Shown here: piece by piece, positions 1 to 64,000 of the stretch
How positions within the stretch are numbered: position 1 is the stretch's first letter
How the letters are laid out: every line of letters starts with the position of its first letter
NCBI GenBank assembly: GCA_963565915.1
Contig: OY751486.1
Coordinates: 4,464,001 to 4,528,000 of the forward strand
DNA: 64,000 bases
Origin: Entoloma clypeatum
Lineage: Eukaryota > Basidiomycota > Agaricomycetes > Agaricales > Entolomataceae
Reading direction: 5' to 3'
The notes under the pieces: generated by a model
Seen by the model: only the letters and a program-made list of their open reading frames with translations
Database searches by the model: none
Told to the model about the DNA's origin: nothing
Made by a program: the position numbers and the translations under genes

Positions 1-1496
1 ATATAATGAGGAGATGCATCAGGAACAACCCAAACCAAGAAATTTGCAGAATTTTGTTCAATCTTTGCTATTTTCTGTCAAAACATACTAATCTTTGTAA
101 ACCAGTATAATTTATTCACTTTGGATATTGCTCTTGATCACTGCAGTTTCAATGACATGACATTGGCAAAATAACATTGATTTGATAAGATACAATAAAT
201 ACAGTACATCACTACATACAACTGTAATTAATCAAGTAACAGCCAGACCCCCATTGAGTCACATCACGTTGTTTGACCAACAAAAAGTAAGGGATTTGCT
301 TCCCATATGTAAGTTGGTAACTATGGAACAATAATTAGATCAATGACTGACTTTGAGCAAATCAGGCTGCACATGAAGCCAACATCGCTGTGTTTGACAT
401 GATGCTGAGCACGGACACAATGTGGGTGGTTAGAGCACAGGTCATGTACATAAAAAAGGGGCAGGACCTACTATGTGCAACACCCATCAGACAAGGTATG
501 TAAAAAAAAAAAAACATTAGAAAACGGACGGTGTTGTACAACACCGTCATTGTGGGTCAAGGAAAAGAGGTGGCGAACCCGTCGTCACCCCATCCATCAC
601 CGGCAATATTCGCCGTGCCCCCTCCTCCTGATCCCAGAGAACAAGCTATTCAGCTTGTTTGTGTCATGAGTGCAGTGGCAAACAACGGTCATTGTTTGGT
701 CAGCCGTGTAGTTGCATTGCAAAGTGTCAAGGAACCTGTAGACAACATGGAAACATTGTCAGAGAATCAAGATGGCGAGGACGTACCTTGCGTTGGGACA
801 GTGAAGCCGGGGAAGTAACTTTAGGTGCCCTCTCGTTGGTCACCCAGCCTTGCTCTAACTAAAGACAAAGGGGGTTGTCGCTGGGTCGTTGCGACCAATG
901 GTTGTCGCCGTTGTGAATGAAAGACTCAACATGGAACAAATAAGTACCAACATTCAACTTAAGGATGATGGCACATGCACATTTGGCAGAGATCGAGATG
1001 ACTTGGTTTGTTTTTGGTTGCTACTGCACCTTAGACAAGGGTGTACATAGGACGTGAGGTGCAGCACCCACAGTTTGTCTTTCTCTTGTTAGTTTTACTT
1101 TCATATCCTACATGAGAATGTCACTAATAATTGACTTTTGTATGTATAAAACTTTTATTAAGTTTGATAAAATTTGGTGAATTATGTAAAGACTTGATCA
1201 TACGAGCACAAAATTCGACTGAATTCAGGTGAATTCAGCTATGTAAGTTGGTTAATTTTGCAAAGTTTTCACCGATCTATCTGATTTTTGGATTCAGGTT
1301 TTTCCTGATGTGTGCAATGTTTTTTGACATTTGTTTACATGTATTTGACATGTTTGATGTGTGTGATGTGGGATTGAAAATCCACATAATCATTAATGTT
1401 GTATGTACAGATTGAGGTGCACTTGATCTATTGTGTTTGTGATGTAGCGGCATTGAGTCTACTAAGACTGCCAGCAATGAGCGCAATGGCAAGTCT
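1..1496. other. Unassigned AT-rich flank, no supportable gene
   Basis: No ORF here has recognisable domains. Short overlapping reading frames around 475-860 look random or very decayed and no family could be named. The only structure to the right is a copia-like primer-site remnant beginning at 1497. Confidence 0.5.
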
Positions 1497-1578
1497 CAGG
1501 GCTCATAACCTGTTGGAACAGCATACGATCACATCAACGCCAGAGGTTATCATGGTGGATGTGTCGTCTTGCAGTCCT
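1497..1578 (-). repeat. Copia-type LTR edge with initiator tRNA-Met primer site (remnant)
   Basis: On the minus strand an LTR-like end (ttccaaca, edge at 1511) is followed directly by GGTTATGAGCCCTG (1510-1497). The same arrangement, LTR end then GGTTATGGGCCC, occurs in copia elements E, F and G of this window. On the plus strand CAGGGCTCATAACC matches the anticodon arm of fungal initiator tRNA-Met. The LTR piece is cut at 1579 by gypsy element A. No gag could be recognised to the left, so this is a remnant at best. Confidence 0.4.
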
Positions 1579-2650
1579 TGTTACATGTTTTCACCCTCTT
1601 CCTATGTACCTTCACACGACCCTTTGACCCTTGATTCCTATCCAACCCCATTTCACTTAACCCCGATGACCCTGGGACATGTGTCCCCTCTATCAGCACT
1701 ATGACTCATACTGACTTGGACTATTCCCCTTTTAGATACATCTTCACTTGTTATCTCTGACTCATGGCCTTGAGGCCTTATCTCTGACTTGTTACTGTAT
1801 ATCCATCTCCGAGTCTCCAATCCACTCCGATCGTCCTCCGATATTCTGGACATCCGTTACCTCTGCATCTCCACACGTTGCCATCTTGCATTTCATATTC
1901 ATATTCCCGTTTACTTATGCATTGCCTTTTCCGCATGGTCCGTTGACCGACATCTCCAATGTTTGATACAGTCGCTGGCAACTTATGCCACAACTCTGGA
2001 CCTACTCCGACCATCTCCGTAAAGTAATCACATTTAGATATAAAAGCTCGTACCATACCTGTAGTTCCTCAGTTTGAATATCAACCAAGTTCACTCCTCT
2101 ACTCTCAGTTCATGCCAGAGATCCTCGCTGTGGTACAATACCCCAATGACATCATCATCTTCTGCTCCTCCTCCATTGTTACCCTTCGACGAGCTCAGTA
2201 CTGTGTCCGAGTCACAATTCCGACGTCGTCCGACCACTTCCACGTCAACGTGTCCCTCACTGAGATCTCCCTGAGAACCTCTGCACCTCTGCACCTCTCC
2301 TCCAACCTCCTGAAATTGGGACACCTTATCCAACAAACGGCGGCACAACACATACATTGAAGCCACATCCCTCCCCTTCGTCATTCCTCCGCACTTCCAG
2401 AGTTCTGCTCCGGTCTCAGTCATCCAACCTCCGATGGACTCCAACAAAGATCCGATGTTTCACCTACTTAACATGACTCCTATGCCACAGCCCCCTTGAA
2501 ACATCTAACTAACCAATGGCCTATTTAGCTCCTGCGCAGCACCTACTTATTTATAGCCATAGGATAACATATATAAGACTTGTAACCTTAGAGTAGAGGT
2601 CCTCAGCTTGACCTAGGCAAACAACACTTACTTTGTCTTATCTTCGAACA
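1579..2650 (+). repeat. 5' LTR of element A (interrupted, right edge uncertain)
   Basis: 1579-1789 and 2474-2555 align closely with the 3' LTR at 15981-16268. The copy here is split by the solo LTR at 1790-2473. A TATA box (TATATAAG, 2571-2578) lies beyond the part retained in the 3' LTR. The right edge cannot be fixed because the 3' LTR is truncated; the end near 2650-2710 is a guess. Confidence 0.65.
1790..2473 (+). repeat. Solo LTR of a D/H-type gypsy family
   Basis: 684 bp starting TGTTACTG and ending TTAACA, flanked by the perfect 5-bp duplication TGACT (1785-1789 and 2474-2478). The empty site exists in the same element: the 3' LTR of A has a single TGACT at the matching position near 16190. 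Like the LTRs of H and D it is rich in TCCGAC. It has a TATA box (TATAAAAG near 2039) and, about 31 nt further, CAGTTTGAATAT, the same sequence that acts as presumed self-primer in H. No internal region is present, so it probably arose by LTR-LTR recombination. Confidence 0.9.
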
Positions 2651-3557
2651 CTCTCAAACTAAGTGCCTTGTGAGGACTTAGCTCTGCCCAGACCAAACTG
2701 AGTCATCCTTCTGAGGAACTCGTTGACCTTGACCAAGTCAACCTATTGAGGGACTTGTTGTGGAACCAGTACGAACCCACGTGACTTGATACTTGGACCG
2801 ATTGTAGGCTCTCGCCGTAACAAAAGGTCAAGCTCATCTACGTTGTCAACCCACCATGGTTTTAGACGCAAAGATTCCTCCCCAACGATCAACCTTTGGA
2901 GTCCCGTCTGACTCAGAAGACGAACCAGGAGTTCATTGACACACCAGTTACTCAACAACAACCGTCGACATTGTACAGAAGAGTGACCTCCTCTTTCATA
3001 CCACAAAATCCCGCATCACCTTCTTCTCTCCAAAACAAATCCCACCGCCACCAGCTGTTGCTGTTGCTGCACCCAGACCAAAGACCCCAGACACCCCAGT
3101 TAAATCGACACCTGCAGAAATGACTTCTCAGGCAAAGACCCCAGAGAAAGAAATAAAGATCAGCCCGCCAGCGATCTTCAATGGAGACAGAAGAAAACTG
3201 TCAGAATTTTTTGTTTGATGTGAACTTATACTTGGAGATGAACAATGACATCTACAACTCTGACAAAAAAAAGATCCTCTTCACCTTCTCATACATGAAA
3301 GGAGGAACTGCCGGGCCATGGAAGGAGTCCTGGTACAGGGACATCACCACTGCCAGAGTATTGACCTACCCAAAGTACACAGACTTCATTGAGAAACTGA
3401 GGAAATCATTCTCCCCAGCCGACAAAGAAGGAGACGTGTTGACAATGATGAAAACACAGAAAATGGAAGGCATGACAGCTGACGAATATGTGGAGAAATT
3501 TAAACTATGGGTTTCAGAGAGTCTGATCACTGAGGATCGGTCTCTCAAGGACTACTT

Positions 3558-5351
3558 TTTTTTTTTTTTGTCAACAATTTATATAGCGGTATACTAGGGG
3601 TACAGTCCGCTTGACATAGAGTAAACTACATCGATCCGAGGATCTACGTATGCAAGAAGAACAAGCGGCGCAAAGCTCCGTCGAGCTGATAAGTCCTCGC
3701 GCCAGGACGGGGGAGTCTGTTATAAACAAACATGTTAGTATGTGCACCCGAATATTCGGCCGCGCGATACAAGAGCACTCCAACCTTGTGAGGTTGGCCG
3801 TTAGCGGCGCTGGGGGGTGTCTGCGCCCTACCCACCAAAGAAGCGCCTGTGCGGTTCTTATCCTTCGATCGTGTTCGCTTGCCAGAGGGGGCTGCACCCC
3901 TTTGTACCCAGCGTGCTACCACACGACTACCGCCAATGGTTGTGTTGGGCGTTGGACGATCCCTAAAGGCAAATGCCCCTGGGTTGTCCATGATGAATTT
4001 CCCAAAGACGTCCCAGATGGAAGTGTTCCTCGAGAAGGTGGGCATGTCTGGGGGCCTAGTGGGGTGGTGCAGACATTTGTAGAGTATGTGGGCGAAGTCC
4101 TCGATGGACCCTGATCCACAGTCGCATTGTTCGATCTCGTCGCCAATATTGAACCCATGTCTATAGTGGCCAATTGGGGCGTGACTGGTGAGGCCGCGAA
4201 CCATTTGAGCCGTGAGGGATTGGGAGTGACCCACATTCTTAAGCCATGTACCGCCATTGAGGTGGGACGGTTTCATTCTTTTGGCCCGAGCGTGGTCTTG
4301 GCGTCTGACGCATGACCTCGGGAATTGGTAGTGACGGCCAACATACTTGGGGGACTGATACAGGTTGTTCCAGTCGCCTAGTATGTCATCCGTGAATTGT
4401 TTCATATTGAAATTGAGGGATCTGGGGGCCGACTCGCCACACTCGATGTGTATCGAGGAGGCGAAGTCGTGCACTGCACGATGGGGTTCGAAGCCATGGT
4501 CTGAGCAATCAGGGACATGGTGAAAGAAGACCTTGGATTTCAGACCTGGTTCCTCAAACCAAGGGACCAGGTTACTGATGATAGCGAGCGCAGTTGCCTG
4601 CGAAGAGTGGAGGTCCGGGTCTGTGGCGCGCCGAATGGCGTTAACAGAGTCGGTGAATATGTGGATTTCTTCCAGTTGGGATAGGCCCCCTAGCAGAGTG
4701 ACCAGGTTGGAGAACCCGTGTCCTATTGCTAAGGTTTCAGTGTCATCAGAGACTGTGAGGCCACCAGCCGCCCAGTCTTTATTGATGGAGTACCCCATGT
4801 GCCAGGTTTCCCAAGCGGCGACAGCTTGATGGCCCGACATGAGGGAGGGAATGGCCGCATCGGTGACAATGACAGCGGATTTGCTAGAGCAGATATTGGC
4901 ATCGAACACCTTGTTAAGGGTGACAAGGCGTAACTTCCTGGCTTCGGCACGCTCTTTAGCGGTTTTACCCTGAATAAGAGTGATGTCGTGGATGATGCAG
5001 TCAGGGAATCGGTCGAGGACACGTTTTCCTGGCTCGTTGTAATCATTAAAGGGTGATAGGGGGACAGTCACATTTGCACAGTATGCCCAAATATCGACGA
5101 GGGGGGATTTAAGATTATACATAAATTCTGGGGAGTACCATGGTCGTTTTGAGGGATCTTCCTCATCGCAGACCATGACAGTCATGTGCCGTGGTGCAAG
5201 AGAGTGCATACGGACACGGTTTCTGCAGGAGAGCTTCTTCAGGTGCAGATGCACCGGAGGCAATCCGGCAAGAGATTCGACCGCCCCTGTGGGGGTGGTA
5301 CGGAAGGCTCCCAGGATCCACAGGGCTGTGCGCCTCTGTACTCTGGAGATA
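3558..5351 (-). mobile_element. 5'-truncated LINE of Tad-like type
   Basis: The insertion is flanked by the 14-bp duplication CTCAAGGACTACTT (3544-3557 and 5352-5365). It ends in a 14-nt T run on the plus strand (3556-3569), which is the poly(A) tail of a minus-strand element. Only the last 1.8 kb of a non-LTR element is present, as expected from incomplete target-primed reverse transcription. Confidence 0.92.
3644..5351 (-). pseudogene. LINE ORF2 C-terminus: RT tail, RNase H, zinc knuckle
   Basis: About 568 codons remain open, beginning inside the post-RT region (RRTALWILGAFRTTPTGAVE, a Tad/I-clade signature) and followed by an RNase H domain. Visible RNase H acidic positions are VIVTDAAIP (Asp), DTETLAIG (Glu) and IFTDSVNAI (Asp). 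A C-terminal Cys/His motif is seen in CDCGSGSIEDFAHILYKC. The endonuclease and RT catalytic core are absent because of 5' truncation, so the copy is dead, but its remaining frame is undamaged, which suggests a fairly recent insertion. The first Met in the open frame comes from flanking gag sequence and is not a real start. Confidence 0.85.
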
Positions 5352-6079
5352 CTCAAGGACTACTTCATGGAGGAATTACCCCATGCGCTCAGAGACAAGA
5401 TTTTGGGCCTTGATAAGGTCCCAGGAACAATTGATGAATGGTACACCATAGTGTCCAGATTGGACAACCAGTGGAGAAGGGCCAAGGCAGTCTCTCAAAG
5501 ACTTAGACCTGATGGGGGAAAGAAGAAATTCAAGGTTAATTATAACCCTGCACCCCAAAATGCACACTTTGCCCCAGACCCAAATGCTATGGACATTGAC
5601 CGGCTGACTGCCAAAGAAAGAGACAACCACTTTAAAAAAGGGTTGTGTTTCGTCTGCCATCAGGCAGGACATCGTGCTGATGCACACAAAGGAGGAAAGA
5701 CCCCGGTTGTGAACAATATGTTCAAAAAAGCTTCCGATGCATATGCCCATATCTGAGGCATTTTCAAAGACTTACCAAATGAGGAACAAGACACCTTAAT
5801 CTCCAAGATGGAGAAACAGGGTTTTCAATAAAGCGGCCTGTACCAATATCAGCCCCCACTCAGTTTTCAATCTCCTTATCCCCTGTAATTGTAGCTAGTG
5901 ATGGACAAGGGTATACAAAACCCTCAGGGTTTTGGTGAAGGGTAAGGGAGGGTAAGGGTGAGGGTCAGAATTTCTTACCCTCCGAAAACCCGCACCATTC
6001 GGACGGGTTTGGAGGGTCACATGATGTTTGGTTGAGCCAAACAATCAACAATCAACAAGTTGATGTTGATGTTGATACT

Positions 6080-6480
6080 TTTATCCCCCCAACTCACGCC
6101 CAACGGCCCCCCTTTGCGCCCAACGGCCCCTACACGCATTGACTCATGCCCATTGTGTCGACTCATGCCCACTCTTGTTGACTCACACCCAACAGCCCCC
6201 CCTTGTGCATAACAGTCCCCCTTCTCGCCCAATGGTCCCCCGTCCTGCCTAACGGCCCCCACTCGCGTCGACTCATGCCCAACGGCGTCGACTTGTGCCC
6301 AATGGCCCCTACTCGCATCAACTCATGCCCAACAGTGTCCAACGGCCCCCCTTCATGCCTAACGACCCCCCTTCGTGCCCAACGGCGTCCACTCATGTCC
6401 AATGGCCCCCACTCGTGTTGACTCATGCCCAACGACCCCACTCACGCCCTCTTGCCTAATGGCCCTCACCATTCCCCACC
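6080..6480. repeat. Minisatellite, GCCCAACGGCCCC-type units
   Basis: Imperfect tandem copies of a roughly 15-30 bp unit (TGCCCAACGGCCCC, often with ACTCGCGTCGACTCA) fill the middle of the hAT element. The same unit occurs in reverse complement at 21430-21860 and at 23797-23848. ORFs called across it are artefacts of the repeat. Confidence 0.8.
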
Positions 6481-6869
6481 CTCCCATACTCACCCACTGC
6501 CACCACCAACCTGTCTGCCAAATGGCGCGGGAGGCAAAGGCAGTGGCTAGAGAAGGGGAGGTGGGCTGGGAGGTCCACGACAGGGTGGGTGTAGTATGTG
6601 AGAGCACTGGGACGCGATGTGACACGCGCATGAGGAGCGAGGAGGGTCGCACGTGCACCCCCACAAGGTCCGTGATGGCGCGCGGCGCACAGACAGGCTG
6701 CATAGCACCAAGGGTGTCTATCCTTGTGTGCTGTCCCGCGGGTATTCCGTACCCCTGCATACCCTTGAAAGCCCTCACCCATAGGTGAGGGTTTTCCTTA
6801 CCCTTGACGAGGGGGTACAATTTTTCGAGGGTAGGGGTATGGGTACAGATTTTTTATCTGCGGGTTACC

Positions 6870-7237
6870 TGTTACGGACTAACGACTACGGACGTATATG
6901 CTTACTTTTTCACTTTTACTCATCGGCCCCCGCTTACACATATCGTATTATACTTTATTTCCTTTAGTATACTTCGCTCCCGCGCTGACTCGCTTTCCGC
7001 AGCTGTCTGACTCATTCCGCAGTTGTCTTACTCAGACGCACTGCCTTCCGCAGTTATCTTACTCAGATACACTGCCTTGCGCAGCACTGACTCATATGCT
7101 ATCGCCTATAGTCAGTACCTATATAAACCCTTTGTACTATAGCTAGATTCCTTAGATTTAGCAATCACATTGCTCTTCGCCTTTCCATCTTCCTGCATAC
7201 TCTGCCCGAACCTTGGAACGGTTTGTTACGCATAACA
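6870..7237 (+). repeat. 5' LTR of element B
   Basis: TGTTACGG...CATAACA, 368 bp. A TATA box (TATAAA) lies at 7122-7127. AGATTTAGCAA at 7154-7164, 32 nt further, is the presumed start of the transcript and the self-primer. Confidence 0.95.
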
Positions 7238-7239
7238 AG

Positions 7240-7250
7240 TTGCTAAATCT
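7240..7250 (+). promoter_or_regulatory. Self-priming primer-binding site of element B
   Basis: TTGCTAAATCT starts 2 nt after the LTR end (7237) and is the exact reverse complement of AGATTTAGCAA in the LTR at 7154-7164. The LTR copy lies where transcription should begin, 32 nt past the TATA box. This is the arrangement known for Tf1/sushi-group retrotransposons, where the folded-back mRNA 5' end primes reverse transcription. No tRNA 3'-end match was recognised here. Confidence 0.75.
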
Positions 7251-8028
7251 CGTTAGGTTCGCCCAGAGCGAAGAGAGCAACTACCAGACGAGTCAAGACG
7301 TCGCGCTTCTTTGAAGACTTCACCAGTAACCCATTCAGCACGCCAGAAGCCCGACAGGAGGAGCTAAGTCCTCGAGACAGTATCGATTTTACGCTTATCC
7401 AGCAGTACATCGAATCGGAGATCCGTCGCATCCTACAGCAGGTGCTTGACGAAGAACTAGACAACGACGAGCATCGCCCCCACGGCGAGATAGCAGAGAG
7501 CATCCATCTTGCTCGGCAACACCAGATCGCGCGTTACAACGCCCGACAGAACGAACTCGAAAGCTTTCGCGTTCAAGAAGGACCTCAGACAGGTCGGATC
7601 ACAGAGATCAGAGAGTTTATCGGTGTCCAGACAACCGTTATCAGAAGATTGATTAGGACGCTCACATCGAGACGTCCCAGAGCCACATCATCACGTCCTA
7701 CTCGAAGCAGCAGATCTACGCCCACTTCACCATCGAAGAACAACAAACCGAGTACAACCGTTGGGCACGAAACGAGAGACTTGACCCCTTCTCGCGACCA
7801 ACAGACGCGCAGGAACAGAGATTCCTTAGAGATCTACAGAGGAAATACCCCGAACGTTTTGCCACCGATTCCGCCGACGAGTCCCCTGACGAATTTACTT
7901 TTGACTCCGCGCAGTCAGATACCGAACAGACGCCTAGAACAGGGACTGATTTTCAACCCCTACCTATATCCCGAACCCCATCTTCATCCCAACAATCCGA
8001 CACCTCTCCTACTCCGCAGGTTCTAGAC
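7251..8028 (+). other. ATG-free leader of element B with coding-like stretches
   Basis: From the presumed transcript start (about 7154) to the gag ATG at 8029 there is no ATG in any frame, although CAT occurs about 15 times. A frame open from 7247 to about 7680 reads like protein (Arg/Glu-rich helices such as IRRILQQVLDEELDNDE). A second open frame from 7657 into gag also reads like protein (EEQQTEYNRWARNERLDPF). The sense signal thus changes frame near 7660-7690. This could be a 5'-extended gag made from a non-AUG start, or a former coding region now serving as leader. Confidence 0.5.
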
Positions 8029-8898
8029 ATGGCAGAAGCACCGACAGTACAAACAATGGATACATCCAAGATCATCAAAGATCCTGGGATGTTCAAAGAC
8101 AGACACACCTTCGACGAGTGGTGGAAAGCCACCAAATTATACATCAGGTTCCAGAAGGGACTGTCCGACGATCAGAAGATTCTTGCGGTGTTATCCCGCA
8201 TGATGGAAGGGTCCGGTAAACACTGGGCCAGCAACAAATTAGACGACCTTGCCACCGATGGCGAGAACATCACCTGGTTAGGATTCTCAGATGACATCGC
8301 TACGCGATTCTCTATCGCCAACAAGTCGGCAGCGGCCAAGGCGAAACTCGAAGTCCTGAAACAGGAGAAACGCACCATCGACGAATTCTTGGACGAATTC
8401 GAAGAGATCTTGAAGCTGTCAAACCTTGGCGAAGAAACTGGGAAATACATCCTGGAAAAGAACGTCAACCGCAAAATTTCTGAACAAGTGGCTAGCGATG
8501 GCAAGACGTACACTGATTACGCAAAGGAGATCCGAAACAAGGGACGACAGATGGAGGGACATGCATTAGTCATCCGAGGGGGTGGCGACACACGCACCGG
8601 ATCGGGTACCACTTATGGTGGTCAAGGCAAAGCCATGGAGATCGACAAAGCAGGAGTAGCCCGTTGCTACAACTGTCAGCGCTTTGGTCACCTTGCCAAA
8701 GACTGCAAAGCCCCAAAGAAGAAAGATGGTCGTAAGTGTTTCAACTGCGACCAAGAAGGACATATTGCGCGCAACTGCCGCAAGCCGAAGAAGAACTCTG
8801 GAAAGATTAGGAAGGTGTCTGATGGAGATACCGATGATGACGATGAAACCATCACCATAGAGACCGATGAGAAGGATTTTCCCGAAGGGTCCGATTAA
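8029..8898 (+). CDS. gag: Gag of element B
   Basis: 289 aa nucleocapsid/capsid protein that packages element RNA in virus-like particles. The central part is a retrotransposon gag fold (FDEWWKATKLYIRFQKGLSD near residue 24 onward). Two CCHC zinc knuckles follow, CYNCQRFGHLAKDC near residue 213 and CFNCDQEGHIARNC near residue 239, then a Lys-rich and finally Asp/Glu-rich tail. The ATG at 8029 is the first ATG of the transcript. An open frame continues upstream without ATG, so a longer product is possible. The stop is at 8896-8898, and pol is open in the -1 frame from 8871, giving a 28-nt overlap. Confidence 0.9.
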   Translation: MAEAPTVQTMDTSKIIKDPGMFKDRHTFDEWWKATKLYIRFQKGLSDDQKILAVLSRMMEGSGKHWASNKLDDLATDGENITWLGFSDDIATRFSIANKSAAAKAKLEVLKQEKRTIDEFLDEFEEILKLSNLGEETGKYILEKNVNRKISEQVASDGKTYTDYAKEIRNKGRQMEGHALVIRGGGDTRTGSGTTYGGQGKAMEIDKAGVARCYNCQRFGHLAKDCKAPKKKDGRKCFNCDQEGHIARNCRKPKKNSGKIRKVSDGDTDDDDETITIETDEKDFPEGSD

Positions 8899-11800
8899 AC
8901 GACGCTAAGTCGCGACCCTTATCCATTAAACGAACTCGCTTGCCTGGTACAGTTACAGACAATATAACTTATGTTATCCCTGCAAAGCGAGCCGTTGCGT
9001 CAACTAAGATTGTCAAGGGAGATAAACCTCCGAAACGACGAGAGATCAAGCTGCAAGCTCAGATCAAAACACGACGAGGACCAAAGGCCATTCGACCCGA
9101 GGTCGATAGCGGATGTGAACGCACATGTATCCATCCCAGAATAGTACGTGAACAGAACCTTCCCACACGTGGAATAAAGCCCATATCAATCCTAAATGCG
9201 GATGGATCACCGAACCGACAACAGAAAGCAGAAAAACTTGCCGAAGTCAAGCTGGACTTGGGAACACACCAGGAAACCATGGAGGCAATGGTATTGGACA
9301 TTGGGAGAACGGATATGCTTTTGGGACATGATTGGTTGGTGCACCACAACCCTACAATCAATTGGACGACCGGCGCCGTAACATTCAACCGATGCCCATC
9401 AACGTGTCAAACCAAACACTCGGATTTCAGGGTTAACCTTAATGGTCGCAAACATCGGGTTCGCATGGTGGAAATACGAGACAAGGACGCACCCAAGAAA
9501 TCAGATCAGAAATGGAAGCCCGGAGACCCCATATTGGAAGCAGTTACTCCCACACCACCTCCCACAACCAAACGACCCTCATATGTTGAACGTTTTGCCC
9601 ATCTTTTTGAAAAAGAAAACTTTGACAAGATCCCAAAGGAAAGGGAATGGGACCACGGCATCGAACTTACACCGGACGCACCAAAGGAGCTAGGGGGAAA
9701 CACATACCCTATGACCCAAAAGGAGCAAGAAGAACTGGACGAATTCATTGACGAAGGCCTGGCAACCGGAAAGATCCGACCGTCCAAATCACCTTATGCA
9801 TCACCCTGCTTCTTCATTAACAAGAAAGACGGTTCCAAACGATTGGTACAGGACTATCGCACGGTTAACAAATTCACGGTTAAGGACAAATTCCCACTCC
9901 CGCGCATCAACGACCTCTTGGATGTATTGAAGGACGCAGTCTACTTCAACAAAATGGACATCATGTGGGGATACAATAATGTGCGGATCAAAAAGGGTGA
10001 CGAATGGAAAGCCGCCTTCTTGACCAGCCGAGGATTGTTTGAACCATTGGTCATGTTTTTCGGTCTCTGCAATTCCCCGGGAACGTTCTCTCGGATGATG
10101 GCCAGCCTATTCAGGGATCAGATCCGTCGGCGCATCTGTGTGATTTACATGGATGACATAGTGGTTATTGGTAAAACCAAGGAAGAACTCGCCCGGAATA
10201 CCGAAGAGATCTTGCAGATCCTGTCGGACAATGACTTGTTCCTAAAGGAGAAGAAGTGTCTTTGGGAAGTAACGAAATGCCCCATATTGGGATATGTCGT
10301 GGGTGAAGGACGTGTCGAGATGGAAACTGAAAAGGTGGACACAATCCGGAACTGGCGAGTACCCACATCAAAAAAGGAAGTCCAGAGGTTCCTGGGATTT
10401 GCCAATTTTTATCGACGCTTCATTGAAGGATACTCAAACATCGCAAAGCCACTCACGACACTTACGGGAAATACAGCATTCACATGGGGACCAGCGGCGC
10501 AAGAAGCATTTGAAGGTCTCATACGGGCAATCACGACAGCACCAGTCTTGGCATTGCCCAAACCGGACGGACAGTTCAGGGTTGAAACCGATGCATCGGG
10601 TTATGCAATTGGAGCGGTACTCTCACAGAAACAAGACGACAAGTGGCATCCTATCGCGTTCTTGTCGCGGACCATGTCCGCGGCCGAACAGAATTACGAG
10701 ATCTATGACAAGGAACTCTTGGCAGTCATGGAAGCACTGAAGGACTGGCGACATTATCTACTTGAAGCCAAGGAACGTTTCGAGATCTTAACCGATCACA
10801 AAAACCTGGAGTATTTCCGGCGTCCTCAGGACCTAAACCAACGACAGAGGCGCTGGAAGATGAAGCTACAAGACTATGACTTCGAATTGCGACATGTACC
10901 TGGGAAGACAAACGCGAAAGCAGACATCCTGTCACGTTTACCCTGGTATGAGACGGAACTCGAGCCGCAGGACAGCGACCAAATGCTCAAGGAGGGGCTA
11001 TTTTTGAAACGATTGGAATCAGAAGATGTGATACAAATGGAGATGTTCACGGAGGAACAATTCTTTGAAGGGGGTGAAACATCTGATTCCATCAAAATCG
11101 GAAACATCACAACCATCGAAAACCCATGGATCGTACGCATCAAGGCCTCGAATCGCATGGAAACAGAAGTAGCCCAGGGTCTGAAGAAGAATCCTCACTG
11201 GTACCAGCAGGAAAATGGCATCACCTACGCAGGAGAACGAGTCTATGTTCCACCAGACCCACAATTGCGCCAAGAACTGATGTTTGAAGCGCACGACGCA
11301 CCAGTGGCAGGACATCCAGGACAGTATCGAACGCATGAACTTCTCACTCGCACCTACTGGTGGCCCACCATCCTACATGACGTAAAGAAGTATGTGAAAG
11401 GTTGTGACACCTGTCAACGCAACAAGATCAGCCGCCAAAGGAGACACGCCCCTCTGCACCCTAACGCCGCGCCAAGTCAACCATGGGAAGATATAGGGAT
11501 TGACGTCGTAGGACCGATACCAGAATCTGATGGGAAGAACGCAATTCTGGTCATCACGGACAGACATTCAAAGATGCTTCATCTCATCCCGACAACCGTG
11601 GAACTATCGGCTGAAGGATTAGCCAAGATCTATCGGGACCAGATATGGAAACTTCATGGAATTCCCAAGAAGATCATCAGCGATAGGGGACCGCAGTTCG
11701 CCGCGAAGTTTATGGAGATACTTTGCCGCATGTTAGGGATCAAAAGAAATCTGTCCACTGCGTACCATCCACAGACTGATGGACAGGCCGAACGATCGCA

Positions 11801-12548
11801 TCAGGAAACCGAGGTGTTCTTACGAAACTTTGTCAACCATCTACAAGATGATTGGGCGGAATGGATCGCAATCGCAGAATTCCAGTACAATGACAAAGAA
11901 CATCAAGCGACAAAGTACACACCATTCTATCTCAACTACGGTCTGCATCCTTGGAAGGGAGAACTTGTGTTGGAAGACACCAATCCGGCAGCAAACGACT
12001 TCTTGAAAAAACTCAAACAGGCACGAGAAGAAGCCAACGCAGCACTAAAACAGGCACAGGATCAGATGAAGAAGACAGTTGACACACGACGAAGCCCGTC
12101 TCGGGATTACCGCATCGGAGACAAGGTGTGGCTGGAAGGGACTAACATCAGGACTGATCGTCCCTCAAAGAAACTTGACGCCCTCCGACACGGACCGTTC
12201 AAAGTCCTAGAGAAGAAAGGAGCTAGCGCATACCGTCTTGATCTTCCCAAAACCTGGAAAATGATCCACCCTGTGTTCAACGAAACCCTGTTATCGCCAT
12301 ACGAAACCCCGAAGTATGCCATTCAGAAAAAGAAGCCAGCCCCTGATCCGATCATCGTCGAAGGACGAGAAGAATACCATGTCTCCACGATCCTGGACTC
12401 TCGAAAATTCCGCGGAAAGATCCAGTACCTTGTCCAATGGGAAGGGTATGGCCCAGAAGAGAACACGTGGGAACCTCGGACTAATGTTCAGAACGCTCAA
12501 AACTTGATCCGAGACTTTCATCGGCAAAATCCATCGCGTCCACGATAA
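8880..12548 (+). CDS. pol: Pol of element B: PR-RT-RNaseH-IN-chromodomain
   Basis: About 1200 codons, intact. Counting from 8940: aspartic protease with VDSGC near residue 55; RT with QDYRTVNKF near 304 and YMDD near 403; RNase H with ETDASGYAIGAVL near 550 and the TDHKNLEYF block; integrase HHCC zinc finger near 784-825; integrase catalytic core with Asp in IDVVGPIP (near 853), Asp in SDRGPQF (near 914) and Glu in QAERSHQE (near 950). A chromodomain near 1141-1195 (YLVQWEGYGPEENTWEP) is expected to steer integration to marked chromatin. There is no in-frame ATG at the beginning; the frame is open back to 8871 and overlaps gag, so expression by -1 frameshift is likely. A possible shift site is TTTTCCC (8877-8883), which is not a canonical heptamer. 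Confidence 0.92.
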   Translation, partial: SRRVRLNDAKSRPLSIKRTRLPGTVTDNITYVIPAKRAVASTKIVKGDKPPKRREIKLQAQIKTRRGPKAIRPEVDSGCERTCIHPRIVREQNLPTRGIKPISILNADGSPNRQQKAEKLAEVKLDLGTHQETMEAMVLDIGRTDMLLGHDWLVHHNPTINWTTGAVTFNRCPSTCQTKHSDFRVNLNGRKHRVRMVEIRDKDAPKKSDQKWKPGDPILEAVTPTPPPTTKRPSYVERFAHLFEKENFDKIPKEREWDHGIELTPDAPKELGGNTYPMTQKEQEELDEFIDEGLATGKIRPSKSPYASPCFFINKKDGSKRLVQDYRTVNKFTVKDKFPLPRINDLLDVLKDAVYFNKMDIMWGYNNVRIKKGDEWKAAFLTSRGLFEPLVMFFGLCNSPGTFSRMMASLFRDQIRRRICVIYMDDIVVIGKTKEELARNTEEILQILSDNDLFLKEKKCLWEVTKCPILGYVVGEGRVEMETEKVDTIRNWRVPTSKKEVQRFLGFANFYRRFIEGYSNIAKPLTTLTGNTAFTWGPAAQEAFEGLIRAITTAPVLALPKPDGQFRVETDASGYAIGAVLSQKQDDKWHPIAFLSRTMSAAEQNYEIYDKELLAVMEALKDWRHYLLEAKERFEILTDHKNLEYFRRPQDLNQRQRRWKMKLQDYDFELRHVPGKTNAKADILSRLPWYETELEPQDSDQMLKEGLFLKRLESEDVIQMEMFTEEQFFEGGETSDSIKIGNITTIENPWIVRIKASNRMETEVAQGLKKNPHWYQQENGITYAGERVYVPPDPQLRQELMFEAHDAPVAGHPGQYRTHELLTRTYWWPTILHDVKKYVKGCDTCQRNKISRQRRHAPLHPNAAPSQPWEDIGIDVVGPIPESDGKNAILVITDRHSKMLHLIPTTVELSAEGLAKIYRDQIWKLHGIPKKIISDRGPQFAAKFMEILCRMLGIKRNLSTAYHPQTDGQAERSHQETEVFLRNFVNHLQDDWAEWIAIAEFQYNDKEHQATKYTPFYLNYGLHPWKGELVLEDTNPAANDFLKKLKQAREEANAALKQAQDQMKKTVDTRRSPSRDYRIGDKVWLEGTNIRTDRPSKKLDALRHGPFKVLEKKGASAYRLDLPKTWKMIHPVFNETLLSPYETPKYAIQKKKPAPDPIIVEGREEYHVSTILDSRKFRGKIQYLVQWEGYGPEENTWEPRTNVQNAQNLIRDFHRQNPSRPR

Positions 12549-12663
12549 AAGAATAAACTTTGAGCCATTTTCCACATCGACTTCTGTCACATCGAGTTCC
12601 CCGCTCCAACTCTTCTCGCCCAACACGCCGTTCTTCTTATACCTTTCAAACATCATTTCTGCC

Positions 12664-13032
12664 ATGTCCAACATCACCGCCGCCTCCACCGATGCTTCCG
12701 ATATCAACCCCACCATCACCACCCTCATCGGCGAAGCGCTCTCCATGCGCGACCAGATCCATGCGCTCGAAACCTCCGTTGCCGACATCCTTCACCGGCA
12801 GATGCATATCCGCCTTCATACCCTTTCCGATTTGCCAACCGCCCCCACCGCTGAGGAGAAACTCATCCTCAAAAACTATACCAACACCCTTGCTGTCGAG
12901 AACCGACGCCTTCGCCTCGCCGTTCGAGGTTTAGAGTTTGCCACGGCGGTAAACGATGAACTGATAAAGGATTGGGGTAACCGAGTTGACCCTGCCTGGG
13001 CCGATCCAAATGGCAACGATGGATGGGAGTAG
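12664..13032 (+). CDS. Accessory ORF after pol in element B, unknown function
   Basis: 122 aa beginning with ATG, sense strand, 115 nt after the pol stop and 37 nt before the 3' LTR. It has no recognised domain. It is predicted largely helical with heptad-like spacing (LIGEALSMRDQIHALETSV and ILKNYTNTLAVENRRLRLAV) and ends in a Trp/Gly-rich tail. It could be a small coiled-coil protein made from a spliced or internal RNA, or a remnant of a captured gene. The intact frame in a young element argues that it is kept. Confidence 0.6.
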   Translation: MSNITAASTDASDINPTITTLIGEALSMRDQIHALETSVADILHRQMHIRLHTLSDLPTAPTAEEKLILKNYTNTLAVENRRLRLAVRGLEFATAVNDELIKDWGNRVDPAWADPNGNDGWE

Positions 13033-13069
13033 GTAGTCTGTGAGGACACAGACCTTGAGGAGGGGAACA

Positions 13070-13437
13070 TGTTACGGACTAACGACTACGGACGTATATG
13101 CTTACTTTTTCACTTTTACTCATCGGCCCCCGCTTACACATATCGTATTATACTTTATTTCCTTTAGTATACTTCGCTCCCGCGCTGACTCGCTTTCCGC
13201 AGCTGTCTGACTCATTCCGCAGTCGTCTTACTCAGACGCACTGCCTTCCGCAGTTATCTTACTCAGATACACTGCCTTGCGCAGCACTGACTCATATGCT
13301 ATCGCCTATAGTCAGTACCTATATAAACCCTTTGTACTATAGCTAGATTCCTTAGATTTAGCAATCACATTGCTCTTCGCCTTTCCATCTTCCTGCATAC
13401 TCTGCCCGAACCTTGGAACGGTTTGTTACGCATAACA
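13070..13437 (+). repeat. 3' LTR of element B
   Basis: 368 bp, nearly identical to the 5' LTR. It is preceded by the purine-rich tract gaggaggggaa, the likely plus-strand primer. Confidence 0.95.
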
Positions 13438-13468
13438 TTACCCCTGTCCATCACTAATTGTAGCCAAC

Positions 13469-13752
13469 ATGAATGACAAATCTTTTTCAATCCCCATTTC
13501 AATGTCAGGAGAAGGAGAAAGCATCGATGAAAAACTAAAGATAAACACCCTGATAGACTCAGGAGCAGGAGGAACCTTCTTGGATCAGAAGTTCGCCACA
13601 GCCAACCAAATGGAGCTTATTCTGTTACTAAAGCCCATTTGTATGTTCAATGTGGATGGAACAAAGAACAAAGAAGGAACAATCACCCATTGCACATGGA
13701 AGAAGATCTGGATTGATGACAAAGAACTTGATATCAGATTCTTGGTCACCGG
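13469..13752 (+). pseudogene. Protease fragment of element A
   Basis: Gypsy aspartic protease N-terminal half with the active-site motif LIDSGAGGTFLD and the downstream LKPICMFNVDGTKNKEGTI block. It is cut at 13752, where a C-family LTR begins; the later ORF tail is LTR sequence. The region downstream in a normal pol (RT, RNase H) is absent from A. Confidence 0.85.
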
Positions 13753-14286
13753 TGTTGAGGCGACGCTAAGTCAAACAACGTCGCGAGCCCAAACTTAGGA
13801 AAGAAGTGGAAAGATGATAAGAGAACTGTATTGCCAAGAGACCCAGCGGGAATCTCAAGAGAACAAGCTATCGAATACAAGTGAAAGTACCCTACTTATA
13901 TATGTAAATTCCATGAGGCTGTGTTGTGGCAGCGTCATGCTGCGCAATAATGATAAGATGTCCTCATGTATGATATGATGTAGATAAGATAAGATCGAGA
14001 TAAGATAAGATAAAGTGAAAAGTGAAAATACGATCATAACATTACCCCCTTTCTAGATCTTGACTTCCAGGCGAGATATGATGTCGTCCGGGGTGTCCAT
14101 GAAATTCTCATATGGTTTAAATTCCAATCCTTCAAAGATGTTTGCGCGTAAGCGCCGGGGTGCATTTGGGTTTAATTTAAAGAAGTCCTCCACCGCTTCC
14201 TTGGCATGTTCTAGGTGATCCTCGGGTTCCCATGTGTTGTGGTCCTGAGTCAGACCCTCCCATTGCACTAAATATTCCAGCTTCCC
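13753..14286 (-). mobile_element. Truncated C-family gypsy fragment (3' LTR plus end of pol)
   Basis: 13753-14041 is a 289-bp LTR of the C family on the minus strand. 14042-14286 is the adjoining end of C pol, with the chromodomain tail (EYLVQWEGLTQDHNTWEP) nearly identical to that at 52150-52370. No 5' LTR or body remains. It most likely marks a C insertion into A followed by a deletion that removed most of C together with the RT-integrase part of A. Confidence 0.88.
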
Positions 14287-15020
14287 GCAAATCAGGAACT
14301 TGAGAGATCTATTTCTGGATGTTCTGTTGGAACAATCCTGAAACATGGCATGATCACAACTCAGCAATGGAGTTCTGTCACAATCAAAGAACCCACTCCA
14401 CAATGAAGTGATCCCCCTTCTACTTAATGATGGGATATGAACCAAGAGACATACCATTGGCATTTGACAAGACAAATGTGCCAAGCATAGAGGAACGGCT
14501 CAAAGAGCTAAAACAAGCAAGAGATGAAGCACTGGCAGCACACAAACTAGCCCATCAAATGATGGCTGAGAGATCAACACGAGGCTTCACTCCATTTGGA
14601 AAAGGAGAAAGGGTATGGCTTGAAGGGAGGAACCTCTGAATTGGATACCCTTCTAGAAAACTGGCATCCAGAAGAGAAGGACCCTTCACCATTGCCAAGG
14701 TACTCAGACTCCTGACATACAAACTGAAGCTTCCAGAACAATGGAAGATTCACCCCGTGTTCCACGCCTCCTTGTTAACACCATATTGAGAGAATGACAC
14801 ACACAGACTGAACTTCCATAACTCCCCTCCTGATCTGATTGAAGGAGAACATGAGTACAAAGTAGAAGCGATCCTCACCCATAAGCGACAGGGCAGAGGG
14901 TATAAATATTTGGTCAAGTGGATGGGATACCCATCAAGTGACAACACGTGGGAACCAGAATTCAACTTAAAAAGAGCCCAGGAAACGCTGGGATACTACA
15001 AACAAACCCACCACCTTTAA
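14287..15020 (+). pseudogene. Integrase C-terminus and chromodomain of element A
   Basis: Plus-strand coding sense resumes right after the C fragment with NQELER, the segment following the catalytic Glu of gypsy integrases. It continues through FCWNNPETWHDH and SPFYLMMGYEPRDIP. A one-base slip near 14310 and an in-frame TGA near 14416 break it. The GPF/Y-like region follows, and a chromodomain lies at about 14840-15010 (YLVKWMGYPSSDNTWEP). Non-functional. Confidence 0.82.
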
Positions 15021-15046
15021 AACCAATGACCCACATCCTCTCTCAC

Positions 15047-15939
15047 CATGACCACCGTTTTCGATACCACCACCAAAGAACTCCACCAACACCACCTCGA
15101 CTCCTGACCAACTCCGAACACAACGACAGAGTGCTGCAACACATTGACAATGAAACCAACCAGTTCCTGGTCAACACCTTGTTTGGACTGATAACACTAT
15201 GACAATTCCATTACAACACCACTGCCAATATCGCCCGACTCATTGAAGAGCACATTGATATGCTGTTAGACTGGGGCGTCTACCAGCAGTTCAAACGGTT
15301 GTTCAACAACCGCACAAACACCCCCGATGTCACACTCCTCAACCCACCCATAGAAAACCCCATCCTAACCACTCCCTTCCATGAGCCTTCCACCACCCCA
15401 GAACTGACTTCTGTCCCCAACCCCATTCCACTCGTCGTCAGAAATCCGACACCTGAACCACCCCATCCCCCACCAAATCTATGTTGCTCTTGACCAGTGA
15501 CCGAAGCCTTTCCAACGTCAAGACTGATGTCAGAGGAAAGAAGAAGTCCTATGGAGTTGTCAAATGCTCCAGAAGAAAAACCACATGCACCATCATGTCT
15601 ATTCCATTAGGACATGGTTCCTCATCACAGACCCCCATCGACCTCACCAACAAACCCAACTGTGTTGGTTACAAAATTGATGCACACGGACGTGCTCACT
15701 CCCCAAGCGGACCTTGCCACTGTCCTGCAGGGTGGCCATACATCGACAAGGGACACCAATGCGGCATCTGCAGAGCTGGAGGACACATTGAGTGTCAATG
15801 CGCACTCTATTTGTGTGAAAAATGTGGAAAGAAAGCGCCTGGACATTATGGCTATGAATGTCTTGGCTCTGGCTATGCAAAGCTCAAAGGCGAGCCATAC
15901 AAATTCGACGATGACACCATGCATAACATGGCAACTTGA
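15047..15939 (+). pseudogene. Accessory Cys-rich ORF after pol in element A
   Basis: A second reading unit begins with ATG at 15047 (MTTVFDTTTKEL) and has a helical part (LVNTLFGLI; IARLIEEHIDMLLDWG around 15220-15280) and a Pro-rich linker. Its C-terminal Cys/His-rich part is open from ATG 15595 to 15939. That part holds CHCPAGWPYIDKGHQCGIC and two CCHC-like knuckles (CGICRAGGHIEC; CEKCGKKAPGHYGYEC). Several stops and frame changes interrupt the first half. It lies between chromodomain and 3' LTR on the sense strand. Nucleic-acid binding is plausible from the knuckles; function unknown. Confidence 0.55.
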
Positions 15940-15980
15940 AAACATTGAAGCCAGTGACTTCAAGCATAGACAGGGGGTAA

Positions 15981-16268
15981 TGTTACACTTTTTCACCCTC
16001 TTCCTATGTATCTTCACATGATCCTTCGACCCTCAATTCCTATCCAACCCCGTTTCACTTAACCCCGATGACCCTGGGACACATGTCCCCTCTATCAGCG
16101 CTATGACTCATACTGACTCAGACTATTCCCCTTTTGAATACATTTTCACTTGTTATCTCTGACTCATGGCCTTGAGGCCTTATCTCTGACTCCTATGCCA
16201 CAGCCCCCTTGAAACATCTAACTAACCAATGGCCTATTTAGCTCCTGCACAGCACCTACTTATTTATA
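15981..16268 (+). repeat. 3' LTR of element A (truncated)
   Basis: Starts TGTTACA after the tract cagggggtaa and matches the 5' LTR (1579-1789 plus 2474-2555) until cttatttata, where similarity stops. It carries the uninterrupted version of the site into which the solo LTR at 1790 inserted. Confidence 0.85.
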
Positions 16269-17039
16269 CTCCTGCATTTCGCGAGTGGTCAGCTGTGACT
16301 TGGGTGGTGCAGTGCGTGCCATGGCATCGTCCCTCCTGCTGTTCTCACATGTCCTGCTGCTCACATGTGTTTTGCATGCCTGCCCATTCCCGCTATTTGT
16401 GTGCTGCTGTTCTCACATGTTTCATGAGTGGTGTGCTATGATGTTGAAGGTGGGGTACTTACCTATTGTGGGTGGCCCTCATGTCAACGAGGGGCAATCA
16501 ATGGAGGGATGTGGCAGCAAAACGGGCTGTCGTGAGGACAGGTGGACCAGGGGGGGTCAAAAGCGAGTGCTTTGGGGCAGAGACGGCTGTTCTAGGTGCA
16601 CAAACAAGGGCTGGGGGCAAGGGGCGCAAAGACTGTGGTGTGGGGGCAAAAAAAGTGCAAGAAACAGTTTGGCACTGTGACATGGCCAAAAAACACGATG
16701 CCCAGAGGACAGATAGACCAGATGGGGTCAGATGCAGGTGCGCCAGGCATGGGGATGGCTGTAGCAAGCTGATTTGGGCACAAAAAATGCGAAAAACACG
16801 AAGCAGCGACCAAAGACATGAAAGCAGGTAGTTGTCCAAAAAAGTCCGTAAAGAGTACAAATCACACTCTCATCACCACGTGGAGAGGTGGGAGCGGTCA
16901 GGCAGGCAGTCTCAGAGCAGGTAGCAGGCTCTTGTGGTATAGCAGATGGTGTCTACAACAGGCTGTCTCATGTCTACATGTCTATGTCACATGACCGTGT
17001 GGAGTCAGGCCTGAGGCCCTACTCCACCGTCCATATTCA
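16269..17039. other. Unassigned spacer
   Basis: No recognisable gene or repeat end. Overlapping short frames on both strands (16285-16830) show no protein family signature. Confidence 0.5.
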
Positions 17040-19646
17040 TTGATCAGCATCCAGTATATCTACTTGCTGCCAAATGATCCTTACAACTGGATTCTCAAGA
17101 GTCATTTGCTGGCCTTCACTTGTACAAGGGGTCGACATACTGGTGAAACAATTGGAAAAGAATTAGTGGATGTTGTTCAGAAATTCGGATATAGGCAAAA
17201 GGTTATTAATCTCTCAACATTACTGTGACTTGTTGGGTCTGATGGGCAGTTTATAGGTTGGTTGGCTCATAGGCGACAATGTGCCGGTCAATGATGTTGC
17301 AACTCAGTATGTCTGCAAGACTCTCAATCCCCAGGGGAAGAATCTAAAACCAAGGAAATACAAGGAAGGTCTGTTGTTTATTCTCAGTTGTCCTGGTAAG
17401 CTCTATCTAATGGAGTTAACAGATGCATTGAGCATACCATCCATCTTATGGCATATCATTTTGTCAAGGCACTCGGGATTCCCGCGCTTCGCATATCAAA
17501 AGCACAGATCCATGCCATCGCAACGGAGGGCACTGTCGCCACAGAGGAGGACATTGTGGATCATGACAGGGATAATGAGCTTGATGAATATGATGATGAG
17601 TTCGATGTTGACACCAGTATAGGAGCCTTCCACTGAGGACGTCAACACTCTTCAGGCGCTATCGATCACTGACTTTGATGTCGGCGATGTTGTCGGAAAG
17701 CTAATGGCATTCTTCTCTCAGCTGCAATTATCTGGTGATGATGTACGCGACCTTGTCAAGAGGTTGTCAAGTTCCATGGGCTGCCCATCATGGGACATAA
17801 AGCTCTGGATTCAAACACGTTGGGGGAGTATAAGTGACTGCTTCCGTGTTGTTCTTGCTCAACAGAAGGTACAGCTACAGTATTCAATATCATTACATGT
17901 TGCTGATAAACTATTTAATAGGCTCTTGACCACTTCTGTCACATCGCTGATTCTGAGCCTGACTGTAAAGGCAACCATCCGATTTCTTCAGTCTGACACC
18001 TCCGACACCTCCGACCCTCCGACTGTTGTGGTACGTCTATTATTTATATTACTATACTTTATGTTTCCTTTTGTTTCCATCTATCTTCCAACACCTCTGA
18101 CCTCCGACGACCTCCGACCGTACTCCGCATCGGAGTGCACGTCGGAGTGATGATTTATATCACCACATGCACGCTTCTGATTTACATATTCCGTTCCCAT
18201 CCCTACTTCTGATCTTTGTCGTATTTCAACATTCCTCTCCTCATTTCCAATTCTCGTCATCTATATAGCTGTCTAGCCTGCAAGGAAATCCTCAGAACTT
18301 TCTCTTTGGATTTCCCTTGCAAGGTACGTCTCATATTGTACTTCATAGAGTCTAATTTAACTTTGGATTTCCCTTGCAAGTCGTCCGATGTCGGAGTTGC
18401 TTCAGAGCACTTCAGAGTTGTTGGATCATAAGGTCGCCCTTACACTGACTTCCCACCACTTGCAAACAAGAAATGGATGGACTATAAGCTTTCTGCCATG
18501 GAATGGGAGATAATTAAGCTCACACATGACTCTTTCAACGTAAGCTTCCATATCCAGACAGATGGCCAATAATTCTCTCAATAGATCCTCACAAGTGCCC
18601 ATGGTGATCTTTCTGCGCACAAGACTGTGACATGGCACAAGATATATCCAATCCTGGAGAAGCTCTAAACAGATTGGGAGGATCACCTCAACAAGATTGA
18701 TTATGAACCTGTCCATCACACTCTCGAGGCAGGTCTGAAGAATACGCAGGAGTGGTATCGCAAAATGGATGACACATCAATTTATTTCATCAGCCATGGC
18801 AAGATTTCTTCACTCTTCTGCGTGTCTCGCTAAGAATTAAATTACTAGTCCTCAACCCAACCAACAAGCTCACATATATGGAGGCTGCTTAGGATTCCGA
18901 GTATTTTGATGCTGCTATGGCTCGGCTTCGCAAGATTGTAAGTTTAATTTCCTCGTATTGAAGCTATTCTCATGTCAATGACAGTATTTAAAATACCATG
19001 CTGCATATCATGCCTCGAATAGATGTGCAACAAAAACTACACATGTTGATAAACCATCAACAGTGGGACAATGTAAGCCTTACTTGTCTTATCCCATCCA
19101 TATGCTAACACTGCTGTCAAGGCCAATCAATGACAGATGATTGGATGGACCAAATTATTCAACAAAAAGTCAAAAAGGGAACAGCAACCCCGCAACCCAG
19201 TGTGACAAATAGTGATCCATTTTCTGAGCTCAATCACTTCTTCAAATCAGATTGCATCCTGCGGGACCAATGCCCAAATATCATCTCCTGGTTTGGCGTC
19301 AGTCCCCATTCTCATCAGATGTAAAAGAAATCTCACAGCATCATAGCTCGAATCTATGGAAAGGGCATTTCCTGTTATCTGTTTGATGGCCTGTGACTAT
19401 TTGGCAGTTCCAGGTTTGATGTGCCTTGCTGAATGTTCTTTCTCAATGTCTGCATGTACATATGATGTTCGGAGGCAGCAGATGGGTGCTGAAAAATTTG
19501 GAGAACTTCAGAGGTTGTGGTCAGCATACCACAATGGCCATCTGGAGGCTGTGAAGGAGATGTGGATGGAAATCACACCTGATTTTGATTGGGATGCTAA
19601 TGATGAAGACACGGACATGCTGGTGGACAAGGAGTCATTTTTGTAG
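17040..19646 (+). pseudogene. hAT-family transposase, decayed multi-exon relic
   Basis: Conserved hAT blocks occur in order across several frames. They are GRHTGETIGKELVDVVQKFG (about 17130-17190), DVATQYVCKTLNPQGK (17290), AYHFVKALGIPALR (17450), CPSWDIKLWIQTRWGSISD (17780-17835), a WMDYKLSAMEWEIIKLTHD block (18475-18535), and a C-terminal dimerisation region FPVICLMACDYLAVPG...AECSFS (19365-19450). The last region normally carries the ERxFS signature; here it is AECSFS. Intron-like GT-AG gaps separate some blocks, stops separate others, and a TCCGAC-rich segment (about 17975-18430) interrupts it. It cannot encode an active transposase but could be the degenerate relative of the source for the MITEs nearby. 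Confidence 0.75.
17975..18430. repeat. TCCGAC-rich insertion inside the hAT relic
   Basis: This segment breaks the transposase sense between the HFCHIADSEPD and PYTDFPPLANKKW blocks. It has many TCCGAC/GTCGGA hexamers like the D/H LTRs, an inverted pair near 18125-18150, and a duplicated ggatttcccttgcaag (18308 and 18365 areas). Its ends and any target duplication are not clear. Confidence 0.35.
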
Positions 19647-20015
19647 TCATACAACATGAATTTTTGACTTTTTCACTCTCAGTGAACCTGGTTCGGACCG
19701 GACTGTGGCCAGTCTACCCTATTGTAGTATTATGACCATAGATTCATGTCATGTTACAAACCCGCATCACACATTACAGTCAGAAATTCATTCATTTTTA
19801 ACAGATAATCTTCTCAATTTGTGCTCCTGAAGGCTTTAAAAATTCCACCCTGTCACCATTCAAACAAAAAATGGCATTCAGACTCAGGAAAACACTGAAT
19901 CCCAATCACTAGAGCCTCTGGCATTTGGTAGTCAGAAAAAATAAATAATTCTGAGTTTGAGTTTACAAGAACTCAGCTTTTCTGGTTGAGCTTTCGAACA
20001 GCAATCTATTGTCGC

Positions 20016-20242
20016 TAGTGTTTCAAGGTCTAGTCTCAAAGACCACAAAGAAGACTGAGACCAGACTGAACCAGGGGGTGGTCCTGGTTCATCTTTTTTG
20101 AAAAACAAAGACCACCCCCCCCTGTTCATAGGTTTGGACGGGTTTTTTGGCAAAAAAACTGGTTTACACTGGTTCTGGTCTTGGTCTCTGGTCTCAAAAA
20201 TTTTAGACAAGAAACCGGACCAGACTGGACCTTGAAACACTA
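20016..20242. mobile_element. hAT-type MITE
   Basis: 227 bp bounded by perfect 15-bp inverted repeats, TAGTGTTTCAAGGTC (20016-20030) and GACCTTGAAACACTA (20228-20242). It is flanked by an 8-bp duplication with one mismatch, ATTGTCGC (20008-20015) and ATTGTTGC (20243-20250). The interior is made of GACC/GGTC-rich repeats and has no ORF of note. Confidence 0.9.
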
Positions 20243-20250
20243 ATTGTTGC

Positions 20251-21190
20251 CTCCGGTGATCTCCAGTTGGCTTCATTGGCTTCCATTTAGAAGTCATGAT
20301 GTCAATAGAAGTTATTGATTCATCCAACGTCTTTGAGGTATGGTGTCAATCAACTAAGCGAACATGTTCAGATCACCTGACCATGCACCATCCTCATCAA
20401 GGACACCTCCACCAAAACAGAAGCTGGTGCGATGACTCTCCCACCCTTTTTCCCAGCACATGTCGCCTATGCTCAACACACCAAATCCGAAGTCCTCCGC
20501 ACGTTTTAGTGATGAAAATCACATCAGAACACAGTATGGACTCACCAGGAATGTGGAAGCGTGTTTTTACGAGAACGGGAATTGGAGAGCTGTAGGTATA
20601 CAAGGTATGTCAAAATTGCAAAAATATGTGTCCTGGAGGACTTACCAATGCTCAGAACAACCATAGGACGTGCCAAGGAAGCCCAGAACAAATTCCATGG
20701 TGCTGTGAACTCAACGGACCTCGTTCTCGCGTCCCGGTGAGAGCAAACTGCTACAAGAACGACATCACAGCTCAGCTCAAAAAAATGTGTCAAAATGTGG
20801 ATTGGACTTACCAGGGATGCGAACACACCTTGTACTTGATGAGAGCGGATTTAGAAAGCTGCGGAGCTGGATGGTAAGGTATAAATTCAAAATGTGCCTT
20901 TAAAGGGCTTACCGGAGCTTTGCGGATCGATTCTACGTGCCAAGAAAGCCCAGAATGGCGGCACTGGACAACCAGCTGAACCTTACCAGCCTTTCACATG
21001 TGTTTGCAATGACTCAAGATTGTTACACCTATAACGGCGCATTCATCACAAAGACGAGGATGGGAGCGGTTTGTATTACATGTAGTATGAGTTTCAATCC
21101 AATTCTAAGCTCCATCCTGAATGCATCCCCCCCCCTTTGACGTATGAGCCTCAGCCTCAGCCTGTGGCTTGGGCTCAGCTGATGTCCGCA
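20251..21190. other. Unassigned region with repeated short blocks
   Basis: No recognised gene. A block reading gtgccaaggaagcccagaa (near 20670) recurs as gtgccaagaaagcccagaa (near 20937), each near a possible gtaagg/cttacc splice-like sequence, so an old duplicated or spliced unit is possible. Nothing can be named. Confidence 0.4.
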
Positions 21191-21193
21191 GAT

Positions 21194-21400
21194 TAGTGTT
21201 TGAGGGTTTGGTTTGGTTCAGTTTTTTGCCTCCAAGGAGCATAGACCGAGACTGAGACCAGTCTTCATATATGACAAAAGGGCCAAAAATCAGACCAGAC
21301 CACTCAGGACCAGACCATCGGACCCATGGACAGTGGACTGAATTGGTCTGCACTGGTCAGAACCAGTTTGGTCGCTTGATTAATTATACATGGGGCTAAA
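21194..21400. repeat. Degenerate MITE-like segment, GACC/GGTC-rich
   Basis: Begins TAGTGTTTGAGGG, like the 20016 MITE, and shares its accGGACC/AGACCAG interior repeats. No matching right terminal repeat was found, so only a partial copy can be claimed. Confidence 0.4.
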
Positions 21401-21429
21401 TATATATATGAGTTGTATGTAATGTCAGT

Positions 21430-21860
21430 TGGGGTGGCCGGTGGGTATGAATGGAGGGTGTTGGGCACATTGGGCGTGAGTCTGTGGCATTGGGCGTGAT
21501 TCGGCGGCATTGGGCATGAGTGGATGGCATTGGGCACGAGAATGGGGCTGTTGGGGGGCGAGAATGGAGGCTGTTGGGCACGAGAGAGGGCAGTTGGGCA
21601 TCAGAGGGGGCCGTTTGGCACGTTGGGGGCATTGGGTGTGAGTAAAGGGCGTTGGGTGTGAGTTGGGGGCGTTGGGCATGAGTAAAGGGTGTTGGGCGTG
21701 AGTCGAGGCCCAGAGTGGGCTGTTGGGCACAAAAAGGGGCAGCTGAGCATTAGAGGGGACTGTTCGGCGTTAGGTGGGGCTGTTTGGCATGTTGGGCGTG
21801 AGTACTCGAGTCGTTGGGCACGAGTAGTGGCCGTTGGGTGGAAGTGGTGGCCAGATGGAG
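21430..21860. repeat. Minisatellite, GTTGGGCGTGAG-type units
   Basis: Tandem imperfect units of about 20-30 bp (gcgttgggcatgagtaaagg and variants). This is the reverse complement of the minisatellite in the hAT element at 6080-6480; the flank ggtgggggataaaa also resembles the flank there. Long antisense frames across it are repeat artefacts. Confidence 0.75.
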
Positions 21861-21869
21861 TGGAGGTGG

Positions 21870-23160
21870 GGGATAAAAAAACTGTGGGAACGTGCATTGC
21901 CTGTCGAAATTATTGGTTCAACTTTCAGCAATTGCCGAGAGTGCTTGGCAGTCAATGCCGAGCAATGAAACTCAAGGCCTCGATGCCCAAACTGTGGCAT
22001 CACAGGCTGCAGATGTATTTGCTAACTTATGTAGAGATGTGTAGAAACCTATAAGAAGTAAATATACAGTTGGATACATGAACTATGTATAGTAGTGAGC
22101 CTGTATTCCAAAATTATACATCGAACATAGTCAAAATCATGATGCAACAGTGCATCATGGGTTTCCTCAAACACAAAAAACAAAATTTCCTTATTTCCTC
22201 CTTTCCACAACCACTTTAGTCTACATATACTGTACATATACTATTGAAACATGGCATGTACACCTATTCAGACCATTCAAATAAAATTCAAGGACTTGAT
22301 AAGGTGAATATAAGCAAAATAGGTCGGGGGTTTGACCAAAAAAATTTGTTTCAGCTTTGGATTCTCCTCATTCAGGGGGCCTCGCAGCACATCTGTTTTT
22401 CAAATTTGGTGCATTCATTATGGAGATATAACACTTTTACTGAAATATGCACATTTCATCATTTCTATCTTATCTAGAGATCTAAAAATTATACAAGCTG
22501 TTTCAGAAGGTGAACACATATATATTAATGAGTTCTATCACTTCAAACTATTATTAGATCATGAGGAAGGCACCGCACGCACCTGCACAATGCATTTTGC
22601 ATATTGTTTACTATTATTTGGTGTAAAGTGTCGCATCGCTATATGCTCCAATCCGTGGCGAAAATTCATGAAATAAATACATATTTATCAACATATGATA
22701 CTCTGCTACATAATTGATATAGTCTGTAAGCTTACTTCCTCCTGTGTAGCCATATTAAGGAGAAATGTGATGTTTTTTAAGTTGGTTACATATATTTGAC
22801 ACATTTGATGTGTGCGTGTTGTGCATCATTGAACATCGAATGAATGCATCCACCCATTGCTCACTCCACAGTGAGAGGCACACATATATAACAAAAATAA
22901 CACTGTAATAATATTACCGATACAACAAAAATAGCACTGTAAACCCAGATACAAAAAAATAACACTGTAATCATATGTTTTAGCTATGTTTTCATCATGT
23001 TTTACTCAATTTTTAACCTTTGTGACTCTGAGCAAGAGTTTATATACAAGCTAAAAATGTATTCCACTCAGTTGTAGCTTCAAAACAAGCCTTGGACCGA
23101 TGAAATTGGACTATAAGTATGTCGAATATTATGCAGATTACTGAAAAATCTCCAAAAATT
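21870..23160. other. AT-rich non-coding stretch
   Basis: No gene seen. A short motif, aaaaatarcactgtaa, is repeated three times between about 22890 and 22975. The rest is AT-rich sequence without long meaningful frames. Confidence 0.45.
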
Positions 23161-23169
23161 GTAGAATAT

Positions 23170-23393
23170 TAGGGGGGGGGGTTGGAGGTGTATCCCAAAG
23201 AGCAAAAAGACTGGTCTAGACCTGTTTAGACCGGTCTTTTTGCAGTCTAAGTCAAAAAAAAAATCTAGACTGAACTGCAGTCTAAATTTTCTAAAATATA
23301 TAGACCTTAGACCGCGGTTCAGTCCAACATGGTCTATTTTTCAGTTCAGTTCAGTCTGGTTCAGGTCTATGTAGACTGAACCTTCGAACACTA
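23170..23393. repeat. Degenerate hAT-type MITE fragment
   Basis: A GACCGGTC/AGACC-rich interior ends in CCTTCGAACACTA (to 23393), which resembles the right terminus of the 20016 MITE. The left terminus could not be matched. Confidence 0.4.
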
Positions 23394-23796
23394 ATGCTGG
23401 GTGAGGCCTGAGCCAGCACCCACCTGGTAGACACTCCCCACGGCCTCCACAGATAAGCCCCGTCTCCCGCCCTCATGCCCCCTTCCTCACAGTGCATCAG
23501 GTTCACTGTCAACACCCTCGTGTGTCACAAATGCCTCCAGTACATGCCTCAGCACTCCCTGCGGCCTCCACAGGTAAGCCCCATCCCCCATGTGTCATGT
23601 CAAATGCCTCCAGCATGTCTCAGCACGGCCCCCCATGGTTATCTGCCAATCTGGGTTGCAAGAGCGACACACACATGAGCCTGTTAGAGGCCAAGCTTTG
23701 TGCTTCAGGTCCACCCACACACCTTGACCCCATTCTTTGCGAGTATGTGCTCAACCTACCCTGTGGCACTCATGAACGTGGGCACAAAGGGATGCC

Positions 23797-23848
23797 GTTG
23801 GGCATGAAAGGTGGCCGTTGGGCACGCAAATGGGCCGTTGGGCATGAG
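23797..23848. repeat. Short minisatellite patch at the broken end of copia G
   Basis: Three units of the GTTGGGCATGA type abut the point where copia G coding sequence stops. The missing RNase H end and 3' LTR of G are replaced by this repeat. Confidence 0.6.
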
Positions 23849-26574
23849 TAGCCAACCTCATCCATGCTCGAGTACATCCACTCAATCTGCTTTGCTGCCC
23901 TCAATGTCGCCATGTACTCGGCTTTGGTGGTGGATAGAGCGACTGTTGGTTGGGACTGGGAACCCCAGGAGGTAGGACCACCGGCCTGGATGAAGACTTG
24001 GCCCGCGCACGAGCGGCAAGCGTCGATATCCCCAGCGTAGTCTGCATCAACGTAGCCGACTGGAGCGAGTTCGGTGAAGCCGTCGCCTCCATAGGTAATT
24101 TTGTAGTCCAGAGTGCCCTTGATGTAACGGAGGACACACATCAGCGTGATCCAGTGCTGCTTCCCGGGGTTTGACGCGAACTTGCTGAGCGTAGAGACGG
24201 CATATGAGAGGTCTGGTCATGTCGCCACCTGAGCGTACATGATGGAGCCAAGGACTTCGTGGTAGGGTTTGTCAGCCATAAACTGGTGTTCATCATCCAG
24301 CTCTGCCTTTGCTCTCGCTTCCTCCTCTTTGATGATGAAATCCCAGTTGTGTCATCCATGTAAGTGCTCGTGATCGTTGTCAATCCGTCCTTGTGGCGCA
24401 AGTGGCCAGAGGGGTCCACCTTTGAGCGTTGGTATCTGAGTTCCTTCATATCTTTGTCCAGCGTCTCCCACCAGTTCGCTGTGTCGTCCATCATGCCATA
24501 GAGCGATTTCTGGAGTAACCCAACCTTCCCTTCCACCTTGGCGCCATCTGGGAGCTCGATATAGATGGTCGCCTGGGGTTCCACATTCAGGTAGGCCACA
24601 ATGTAGTCGACTTGCCATGCCTCCATGTCCTTTGCGGCGGCCGTGGCAAGGTTCATCCTGAGGGACTCATATTGGACGACAGAGGCATAGGATGTGTAGA
24701 AGTCGACGGAGGCATAGGATGTGTAGAAGTCGACGCCAGGGATCTGGGTGAAGCCCTTTGCAACAAGGCGGGCTTTGCGTGTGGTGAGAGTGCCGTTGCC
24801 GTCGTACTTGTTAGCAAAGGTCCAGCGAGTTCGGACGACGGGCGCTGGGTGGGGGTTCGACAGCTTTCCAAACCTCATGTTCCTTCATGACACCCAGCTC
24901 CTTGTTGATAGGGCCTTGCCAAATGTCAGGGTGGGTCATGGCCTCCGCGTACAAGTTTGGAAGCCAATGATTCATAGGCTCGGGAATGGGGGCTGAAGGA
25001 GGGGGTGCTGAGGTGGCATACATGGTTGGCGTGTCATCATCATCATTGGTGAGTCCCAGCTCTGGCATTTCCTCATTGAGGGCAGTGAATTTGGCAGTGG
25101 GTGTGTCGTCGGTCGCCCAATCTTTGCCTGCAGCACGCGCATTCTCAACGGCTTGCTCAGATGCGATAGAGTCGGTGACTGCCTTGGTTGGCTTCTGGTT
25201 GCATGTGGAACGGCGTAGGACCGGTTTGGGAGTGGTTGTGACACATGGCGCAGGCCCAGGCAGTTCAGTGGCGGTCATGGCAGTCGAGTGGGTGGGGGCA
25301 AGGCCGTTTGGTGCATCGTCGTTGTCGTTGACAGGTTCATCGAGTGTGACATGATCTATCTCCCCCTCACTTGACATACCCGGTGTTGAAGGTAATGTCT
25401 TATGGCCGGAGCCTTCCTCGAAGATGACATCACGGCACCGAAAGACCTTCTGGGATTCAGGGTCGAAAATGTGGTAAGTGTTGCGCCCAAAGTATCCAAC
25501 CATCATGCCCTTGATCGACCTGGTGTCCAACTTGCTCCCTCCCTTCTCGACTGGGATTTTTGCATAGGCGGTGCAGCCAACTGGTCGAAGGTGGGACATG
25601 TCTGGCTTCATCCCATGCCAGGTCTCGTACGGAGTCATCTCAGGGTGTCGGGAGGTGGGGATGAAGTCTTTCAGGTACAGTATGGTTGCTGCCATTTCGC
25701 ACCACATTGATGGGGGGAACTTGTTTTCTGCCAGTAGAACTTGTGTGCACTCAATAACAGTCCGGTGGCTCCTTTCCGCAATGCCGTTGGATTCCGACGA
25801 GTAGGCGGTGGTGGACTCCAATATGATTCCCCTCTCCTTACACCAGTCCTCCCATGCCTTGTTGCAAAACTTGGTTCCCCCGTCCACCCGTAAGCACTTC
25901 AACTTCTTCCCCGTCTGTCGCTCTGCTAACGCAACATAGTGCTTCAGCGCTGCCAGGGTGGTTTTGGCCTCTTTGTCTGCCAGGAAATATCCCTCAGTGT
26001 GTCCCCCATAAGCATCCACTGCCTCCATCATATACCATTTACCACCCGTCGACTCCACGCAGGACGGTCCCCATAGGTCAATATGCACTCATTTGAGGAC
26101 CTCCGTCGCCAGTCAGGCATTGCCGTCGAAAGGGCGATGAGTGTGCTTGCCCATGATGCAGTCCTCGCATTGGCCAGGTTGCCGTTTGAAGGTCATCACA
26201 TTGAGTCCGTCGACTACACGCTTGTGGTGCATCTGTTCGACAATGTTGTAGCTGGGGTGACCTAGTCGGCGGTGCCATCCCTCGGCATCTGTGGCTTTAT
26301 TATGGGAACAGGTAGCGCAAGCGATGATGGTGTTTGCGGCATCTGTGGCGGCACCTACAGTTGCGGAGACTGCAGGAGGAGAGGGTCTAGCATGGATGGG
26401 TCCCATTGGTGTGTATAATTCCACCTCGTACATTGTTCCAACCCCTCTACCATACATGAAGGGACTGTTTTGCTTGTTCAGGAAAGTCACCCCACCGGCA
26501 CCAAAAACGGAGAAACAGCTGCCCTTGTCAAGACGGCCAATGGATATTAGGTTGTGCGATAGGTCTGGGCAGTG
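23849..26574 (-). pseudogene. Pol of copia G: integrase, RT and part of RNase H
   Basis: Readable blocks in order on the minus strand are the pre-integrase zinc region (WHRRLGHPSYNIVEQMHH, about 26280), integrase core (IDLWGPSCVES, Asp; LRVDGGTKF, Asp; SNGIAERSHRT, Glu), RT (KARLVAKGFTQIPGVDF, about 24760; YMDD, about 24355) and RNase H (GYVDADYAGDIDACRSCAG; STTKAEYMA). Frames break near 26100, 24850 and 24140. RT carries a 30-bp tandem duplication (24675-24734) that repeats ten residues (VDFYTSYAS...). RNase H stops after EWMYSSMDEVGY at the minisatellite. Dead element. Confidence 0.85.
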
Positions 26575-26579
26575 ATAAG

Positions 26580-26889
26580 TGTTGAAACTTTTCCCATCAC
26601 GTAGATTAGATTAGATTAGATTACATCACGTGACCTTTACATATCTTCATTACATACTTGTTTGGTTGGTACAAACAGTAGTACGGTATATAAGACCAGG
26701 AAACTGTCAATATCAACAAGTTGTCTCTTGACTCTTAACCGCCTCCATCGCTCTTACCAGCCTCAACCGCTCTCACCAGCCTCACCCTCTCCAACCTATG
26801 TAAGTGGTCAGAACGGTATCGTAGAGTACTTCCACTGCAGCCGGTTGCTTCAGTACACTTGCGGCTAGCGCCCAGGTGGAACTTCAACA
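26580..26889 (+). repeat. 5' LTR of copia F
   Basis: TGTTGAAAC...CTTCAACA, 310 bp. It contains a short GATTA tandem (about 26605-26622), a TATA box (GTATATAAG near 26695) and a possible splice-donor-like ctatgtaagtgg near 26799. Confidence 0.95.
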
Positions 26890-26902
26890 GGTTATGGGCC
26901 CC
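26890..26902 (+). promoter_or_regulatory. Initiator tRNA-Met (half-tRNA) primer site of copia F
   Basis: GGTTATGGGCCCC follows the LTR without a gap and is complementary to the anticodon arm of initiator tRNA-Met. The same site is found in E and G. Confidence 0.75.
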
Positions 26903-27250
26903 GGATAGCAGAGGGACTTGGGAAACGCTGGCAACAGCGAGTACCTGCCCACTCTACCCTGGTTGGCAAAGAACCGATCGAAAGATCTAGGTTCTGAGTC
27001 ATACTTCTTCACATATGAACCTGGGAACGTCATTACGACAAGTACCTGTCATGAAACGTCCCTAAAGGGATTGACCTAGTACACTCCATGTGGAAACGTT
27101 GATCGCACCTTATACGTCTCTGACATATAAAGGGTTTTCCCATGACCGCTATTCCTGAAGGGAATATGTCATAAGGAATCATTCAATTGTTTTCTCGAAT
27201 CATATTCATAACACATCACTGATTGAGAACCCTTTTTAGATTCATTCAAA

Positions 27251-30200
27251 ATGTCTACCTCTCGTTCTGCCCTCGACACGATCACTGCCTTTGACGGCAT
27301 CGACTACTGGAGCTGGGCCGAGAAAATGAAGTCTTACCTCCTCCATCAAGGAGTCTGGCGCCTTGTTTCTGGCGACATCCCCCGCCCTGTCATCGCCGAC
27401 TTCACCACCACAGTCTCCACCCCTGGGGCCACTGCTACTGCTCCTCCTGTGCTGGCCACCACGGTCGACCAGCCCGGCTTCCGCAAGGAAGAAAAAGCCT
27501 GGATCAGGGACGATGACATAGCTCTTGGGGCGATACGCCTTAAGGTCTCCGAGGCGATCAGACGCCACATCAAGGACGCCACTTCCTCGAAAGACGCCTG
27601 GAAGTCGTTAAAGGATGCCTACTCCAAGGTATCCCCGGCCGTCATCTTCGGCGACTTCAAGGCCGCCGCCACCTACAAGCTCTCTGGACGCGACCCCGTC
27701 CCTGAAATCGAGCGCCTGGGGTCTCTCTTCGCTCGGCTCGCCGATTCGAACTTTGACGTCCCCGATCTGATGCAGGCAATGATCCTGGCAAATGCAATTC
27801 CCGACGCCTGGTCGTCACTCTCCACCGCCCTCTTCCAGGTCTATGACGCCGACGATTTCACCTACAAGGCCGTCGCCGAAAGCATCATATCAGAGTACCG
27901 GCGCAAGTATTCGATTGGGTCCACTCGTACGTCCAACGAGCAGGCCCGGAAAATCTCCGGGACAAAGCGCAAGGGGCAGGACCCCAAATGGGAAAAGCAG
28001 CAAAAGCCGAGTACCTCGCAGAACGACGCTGACGAGCAGCCTAACTCGACTGACCATAGTACCGCTTCTGAAAAGAAGAAGGGAAAAGGACGCTGGCGCA
28101 ATCAGAAGAAGAACGCCAACACTGCGGACAACGCATCCGACCACGCGGAAGAAACGGTTGAGTTCGTTGCTCCCGCCATCCACTTCCCTCCTCTTCCGAC
28201 ACCGTCCTTCACAACCGTCACTGGGCGCGGAAAAACTATGAGTACCGCCCAGCCAGACTCTCAAAAGATGCAGTCGCTCCTTCAGCGAATGAACCCCCCT
28301 CCGTCACAGTACACCGGGCTTCCTTCTGGAAAACCGTCCGTGTGGAAAAAGAACGACCATGTCCGCAAACTCGCACGCGGCATTGGTGCTCGCCCCTCAG
28401 GATCCAATCTTCGTATCCTAGATACCATCATTCCTGACATCGACGAAAGGCCGGCTAAACAGCGTCGCGTAGCCCCGTCGATAGAAGAATCTCTGAAAAT
28501 GATGGACATAGACCATCAAAGCGAGCGGATGGGGCCGGAACAATTCGAAGATGGGCTGATCGAACTTGACGGTTCGTCACATTCTTCTCTCAAACTTGAC
28601 CAAATGGGAAATGCTAATAAACACGCACAGACGTTTGAATTTATATTAGCCAGTACCAATGCAGATAGTATAGATCTCTTTAGCGATGATCTGTACAAAA
28701 AATATACCAAGCATTTTGCGTCCTGCACACACTGCAAAGAGAAAGAACGCGCTCAGTGGATCTTAGATTCCGGCGCTTCATTACACTTTACCCATGAGTT
28801 CAAAGACTTCGCATATTACAGGCCTCTCAAGGCTAAGCGATTTGTCCAAACAGCTGCAAAGGGAAAGAAACTGGAAATTCTCGGAGTTGGGGCCGTTCCA
28901 GTACGGCATACCCTAAATGGGGAAACTAAAACTCATCTCCTACGACCGGTATTTTATATTCCGGATATGGACACACGTCTACTGTCCCTAGGCGTCTTCC
29001 TTAACCATGGTTACAAAGTTGATGGAATGCGTGGAGAAATTAATATCTCTAAAGGGCTGAACAAAATACAGTTTTCGCCTCATTTCATCGGACAAACCAT
29101 TTATTGGTTAGACACTGAAATACGCTACGACCAAATCCACGCGATCTCTAGCGAAATCACTGTTGAAACCTGGCATAAACGCCTTGGCCACCCAAATGAC
29201 CAGGCGCTCAATAAGATTCCCACCAGTACCAAAGGAGTACCCAAAACGTTAGTACGTGAGAAATCACAGGAAAGCTGCACGGGGTGTCTAAAAGGGAAAA
29301 TGCCGAATCAATCTTACCCTAACTCGGTGACAAGGGCTGTCAAACCCTTTGATTTGATCCATTCGGACTTGAAACAGATATCCACGGCATCGTACCACAA
29401 GTACAAATATTTCCTTACCTTCTTGGATGATTTTTCTTCCCATGTCTGGGTCGTCTTGCTTAGGAAAAAGTCAGGTGCCATCACGGCGCTGAAACAATTC
29501 CTTGCGATGATCCAGAATCAATTCGCCGCCACCCCTAAAAAATGGCGGGTTGATGGAGGTGGAGAATTCAACGAATACAAGGATGTACTTGCCGATCATG
29601 GAATTCTGATCGACGTCACACTCCCATATCAGCATCAGCAGAATGGTAGAGCAGAACGTATCAATCGAACACTATGGGAAAAATCTCAGGCATTGCGCTT
29701 CGATGCGTGCTTACCGCCCATGTGGTGGGAATTCTGTTTGGAACACGCAGCATTTCTCTACAACAGAACCCCCATGCAGCGTCTTGAATGGAAAACCCCT
29801 CACTTCAGGGTAACCAATGAGATCCCCGACATGTCTAGCGTCAGAGTCTTCGGATGCCAAGCATATGTATACATCCCAAAAGAAAAACGCAGAAACTCCC
29901 TGGAGTCAAGATCTCGATTGATGATTTATCTCGGATCAAAACCAGGGGTCAAAGGATACCGCTTCATGGATCCTGAGACCAACACGATTTTCATGGGTGG
30001 GAAAGCTATCTTTGATGAAAGCAAGTACCCTAGATGCCACATCGACCCTTTGCCAGAAAACCATCCAGAAATGGAAAACCCAGAGCCGGCTGATGAGTTT
30101 GAGGATCTCATCCCTGGCAGCAACGACGACGAAAGTCACAACGAAACACCTCATGACCCACTTCCCATTGAACAGGATCAACCTGAATCAGACAACGATT

Positions 30201-31978
30201 TGCCTGCCAGTGAGCCTGATGACGAACCGCGAGTACCCACTCTGGAACCCGAGCAAGTACCAGATCGACCGATCAGGGAACGACGAGTTCGGAAGATGCC
30301 AGGAAGCATCTATGGGGAAGACACTCCAGCGTCTGATCTTGAAAAATTAGATCGAAGACGGAGACTGGGCGGTCAAACGGCATGGATGAATGACCTCCTG
30401 ATGGAGGCAATATCAGTCCAAGTTGGCATTGTCGACATGTCCCATAAAGACATATACCCTCTTCCAAATAAAGAAGACTGGTATGCGGCTGAACGTAAAG
30501 AGCTAGACATGCTCAAACGCCGCGGGGTGATCACGGAGCTAGTACCCCTGCCTGCAGGGAGGAAAGCTCTAAGGAATAAATGGGTTTACAACGAAAAGTC
30601 CGACGGGCGTCTGAAAGCGCGCCTCGTCGCAAAAGGCTTCTCACAGGTAGAAGGGATCGACTTTGATCAGATCTTCTCACCAGTCGTAAGATATGAAACC
30701 GTCCGGCTAATACTGGCATTGACAGCCCTTGAAGGGTGGTTCATGACACTGTTGGACGTCTCATCAGCCTTCCTCTATGGAACGCTCCGTGAAGTCATCT
30801 ATATGCGACAGCCTGAGGGCTACATAGTAAAAGGGAAAGAACACCTCGTGTACCAACTATTCAAAGCTCTATATGGACTTAAGCAGGCCGCATTAGCCTG
30901 GTGGAGGGAACTTGATTCCTCCATGAAAAAGCTCGGCTTTGTCCGGCTTCACTCCGATGCGGGAGTATTCATTCACAAAAGTACCAACGGGGAAATTGTA
31001 ATTGCCGTCATCTATGTCGACGACTCTGCTTTTCTCGGCACAAACCGGGAATATACGCTAGAAAAGAAAAAGGCCTTCATGACAACATGGGAATGTAGGG
31101 ACCTAGGTCACCTAGTGCCCGATGGGGAACCAAAGGAATTTCTCTCAATCCAAATAAGGCAACGTGGGAAGAGGATCTTCATTGATCAAGTACCTTACCT
31201 TGAGAAAATTCTGGCACGCATGGGGATGAGCGAATCTAATGCCACCCATACCCCACTCCCTACGGGCTACAAACCCATGGCGTCCGAAGATGAACCCAAT
31301 GCGGAACTCCGATCTAAGTACCAATCCGTCATCGGATCACTCCTATATCTGATGATTGGAACGAGGCCTGACATCTGCTTCGCTGTAATCAAAATGTCCC
31401 AATTTTCCGCAAATCCCACCAGACGCCATTTAGAGGTGGCTAGGGATATTTGCAGATATTTGAAGGCAACGAAAAATTACGCGATCATGTATGATGGGGA
31501 CTCAGGGAAAGGGATCTATGCATTCACAGACTCCGACTGGGCGTCAGATGAAAACACAAGGAGGTCTACCACCGGCTTCTTCATATCACTGGCGTCTGGA
31601 GCGATAACATGGGTATCATCGGCGCAAAAGACCATCGCCCTCTCTTCTACAGAAGCAGAGTATATGGCGCTATCAGATTGCAGTCGCGCAGCAACATGGC
31701 TGAGAAGCATGCTTGCCGAACTTGGAATGCAGATCGGATCAGTACCGATCTACGGAGACAACAACGGTTCCGTCTTTATCGCATCCAACCCTGTAACTGA
31801 GAAACGATCCAAGCACATTGACGTGCGATTCCACTTCGTCAGAGAAAAAGTCTCCGAAGGAATTATTACGGTCGAATTCATCGAAGGAGTGAATAACCCT
31901 GCAGACCTTTTGACCAAGAATCTGGGGAAAATCCTCTTTTCCAAGTTTATCCCGTACTTCGGACTGATAAAGAACTAG
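27251..31978 (+). CDS. gag-pol: Gag-pol polyprotein of copia F
   Basis: 1575 aa, single frame, ATG at 27251. Order: copia gag (residues 1-220; DYWSWAEKMKSYLLHQGVWR), a basic Gly/Lys-rich tail (KKKGKGRWRNQKK) in place of a CCHC knuckle, protease with WILDSGASLHFT near 503, pre-integrase HLGHP-type domain near 640 with CTGCLKGKMP, and integrase core (IHSDLKQI Asp, WRVDGGGEF Asp, QQNGRAERINR Glu). RT follows (KARLVAKGFSQVEGIDF near 1115; VIYVDDSAF near 1257) and RNase H (FTDSDWASD, LSSTEAEYMAL, DNNGSVFIA), ending at residue 1575. No stop or frameshift was seen, so the copy may be active. Gag and pol are in one frame, so the Gag:Pol ratio must be set otherwise, for instance by splicing or protein turnover. 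Confidence 0.95.
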   Translation: MSTSRSALDTITAFDGIDYWSWAEKMKSYLLHQGVWRLVSGDIPRPVIADFTTTVSTPGATATAPPVLATTVDQPGFRKEEKAWIRDDDIALGAIRLKVSEAIRRHIKDATSSKDAWKSLKDAYSKVSPAVIFGDFKAAATYKLSGRDPVPEIERLGSLFARLADSNFDVPDLMQAMILANAIPDAWSSLSTALFQVYDADDFTYKAVAESIISEYRRKYSIGSTRTSNEQARKISGTKRKGQDPKWEKQQKPSTSQNDADEQPNSTDHSTASEKKKGKGRWRNQKKNANTADNASDHAEETVEFVAPAIHFPPLPTPSFTTVTGRGKTMSTAQPDSQKMQSLLQRMNPPPSQYTGLPSGKPSVWKKNDHVRKLARGIGARPSGSNLRILDTIIPDIDERPAKQRRVAPSIEESLKMMDIDHQSERMGPEQFEDGLIELDGSSHSSLKLDQMGNANKHAQTFEFILASTNADSIDLFSDDLYKKYTKHFASCTHCKEKERAQWILDSGASLHFTHEFKDFAYYRPLKAKRFVQTAAKGKKLEILGVGAVPVRHTLNGETKTHLLRPVFYIPDMDTRLLSLGVFLNHGYKVDGMRGEINISKGLNKIQFSPHFIGQTIYWLDTEIRYDQIHAISSEITVETWHKRLGHPNDQALNKIPTSTKGVPKTLVREKSQESCTGCLKGKMPNQSYPNSVTRAVKPFDLIHSDLKQISTASYHKYKYFLTFLDDFSSHVWVVLLRKKSGAITALKQFLAMIQNQFAATPKKWRVDGGGEFNEYKDVLADHGILIDVTLPYQHQQNGRAERINRTLWEKSQALRFDACLPPMWWEFCLEHAAFLYNRTPMQRLEWKTPHFRVTNEIPDMSSVRVFGCQAYVYIPKEKRRNSLESRSRLMIYLGSKPGVKGYRFMDPETNTIFMGGKAIFDESKYPRCHIDPLPENHPEMENPEPADEFEDLIPGSNDDESHNETPHDPLPIEQDQPESDNDLPASEPDDEPRVPTLEPEQVPDRPIRERRVRKMPGSIYGEDTPASDLEKLDRRRRLGGQTAWMNDLLMEAISVQVGIVDMSHKDIYPLPNKEDWYAAERKELDMLKRRGVITELVPLPAGRKALRNKWVYNEKSDGRLKARLVAKGFSQVEGIDFDQIFSPVVRYETVRLILALTALEGWFMTLLDVSSAFLYGTLREVIYMRQPEGYIVKGKEHLVYQLFKALYGLKQAALAWWRELDSSMKKLGFVRLHSDAGVFIHKSTNGEIVIAVIYVDDSAFLGTNREYTLEKKKAFMTTWECRDLGHLVPDGEPKEFLSIQIRQRGKRIFIDQVPYLEKILARMGMSESNATHTPLPTGYKPMASEDEPNAELRSKYQSVIGSLLYLMIGTRPDICFAVIKMSQFSANPTRRHLEVARDICRYLKATKNYAIMYDGDSGKGIYAFTDSDWASDENTRRSTTGFFISLASGAITWVSSAQKTIALSSTEAEYMALSDCSRAATWLRSMLAELGMQIGSVPIYGDNNGSVFIASNPVTEKRSKHIDVRFHFVREKVSEGIITVEFIEGVNNPADLLTKNLGKILFSKFIPYFGLIKN

Positions 31979-32054
31979 GCGAAACAAAAGTACCTATATA
32001 TATATGTGGGAAAAAGTAAGATGTATTTAGAAGTATGTACTAAATATGGGGGGG

Positions 32055-32364
32055 TGTTGAAACTTTTCCCATCACGTAGATTAGATTAGATTAGATTACA
32101 TCACGTGACCTTTACATATCTTCATTACATACTTGTTTGGTTGGTACAAACAGTAGTATGGTATATAAGACCAGGAAACTGTCAATATCAACAAGTTGTC
32201 TCTTGACTCTTAACCGCCTCCATCGCTCTTACCAGCCTCAACCGCTCTCACCAGCCTCACCCTCTCCAACCTATGTAAGTGGTCAGAACGGTATCGTAGA
32301 GTACTTCCACTGTAGCCGGTTGCTTCAGTACACTTGCGGCTAGCGCCCAGGTGGAACTTCAACA
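32055..32364 (+). repeat. 3' LTR of copia F
   Basis: 310 bp. It differs from the 5' LTR at a CG/TG site in the TATA region and at one C/T site (ctgcagcc versus ctgtagcc). Confidence 0.95.
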
Positions 32365-33495
32365 ATAAGCATTCTTAAATTCAAGGGTGATAACTCGACC
32401 ATCATATACGACCCTTTTTGCGACGTTCCCGACACCGACTATTTTGAACTCGCCATCCTTTGTTGTGGTCTTCCCGTTGCTCTTGTAGGCCTCATAGGTG
32501 ATGAAATCGGTGACTTTCGTGAAGCAATGCTCGCTGGCGGCAGAGTCTGCATAGGTGACGACATGGGATTGGGTTTCATGCCCCTGGGCTTGGACCGCGA
32601 AGGCATAGAACTCCCTGTTTCCACTATGAGCAACTGGGGAATGTGTGGGCACAATTTTGATGTTGACAGATGGTTTGGTTGTGTTTGCAGTAATCCCCTT
32701 TCCCTTCTTCTTCCACCAATCCGGGTACTGACCCTCCATTCTGCCTCCAGGTTTGAAGCACCTCTCGATGGTGTGCCCGACACGGCAACATACGGGGTTT
32801 GAGCAGGCGGTGTCAGAGCGGGGGCTCTGCGAGGTGGCAAGTGCCTGGACTGCCTGCACGGCGGCGGGTTTACGGTCGCATGCGAGTAGGGTGTCGTGCT
32901 GATGGAGCTTAGCAATAACGGCCACTGAGGTTGTGTGGTTGTCAAGGGTGCTTAGGAAAACATTCCATTCCCTGGGCATCAATGCTATGACTATAAGTCT
33001 GAACTCGGCGTCGGTGATGCTCTTGCCTTGGGCAGTGGTCTTTGCCCAGGCCTCCCTCATCATCGTGATGTGAGCACCAAGGTCAGCGCCATCAATGTGG
33101 CGTAGTGCGCGGAGGTGGTTTTTGGCTGTGATCTGGCCCATACCAGACGTGAGGTTGTGGACTTCAGTCAGTGATTTCCATGCCTCTGCAGCGGTTCTGT
33201 CGGTCTTGACTCCCTGTCCGATTGTATTTTTGATGTTCAGGGTGATCATACCGCGTGTGTAGGCATTTCGTTGGTCCCACTCTTCCGGCATAGGGTTGGA
33301 CACTCCCCAGAAGTTTGTTGGCTTGAGTTTGGTGGGGTCACTTGGGCTAGCAGGTTTGGGGATTTTTCCGAGGAGGTAACCGTCCACGCTTTTGGCCATG
33401 GCGGCATTCATGATTGTTTCTTTGAACTGTGTCCAGTTGGAGCCATCAAACTTCTCTTCTGGCGGGAGCAGGAACAGTTGGAGTTGGGACATCAT
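32365..33495 (-). pseudogene. Gag and protease start of copia G
   Basis: About 377 codons open from MMSQLQLFLLPPEEKFDGSN. The front is a copia-type gag (WTQFKETIMNAAMAKSVDGY), followed by a CCHC-type knuckle (CCRVGHTIERC), a basic linker (WWKKKGKGI) and the protease motif TYADSAASEHCF. The frame runs into the LTR of F at 32364, so the normal continuation lies on the far side of F at 26574. This part is itself undamaged. Confidence 0.85.
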
Positions 33496-33584
33496 CGGGG
33501 TTTGGTCAGGATCGGGGTCGGTGCAGAGTTTGGCGGGGGGTTCGAGTTCTTGGGTTTCGGTCTGGATTTAGTAGTAGCAGGGGT

Positions 33585-33598
33585 CAGGGCCCATAACC
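33585..33598 (-). promoter_or_regulatory. Initiator tRNA-Met (half-tRNA) primer site of copia G
   Basis: Minus strand GGTTATGGGCCCTG lies directly after the LTR. Its complement matches the anticodon arm of initiator tRNA-Met (CAU followed by AACC), as known for Drosophila copia and yeast Ty5, which use a tRNA cleaved in the anticodon loop. Confidence 0.7.
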
Positions 33599-33972
33599 TG
33601 TAATCAGACAAAGTCTCAGATGTTGAACGAGACAACTAAGTATATTGGTATGTACCTGTAATCAGACAAAGTCTACAGTACATAAGTAGAGTGTAATGAG
33701 AATAAGATAAAATAGGCTTACCTCAGATGTCGAACGAGACAACTGAGGTATACGAAAATAAGGTTTACACTACTTGTACCTAGATCAATAACTGTACAGT
33801 AGCAGTGAAACTCCAAGGTACATATCAGTAGGTAGGTAGGTTGTCAAGTAAGGTAGTTGAAATAGGAAGAAATGTAACATATGATTGTGTCCGTGAATAG
33901 GAATATGTAGGTCGGACTTTCGGTGCGACTGATGCGTTGTTTGATGGGTCGTCGGAAGAGCCGACTCCAACA
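33599..33972 (-). repeat. 5' LTR of copia G
   Basis: On the minus strand TGTTGGAGTCGG (33972) to ...GATTACA (33599), directly followed by the primer site. The end of the LTR contains an internal duplication: TGTAATCAGACAAAGTCT at 33599 recurs at about 33658, and GATGTYGAACGAGACAACT occurs twice. No second LTR copy is in the window, so the outer edge rests on the TG...CA rule. Confidence 0.65.
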
Positions 33973-34156
33973 GAAACATGTACTCATGATCTGACCTTAT
34001 CCCTAGTACCACTTGAGCTGCATGGATATGGAGTACCCCTTATCGAACTGGACCTGTGACGCTTGTGAATCGAGCAATTGAGGAAGTAAAAGGAGGAGGA
34101 CGTAGGTGTTGAGGTGTGGGTGCTGGTGGGCACTGGTTGGTCATTGTTGGTCCATG

Positions 34157-34738
34157 TGTCACGTAGCGTGTTTCTCAACGTCAGAAAACGTCGGACGAGT
34201 TGGAGCGGAGTAGCGGAAGAGCGGAATGCGGTAAGTGCGACGTTGGCAGAAAGGACCTGGCTTCAACTTGTGTGTTGCGCCCCACTCTTTGATGTGGTCC
34301 TCGATTTCGGATTGGCGGATGTCGGATGAGCGGATGAGCGGATGTCGGATGAGCGGATGAGCGGATGAGCGGATGAGCGGATGAGCGGAGGTGACGGAGA
34401 GAATGCTCAAAGGCAAGTAGAGACGGATGCGAATGAGGTGTAACGTATGATATTTGAACTGAGGTTCTACGACAGGTTTGTACACTATTTATAGTAGACT
34501 AGAATGATCAGCATTACTATAAGTGATGTGCAGATATCGGAGTTGACCATCGGAACATTCGGAGTACGGAGAGTAACAAATGAAAAGTGAACAACATATG
34601 TCTACTTGTAAGTATGGTTGAGATGTTACGTAGTAGAAGTATATTCAATATAAATAGAATGTTGTTGGAGCGGATGTCGGAGCGGATGAAATGTCGGAGT
34701 TGTCGGATAAGTCGGATGTGAATTGTATGGTTATGACA
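34157..34738 (-). repeat. 3' LTR of element D (582 bp)
   Basis: Minus-strand TGTCATAACC...CTACGTGACA. It contains the GGATGAGC microsatellite (34316-34390), expanded compared with the other LTR. It carries TATA boxes on both strands: minus CTATAAATAG (34494-34485) for the element, and plus TATAAATA (34649-34656) facing the antisense gene. Confidence 0.95.
34316..34391. repeat. 8-bp microsatellite GGATGAGC in the D LTR
   Basis: Left LTR: GGATGTC, two GGATGAGC, GGATGTC, five GGATGAGC. Right LTR (about 41391-41425): GGATGTC and three GGATGAGC. The four extra 8-bp units plus one 7-bp unit account exactly for the 39-bp length difference of the LTRs. Confidence 0.9.
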
Positions 34739-34869
34739 GTATTTCCCTCTTAGGGCCGAACCCTGAGGCCCAGATGAGGTAATCCATGTGACCGTTGGTT
34801 GAAAAGCTTTGTGTGTGATCTTTCTCTCTTGTCACCCAACCACAACATCTATCCCGACGCCTATCCGTT

Positions 34870-35855
34870 ATGTCCACTGAAAACTCACCCCTCGCCGCTC
34901 TTCGTGCTGAAAGGGAGCGCCAGAAGAAGGTCACCGAAGAGTTGGAGAGGAAGCTGCAGGAGGCAGAGGAGCGCGCGGAGGCGAAGAGGGCGGCGAAAGA
35001 GCAGAGACGAGCAGAGAGGAAGGCAGAGAAGGCGAAGGCGAAGGAACCAGTCGCGGGTGCAGGTGCGGATGCGGAGGCGGATGCGGATGCGGCGAGTGCG
35101 GAGGTGAAGAAGGTCCGGCTGCAGGGGGTTTTCAAGAATATGCCTGCGAGTTACGAGCAGGGGAAGGAGGATTGCACCTCCTGCTTGAAAGCGGGGGACT
35201 TGTGTTTTTGGCCATCGGAGTGAGTTTTTCCTATTTCTTTATACGCTTCGTTATTAACTTGTTCTTTAGGAATGACAATGCTTTGTCGTGCTGGCGGTGC
35301 CAGCGTTTAAAACGAAGCTGCAGAACGGGAGCGGAAGCGGAGTCGGAGGTGAAGCGGAGGATGACCAAGGCGGTGAGGGTCGGAAAGGCTAAGGTGGCAG
35401 GTGGTGCGACGAAGAACGCGAAGGCGGGATCGTCCAAGGGAGAGGGGACCGCGGAGGGATTGCGGATAGCCGCAGCGTCGGAGGAGCCGGAGTTCATGCC
35501 GGAGGGGTTTGGTCCGCCGGAGGTGGTGAGAGGGCTTAGGAGCATGATAAGGGAGATGCGGCTGATAAAGGCGGAGTTGAAGGAATTGCGGGAGATCAAG
35601 GAGCTTTTGACGGTTATCGCATGGAGGGAGGATTCGGAGGCTTCGGAGGAGGGATCCGACGAGGACGAGGATGCGGAGGAGTATGATAGGGTATTGGAGG
35701 AGTTGGGAAGGGAGGTAGAAGAAGAAGCAGAAAAAGAAGAAGAAATGAAGAAGCGGAAGCGGATGGAGGAAGCGGAAGAGGAATCCGGATCGGAGTGGAA
35801 CGAGGAGACGGAGGGGGTATCTAACAAAAAAACAGCGAAAGTAGTTTTTTGTTAG
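34870..35855 (+). CDS. Antisense Zn2Cys6-type coiled-coil protein in element D (2 exons)
   Basis: Exon 1 is 34870-35219, intron 35220-35269 (GTGAGT...TTTAG, 50 nt), exon 2 35270-35855, giving 311 aa. Residues 10-75 are a charged coiled coil (ERERQKKVTEELERKLQEAE). Cys102, 105, 112, 124, 127 and 134 follow CX2CX6CX11CX2CX6C, the spacing of fungal Zn2Cys6 DNA-binding clusters; the intron falls between the third and fourth Cys. The middle holds a helix (RSMIREMRLIKAELKELREI) and the end is Glu-rich with SNKK. It runs antisense to D, between the pol stop (35889) and the 3' LTR. Its promoter is probably the plus-strand TATA in the LTR at 34649. Element H carries a relative with the same intron position. 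A regulator of the element or of host genes is possible; DNA binding is inferred only from cysteine spacing. Confidence 0.72.
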
Positions 35856-35888
35856 TATAAAATTTTAATAGATTTTCTTTTCTTTTTG

Positions 35889-38800
35889 TTACAAGCGCGA
35901 TAAGGGGCCTGGCTTAGTTGGTTGAGCGGAGTGGAAGTCCGCTACCGTATCCACTGCGTGTTCAAGCTCAGATGCGGGTAACCAAGAAAACTCTTCACTG
36001 GTGTCTTCATAACCTAACCAGCGGACGAGGTAAAGGAGTTTGCAGCGTCGTCTTTTATCGATCTTTGAGTCGACGATTTCCGCAATTTCGTATTCGGTTT
36101 CTCCGTCCATCTCGAGCGGAGGTGGAGGAGATTGTATCCGATTTGGAATCTCGTTAGGAGTTGCTGGTTCGAGCATGGATATGTGGAAGACGGGGTGTAT
36201 AGCATGCATAGTGTCGGGTAGACGTAGTGTAAAGGAGTGCGTGCCGGGTTGGGCTATGATTTCAAATGGGCCAGCATATTTGTCGGATAACTTTTGGGTG
36301 GGTCGTGTGGTGCGGAAGAACTTAGCTTTAACAAAGACTTCTTGTCCGATGCGGAGCGGGGGAGGCGGAGAACGTCGGACGTCCGCAGGGCCTTGATAAC
36401 GTTGTTGTGCCTCTGCGACAGCAGTCTTTAGTTCTTGATGTAATTCATCTAAGTCGACGATGTATTGTCGAGCTTTATCGGATGCTAGATCACGTTCCGG
36501 ATGGAGTGTAATGTCGGGGTGATAACCTTTGTTGGCGAAGAATGGTGATACACCTGTGGTGGCACTCGGAGTGTTGTTGTAAGCGAACTCCGCAAGCGGA
36601 AGCAAAGCGGACCAGTTGTCTTGCTGGTAGTTGCAGAAAATGCGGAGGTATTGTTCGAGTGTCTGGTTGGTGCGTTCGGTTTGACCATCGCCTTCAGGGT
36701 GATATCCAGAAGTGAAGTGAAGTCTCATATCGAGGGCTTTTGCAAGAGAGCGGAAAAAGCAGGAGACGAATTCAGGTCCGCGATCGGATGTGACATTTTG
36801 TGGAACTCCGTGCTTGGAAAAGACGTGAAGTACGAAAAGGTTTGCTAGGTCTTCGGATGTGCAATTAATGGTGGTAGGGATGAAGATGCCTTGTTTAGTG
36901 AGGCGGTCTACAATGACCAGAATCGCATCGGAGCCAGCGGATGTCGGAAGGGGTTCAATGAAATCCATGGAAATAGAATGCCAGGGACGTTCAGGAATAG
37001 GGAGTTGTTTAAGCAGACCGTAGGGTTTATGACGTTGGGGTTTGGCGCGCATACAAGTGGTACATGACTTGCAATACTTTTTGACGAAGTCGTGCATTCC
37101 AGGCCAAGTGTATTCTCATTGGATAAGACTAATAGTCTTATTTTGACCAGGGTGTCCAGCAAGGATATGGTCGTGCTTATTGCGGAGGATGCGGAGACGG
37201 AGGTCGGATGAGTCGGGAATGTAGATACGTCCATTGTGGAGTAGATAACCTGCTTCATTCACGATCCAGCGTGGATTAGGATTGTCGAGGAAAGAGGTAT
37301 AAATGGGATCGGTCGGAAGAGCGGAGAGGATGTCGGAGCGGAGCTGATCTGTATCCATGATGATTGTGGCACGGAGGACGGGTGTATATAACTCTGTTGC
37401 GCGAAGTGAAGTGGTGAGCTGTTCTTGTGTGAAGATGGGTTTGAAGTTGCTTGGGTTGATGGACGAATAGTCGCTATTTCCCTCTTTAGGGTAGACGTCC
37501 CATCGTCTACTTAAAAGATCGGGCTTCGTACCTAAACGGCCAGGGCGGAAGCGGATGACGAGATTGAACTGGCAGAGGTATTCGGACCAACAAGCTTGTC
37601 GACGTGATAAAATCTTGGTAGTAGAAAAGTACTCAAGATTTTTGTGGTCCGTTATGACATCGATCGGAACAGCGGAGCCTTCAAGGTAGTGATGCCAAAC
37701 CTTGAACGCATCGTGGATCGCTAATAGTTCTTTGTCGTGGGTGTCATAGTTTAACTCGGGAGGTGTAAAGGTGCGGGAGTGGAAAGCGACCGGATGGATT
37801 TCATCGTCAGAGGTGCGGATGGAGAGGATCGCACCCAAAGCGTAGTCGGAGGCATCGGTTTCGACAATAATAGGGCTGTCGGGAATCCAATGCGTAAGAA
37901 CAGGTGCCGTGGTAAAGGCTTTCTTCAAAGTTTTGAAAGATTCGCGAGCGGAGTCGGAGAAGTGCCATTGTGTGTTTTTGTGGGTGAGTCGAGTGAGCGG
38001 AACAGTGATTTCGGAGTAGTAAGGAATGAATCGTCGATAAAACCTAAGAAAGACTGAATGTCTTTGACCTTCCTTGGTTCAGGCCAATCTTGAATAATTT
38101 TGACTTTCTTATCCGACATGCGGAGGCCTGTCGGAGAGAGGATAAAGCCAAGGTATTCAACAGTATCCGTAGAAAACTCGCATTTGTCTGCGCGTGTGTA
38201 TAAGCCGTGTTGTCGGAGACGTCGGAGGACTTCGCGGACATGCTTCCAATGCTCGGAGGGAGAGTCGGAGTAGATGAGGATGTCGTCGAGATATATGGTA
38301 ACATACTTATCGAGCAGGTCGTGGAAGATGTCGTTCATGAAGCGTTGAAAAACGGCTGGGGAGTTGGTGAGTCCAAATGGCATGACAAGCCATTCAAAAG
38401 ACCCGTAGCGCGTGCGGAAGGCGGTTTTCCATTCATCTCCTTCCGCTATGCGGACAAGGTGATAGGCGTGTCGGAGGTTGAGAGCCGTATAAACACTGGC
38501 TTTTCCAGCGGTCTGGAGAAGGTCGGATATGAGCGGAAGCGGATATCGGTCCTTCTTTGAGATTTTGTTAAGACCACGGAAATCGACGCAAAGACGAAGG
38601 GAGCCATCCTTTTTACGAACGAAAAGGACGGGAGCACCGTGCGGGGAGGAAGAGGGTCGGATGAATCCAATGGTGAGGTGTTCGTCAATGAATTCACGGA
38701 GGGCATTGAGTTCGGTTTGTGAAAGGGAGTAGATCGGACCGAACGGAGGAGCGGAGCCCTCTTCAAGTTCGATTTTGAGGTCGTAGGGACGGTGGGGTGG

Positions 38801-39550
38801 AAGAGTGTCTGCTTTTCCTTTACTGAAGACGTCAGCATAGTCGTGGTATTCTTCGGGTACGTTTGTCAAGTCGGGGGTGTCGGAAGCGGATGCGGAGTGA
38901 GCGGAAACGGAGGGAGTCGAAAGGTGAAGTCGAAAGGATTGTGTACCAGGCAATTTGCATGCCCTCATAAATGCGGCTGCGTTAATGAGTGAAATCTGCG
39001 GAGCGGACTGCGGAGGTTCCGGAGGAGGAAGCGTAGCTGTCCTACCTTGGGAGGAGGTCGACGTCAATGTCGGAAACGGCTCTTTTTGCATCTGTGGACG
39101 GAAAGTGATACTGCCCAATACCCAGTCAATCATAGGATTGTGGCGGGTGAGCCAGTTGTATCCAAGAACCACGGAAGAAGCGGAGTCGAGCGGAGTAACA
39201 TAAAAATCCTGTTCAAAGGATTCACCTGAAGGAAAACATATAGGTATTGTTACAACTTGAGTGATAAACGCGTTAGAAGAACCATCGAAAAGCTTTAGTT
39301 CTAAAGGCGGAATAGCGGAGGTCGGAAGATCATAGGCGGAGGAAAAGTTATTGTCAATAAAACAGTGAGTAGATCCTGAATCAATAAGTGCTGGGACAGA
39401 ATCTGAAGAGAAAAAAGAAGATGAGATATTGATATGTAAAGAGTTCGGATCGGAGAGAGCGGATGTGTTAAGTTGGATGGGAGCGGAGGCACGGAGAGAG
39501 TCAACGCAGTCCTCAGACCGTGCTTCATGAGGACCAGTGCCTATTTTTTT
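35889..39550 (-). pseudogene. pol: Pol of element D: PR-RT-RNaseH-IN-chromodomain, disabled
   Basis: Open in the -1 frame from the gag end. It has a protease (ALIDSGSTHCFIDNNF), RT (CVDFRGLNKISKKDRYPLP; TIYLDDILIY), RNase H (ETDASDYALGAILS; TDHKNLEYFS), integrase HHCC (H-X3-H in HDHILAGH, CKSCTTC) and core (MDFIEPLP Asp; SDRGPEF Asp; GQTERTNQT Glu), then a chromodomain-like end (LYLVRWLGYEDTSEEFSWLP). Two lesions are seen. Near 38045 LGF is followed directly by a shifted YRRFIPYY block, as if 10 nt were lost between two TTTT tracts. A TGA at 37116-37118 replaces a likely Arg before EYTWPGM. Otherwise well preserved. Confidence 0.9.
39544..39550 (-). promoter_or_regulatory. Putative -1 frameshift site A_AAA_AAA in element D
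   Basis: In the gag frame the last codons read TCA AAA AAA TAG, so the canonical heptamer A_AAA_AAA abuts the gag stop. A -1 slip enters the pol frame (ATA GGC ACT GGT), which is open through the protease. Confidence 0.75.
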
Positions 39551-40273
39551 GACTTGATCTCCTTACTTTTTTCCTTGGCTTGAGTGCCAACTTGGGCGGC
39601 TTTCCCTTTAGCCTTGGAAGCGGAGGAGGTGGACTTGGGACAGTCCTTGACAGCGTGTCCGACGCTACCGCAGAATAAGCAAAGGTTATTATCGAAACAA
39701 CGTTTGCGTTCTTGATACGTCAGTTTGCCGTCTTTGCCTAATTTATTGGAGAGGTCGGGTTTCGGAGCGGATGTGGAAGCGGAAGCGGTAGCGGGAGCGG
39801 AGGGTTTGGTTGATGATGTTTGTGGAGTGGATTGGTTCGGAGCGGATTGTTTTTTGTCGGACTTGGGAGTGGGTTTATCGGTTCTGGATTTCTCTCATTG
39901 ACGTTCCCAGTAGCGAGCGTCAATAGTATGAGCCGCGGATCGTAGGTCTGGTAAAGACTTGATCTTGGGTTGTTGGGAGAGGATGTCCTTGATCCGATCC
40001 GGAAGTCCGACATAGTAGCGGTGTCGGAGGGAGTTTTCATCCCAGTCAGTCTTGGTAGCAAGACGTTGGAATTCAATGTTGTACTTCAATATCTTTTGAT
40101 TTTCCTTCATCCGTAGGTTGTCCAACTGTTCTTCGGCTTCACCCTGAGGGTCAATGGTACCAAACTCGGGGCGGAGAAGTCGGACGAACTCAGGGAAAGA
40201 ACCCCGCCAATTGGGTTCATCATCATCTAGAATGAAGGGTTCAAAAAATTCGAGTGCTGTGCCTCGGAAGTAA

Positions 40274-40614
40274 TGTTGAACATATTGCCAGATATGTCGC
40301 ACCATGTGCTTGTCACAGGAAGTGACTATAAGTCACTATTACCATATATGTGAGTTTATGGTACAACCACGGACACATGACTTGTTTATGCATTGTTTGT
40401 ACAATGGTCCGTGCGCATATTGGATTAGTATAAATACCCATGTATTTAGTACGATGAATCCTAACTCTTGAACACCCAGTTCTCTGAGACGTTGTAGCTA
40501 GTTCGCTTCTTGATTCCACTAACGTCTCTTAACCAGGTTAGTCTAGCTTCCATATGCCTTCGTACCGCTACGTCTTGAGCGCCCTTTGGGCTGCCTACGT
40601 CGGTTACATCATTA
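40274..40614 (+). repeat. Solo LTR of the copia E family
   Basis: 341 bp, TGTTGAAC...TCATTA, flanked by AGTAA (40269-40273 and 40615-40619). It is the reverse-oriented relative of the copia E LTRs (349 bp). It keeps the ATG of the LTR-encoded ORF0 (40556) and its first residues with conservative changes (MPSYRYVLSALWAAYVGYI). Confidence 0.93.
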
Positions 40615-41217
40615 AGTAAGACATGGCAAAGTTGACTTTGGAATGTTCTGAGTCGAAGTTGTCGTTGTCGGAGAAGTAAAGTTTGCATTGTAAAATGAAT
40701 GCGGAGAGTTTGCGTGGATCGGATCCGTCAAAGGTATCCGGTTCGTTGGCATACGACTTTTTCTTCTTTGTATCTCGACGTTTCAACTCTTTGGTCATGA
40801 GCAGAATGGCTTCAGCTAGATTGGGTTCCTGATCTGGATTGGAATCGGAGTCGTCCAAATCTCCATGTAAACTACCGTCGGAAGGAGGAGGAGATCCTCC
40901 TGGAGGTCTGCCGAATAAGCCAGAATTTAGAGGTGCAGAGGGTTCCGTTGGTGGGTTTAGTGGAGGACTGGCAGGAAGTGGTGGGAGCTGAGAGTCGGAA
41001 GAAGGCGGAGGAACGGATGGTCCGGGGGTAGGAGCGGATGATGATGCTGTGGCTCCTCGAGGGGTAATGGTTACATTGCGTGTTCCTCGAAGAAAAGCAG
41101 AGCGTGGTGTGGAGGATGAATGTTCTGCTGCTGCACGAGCAGTCCTAGTTGTTCGAACTGTATTACGGGTTTGAGACATGTGGGTAGAGGTTGTTGGGTA
41201 AATCAAAGAATGGTGGT

Positions 41218-41228
41218 AGTTCAAATAT
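41218..41228 (-). promoter_or_regulatory. Self-priming primer-binding site of element D
   Basis: On the minus strand ATATTTGAACT begins 2 nt after the LTR end (41231) and is the exact complement of AGTTCAAATAT in the LTR (41495-41485). That LTR segment lies 33 nt downstream of the TATA box start. Confidence 0.75.
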
Positions 41229-41230
41229 AC

Positions 41231-41773
41231 TGTCACGTAGCGTGTTTCTCAACGTCGGAAAACGTCGGACGAGTCGGAGCGGAGTAGCGGAAGAGCAGAA
41301 TGCGGTAAGTGCGACGTTGGCAGAAAGGACCTGGCTTCAACTTGTGTGTTGCGCCCCACTCTTTGATGTGGTCCTCGATTTCGGATTGGCGGATGTCGGA
41401 TGAGCGGATGAGCGGATGAGCGGAGGTGATGGAGAGAATGCTCAAAGGCAAGTAGAGACGGATGCGAATGAGGTGTAACGTATGATATTTGAACTGAGGT
41501 TCTACGACAGGTTTGTACACTATTTATAGTAGACTAGAATGATCAGCATTACTATAAGTGATGTGCAGATATCGGAGTTGACCATCGGAACATTCAGAGT
41601 ACGGAGAGTAACAAATGCAAAGTGAACAACATATGTCTACTTGTAAGTATGGTTGAGATGTTACGTAGTAGAAGTATATTCAATATAAATAGAATGTTGT
41701 TGGAGCGGATGTCGGAGCGGATGAAATGTCGGAGTCGTCGGATAAGTCGGATGTGAATCATATGGTTATGACA
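41231..41773 (-). repeat. 5' LTR of element D (543 bp)
   Basis: Collinear with the left LTR except for 39 bp fewer in the GGATGAGC array. The presumed transcript start AGTTCAAATAT (minus, 41495-41485) lies 33 nt past the TATA box. Confidence 0.95.
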
Positions 41774-41778
41774 CCATG

Positions 41779-43040
41779 GATGGTCCGGCTGATCTGTTTC
41801 CTTTTTCGGAAATAGGTACCCACGATAGTTAGTTAGTTACCCCACCTCCGCCGTTAAAAACTTTTCCGACGCTATATCCTTAATTTTTTTTTGACACCCC
41901 CTTGGAGGGAATCAACTAAAGTTCCATATACTAACCTAGACCGTAACTGCTACAGAAAGGGATAGGTAAGTCTATGGAACGTGAGGAGGAACATGTGAAC
42001 ATACCTCAGCTGATGAGGGAATCAACTCAGGAATGTGAACACGTCCAAGATGGATATATAAGGAGCGGGAATCATTACGTAAGATGGTAACGTGACCGCG
42101 ACATGAAGGACGCGTCATGGTGAAATCTCAACATGCGAGGATGGCAGGATGTGTATCGTAAAGGGCGGTCAATGCACTCCACGTCCCATGTCGATTCACC
42201 CACCGCACACGCGAAGTAGCCCATTGCGGGTGGTAAGAACATCACAACCACCACTCCGTCACGCTACCCCCAACTATCTCGGCGTCGGGCGGGCTACGAC
42301 AGCTGGATCACGATCGATCACTAGGACGAGAAGAAGGCCCAAGCCAACGACCCGGACGTGACGACTGCGAATCGCCTCATGGCCAGCAGCGCTCCGTCTA
42401 TCAAGCCGTGCAAAGTGAGGAAGACAGGCCACCATGTCAACGCCAATGATGGCGACAAGCCGCCGAGTCGCACCACACTCATAGTTCTGTATCTGATGGG
42501 TAAACACAGACGTTGAACTTGCAGTTGAATATCCCGCATGACGGTCCTCATCTGCTTGTTGTGTCATTTGACATCGTGCGAATGGTCCTCCCTTCGCACT
42601 ACTCTCTGGGTCGTTTCACATTGGACCCGACCTTCGGAACATTTATGCAGTTTAGGACTGCGGTACAATCATGGTTCAAGTCACCAAACCGGCCTTCGAG
42701 TCTACGTCCTCGTATGGACTAGTCATTGACGCCCCTTCGCTGGTGCGTTGCTTCAAAGTTCAAACGACTGCCCCCTGCATGATTGCGGACGGGCGATCCA
42801 TGCGGCTTTGTGCGCATTCTCTCATCACTGGCAATAACCAGTTGGATTCGGTGTCCGAGGATGTGAAGACCGACCTTCGACTCAGTCCGACTTCGACTTC
42901 TAGCGAGTGTGGCATGTCACATTCATATGGTGTTGCCTCCCTTATTTGCCGCTCTCACGTTCCGAAGGACAAACACATGGACCTGGCACTCTTTCGACTT
43001 CTCCGCAAGTCCGAATGGTTTCTAGACTGACGTCGGTACC
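41779..43040. other. Intergenic region upstream of the carboxypeptidase gene
   Basis: No transposon ends and no recognisable coding sequence; short frames at 42149-43030 on both strands look random. It probably holds the promoter of the gene starting at 43097. Confidence 0.55.
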
Positions 43041-43046
43041 GATCTC

Positions 43047-43054
43047 TATAAAAA
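43047..43054 (+). promoter_or_regulatory. TATA box of the carboxypeptidase gene
   Basis: TATAAAAA lies 50 nt before the ATG at 43097, a plausible core promoter position for a compact basidiomycete gene. Confidence 0.55.
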
Positions 43055-43096
43055 CTTTCCACAAAACGGTGTGGATCTGTAGTATTCCTGCCTCTC

Positions 43097-45272
43097 ATGA
43101 TTCTCTTCAACCTGCTTTGTATTTTGTCCGCCGTGCCACTGGTCTTGTCAGCGGCAGTCAACAATACTGTGCCCCTTCTTGCAGGCTCGAAGACCTTTGT
43201 CTCGCGAGCGTGGTGGCCGTGGGGGAGGTCCAAGCTCACTTACGTGGAGAACTCCGGAATTTGCGAGACAACGCGTGGCGTTCGCCAAGTTTCGGGTTAT
43301 TTGACAGTGGGGTCAAACATGAACATGGTGAGTGATTTTGAGGATCATGAAGGGGATCGGTCTGGATGAGCCCTGTTCATGTAGTGGTTTTGGTTCTTTG
43401 CCGCGAGGAATTCTCCAGAAAAGGCCCCCTTCACATTATGGTATTCTCCCCTCGATGTATTCGAGAATCGCCAATCTTAACAGGTGTAGGCTGAACGGTG
43501 GACCTGGTTGTTCTTCGATGGTTGGTGTTTTCCGAGGTAGGGAGATTCACCCTTTTGTTCTGCTGCCAGGTTCGATGACTACATTCGGCAGAGAACGGAC
43601 CATGTAAAGTCAACGCTGATACCGCCACCACGGTCAAGAATCCTTACAGGTGAGCTTCTTGGGAAAATTGTCGGACGCGTTTCTGAAAGGTACACTAGCT
43701 GGAACGAGGTCAGCAACAGTACGTGTAATTGGTCAAAACCATGGTTGAATTTCGACTTACTGGCCCATGATACACGTAGTGATCTACATCGATCAACCCA
43801 TTGGAACAGGATTTTCCTACGGAACGAACCCTGTGAACAGTGCGAAAACTGCGGCTCCTTATGTGTGGCAGGCATTCCAAGTGTTGTTTGAGAGCAAATT
43901 GTTCTCGCAATACCAAAGTCGACAGTAAGTTTGCGCTCAGTGCCCTGAAAGGGATTTTGTCTGACCTCACCTTAGATTCAATCTAGCGACCCCGAGCTAC
44001 GGTGGACACTATGGTCCTGCGTTCGCTACCTACTTCAAGCAACAGAATGCTCGTATCGACAACAGGTCCCTTCGTGGAGCGATAAAGCTCAACCTCAATG
44101 CCATGCTCATCAACAAGCTTCGTCGTTTCGGCATGTCTTCGTCATGTACGCACTGACGGTGATGATAGTGGATGGATCGACCCATCCATTCAGAACAAAG
44201 CGTACATCGATTTCGCCAAAGACGCCCCTGGATACGGGCCGCTCGTCTCCGCCTCCGATCTGAAGAAGATGAACGATCAGTATTATGGACCGAACAAATG
44301 CCAAGCTTATCAAAACTCATGCTATGCCGTTAGGGACTCAACCACCTCGGCTTCAAATAAAATATGTATGAATGCAAATAACATCTGTGTATGTACTTTC
44401 GTCTTCAGATGGTTCGGATTGCCGTCCGGTTCTCACTGACATACGAAATTCAGAACAGCATGGCTAAAATCTTGTATGAAAAGCGCGATCCTTATGACTT
44501 ACGGCGAAGCTCTGCTGCCACTTCACCCCCAGAGTCACAGTACTACATCCGCTACCTCGGTCGCCCACCTATCGTGAAGGCCATTGGAGCCAAGGCCAAG
44601 TATGCGGAGTGTTCCACTGCATCGCTCGACAAGTTTGACACAACCGGTGATGTGAGAAGATCCTGCTCTGCCATGGATTGATTGCACCTGACCTCTACCT
44701 GGCAGCCTGCACGAACGTTCTTGCCGGAGTTAGGAGCCTTAGCCGATTCTGGACTGAAAATCTTGATTTGGGTAAGGCTTTCGTCGTTCTTTGTGCATGG
44801 GAGAAGGACTAACACCTCACGGTCAGGCCGGAGACACGGATATCATGTGCGTCCTTCTGACAGACAACCCGCAGAATCAGATCTCTCAGTCCTCTTTTCA
44901 GTTGTAATTGGGTCGGACTTCATCAGGCTATTTTGGCGATGCAATGGTCTGGCAAGACCGCCCTTGCAAAGACGCCTTTCAGGAACATCACGGTCGGCGG
45001 CAAGACGGTGGCAGCGGTTAAGAACGTCAAGAATCTCTCCTTCGCGTAAGTCGCCCTATTGAACGGTGCTCTTGATACGCCGTAATGACCCTTTTTCGAA
45101 TTGCTATGTAGGAGGGTGTATGGTGCCGGACATGAAGTGGTAAGCTCACGTCGCCGTCGTGGTCCCACACAGTGGTTCACTTTTTCATTTGTGTTAGTCT
45201 ATCTTCCAGCCTGCTGCAGCTTTAGCGATTTTTAAACAGGCCATAAACGGGGAAGCGTTGCATTCCGTTTGA
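43097..45272 (+). CDS. Serine carboxypeptidase (peptidase S10), 14 exons
   Basis: Secreted or vacuolar enzyme that removes C-terminal residues from peptides. My exon model: 43097-43327, 43385-43440, 43490-43536, 43592-43649, 43699-43718, 43780-43924, 43976-44116, 44169-44388, 44454-44651, 44706-44771, 44827-44846, 44902-45045, 45112-45139, 45198-45272; total 482 aa, all joins in phase. Residues 1-19 form a signal peptide. S10 blocks: YVENSGICETTRGVRQVSGY, WLNGGPGCSS, IYIDQPIGTGFSYG, the catalytic Ser193 in ATPSYGGHYGP, the catalytic Asp region AGDTDIICNWVG (residues 395-406) and His456 in YGAGHEV. Two oddities: the residue before Ser193 is Pro where the family usually has Glu, and intron 7 (44117-44168) has a GC donor. 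Otherwise it looks intact and is the only convincing host gene here. Confidence 0.9.
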
Positions 45273-45934
45273 GGACTCTTATCTTGATAATTGATGATGA
45301 CATGAGTTTTGTACTACATTCGGAGTTCGAGTTTATGAGGAGTCGGCTTTTCGAGGCAGACCCGCCAAATTATGATGGAGGCTCAATGGTGTTGGAATTT
45401 TTGAGGATAGGTACTTGGGTTTTATTTTGGTAAACAAGTCACTTGTTTTATCATTTCCGCAACTGTCCTCAAGCTGAACTTGCCTCAGTGTCACCTCTTA
45501 TCATTATAAAACATCAGCAAAACCTGATTGGCCCTGGGACTATAGTACAGAGCACTACAGTGTGCTGTAGTGTGGTAGAACAGGGTATTTGGAACAGGGA
45601 GCTCAGTAGTGACCAGGGTCACTACAGAGGACCCTGGTAGGCTGGCAGGCCACTCTGTAGCATTCTGCAGTGTCCTGTAGCAGGCAGCCAGTACTATAAA
45701 GAGATACTTGGGTCCACAACCATGTTGTCAGAATCACACTGTTCAGATGATGATGTGGCACGAAAATTTAAAATTATCATAAAATTCCTATGCTACGAAC
45801 ATGTAAATAAGAGCCCTAGACATGGTATTGATATATCACAGTCCTATGATTAGAGCACGGCCGTGTTACATCTACATCATTAATTACAGGTCCACCAGGT
45901 GATACATCACGCATGATATATCACAGATCTGCCC
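45273..45934. other. Intergenic region with two perfect hairpins
   Basis: No gene seen. Hairpin 1: CACTACAG (45553-45560) and CTGTAGTG (45565-45572), 4-nt loop. Hairpin 2: CCAGGGTC (45613-45620) and GACCCTGG (45630-45637), 9-nt loop. CTGTAG/CTACAG words recur through 45540-45700, which suggests a small unclassified repeat. Confidence 0.5.
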
Positions 45935-45939
45935 GATCT

Positions 45940-46288
45940 TAATGAAGTAACCGACATAGGCAGCCCAAAGGGCGCTCAAGATGTAACGGTACGAAGGCAT
46001 GAAGGAAGCTCAACTAACCTGGTTAAGAGTAACTAAAGGAATTCTAGAAGCTGTACTAGCTTGTTAGTTAACTCAAAGAACTGGGGTGTTCAAGAAGTTA
46101 GGATTCACCGTACTAAATACATGGGTATTTATACTAATCCAATATGCGCACGGACCATTGTACAAACAATACATAAACAAGTCATGCGTCCGTGGTTATA
46201 CCATAAACTCACATATATGGTAATAGTGACTTATAGTCACTTCCTGTGACAAGCACATAGTGCGACATATCTGGCAATATGTTCAACA
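45940..46288 (-). repeat. 3' LTR of copia E
   Basis: 349 bp. In minus orientation it starts TGTTGAACATA and ends TTCATTA, so the usual terminal CA is replaced by TA. I see no difference from the other LTR. Confidence 0.95.
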
Positions 46289-46295
46289 CTCCCCC

Positions 46296-46523
46296 TCACT
46301 TAGAATCCCGGGTAGGTTTTGTAAGTGGAGTATAAGGCTCTTTAAACTCCATTCGGAGTAGAGCACAGAATTTCTCAAATTCCTGGCGACCAAGTGGCTT
46401 AGTAAACATATCAGCCGGATTCTCTGTTCCCGGAACAAACCGTGGTTCGATCAATCCATCTTTAACTCTATCACGTATAGCAAAGTGATGGATTGCTATA
46501 TGTTTGGTTCTGCCTTCAGTGAC
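46296..46523 (-). pseudogene. RNase H end of copia E pol, cut off by gypsy C
   Basis: Reads EGRTKHIAIHHFAIRDRV, then ENPADMFTKPLGRQEF, the usual end of copia RNase H, with a stop at 46296-46298. It is the direct continuation of the pol interrupted at 52679; GTGAC is duplicated at the two breakpoints. Confidence 0.92.
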
Positions 46524-46811
46524 TGTTATGATCGTATTTTCACTTTTCACTTTATCTTATCTTATCTCGATCTTATCTTATCTACATCATATCGCACATG
46601 AGGACATCTCATTATTATCACGCAGCATGACGCTGCCACAACGCAGCCTCATGGAATTTACATATATAAGTAGAGTACTTTCACTTGTATTCGATAGCTT
46701 GTTCTCTTGAGATTCCCGCTGGGTCTCTGGGCAATTCAGTTCGCTTCACATTTCCCACTTCGTTCTTAAGTTTGGGCTCGCGACGTCGTTTGACTTAGCG
46801 TCGCCTCAACA
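46524..46811 (+). repeat. 5' LTR of element C
   Basis: TGTTATGATC...CGCCTCAACA, 288 bp. TCTTATCT-type repeats lie near its start, a TATA box (TATATAAG) at 46663, and the presumed transcript start/self-primer AGCTTGTTCT at 46696-46705. Confidence 0.96.
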
Positions 46812-46813
46812 GA

Positions 46814-46823
46814 AGAACAAGCT
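46814..46823 (+). promoter_or_regulatory. Self-priming primer-binding site of element C
   Basis: AGAACAAGCT begins 2 nt after the LTR end and is the exact complement of AGCTTGTTCT at 46696-46705, 33 nt past the TATA box. Spacing is the same as in B, D and H. Confidence 0.75.
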
Positions 46824-47369
46824 CTTATCATCATCGCCCGCCCAAACACACACACTTCCCACATCACCATCACTATCCCCGCCGTTTCGTGCTTTTGCGT
46901 TAAAAGTCACACCTCGCCACTACACGCGGACCCTAGCGTTAAGGGGGACCTCCCGGACTTCAGGGATAAGAAGAGAAACGCTTGGTGCACCCACTATAAC
47001 TAGCGTTGCCGTTCGAGACACACAGGGAAACGTTGAGCCCGTCCCGTGTCGAGGTGACCAAAGGCCGACGCAACTGACCTTCGGGAAAGCTGCTGGCGCG
47101 TGTGGCGACTTGGAAAAGAAGGTCGCGCACGTTTAGTTCTCAAAAGGTGTTCCAACCCCCGATCTTTTCCCGGATTCAACAGAACCAGCGCGCGTAGGGG
47201 TGTTGACCGCGTGGTTTTCATTTTTCCCAGATCTTCCTTCATTCGGGCATTTCGGCTGCCTGGGTAAACAGATCGTTCTTTGGGTTTTTTCTTTTTTTAG
47301 GTTTTCTTTTTCGCTTAAGTAGCAGAACAGGGTCGCGCGCCCGCTACAAAGCACTATTGCTCACACAAC
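46824..47369 (+). other. ATG-free leader of element C
   Basis: No ATG in any frame from the presumed transcript start (46696) to the gag ATG (47370), 674 nt. It ends with a pyrimidine-rich tract and tttttttag (47281-47300), which resembles a splice acceptor, so a spliced leader is possible. Confidence 0.6.
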
Positions 47370-48458
47370 ATGGCCGACAACAACGACGACGAGTTCGACA
47401 ATCCCCTTCCCAATCCCCCTCTCCCTCCTCCCGCTCATAATCCCGCCGCCCCGCGTCCCAATGGAAGACGATTAGAAATCGCCGCAGACCCCGGCAGGTA
47501 CAATGGGGCCAAGGCAACGTTCGGAGTATGGTGGACAAAGATGCTGGCATGGATCAGGGTCAACCGGGACCTGTTCCAGGGACAGGAAGAAATTTGCATT
47601 GCAGTATGGTCTCGCCTGGAAGGCGCTACCGCCGGCACCTATGGGGAAACACGCTTGAGGCAGTGCATGGAATCAGAACATTGGCCCACGTTCCAGCAAT
47701 TAATGAGAGAGGTGACATCAAGATTCCAATCAGCAACAGAAATAGAATGGGCACGTGCCAAGATCGAAACCTTTAAACAAGGAAACATGCGGGTGGACGA
47801 TTTTATTACACAATTTGGAACGTTGGTCATCAAAGGCCAAATTGAGGAAATGCATGGGATATCTCTGCTAGAAAGGAACACCAAGGATTCGATCATACAA
47901 CAAATGTTCCAGCAGGGAAGACGACAGACCACCGTGCAAGACACGAGTGAGGAAATTTTAGCAATCGGAAGAGCAGAGGAAACTTACGCGGCAAGACCGG
48001 GCATGAGGACCGGCAACAACTTTGGACAGCAGAGAACCGGTTGGGGCAATCGGCCCGCAAACCAGCAGAATCAGCAGCGAACATTCGGACAACAACAGTA
48101 CGGGGGGTACCGAGCCCCGCAGCAAAACGGACAGCAAGGTCAGGGACGCCGAGATCCCAATGCTATGGAGGTCGATAGAAACCAGCGCCGAGCGCCTGGT
48201 AATTGTTACAACTGCGGAGGACAGGGGCATTTCGCCCGGGAATGCAGACGGCCGCAACGCAGGGTGCGAGCGGCTGTGATTGAACAAATCGACGAACATG
48301 AGGAAGAAGAAATCTTACGACAAATCACGGCAAGGCGTCAAGCACGACAAGCCGCAAACGGACCAAGGGGTGTGATTGGCGCGCCTGCGCCGAATCCCAA
48401 TGGTCAGAACAATGGACAAGCTGCTGGGCAGCAGGGTTTTGTGAACGTCAACCAGTAA
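47370..48458 (+). CDS. gag: Gag of element C
   Basis: 362 aa from the first ATG of the transcript. The N-terminus is acidic then Pro-rich, followed by a retrotransposon gag capsid domain (residues about 45-200; WWTKMLAWIRVNRDLFQGQE). A Gln/Asn/Gly-rich linker (about 205-265), one CCHC knuckle CYNCGGQGHFAREC near residue 275 and a basic tail follow. The frame ends ...QQGFVNVNQ at 48456-48458, just after the slip site. Confidence 0.93.
   Translation: MADNNDDEFDNPLPNPPLPPPAHNPAAPRPNGRRLEIAADPGRYNGAKATFGVWWTKMLAWIRVNRDLFQGQEEICIAVWSRLEGATAGTYGETRLRQCMESEHWPTFQQLMREVTSRFQSATEIEWARAKIETFKQGNMRVDDFITQFGTLVIKGQIEEMHGISLLERNTKDSIIQQMFQQGRRQTTVQDTSEEILAIGRAEETYAARPGMRTGNNFGQQRTGWGNRPANQQNQQRTFGQQQYGGYRAPQQNGQQGQGRRDPNAMEVDRNQRRAPGNCYNCGGQGHFARECRRPQRRVRAAVIEQIDEHEEEEILRQITARRQARQAANGPRGVIGAPAPNPNGQNNGQAAGQQGFVNVNQ
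48434..48440 (+). promoter_or_regulatory. Putative -1 frameshift site G_GGT_TTT in element C
   Basis: In the gag frame the codons are CAG GGT TTT, so GGGTTTT fits X_XXY_YYZ exactly. A -1 slip leads into TGT GAA CGT..., which is open to the end of pol at 52375. It lies 15 nt before the gag stop codon. Confidence 0.78.
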
Positions 48459-51400
48459 ATCCCCCGCTGGCTCTGACAAATCGATATGAATGTTTGCCTA
48501 TAGACTCTTACGTACATAAGGACATTGTAAAATCTTGGTTTCAGAAACTTACGGATGCTGCAGTTACGTACAATAAAATACTATTAGATAAACCTAGTAG
48601 GAAAGAAAAACCAAAAAAAGATGAATCGGACTTAGATACACTTGTAAACTATATCATTGGGGAGCCCTCAGAAACGAGGCTTGGTTCGTCCCCTACGGAT
48701 GAATGCTTAATTCCCTGTTGCAAAGAATCAGATAACTTAACTAGGCAAACGGACTCTATGGGGGAACCATCTTTTATTCGATCCGCTTCTTTGGAAAAGG
48801 AGCTTATGATGAAAATCACGCTGGAAACGTTGCAGGACAAACGCACATTCGATGTTGAAGCATTATTAGACTCAGGGGCGACAGGGATGTTCATAGATCT
48901 GGACTTCGCCAAAAGGAACAACATTAAATTAAGGGAACTACCTTTCCCCATTCGGGTCTACAACGTTGATGGCACGCTTAACCAAGGAGGTTCGATCACG
49001 CATGAAGCAGTCATGGCTATGCGGTATAAAGGACATGTGGAGATAGCCGTGTTTGAGGCATGCAACCTAGGGAAAGCTAAAATTATTGTTGGACATACCT
49101 GGCTGAAACGCCATAATCCAGAAATCGATTGGGAAAAGGCGGAAATTAAACTATCAAGATGTCCAGAAGAATGTGGCATGCGTCGAACACGTTATTTAAA
49201 TAAAACTGCAAGAACCAGATGGGGCGGAAGAATGGAAGAAGTAGTAGAAGGAAATGAGGAAGAAATGGAGGAGGAAGTAATCCACACGCTCAGGGCAGCT
49301 AAAGGAGAACCCTCAGATGAAGTACCGGCAGAACAGGTTGTCCCCCGGAAATATCACAAATATCTATCAGTCTTTGAAAAGAAAGCATCGGAGAGATTAC
49401 CAGTCAGGAAACCATGGGACCACGCTATAGACTTAAAACCGGATTTCGTACCAAAGAAGGCCAAAGTCTATCCCCTGTCACCAGATGAAAGGAGAGAAGT
49501 ATCCGAATTTGTAAACGATCAATTACGCAAAGGATATATTCGACCTACCAAGTCACCACAAACCTCGCCAGTATTCTTTATACCCAAAAAAGACGGAAAG
49601 AAACGAATGGTACAGGATTACCGACACATTAACGGCTGGACCGTTCGCAATAATTATCCACTCCCGTTAATTCCGGAATTGATCGATAAATTAAAGGGAA
49701 AGAAAAGGTTTACCAAAATGGACCTCAGATGGGGGTATAACAATGTACGCATCAAAGAAGGAGACGAGTGGAAAGCGGCATTCACAACCCCAGACGGAGC
49801 TTTCGAACCAACAGTCATGTTCTTCGGATTAAATAATTCCCCAAGCACGTTTCAAACCATGATGAACGACATATTTAGAGACTTGATTGATCAAGGAGAC
49901 GTAGTTATCTATATCGATGATATATTGGTAGCAACTGAAGGAGAAAAAGGACACAGTGAAATCGTGGAGGAAATTCTAAAAAGATTACGAGAAAACGACT
50001 TATTCTTAAAACCAGGAAAATGTTTCTTTGACCGAGACGAAATAGAGTTCTTAGGGTTAATTATTGGGAAAGACGGAATTCGAATGGATCCTTCAAAAGT
50101 AGACGCCATCAAACAATGGCCGAAACCAACAAAAGTCAAAGAAATTCAGTCGTTTCTAGGATTGGCTAATTTCTATCGAAGATTTGTCAAAGACTTCTCT
50201 AAAGTGGCAGGGCCCTTACATAAATTAACAAGGAAAGAAACAATCTGGAATTGGAAAGAGGAACAGGAGGAAGCGTTTGATATGCTAAAGAAATTATTTA
50301 CGGAAGCACCTATATTAGTATCTCCCGATCCGGATCGGAAGTTGAGAGTAGAATCAGACGCATCGGACTTTGCTACAGGAGCAATTCTATCTATGGAATG
50401 CGAGGATGAGAAATGGAGGCCATGTGCCTTTCTATCTAAAGGATTAAATGATGTGGAACGAAATTACGACGTACACGATAAAGAAATGCTGGGCATAATT
50501 CGAGCGCTGGAAGCATGGAGACACCACCTTGAAGGAGCCAAACATGAGGTCGAGATCTGGACCGATCATAAAAACCTCGAGTACTTCATGCAGGGACGAA
50601 AGCTTAATCGCAGACAAGCACGCTGGGCGTTGTATCTAACACGCTTCAACTTTAAATTAATACACAAAGCTGGCACCTCAATGGGAAAGGCGGACGCTCT
50701 TTCGAGAAGGGTCGATCATAGAAAGGGGGTGGAAAATGACAACGAAGACGTAACATTATTAAAACCGGAATACTTCCACTTGCGAGCAATGGATCGAGGT
50801 CACATACTTATTGATGGAGAAGAAAGTAAACTATTAAAACGCATCAGGGATGCCAAGGAATTTGACGAACAAGTGTTGAAAGCAGTAGAAGAGTTAAAGA
50901 AAACAAATACCAAAACATTACGCGCAGACGAATGGCATGAAGAGCAGGGACTCTGGTTACATAGAGGAAAGGTTTATGTTCCGAAAAGTCAGGAACTCAG
51001 GGAGGAAATAATTAAATTACACCACGACAACCCAGTTGCAGGACACCCAGGGCAGTGGAAGACCCTGGAATTGGTTACACGTAATTATTGGTGGCCTAGT
51101 ATTACAAACATGGTCAAAGCATACGTCGAGGGCTGCGACAGATGTCAACGATCAAAAAACGTGCCTCAACCGCTAGCTGGTAAATTAAAAGCAAACACGG
51201 AACATGCAGGACCATGGAAACATGTTACAGCAGATTTTATTGTAGGACTCCCAGAAGCTCAGGGGTACAACGCAGTATTAGTCGTGGCTTGCAGATCAAC
51301 AAAGCAATCACACTTTATCAAAACACGCGATGAAGTCTCAGCAGAAGGATTAGCTAAACTATATCGGGACGAAGTCTGGAAACTTCATGGACTGCCAGAA

Positions 51401-52375
51401 TCGTTAACGTCAGATCGAGGACCACAATTTGCGGCAATATTTATGAAGGAACTAAATAAAATATTGGGGATCACAACTAAATTATCAACGGCGTATCATC
51501 CGCAAACAGACGGACAGACGGAGCGCATCAACCAGGAGTTGGAACAATATCTAAGATCATTTATTTCCCATCGGCAAACAGATTGGCCCGAATGGATGGC
51601 AACCGCGGAGTTCGCCTATAATAATAAAATTCACACGGCAACTCAGTTCTCGCCGTTCTATGTAAATTATGGGTTTAACCCTAGGATGGGCGTAGAACCT
51701 CGGAGGGCAGAAAAGTCAGAACCGGCAAAAGAATTCGCAGAGCGAATGAAGAAGATTCATGAGGAGGCGGAAGCGGCGCTAGTAAAAGCACGAGAAGAAA
51801 TGGAACGGTATGCGAACCTGAAAAGGGGTGATGCACCAGTTTACAAAGTTGGCGACAAAGTTTGGTTATCGACTAAAGACCTGAAGTTGAACCGACCCTT
51901 AAAGAAACTTGCCGAACGATGGATTGGACCCTATACCATAACCAAAATCATTTCGTCACACGCCGTAGAACTTAAATTACCGAAAACCTGGAAAATCCAC
52001 CCGGTCATCAATGTATCACGAGTCCGATTATTTAAGGAACCACTATTTATGTCACAAAGGGTGCAGGCACCAAACCCGATAGTTATCAATGGCGAAGAGG
52101 AGTACGATGTCGCAAAAGTTATTGACTCAAGGTTGAAGAGAGGAAAGCTGGAATATTTAGTGCAATGGGAGGGTCTGACTCAGGATCACAACACGTGGGA
52201 ACCCGAGGATCACCTAGAACATGCCAAGGAAGCGGTGGAGGACTTCTTTAAATTAAACCCGAATGCACCTCGGCGCTTACGCGCAAACATCTTTGAAGGA
52301 TTGGAATTTAAACCATATGAAAATTTCACGAACACCCCGGACGACATCATATCTCGCCTGGAAGTCGAGATCTAG
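48440..52375 (+). CDS. pol: Pol of element C: PR-RT-RNaseH-IN-chromodomain
   Basis: Intact frame of about 1310 codons reached by -1 frameshift; there is no early in-frame ATG. Numbered from 48494: protease ALLDSGATGMFID near 125; RT with VQDYRHINGWTVRNNYPLP near 373 and IYIDDILVA near 472; RNase H (ESDASDFATGAIL near 620; TDHKNLEYF); integrase HHCC (HHDNPVAGHPGQ near 843 to CDRCQRSK); core ADFIVGLP (Asp), TSDRGPQF (Asp), GQTERINQE (Glu, near 1010); GPF/Y-type region (ERWIGPYTITK); and a chromodomain near 1205-1260 (YLVQWEGLTQDHNTWEP). No lesions seen. Confidence 0.95.
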   Translation, partial: CERQPVNPPLALTNRYECLPIDSYVHKDIVKSWFQKLTDAAVTYNKILLDKPSRKEKPKKDESDLDTLVNYIIGEPSETRLGSSPTDECLIPCCKESDNLTRQTDSMGEPSFIRSASLEKELMMKITLETLQDKRTFDVEALLDSGATGMFIDLDFAKRNNIKLRELPFPIRVYNVDGTLNQGGSITHEAVMAMRYKGHVEIAVFEACNLGKAKIIVGHTWLKRHNPEIDWEKAEIKLSRCPEECGMRRTRYLNKTARTRWGGRMEEVVEGNEEEMEEEVIHTLRAAKGEPSDEVPAEQVVPRKYHKYLSVFEKKASERLPVRKPWDHAIDLKPDFVPKKAKVYPLSPDERREVSEFVNDQLRKGYIRPTKSPQTSPVFFIPKKDGKKRMVQDYRHINGWTVRNNYPLPLIPELIDKLKGKKRFTKMDLRWGYNNVRIKEGDEWKAAFTTPDGAFEPTVMFFGLNNSPSTFQTMMNDIFRDLIDQGDVVIYIDDILVATEGEKGHSEIVEEILKRLRENDLFLKPGKCFFDRDEIEFLGLIIGKDGIRMDPSKVDAIKQWPKPTKVKEIQSFLGLANFYRRFVKDFSKVAGPLHKLTRKETIWNWKEEQEEAFDMLKKLFTEAPILVSPDPDRKLRVESDASDFATGAILSMECEDEKWRPCAFLSKGLNDVERNYDVHDKEMLGIIRALEAWRHHLEGAKHEVEIWTDHKNLEYFMQGRKLNRRQARWALYLTRFNFKLIHKAGTSMGKADALSRRVDHRKGVENDNEDVTLLKPEYFHLRAMDRGHILIDGEESKLLKRIRDAKEFDEQVLKAVEELKKTNTKTLRADEWHEEQGLWLHRGKVYVPKSQELREEIIKLHHDNPVAGHPGQWKTLELVTRNYWWPSITNMVKAYVEGCDRCQRSKNVPQPLAGKLKANTEHAGPWKHVTADFIVGLPEAQGYNAVLVVACRSTKQSHFIKTRDEVSAEGLAKLYRDEVWKLHGLPESLTSDRGPQFAAIFMKELNKILGITTKLSTAYHPQTDGQTERINQELEQYLRSFISHRQTDWPEWMATAEFAYNNKIHTATQFSPFYVNYGFNPRMGVEPRRAEKSEPAKEFAERMKKIHEEAEAALVKAREEMERYANLKRGDAPVYKVGDKVWLSTKDLKLNRPLKKLAERWIGPYTITKIISSHAVELKLPKTWKIHPVINVSRVRLFKEPLFMSQRVQAPNPIVINGEEEYDVAKVIDSRLKRGKLEYLVQWEGLTQDHNTWEPEDHLEHAKEAVEDFFKLNPNAPRRLRANIFEGLEFKPYENFTNTPDDIISRLEVEI

Positions 52376-52386
52376 AAAGGGGGTAA

Positions 52387-52674
52387 TGTTATGATCGTAT
52401 TTTCACTTTTCACTTTATCTTATCTTATCTCGATCTTATCTTATCTACATCATATCGCACATGAGGACATCTCATTATTATCACGCAGCATGACGCTGCC
52501 ACAACGCAGCCTCATGGAATTTACATATATAAGTAGAGTACTTTCACTTGTATTCGATAGCTTGTTCTCTTGAGATTCCCGCTGGGTCTCTGGGCAATTC
52601 AGTTCGCTTCACATTTCCCACTTCGTTCTTAAGTTTGGGCTCGCGACGTCGTTTGACTTAGCGTCGCCTCAACA
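52387..52674 (+). repeat. 3' LTR of element C
   Basis: 288 bp, no difference seen from the 5' LTR. It is preceded by the purine tract agaaagggggtaa that follows the pol stop directly. Confidence 0.96.
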
Positions 52675-55600
52675 GTGACTGGGTTTTGCGCATTGAAAAT
52701 CGCGCCTTGGTTATCTACATGGAACGGCATTTTGGTAATGTCCTGTAGTCCAAGCTCTTTGAAGAGATGAGTAACCCATTCGCACTCCCGCGAACATTCA
52801 CTGGCAGCAACCATTTCCGCCTCAGTGGACGAATGTGCCACTGTCTTTTGCTTGCGACTTTTCCAAAGAACAAGTCCTCCTGCAAGTTTAAGGAAATATC
52901 CCAATTGGGACTTTCTATCAGATGGGTCTGATGCCCAGTCTGAATCTGTCCATGCTTCAAAGGAAGCTTTGGATCGACCATCATAGATTATAGAATAGTC
53001 TTGAGTACCGACAAGATATCTGATAATCCGTAGAGCGTATTTCTCATGCTCCTTGGAAGGGTTTGCAGACATTTGTGACATTTTTGCAACTGCAAAAGCA
53101 ATGTCCGGTCTCGTTCCAATGGACAAGTACAACAACGATCCAATGATCATTTGGTACCTTGTTTTGAGTGTGGGATCCACCTCCCCCTCATTTGGTGCAG
53201 GGTAATAACCCTTTGGGAGTGGAGTGTCAGCAGCCTTTGCATTTTCTAAGCCAAAGCGCTTAATGATCTTCTTTAGGTATTCTGACTGATCGATTGTTAC
53301 GATCTGCTTTTCTGAATCTTGTCGTATTCTCATACGCAAGAATTCTTTAGCAATACCAAGATCACAACTTTCCCATTTATTTTTAAAGTCAGATTTTATC
53401 TTGCGAACAAGATCTGGGTTTGATCCCATGAACAGGCCGTCATCAACATAGATCAAAGCAATTATCAAATCACCTGATTGTTTGTTGTGGTAAACAAAGA
53501 CGCCTGAGTCAGTTCTACATTGAGTAAAACCTAGCTTCTCCATTGATGCATTGAGCGCGATCCACCACGCTCTCGCAGCCTGTTTTAGGCCATAGAGCGC
53601 TTTTAATAAACGGATGACCTTCCGTTCTTGGCCTTTGACAACAAAGCCTTCGGGTTGATTCATATAGATTTCCTCATCGAGCTCTCCATAGAGAAAAGCT
53701 GATTTGACATCTACTCCTTCAATCACCCATCCTTCAAGCGCAGCTACGGCGAAGAGGATTCGGATAGTCTCGAAACGTATCACAGGTGAGAAGATCTTAT
53801 CAAAATCGATACCCTCGATCTGTGAGAAACCCTTGGCAACGAGTCGTGCCTTCTTTCGTCCGTCAGTTTTGATGTCGAATACCCATCGATTTCTGATGGT
53901 TTTACGACCTTTAGGCAGGTCAACCAACTTAAAGACATTGCGCTTTCGGAGGGCTTCTAGTTCCTCACGACATGCTGCTTTCCATTCAAGCTTTTCCTTT
54001 TCAGGTAGCTTATTTATGTCCTTCATTTGCCAAGACTTTGGATCTTGTGGAATTTCGTCATATGCAGGGATTGCTTTAGATAGCAAGTGCGCAAGCATTT
54101 GTGACTGTCCTCCCCCTTCCCTAATATAGAGTGATTCCTCCATATCTATATCCGAATTCGGATTGGAATTGTTCTGATACATCTGAGGATCAGCAGAGCT
54201 AGTTGATGGATCAGCGCCAGATTGCTGGGGTCTGGTCTCCGATCGGGGATTATAGGCATATCGCCGTGAATCCTCCTGAACGGTTCTGCTCCAATCACGC
54301 TGATTTTGACGCAAGGCCTCAGCCGGGTTATTCCCGTAAACATTTCCAGGATGCTGGGGTATAACCTGAGTACGACAAGGACGATCAGTCTGTGGGCGAT
54401 AATCTCCTGGTAAGGCATGATCATCGTTTGGTGCATCTGTGCGCACACGTTTCCCTGGATTGCGAGTCCGGGGAACCCACTGCTGATTCTCAGCAGTGTC
54501 CTGTCTGTTTGTTCCATCAGAAGTCTGACTGGAACCTTCGGAAAGCTGACCAGTTTGGTCGCTATTTGTATCAGGGAGGTTATGATTGTCATCATTGGTT
54601 CCTGGATTAGACGGGTAATGTGAACCGCCAGGACCATGTGCATCATTGTTTTCCGAATGGAAATCGTCGGTTGGTAAATCAGACGGGCCATCATGTCCAT
54701 TTCCATCATCGTTTCCCATATCGTCTGATGTTGGATCATGGTATTGTGTTATCGAAGGTATTTTGTTCAATGTAGAACATTTTGGGAACAGCTGTTCATC
54801 AAACATTGCTGTGACACCTATGAAGACCACGTTGTTTGGCATCCGCATAAACCGGTAACCTTTAGTTCCAGTTTTAAATCCAATGAAAATCATCAGCTCG
54901 GATTTAGCGGTGGTAGTACGAATTTCTTTTGGAAGAAAAACGTAAGCACCACATCCAAAAACGTGTAGGTTCGACACATCAGGCTTTTCCTTTTTAAGGG
55001 ACTCATACGGAGTAAGCCATCCATGTCTTTTCAATGGAGTTCGGTTATACAAGTGAAGTGCATGTTCTACCGCAAATTGAATCCATATTTCGGGTAGGCA
55101 AGCATCATGCAACATAGCAAGTGCTTTATCCATTAAAGTTCTGTTAAAACGTTCCACACGACCGTTTTATTGTGGCTGGTGCAGCACAGTAACTTCACCC
55201 TGGATTCCCATCTCACGCATATCTGCTTGGAAAGGGACAAACTCACCGCCGCCATCAAAACGCCAAGTTTTAATTGTCGTATTGAATTGGTTTTTAACCA
55301 TGGCATTAAAATCGCAAAGTGCAGAGTGTGCATTGGATTTTAGTCTCAATAAAGAGATCCAGGCGTGTGACGTGTAGTCATCAACAAAGCTGATATAATA
55401 ATTATATTTGCCATAAGTCGCCTTTTTGAATTGCTTTAAATCCGAATGGATTAGCTCAAAAGGTGCTTTAGCGCGTGTCTGAGATGGTGAGAAAGATTTT
55501 GAAGGCATCTTTCCAAGAGCGCATCCTTTGCAGGGTCGCTCAGTGGACGGTTTGTCCACTCCATTGAAACCTTTGACATGTTTAGAAGCATGTCGCAGTA

Positions 55601-56336
55601 CTTCATGTGAAGGGTGTCCGAATCGCTTGTGCCAGGTGTCATAATCAACAGATTGTGAGACACTAAGACTAACCAAGTGTATTCGTTCCTCTTTAATGAT
55701 CGTGGCATTTAGCCAATAAATCGATTCATTTGCCTTATGAGGATAACACATAAACAAAGGAAGACCTGAACTGGTCTTTAGCGTGATCGAACCAAATCGT
55801 CCGCTAATTTCATTTCCTTGTTTAAGGATCTCGCCTACAGATAAAAGACGAACGTCTAAATCTGGTATATAATAAACGGGTGATAGATGAGTTATTTTAT
55901 TTTGTTCTCGCCTGTTTTTCTTGATGGTGTGATTAATCAACACCGTTCCTTGTCCAAGGATCTGAATAGTGTGACCTTTCTGTGCAATTTGCACAGATTG
56001 ACGATCTTTTAGTGGGGTATACTCAATGAAATCATTGATATCATAAGTGAAGTGCAATGATGCACCTGAATCAAGAATCCAATTGGATTGATTCTGTTTC
56101 TTACATTCAGCACAATTTGCATAATGAGAATTTATTTGCGCTATAAGCGCGTGTACAGCAGGTGATAAAAATACATTGGACCGCCGTCCATTCACTCGTC
56201 TCCAAAGAGGCTTCTGTGAAGTATTTGTTAACTGCATTGTATGTGCTGTTGAATGTGAAACATACCCCATGTCGTCGTTGTTTCCATCACCACGGAAAAC
56301 TTCATACTCCATATAGTTATCAACATATCCTTCATC
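52675..56336 (-). pseudogene. pol: Pol of copia E up to the C insertion
   Basis: In frame with gag after a single TAG. Protease WILDSGASLHFTYDI; pre-integrase WHKRFGHPSHEVLRH with CKGCALGKMP; integrase core (IHSDLKQF, WRFDGGGEF, NGRVERFNRT); RT (KARLVAKGFSQIEGIDF; IYVDDGLFMG); RNase H (WTDSDWASDPSDRKSQLGY; HSSTEAEMVAA; VDNQGAIFNAQNPVT). A TAA at 55167-55169 falls exactly at the Gln of the QNG motif in integrase and should truncate the protein. The last 75 residues lie beyond gypsy C at 46296-46523. Confidence 0.9.
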
Positions 56337-57635
56337 CTAATAGCCCCTTATGGTGGGGGCTATGTCTTCTGTTTCCATCTCATTGGCCCAGCTGATTCTA
56401 CTCGGTGTTCCTTTGAAAACCGGAATGCGGTGATTCCAGGGGTCCAGTGTCAGAGGCGCTGAGAGCGGCCTTGACGTTGCAGCTTCATTGTGTTGAAGTG
56501 CAGGGACCTCGACGAGGCGAGTTAGATTCTGAGCTGTTGGAGGGACACCAATGCTGTTAGCTAGTGTGCGCGCTCCATCCAGGTCCGTGAAAGGGCCTGG
56601 GCCAGGAATATTACCGATCGCAAGCGATTGGTTGTTCCTTATCCTCCAGTCGGTGGATGATGAGGGGTGCGGAGTGAAGATAGACCCATTTCCGTAAATG
56701 ACTGTGCCGGGTAAGGTCTGGATTGGAAGCTGCCCATCAGGGGCGTTATCCATGGTAGAGGAGGCAAAATGCGCCTTCTCTTTACCTTTCCAGGGTCCTT
56801 TGCCCTTGGTCTTCCCGGCGGAAGTTCCACGTCCCTTGCCTTTCCAGGGCTTGGAGTGCTGATGCGAATGCTGCTGGTTAGCAGCCGGTCCTTCCGAAGA
56901 TCCCTGAGAGGGTCCAGTGCAAGGCTGGTACTTCGGGGGGTTGGGCCGAGCGCGTTTTACCGCAGAAATCTTATTCGCGTGAGCACCTCCTTGGGACTGT
57001 GGAGCGTGCGGGTTTTTACGGAAGTATTCCGAGCGTACCTGCTTGATTACTTTCCCGATTTCGAGTACAGTAGACTGATTGCCGCCAGGCGCCACATAGT
57101 GTACCGCATCAAAAAGGATGCTGTGTACTAGACCATCATAGCCCTGAGGCAGTCCATTCAGGATCATCATGATCCGGACGAACTTGGGGATGTCTATGTG
57201 GTTGTGCTCGAGTCGTTGAAAAAGGGTCTGCATCTTATCGATGCCAGATAAAGGATCAGCAGGAGAAAGAGAGGTGCGGAGGAGTTGCTGAAAATCAGCA
57301 AAAACGGTGGACGGGCCGACCGTGGACAGTTTAGTGGCGATCAGGTCCCACATATCCTTGGAGGTTTTAGCTCCCTTGATGTGATGGACAAGAGAGTCCG
57401 AAATGGACATCTGAATTAGGCCTTGGGCCTGATCGTCCTGTTCATGCCAAGTGTTTAACTTGTCTTGGAAATCTGTCTCTTTAGGGTCAGCCGGGATCTT
57501 TTTATCGCCGGTGACGATCCTCCACACTTTAGCTGCCTTCAAGTAGGCGCTCATCTTCTCCTGATAGATGGAGAAGTTTGTGGTGGTGAGTTTGGGAACG
57601 GAGGAAGTGAGGTCGAGTTTCGAGTTTGAAGACAT
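56337..57635 (-). CDS. gag: Gag of copia E
   Basis: Starts MSSNSKLDLTSSVPKLTTTN; an upstream in-frame ATG at 57668 exists but the later one fits the family better. Copia-type gag (YQEKMSAYLKAAKVWRIVTG near residue 25; HIKGAKTSKDMWDLIATKL near 90) ends in a Gly/Lys-rich basic region (GKGRGTSAGKTKGKGPWKGK) rather than a CCHC knuckle. It terminates at a TAG directly in frame with pol. About 432 aa. Closely related in layout to the gag part of F. Confidence 0.88.
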   Translation of the reverse strand: MSSNSKLDLTSSVPKLTTTNFSIYQEKMSAYLKAAKVWRIVTGDKKIPADPKETDFQDKLNTWHEQDDQAQGLIQMSISDSLVHHIKGAKTSKDMWDLIATKLSTVGPSTVFADFQQLLRTSLSPADPLSGIDKMQTLFQRLEHNHIDIPKFVRIMMILNGLPQGYDGLVHSILFDAVHYVAPGGNQSTVLEIGKVIKQVRSEYFRKNPHAPQSQGGAHANKISAVKRARPNPPKYQPCTGPSQGSSEGPAANQQHSHQHSKPWKGKGRGTSAGKTKGKGPWKGKEKAHFASSTMDNAPDGQLPIQTLPGTVIYGNGSIFTPHPSSSTDWRIRNNQSLAIGNIPGPGPFTDLDGARTLANSIGVPPTAQNLTRLVEVPALQHNEAATSRPLSAPLTLDPWNHRIPVFKGTPSRISWANEMETEDIAPTIRGY

Positions 57636-57724
57636 GATGATGCTGTGAAACATAAATAGAGTCAGCATATGTTATATCGAAAAAGCGCATCAGAAAATAA
57701 ATAGACGAGCTGCCTTGTCAATCA

Positions 57725-58561
57725 TCATTCTTCGTTCTCTGTTTGGTCTAGTGGTAGCATATGAAATGCCATTACTAATTCTACCCAATCGTCATGTGCG
57801 CCCTGAGTGCGATGTTGCCCACAGGTGCAAGATCCTCCTTGAATAGGGAGCATGACTTCATTCGCTCTGTTCGCCGCCTCAATTAAGGGGTCATTATCCG
57901 GCAACCAAACTTGTCGGGTCGGAGGCGAAAGAGGAGGTGCTCCGTGTGCTTCAGGGATGGTCCCATCATCAACATACACGGGCGGAGGATCCGTGGGATC
58001 TCCATCTTGGGTAGGTACCACAACAGGTACCTCAGTACGGCGATTGCGCCGTCTGCGGTTTAGAACTCGAGCCCTTGCTGTTCCTGCATCACACGTTGTA
58101 CATGAGTAGTCAAAAGTGGTGTTGTCTATGCAATGCCTCGGGCAATGCTGACTGTCAACAACAAGTTGTCGACACACCCCGCATCGTGCAACAATGCGTC
58201 CATTGTCATCAAGACCTGAAGGGACTGAGCCCTGTGCCGTTGGCACCATATGGACTTGCTCTTGTGATACGATCATTGTAACAGGGATTCTCTCTAGTAA
58301 TCGATCAAGAATGACCCACTGAAAGGTACATTCAATACCTCGAACACTGCGAGGTTCACCGTTAAGGGAACCATCGAGCTCAATGTATTCGATACTGAGG
58401 AAACCAGTCTCCAGGCTAGCATACAAAGCGGATGCTGCCAATAATAGCGCAAAAGCTAAGATACTCAGAGCATGCGGCGCTAGGGCCGGGGCCCATAACC
58501 TAATGAAGTAACCGACATAGGCAGCCCAAAGGGCGCTCAAGATGTAACGGTACGAAGGCAT
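57725..58561 (-). CDS. ORF0 of copia E: LTR-initiated membrane-type Cys-rich protein
   Basis: 278 aa, first ATG of the transcript, starting in the 5' LTR and reading through the primer site before gag. Residues 1-60 contain two hydrophobic segments (YILSALWAAYVGYFI and ALSILAFALLLAASALYASL) separated by the primer-site-encoded RLWAPALAPH, so a membrane hairpin is likely. Cysteine pairs follow: CGVC near residue 129, CPRHC near 140, CTTC near 154, a basic stretch RVLNRRRRNRRTE, and a late CTCGQH. No family recognised. It ends about 90 nt before the gag ATG (57635). The N-terminus is conserved in the independent solo LTR at 40556. A role in particle assembly, membrane targeting or cleavage of host processes cannot be chosen from sequence. 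Confidence 0.68.
   Translation of the reverse strand: MPSYRYILSALWAAYVGYFIRLWAPALAPHALSILAFALLLAASALYASLETGFLSIEYIELDGSLNGEPRSVRGIECTFQWVILDRLLERIPVTMIVSQEQVHMVPTAQGSVPSGLDDNGRIVARCGVCRQLVVDSQHCPRHCIDNTTFDYSCTTCDAGTARARVLNRRRRNRRTEVPVVVPTQDGDPTDPPPVYVDDGTIPEAHGAPPLSPPTRQVWLPDNDPLIEAANRANEVMLPIQGGSCTCGQHRTQGAHDDWVELVMAFHMLPLDQTENEE
58488..58500 (-). promoter_or_regulatory. Initiator tRNA-Met (half-tRNA) primer site of copia E
   Basis: GGTTATGGGCCCC on the minus strand follows the LTR with no gap. In E these bases are also translated as part of ORF0 (RLWAP). Confidence 0.75.
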
Positions 58562-58849
58562 GAAGGAAGCTCAACTAACCTGGTTAAGAGTAACTAAAGG
58601 AATTCTAGAAGCTGTACTAGCTTGTTAGTTAACTCAAAGAACTGGGGTGTTCAAGAAGTTAGGATTCACCGTACTAAATACATGGGTATTTATACTAATC
58701 CAATATGCGCACGGACCATTGTACAAACAATACATAAACAAGTCATGCGTCCGTGGTTATACCATAAACTCACATATATGGTAATAGTGACTTATAGTCA
58801 CTTCCTGTGACAAGCACATAGTGCGACATATCTGGCAATATGTTCAACA
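58501..58849 (-). repeat. 5' LTR of copia E
   Basis: 349 bp with a minus-strand TATA box (TATAAATA, 58694-58687). The ORF0 start codon (58561) lies in its transcribed part, with no earlier ATG between the expected start site and that position. Confidence 0.95.
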
Positions 58850-58854
58850 GATCT

Positions 58855-59767
58855 GCTGGCCACACAGATTGTCATCAAGCTTACCAATACCAGCACAGCC
58901 GTACACTGTGCCCCCCTCATTCACTTCGCCACTACCTGGCCCATGCACTCGCGCCTGCTTTTTCCCAATTTGGTTGGCACAGCCATCAGATTTGTTGATG
59001 CTGATATTTGACGGTTTGGAATTCCACGGCATTTAATGCATGCCCACCATCAATAGTCAGACCCTTGTGATCGTCGCTCTCAAATAGTGTCCCCCACCTC
59101 TCCCACGCTCCGATCACACATCAAAACCTCCTCCTACCTCCCCACCTTCTTTCCCTCATGCCTCCCACTTATTATAGGCCTCAATAGTTGATACCTTACT
59201 CCTATAAGAGGTGCTATGGACTATGGGTAAGCTCCCTCACCCTCCTGGGGCCTCCCTGTACATAATACTGAACTACCACCTCCCCCTCCCTTATCTAGCA
59301 TCTTATATAATGTTGTAGATACTTGTACATAGCTTTCAAAATGTAATATGGTGTAATATAATACATTTTGAGACTCCCCCTTGGCCTGGAAGTGATGATA
59401 TAAGCAAAAAAGCGAATAAAAAGTGAGGGGAGAAGGAGGAGCACATACCCCCTCATGGGATTCTGAGGTCCCCACCCCATCGCATTTTTCCCCACTTCAT
59501 TGTATTATATACTATGGTCTAGGGACACATGTGGGGGGGGGGGGGGGGGTATAGCATTGGAGAAACCAAGTGTAATTAGCAAAAATGGGCTTGTATGAGT
59601 ATGGGTATCTACACATAGTTAGATGACCTAGGATTGTCAGGGCAGGTGTTCCCAGAGGTAACCATATGTATATAGGTCTCCAAGCGTCGGTAGTACGATA
59701 TCTGGGGTGTGTACATCAGGTAGAAATAAGCTAGATATTGGGGGGATGTCAAAAAAGCGCATTTCTA
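58855..59767. other. Spacer between copia E and gypsy H
   Basis: No gene recognised. A run of 17 G at 59533-59549 stands out. The rest is unremarkable, with T- and C-rich stretches near 59090-59290. Confidence 0.5.
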
Positions 59768-59772
59768 CCTAG

Positions 59773-60245
59773 TGTTACATTCCGATCAATTCCGACGATT
59801 TCCGACCAATCCCAACACCTCCAACACCTCCAACATTTTGACTAATACTTATTATGCATACTTACTGTTATGAATCTCGTTACTACGTACATTACTTACA
59901 TCCGACCATTTTACTTATATTAAGAATCTCCGACAGCCACTCGTTATCCGACTCCGACAAAGCCACACGTCCTCCGACATCGTATTTAAACTTATGTAGA
60001 ATCGTGTATTAGCTTCAGTTTGAATATCAACTTAGATTCAACATCTTACCTCCCATCCTCTTTCCGACTCTTAACTTGAGTCCGACCTCCGATCCTCCGA
60101 AATAAGGACACCGACGTATTAGCGAGGGCACAACACACAAGTTGAAGCCAAGTCCTTGCCCCTACGTCGCACATGCTCTGACCACGCTCCGACCCTCCGA
60201 CGCGTCTGATGTAGCTCCGATGTTTTTGTCGATCAGTTCTTAACA
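59773..60245 (+). repeat. 5' LTR of element H
   Basis: TGTTACATTCCG...GTTCTTAACA, 473 bp, TCCGAC-rich. TATA-like TATTTAAA at 59983; self-primer CAGTTTGAATAT at 60016-60027. Confidence 0.95.
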
Positions 60246-60247
60246 GT

Positions 60248-60259
60248 ATATTCAAACTG
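60248..60259 (+). promoter_or_regulatory. Self-priming primer-binding site of element H
   Basis: ATATTCAAACTG begins 2 nt after the LTR end and is the exact complement of CAGTTTGAATAT at 60016-60027, 33 nt past the TATA-like box. Confidence 0.75.
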
Positions 60260-60291
60260 CCACTCGCTTATCCGTATTTCAAATTCCAGTT

Positions 60292-60378
60292 ATGGCAGCC
60301 CGCACCACTCAGAACTCCCGTGCAGCAGCAGCCGCGGCAGAAGCTTCAAACCTGCAGGACACCAGGGCGTCGTTTCTA
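60292..60378 (+). pseudogene. Gag N-terminal stub of element H
   Basis: ATG at 60292 gives MAARTTQNSRAAAAAAEAS and then meets the deletion junction near 60378, after which the sense frame changes to pol. It resembles the Ala/Arg/Thr-rich start of D gag. Confidence 0.6.
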
Positions 60379-60382
60379 CATA

Positions 60383-61939
60383 TGTTCCAAGATCTTTTCG
60401 CAAGAACAGCTCTCCGCTTCAGTTCGCGCGACTCAACTCCTTGAGCCCGTCCTCTGTGCAACCATTATCATGGACACAGAAAAGCTTCACCATGACATAC
60501 TCACAGCACTCCCTTCTGACACTCTTTACGACACTCTTTCTAAAGATCCTAAACCCCGCTGGTCTCTCAACCCCAATGGTTTCCTCCGACATGACGATCA
60601 GATATATGTTCCATACTCCGACAACCTCCGACTCCGAGTCCTACAGCACAAGCACAATCATATGCTTGCTGGACACCCGGGTCAGAGCAAGATGCTCGGT
60701 CTCATTCAGCGCGGTTGCGCCTGGCCCGGAATTCGAGATTTCGTCAAACACTATTGCAAGTCATGTACCACTTGCATGTGATTGAAGCCACAAAGACACA
60801 AGCCTTACAGCCTACTCAAACAGCTCCTGATCCCCGAACGTCCTTGGAATTCTATCTCAATGGATTTCATCGAGACCCTTCCGACCTCCAACAACTTTGA
60901 CTCCATCCTCGTTATCGTTGACCGATTGATGAAGCAAAGTATCTTCATTCCGACAACCATTCACTGCACCTCTGAAGACCTTGCCATACTCTTTGTATTG
61001 CATGTCTTCTCTAAACACAGCGTCCCCAAACATGTCACCTCTGACCGTGGCCCCAAATTCGTCTCCCGATTCTTCCGATCTCTCGGAAAGGCTCTAAACA
61101 TGACCCTCCACTTCACCTCCGGTTACCACCCCGAAGGCGATGGCCAAACCAAACGCACTAACCAAACCCTCGAACAGTACTTGCGGATATTCTGCAATTA
61201 CCAACAGGACAACTGGTCCGCTCTCCTTCTGATTGCGGAGTTCGCATACAACAATGCACCTAGTGCTACCACTGGCATATACCCCTTCTTTGCTAACAAG
61301 GGTTACCATCCAAACATTACTGTTCACCTGGAACGAGACCTTGCCTCTTCCTGAGCCCGATCCTTTGTGACTGACTTAGACAAACTTCACCAAGAACTGA
61401 AATCCACCATCTCCGACACTCAACGACGTTACCAAAAGTCCTCCAACAATAATCGGATTGCAGCTCCGACGTTCTCTGTTGGACAACAGGTTTTCGTCAA
61501 AGCACAGTTCTTCCGCACAACATGCCCATCCAAGAAACTCTCAGAAAAGTACTTGGGACCATATGAGATCATTGCACAACCCGGCACACACTCCTTTACC
61601 CTCCAACTCCCCAACACATTCCGCGGAGTTCACCCCATCTACCACATCTCCATGCTTGAACCCGCAACTCCGAACACCATTCTGAATCGGACCCAACCTC
61701 CGCCTCCTCCGATTGACATCGACGGAGAACTTGAGTACGAGATCGCTGAAATAGTCGACTCAAAGATCGACCGACGATGTAGCTGCAAGCTACTATATTT
61801 CGTCCGTTGGTTAGGATATGAAAACACTGATGAAGAATTCTCTTGGCTACCAGCCAATGAATTGGAAAACACCCCTGAGCTTGTCTCTGACTTTCACTCC
61901 GCTTATCCCGACAAACTGGGTCCGCTCACATCGCTCTGA
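60383..61939 (+). pseudogene. Integrase and chromodomain-like end of element H pol
   Basis: One frame with two TGA stops (60779-60781 and 61352-61354). It begins after RNase H (FSQEQLSASVRATQLLEPVL), then HHCC (HKHNHMLAGHPGQ, CKSCTTC), integrase core (MDFIETLP Asp; SDRGPKF Asp; the catalytic Glu region reads GQTKRTNQT, so the Glu is Lys), GPF/Y-type region and chromodomain-like LYFVRWLGYENTDEEFSWLP. Both TGA stand where D has or suggests Arg. Catalytically dead. Confidence 0.85.
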
Positions 61940-61966
61940 AACAAGAAAAACAAGTACTATTACTAT

Positions 61967-62977
61967 CTACTTAGTACGTTGTTTCTTGTTTGACGGACCC
62001 TCCTCCTTGTCCGACTCCGACTCCGACTCCGCCTTCTCCGACAGCTCTGAAATCGACATGTCGGAATCGTCCGACAGCTCCGGCAACTCCAACCTCTTCC
62101 TATTCACAAGATCCTTCCTAATCCTTCTCGCAATCCTCTTCTCCAGTCTCAACTCGTGCGTCTCCTCCGCCGTATCCATCTCCAACTCCGACCCTTCCTC
62201 CGACACCTCCGGCGACTTGGGTTGATACTCGGTGTTCACCGAGCCTTCAACTGCTGTTAGCAGTCGCCTCACCTGCCTCGTCTCCGCCAGTATCATCTTG
62301 AGGACACCCAAGACGGTGTCCTCCGACCCACTCTCCGACGGCATCTCTGACGCCTTTTTCTTCCCCTTAATCACCTTCACCGTTTTCTTCACCTCCTTCA
62401 CCTCCGACTTTCCCTCCGACACTCCGACCTCGCACTTCTTCTTGTCCTTGACACAACCCTTGCAGGACGACTTATTCCTAAAACAAAAGGTTAAAACAGA
62501 AGAGACAAACCAAAGAAGAACTTACTCATCGCGTTCACATTCGACGCCCTTCACAATGCACCTATCACAGGCACCGACCCCAACCCCAACCCCAACTCCC
62601 GACCCCTCTCCGACCGTCACCGTCACCTCCTCTACCTTCCTTTTCTTCGTCACCTTCTTCTTCTTCTTCTTCTTCTTCTCCGCCTGCGGCCCCCCCGACC
62701 CCTTGCTTGACGCGCCTTGCGCAGCGGCCACTTCATTGGCCCTCTTCTGAGCCGCCAGCTCCGACACCCGATGCATCTCCTCCGCTACCCACATCTCCTC
62801 CGCTACCCGCATCTCCTCCGCTAACCGCGCCGCCTCCGCAGCCCTCTCTTCCTCCGCTCTCCGCTCCTCCTCAGCCTTCCTCGCAGCCTCCTCCTCCGCT
62901 GCTCGCTTCTTCGCCTCCACCTCCGCGAGCTTAGCCTGCAGCGCCTCCATCTCCTTTTGAAAATCGGTTGCCGACAT
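61967..62977 (-). CDS. Antisense Zn2Cys6-type coiled-coil protein in element H (2 exons)
   Basis: Minus strand: exon 1 62977-62526, intron 62525-62478 (GTAAGT...TTTTAG, 48 nt), exon 2 62477-61967; 320 aa. Residues 5-85 are a long Glu/Ala/Lys/Arg coiled coil (ALQAKLAEVEAKKRAAEEE), followed by a Lys run and a Gly/Val repeat. Cys137, 140, 147, 156, 159 and 166 fit CX2CX6CX8CX2CX6C. A helical middle (VLGVLKMILAETRQVRRLL) and an acidic Ser/Glu tail ending near SNKK match the layout of the D protein, as do intron phase and position. The frame is open although pol of H is dead, so either it is selected or it is young. An earlier in-frame ATG at 63028 is possible. Confidence 0.72.
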
Positions 62978-63142
62978 ATTGAGGTTTTTTTTGGAAGAGT
63001 TTGAAACGAAAAGAGAATGGGGGAACAAGAAGAAAGAACCACTCGGACGGTATTTTCAACCAACACATCACATGACGCAGTTCACGTGCACCGACCACCT
63101 AGGTCCTTAGGCCTCATGGGTTCGGCCCTAAGGGGGAAATAC

Positions 63143-63615
63143 TGTTACATTCCGATCAATTCCGACGATTTCTGACCAATCCCGACACCTCCGACACCTC
63201 CAACATTTTGACTAATACTTATTATGCATACTTACTGTTATGAATCTCGTTACTACGTACATTACTTACATCCGACCATTTTACTTATATTAAGAATCTC
63301 CGACAGCCACTCGTTATCCGACTCCGACAAAGCCACACGTCCTCCGACATCGTATTTAAACTTATGTAGAATCGTGTATTAGCTTCAGTTTGAATATCAA
63401 CTTAGATTCAACATCTTACCTCCCATCCTCTTTCCGACTCTTAACTTGAGTCCGACCTCTGATCCTCCGAAATAAGGACACCGACGTATTAGCGAGGGCG
63501 CAACACACAAGTTGAAGCCAAGTCCTTGCCCCTACGTCGCACACGCTCCGACCACCCTCTGACCCTCCGACGCGTCCGACGTAGCTCCGACGTTTTTGTC
63601 GATCAGTTCTTAACA
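63143..63615 (+). repeat. 3' LTR of element H
   Basis: 473 bp. It differs from the 5' LTR at 12 positions by eye, 11 of them CG versus TG/CA. Confidence 0.95.
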
Positions 63616-63620
63616 CCTAG

Positions 63621-64000
63621 CACCAGTACTGGCCACTAGATAAATGTTGGGAGGGTCTGAAATGAAGGTTATAATGTATATCTATTGACAGGAAAAGACC
63701 CAAGAGGAATTGGGTAAGTGTGGAAAACAGGGACTGAGGACAACTGTAGTAGCACTTATGTATTTTGTAAGTTTAAGTCGAGATTTGGGCTATTTCTTGC
63801 ACCTGTCGTCTGACCTTTTCATTTTTAAGGTCTGGCCTTTTGCAAGTATCTCATTTGAAGTAATGTCCTACACATTGTATATTTTTGTAATATCTAAAAG
63901 AACTATCAAGAGGATGGCACATTGTAAGGTAATTTGTGTTTTTCCCGAGCCTCAAATGACGCGGATATTGTAATCACGTGATGGAAAGTTCAACTTTCCA
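63621..64000. other. Right flank, no gene seen
   Basis: Short spacer after the H target duplication. One small plus-strand frame (63710-63973) has no recognisable features. Confidence 0.5.

Follow-up and report, generated by a model that had tools for sequence, protein, structure and literature searches.

A conserved antisense gene for a zinc-cluster-like protein and one-strand CGGA arrays in gypsy retrotransposons of Entoloma clypeatum

Results

An antisense gene at the 3' end of a chromodomain gypsy element

The window, by which we mean the whole stretch of 64,000 nucleotides analysed here, contains a Ty3/gypsy retrotransposon, element D (Table 1), with the RT, RNase H, integrase and C-terminal chromodomain of a chromovirus, TG...CA LTRs and a short target duplication. 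The end of its integrase has 3817 relatives at E 0.001. Among the best 120 of these 3817, identity reaches 81 percent, and the named relatives include those from Trametes cinnabarina (69-71 percent), Paxillus rubicundulus (69), Cyclocybe aegerita (68), Scleroderma citrinum (66) and Armillaria ostoyae (62).

On the strand opposite to D, with the pol stop on one side and the 3' LTR on the other, lies the gene that the initial annotation had pointed out. Re-deriving the frame where it had been placed gave the same two exons, 936 nt in all, or 311 amino acids plus a stop, and the same six-cysteine pattern CX2CX6CX11CX2CX6C, at Cys 102, 105, 112, 124, 127 and 134. The predicted intron (50 nt, GTGAGT...TTATTAACT...TTTAG) separates the two Cys halves, again as described. 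One correction concerns the end of the 311-aa product: set against other copies, the window copy has a frame shift at the extreme end, and its final residues, the last of which is a seventh cysteine, are not those of the family. Most full-frame D copies end in SNKKQRK or near variants.

Table 1. Coordinates of the features of elements D and E within the window
Feature	Position	Strand	Remarks
Ty3/gypsy element D, chromodomain type	34157..41773	-	LTRs 34157-34738 and 41231-41773; target duplication CCATG at 34152-34156 and 41774-41778
CGGA sites, D 3' LTR	34192..34716	+	27 on + strand, 0 on the other; four (34538-34567) between the two TATA boxes
Sense TATA box in D LTR, predicted	34486..34493	-	stretch unchanged in 51 of 53 loci holding it
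Antisense TATA box in D LTR, predicted	34649..34656	+	stretch unchanged in 51 of 55 loci holding it
Exon 1, D antisense gene	34870..35219	+	first Cys half (35173-35205) after a charged, coiled-coil-like N-terminus
Intron, D antisense gene	35220..35269	+	phase 2, between the Cys halves; GT...AG in 59 of 59 loci holding the region
Exon 2, D antisense gene	35270..35855	+	second (basic) Cys half 35289-35321, then a helix-like middle and an acidic C-terminal region; frame end shifted in window copy
D pol	35889..39562	-	several frames in window copy; synonymous-level excess of TCCG (CGGA on + strand)
Gypsy E, internally deleted copy	59773..63615	+	LTRs 59773-60245 and 63143-63615; target duplication CCTAG
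E antisense exon 2	61967..62477	-	protein total 320 aa, CX2CX6CX8CX2CX6C, ends SNKKQRTK
E antisense intron	62478..62525	-	48 nt, phase 2
E antisense exon 1	62526..62977	-	
E 3' LTR	63143..63615	-	15 CGGA on antisense-gene strand, 0 on the other (counted over 63145-63612)

The window holds several further elements. The other two gypsy elements have no close pair of Cys halves and measure about 513 and 11 bases from pol to the repeat taken as the 3' LTR. One of them, the chromodomain gypsy at 46524-52675, has an open 1357-aa pol frame and 289-nt LTR stretches that are 100 percent alike; it is probably a young copy that lacks the antisense gene. The copia element at 26579-32353 has one open frame of 1583 aa, and since its LTR stretches are 99 percent alike it is a young copy. 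A 571-aa frame at 3644-5359 resembles, by eye, the RNase H end of a LINE-type element.

Copies of the gene across the genome

A genome search with the D gene returned at least 135 match rows, a lower bound with 127 of 336 candidates scored, and by the rows of this search exon 2 is present at no fewer than 103 places. A nucleotide pattern that describes the second Cys half matched 113 times in the genome, at least three of the listed matches being other sequences, compared with 0 for the reversed control. We took 63 of the 103 exon-2 places (30 + 20 + 13) and dropped the window copy itself (L003), which left 62 loci, not drawn at random. The gene is matched at every one of these 62, the pol end at 61 (the exception is L051) and the LTR query at 58, at some of them partially. 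The homologues in other gypsy copies by which the initial annotation had proposed to check the gene thus exist.

The architecture of the gene is well preserved among these copies. The intron region is absent from L058, L059 and L063; in the other 59 of the 62 aligned loci the GT...AG borders are kept throughout. A full-length spliced frame is predicted at 38 of the 62 loci, while 24 lack it. The six cysteine codons still encode cysteine, in order, in 60 of 60, 60 of 60, 59 of 59, 58 of 58, 57 of 58 and 59 of 59 of the loci holding each. Of 51 distinct indels in the exons, 33 have a length divisible by three, compared with 2 of 17 in the leader, intron and tail (Fisher p 0.0002). One copy (L001) had seemed from its search row to be an intronless processed copy; its sequence, however, retains the intron, and the deletions that it does have lie elsewhere and are in frame. 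None of the 62 loci proved to be a precisely intronless copy.

Measured against the window copy, omega of the gene lies between 0.19 and 0.41 in 15 of 16 loci and is 0.72 in L031; that of pol at the same 16 loci is 0.24-0.48. Taking a plain dN/dS near 0.25 as proof of selection had to be discarded, because a null in which the same substitution types are re-dealt, CpG context included, already has medians of 0.44-0.66 across the six copies for which 400 draws each were made. For the deepest intact pair the observed omega of 0.246 lies below all 400 null draws (median 0.57). Null draws as low as the observed value numbered, per 400, 0 for L057, 4 for L039, 5 for L047, 12 for L035, 40 for L032 and 177 for L048, so that the last two of the six leave the null unrejected. 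Judged from these substitution patterns, the deepest intact comparison is clear for purifying selection and the shallow ones are mixed. The dN/dS check suggested in the initial annotation, in which a ratio near 1 would have spoken against the gene, therefore came out in its favour for the deepest intact pair, with the yardstick being 0.57 and not 1. As a separate observation, in the deep D copies L052, L055, L056 and L057 the dS of the gene (34870-35830) is 1.6 to 2.5 times that of pol (35889-37900), which could reflect faster change, CpG content or 3'-end exchange between lineages.

Altogether, the sequence record makes it near certain that the D antisense gene is a conserved, spliced-looking gene of the element.

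Homologous genes in two further families

Scanning the window for CX2CX6C disclosed, besides the pair in D, one further close pair on a common strand, namely the minus strand of gypsy E. There the halves CDRCIVKGVEC and CKGCVKDKKKC flank a 48-nt intron. E has kept its chromodomain, has an integrase core that scores 30.0 bits (below the cut-off of 32.6) and is without RT. Its genome search returned at least 163 match rows (125 of 307 candidates scored), and at four diverged E-type places the exons are recognisable, several of them broken. A third gypsy family, F, was exposed by a search with the integrase of a database relative. Three F 3' ends were examined: L068 and L069 encode 287 aa with CX2CX6CX10CX2CX6C, and L070 has kept the cluster and has a divergent tail.

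The intron occupies the same place, in phase 2, in D, E and all three F copies. In BLAST comparisons with the best of 200 shuffles, F-D scored 78.2 vs 52.4 bits, E-D 77.8 vs 45.1 and F-E 52.0 vs 48.9, so that the F-E similarity is marginal on its own. Sharing the cluster layout, a basic motif at the C-terminus and an intron of identical place and phase, the predicted antisense genes of E and F are homologous to that of D.

Two E-type places stand apart. L066 (G000:C2:994350-996050) looks recombinant, exon 1 being of the E type and the C-terminal part, by eye, like the subfamily of L071. At L071 itself (G000:C6:1756600-1758500) the usual LTR upstream of the E-type antisense gene is absent; at that position there is no CGGA array, but a frame that by eye resembles part of a Tc1-type transposase.

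A zinc-cluster-like domain with its halves reversed

Zn2Cys6 domains (PF00172) have the spacing CX2CX6CX5-12CX2CX6-8C, and all three families conform to it, with X11 in D, X8 in E and X10 in F. The PF00172 scores are 10.4 and 9.5 bits for two copies of D and 11.0 for E, below the curated cut-off of 21; PF00172 is not among the Pfam matches of the L057 and F proteins. In Gal4 the basic residues lie in the first Cys half, whereas here the first halves (LKAGDL in D, IVKGVE in E and AQAKVE in F) are not basic and the second ones are (QRLKRS, VKDKKK and KDGKRV, respectively). The second Cys half of D aligns with the first half of the PF00172 profile. Because the profile score is under the cut-off and the basic half comes second, we describe the predicted protein as zinc-cluster-like without assigning it to PF00172. 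The initial annotation had read it as a Zn2Cys6-type regulator. For this reading speak the spacing, the selection and the two homologous families, and against it the PF00172 score and the order of the halves; the missing membership lowers the claim to the family, not that to a zinc-cluster-like regulator.

Searches for relatives outside these elements were negative. The whole D protein has no homologue in the protein database at E 0.001 and its cluster region none at E 1 (12 candidates with common words); exon 2 of D matched nothing in the viral contigs searched, and the solved structures gave no credible match to the cluster region. The TRP28 domain (PF04195) is not among the Pfam matches of the D, E and F antisense proteins. 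As to a host origin, the genome has 18 PF00172 matches, none of which, by eye, falls at the places listed for D or E.

CGGA on one strand of the elements

With no word preset, CGGA is the most enriched tetramer of the D LTR (27 vs 3.9 expected, z 13.0), of the E LTR (15 vs 2.8, z 7.6) and of the F LTR plus leader (29 vs 7.8, z 8.6). It ranks top in all seven D and E stretches tested, that is, both LTRs and five others, and is not the top tetramer in the copia control. The arrays are strongly oriented: counted as antisense-gene strand to other strand, the LTRs have 27:0 in D, 15:0 in E and 28:5 in F, the last ratio holding in both copies counted (L070 was left out, as its LTR start was not found). 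The 53 LTR matches in the genome, 49 to the D query and 4 to the E query and all of them related copies, have 971 CGGA and 0 TCCG. Over whole elements the densities by strand are 24.0 vs 3.9 per kb in D and 20.6 vs 2.9 in E, compared with 164 vs 161 sites in the 52,540 bases of the rest of the window (3 per kb each). Control counts are 31:31 for the gypsy at 6862-13361 and 21:22 for the copia element; the gypsy at 46524-52675 is strand-biased too (36:7), but its density is that of the background, 5.9 per kb.

The array of the D LTR is partly tandem, with a spacing of 8 bases ten times, and those of E and F are mostly non-tandem. Between the two LTRs of the window D copy there is a 39-base difference in a tandem CGGATGAG array (34299-34400 and the matching part of 41231-41773), so the number of CGGA sites, 27 and 21, changes through repeat gain or loss. 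The extended word also differs by family: TCGGA accounts for 15 of 15 sites in the E LTR, the D LTR has 13 GCGGA, 11 TCGGA and 3 ACGGA, and the F LTR has 15 TCGGA, 5 GCGGA, 4 CCGGA and 4 ACGGA. Such family-wise words are compatible with separate binding preferences and prove none.

We considered whether CGGA might be a by-product of protein composition. For the antisense gene itself this is partly true (28 vs 19.8 expected in D, 28 vs 22.8 in E); for D pol it is ruled out by synonymous-codon shuffles, 500 per segment. TCCG, which is CGGA on the antisense-gene strand, exceeds the shuffles in all three D pol segments, with 20, 21 and 42 sites vs 11.0, 11.2 and 22.2 (0 of 500 each). The excess is weaker in D gag (9 vs 5.8; 25 of 500) and mixed over the two segments of E pol (126 of 500 and 6 of 500), and there is none in four control pols. 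On the sense strand, CGGA is in excess as well in one D pol segment (10 vs 4.6; 3 of 500), and the control gypsy at 48302-52375 has a slight enrichment of that kind (17 of 500). In nine diverged copies CGGA is retained more often than other CpG tetramers of the same strand in the gene (0.60 vs 0.44) and in pol (0.60 vs 0.47), and no better than these in the LTR (0.47 vs 0.42 and 0.46; p 0.40).

Zinc-cluster proteins typically read CGG triplets in pairs and pair with each other through a downstream coiled coil, and Pho7 binds TCGGACATTCAA, a TCGGA site (PMC5559640). CGGA, which contains the triplet read by these proteins, is a likely candidate target of the antisense protein. In three families the gene is accompanied by CGGA arrays; the other two gypsy elements of the window have neither.

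Predicted promoters in the LTR

The two predicted TATA boxes of the D LTR are divergent: four CGGA sites separate them, and others lie to either side. In the E and F LTRs the search that detected these boxes returned none, and the back-to-back pair was found in D only.

Discussion

Relation to known systems

HBZ of HTLV-1 has a spliced form with a coiled-coil pairing region, and we know of no motif arrays of the CGGA kind associated with it. Its gene is antisense, with promoters in the 3' LTR, and its product is a nuclear regulator (PMC11963269). The likeness to the present gene lies in the antisense position and the predicted coiled coil, here with kept splice sites and, in D, a predicted antisense TATA box; the difference is that HBZ is a leucine-zipper protein of a retrovirus. 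Plant Ty3/gypsy elements of the Retand type, and likewise Grande and RIRE2, carry antisense ORFs with a TRP28 domain (PMC11963269). As in D, E and F, the extra ORF of Retand is antisense to gag-pol, lies between pol and the 3' LTR and is predicted to bind DNA, and many Retand-type elements have repeat arrays (PMC11963269). Retand differs in that its domain is TRP28, whereas here it is zinc-cluster-like and split by an intron; moreover, Retand belongs to a non-chromovirus lineage of plants, while D and E are fungal and have a chromodomain. Antisense ORFs so placed are already known from Retand (PMC11963269), and HTLV-1 provides a precedent for antisense expression out of the 3' LTR (PMC10186651). 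In the literature covered, which includes few subscription papers, there was no fungal gypsy element that combines an antisense zinc-cluster gene, an intron and matching arrays.

The closest parallel in motif layout is VANC of the Arabidopsis VANDAL transposons, an accessory transposon protein whose short motif is dense and in one orientation in its own element (as described for VANC21), rare elsewhere, arranged in tandem repeats and different between related families (PMC5735166; PMC10398659). D, E and F likewise have dense CGGA of one orientation in their own sequence and sparse CGGA elsewhere. VANDAL elements, however, are plant DNA transposons with motifs mainly in non-coding DNA, while CGGA also occurs in pol, and anti-silencing has been shown for VANC (PMC5735166), a role that the D, E and F proteins may share. 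With Gal4-type factors and Pho7 the predicted proteins share the spacing of the six cysteines, a helix-like stretch after the cluster and a CGG-type word in the presumed target (PMC5559640). They differ from Gal4-type factors in scoring below the Pfam cut-off, in having the basic half second and an intron between the halves, and in being encoded by a retrotransposon.

A candidate self-regulator and its alternatives

We slightly favour the reading, at little better than even chances, that the antisense gene encodes a DNA-binding regulator of the element's own LTR, like HBZ in position and like VANC in the layout of its motif; the one-strand arrays, which the initial annotation does not mention, lend support to such self-regulation. 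The antisense transcript would start in the LTR, be spliced and encode a nuclear zinc-cluster protein, which would pair through its coiled coil, bind the CGGA arrays that its family carries and in this way control the LTR promoters. One LTR would thereby serve two promoters with common CGGA sites, the 5' copy driving gag-pol and the 3' copy the regulator. Activation or protection from silencing seems somewhat more likely than repression. The intron could persist in an element of the D type because reverse transcription uses the RNA of the opposite strand, the splicing of which would leave it in place. A fuller version of this idea can be put forward only tentatively, as one possibility that we hold to be less probable than not by a clear measure: an antisense activator or anti-silencing factor, coded by the element, with a reversed-half zinc cluster, CGGA filling both the LTRs and synonymous sites of pol, and protein and motif co-evolving by family, in short a fungal counterpart of VANC.

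Other readings share part of this evidence. The antisense gene may be real and the one-strand motif may nevertheless act as UCCG in the sense RNA, for example in packaging, export or translation, unbound by the antisense protein. Strict orientation would suit RNA equally well, and the motif spans pol as well as the LTR; but CGGA includes CGG, the triplet that zinc-cluster proteins read (PMC5559640), and gene and arrays go together in presence and absence, although such independent cases are few, and we consider this explanation unlikely. A similarly low probability attaches to the suggestion that the protein targets host genes or silencing proteins, or is an RNA-binding or particle protein, with the CGGA arrays having another cause such as the spread of simple repeats. 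The low PF00172 score would agree with a protein of this kind, and the partly tandem D LTR with repeat spread, against which stand the mostly non-tandem arrays of E and F and the excess in D pol at the synonymous level, where repeat spread is constrained.

Two further explanations take the coding capacity itself less seriously. That the antisense RNA is what matters, for instance by damping the expression of gag-pol, with its coding capacity secondary, is suggested by the convergence of the gene with pol and by the kept antisense TATA box (predicted); since omega, the in-frame indels, the invariant cysteines and the conserved intron between the exons all point to selection on the protein, we regard it as very improbable. 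A chance open frame in low-complexity DNA rich in Glu, Ala and Lys would account for the biased composition, the empty protein-database searches and the loci that lack a full frame, but hardly for three families with a common cluster layout, intron place and phase and basic C-terminal motif, nor for the outcome of the selection tests, by which this explanation is largely refuted.

Implications

For the antisense accessory genes of Retand and of HTLV (HBZ), the targets of the proteins have been left open. Here the gene, a candidate motif and elements with neither are found in one genome, so that the question of the target is reduced to one binding experiment. If the self-regulator reading is true, we have here a retrotransposon that brings along a DNA-binding factor specific for its own promoter and has shaped its coding sequence to recruit that factor. 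The reversed cluster would then represent a novel layout of a familiar DNA-binding domain of fungi, and these elements would illustrate how introns can be retained despite passage through RNA.
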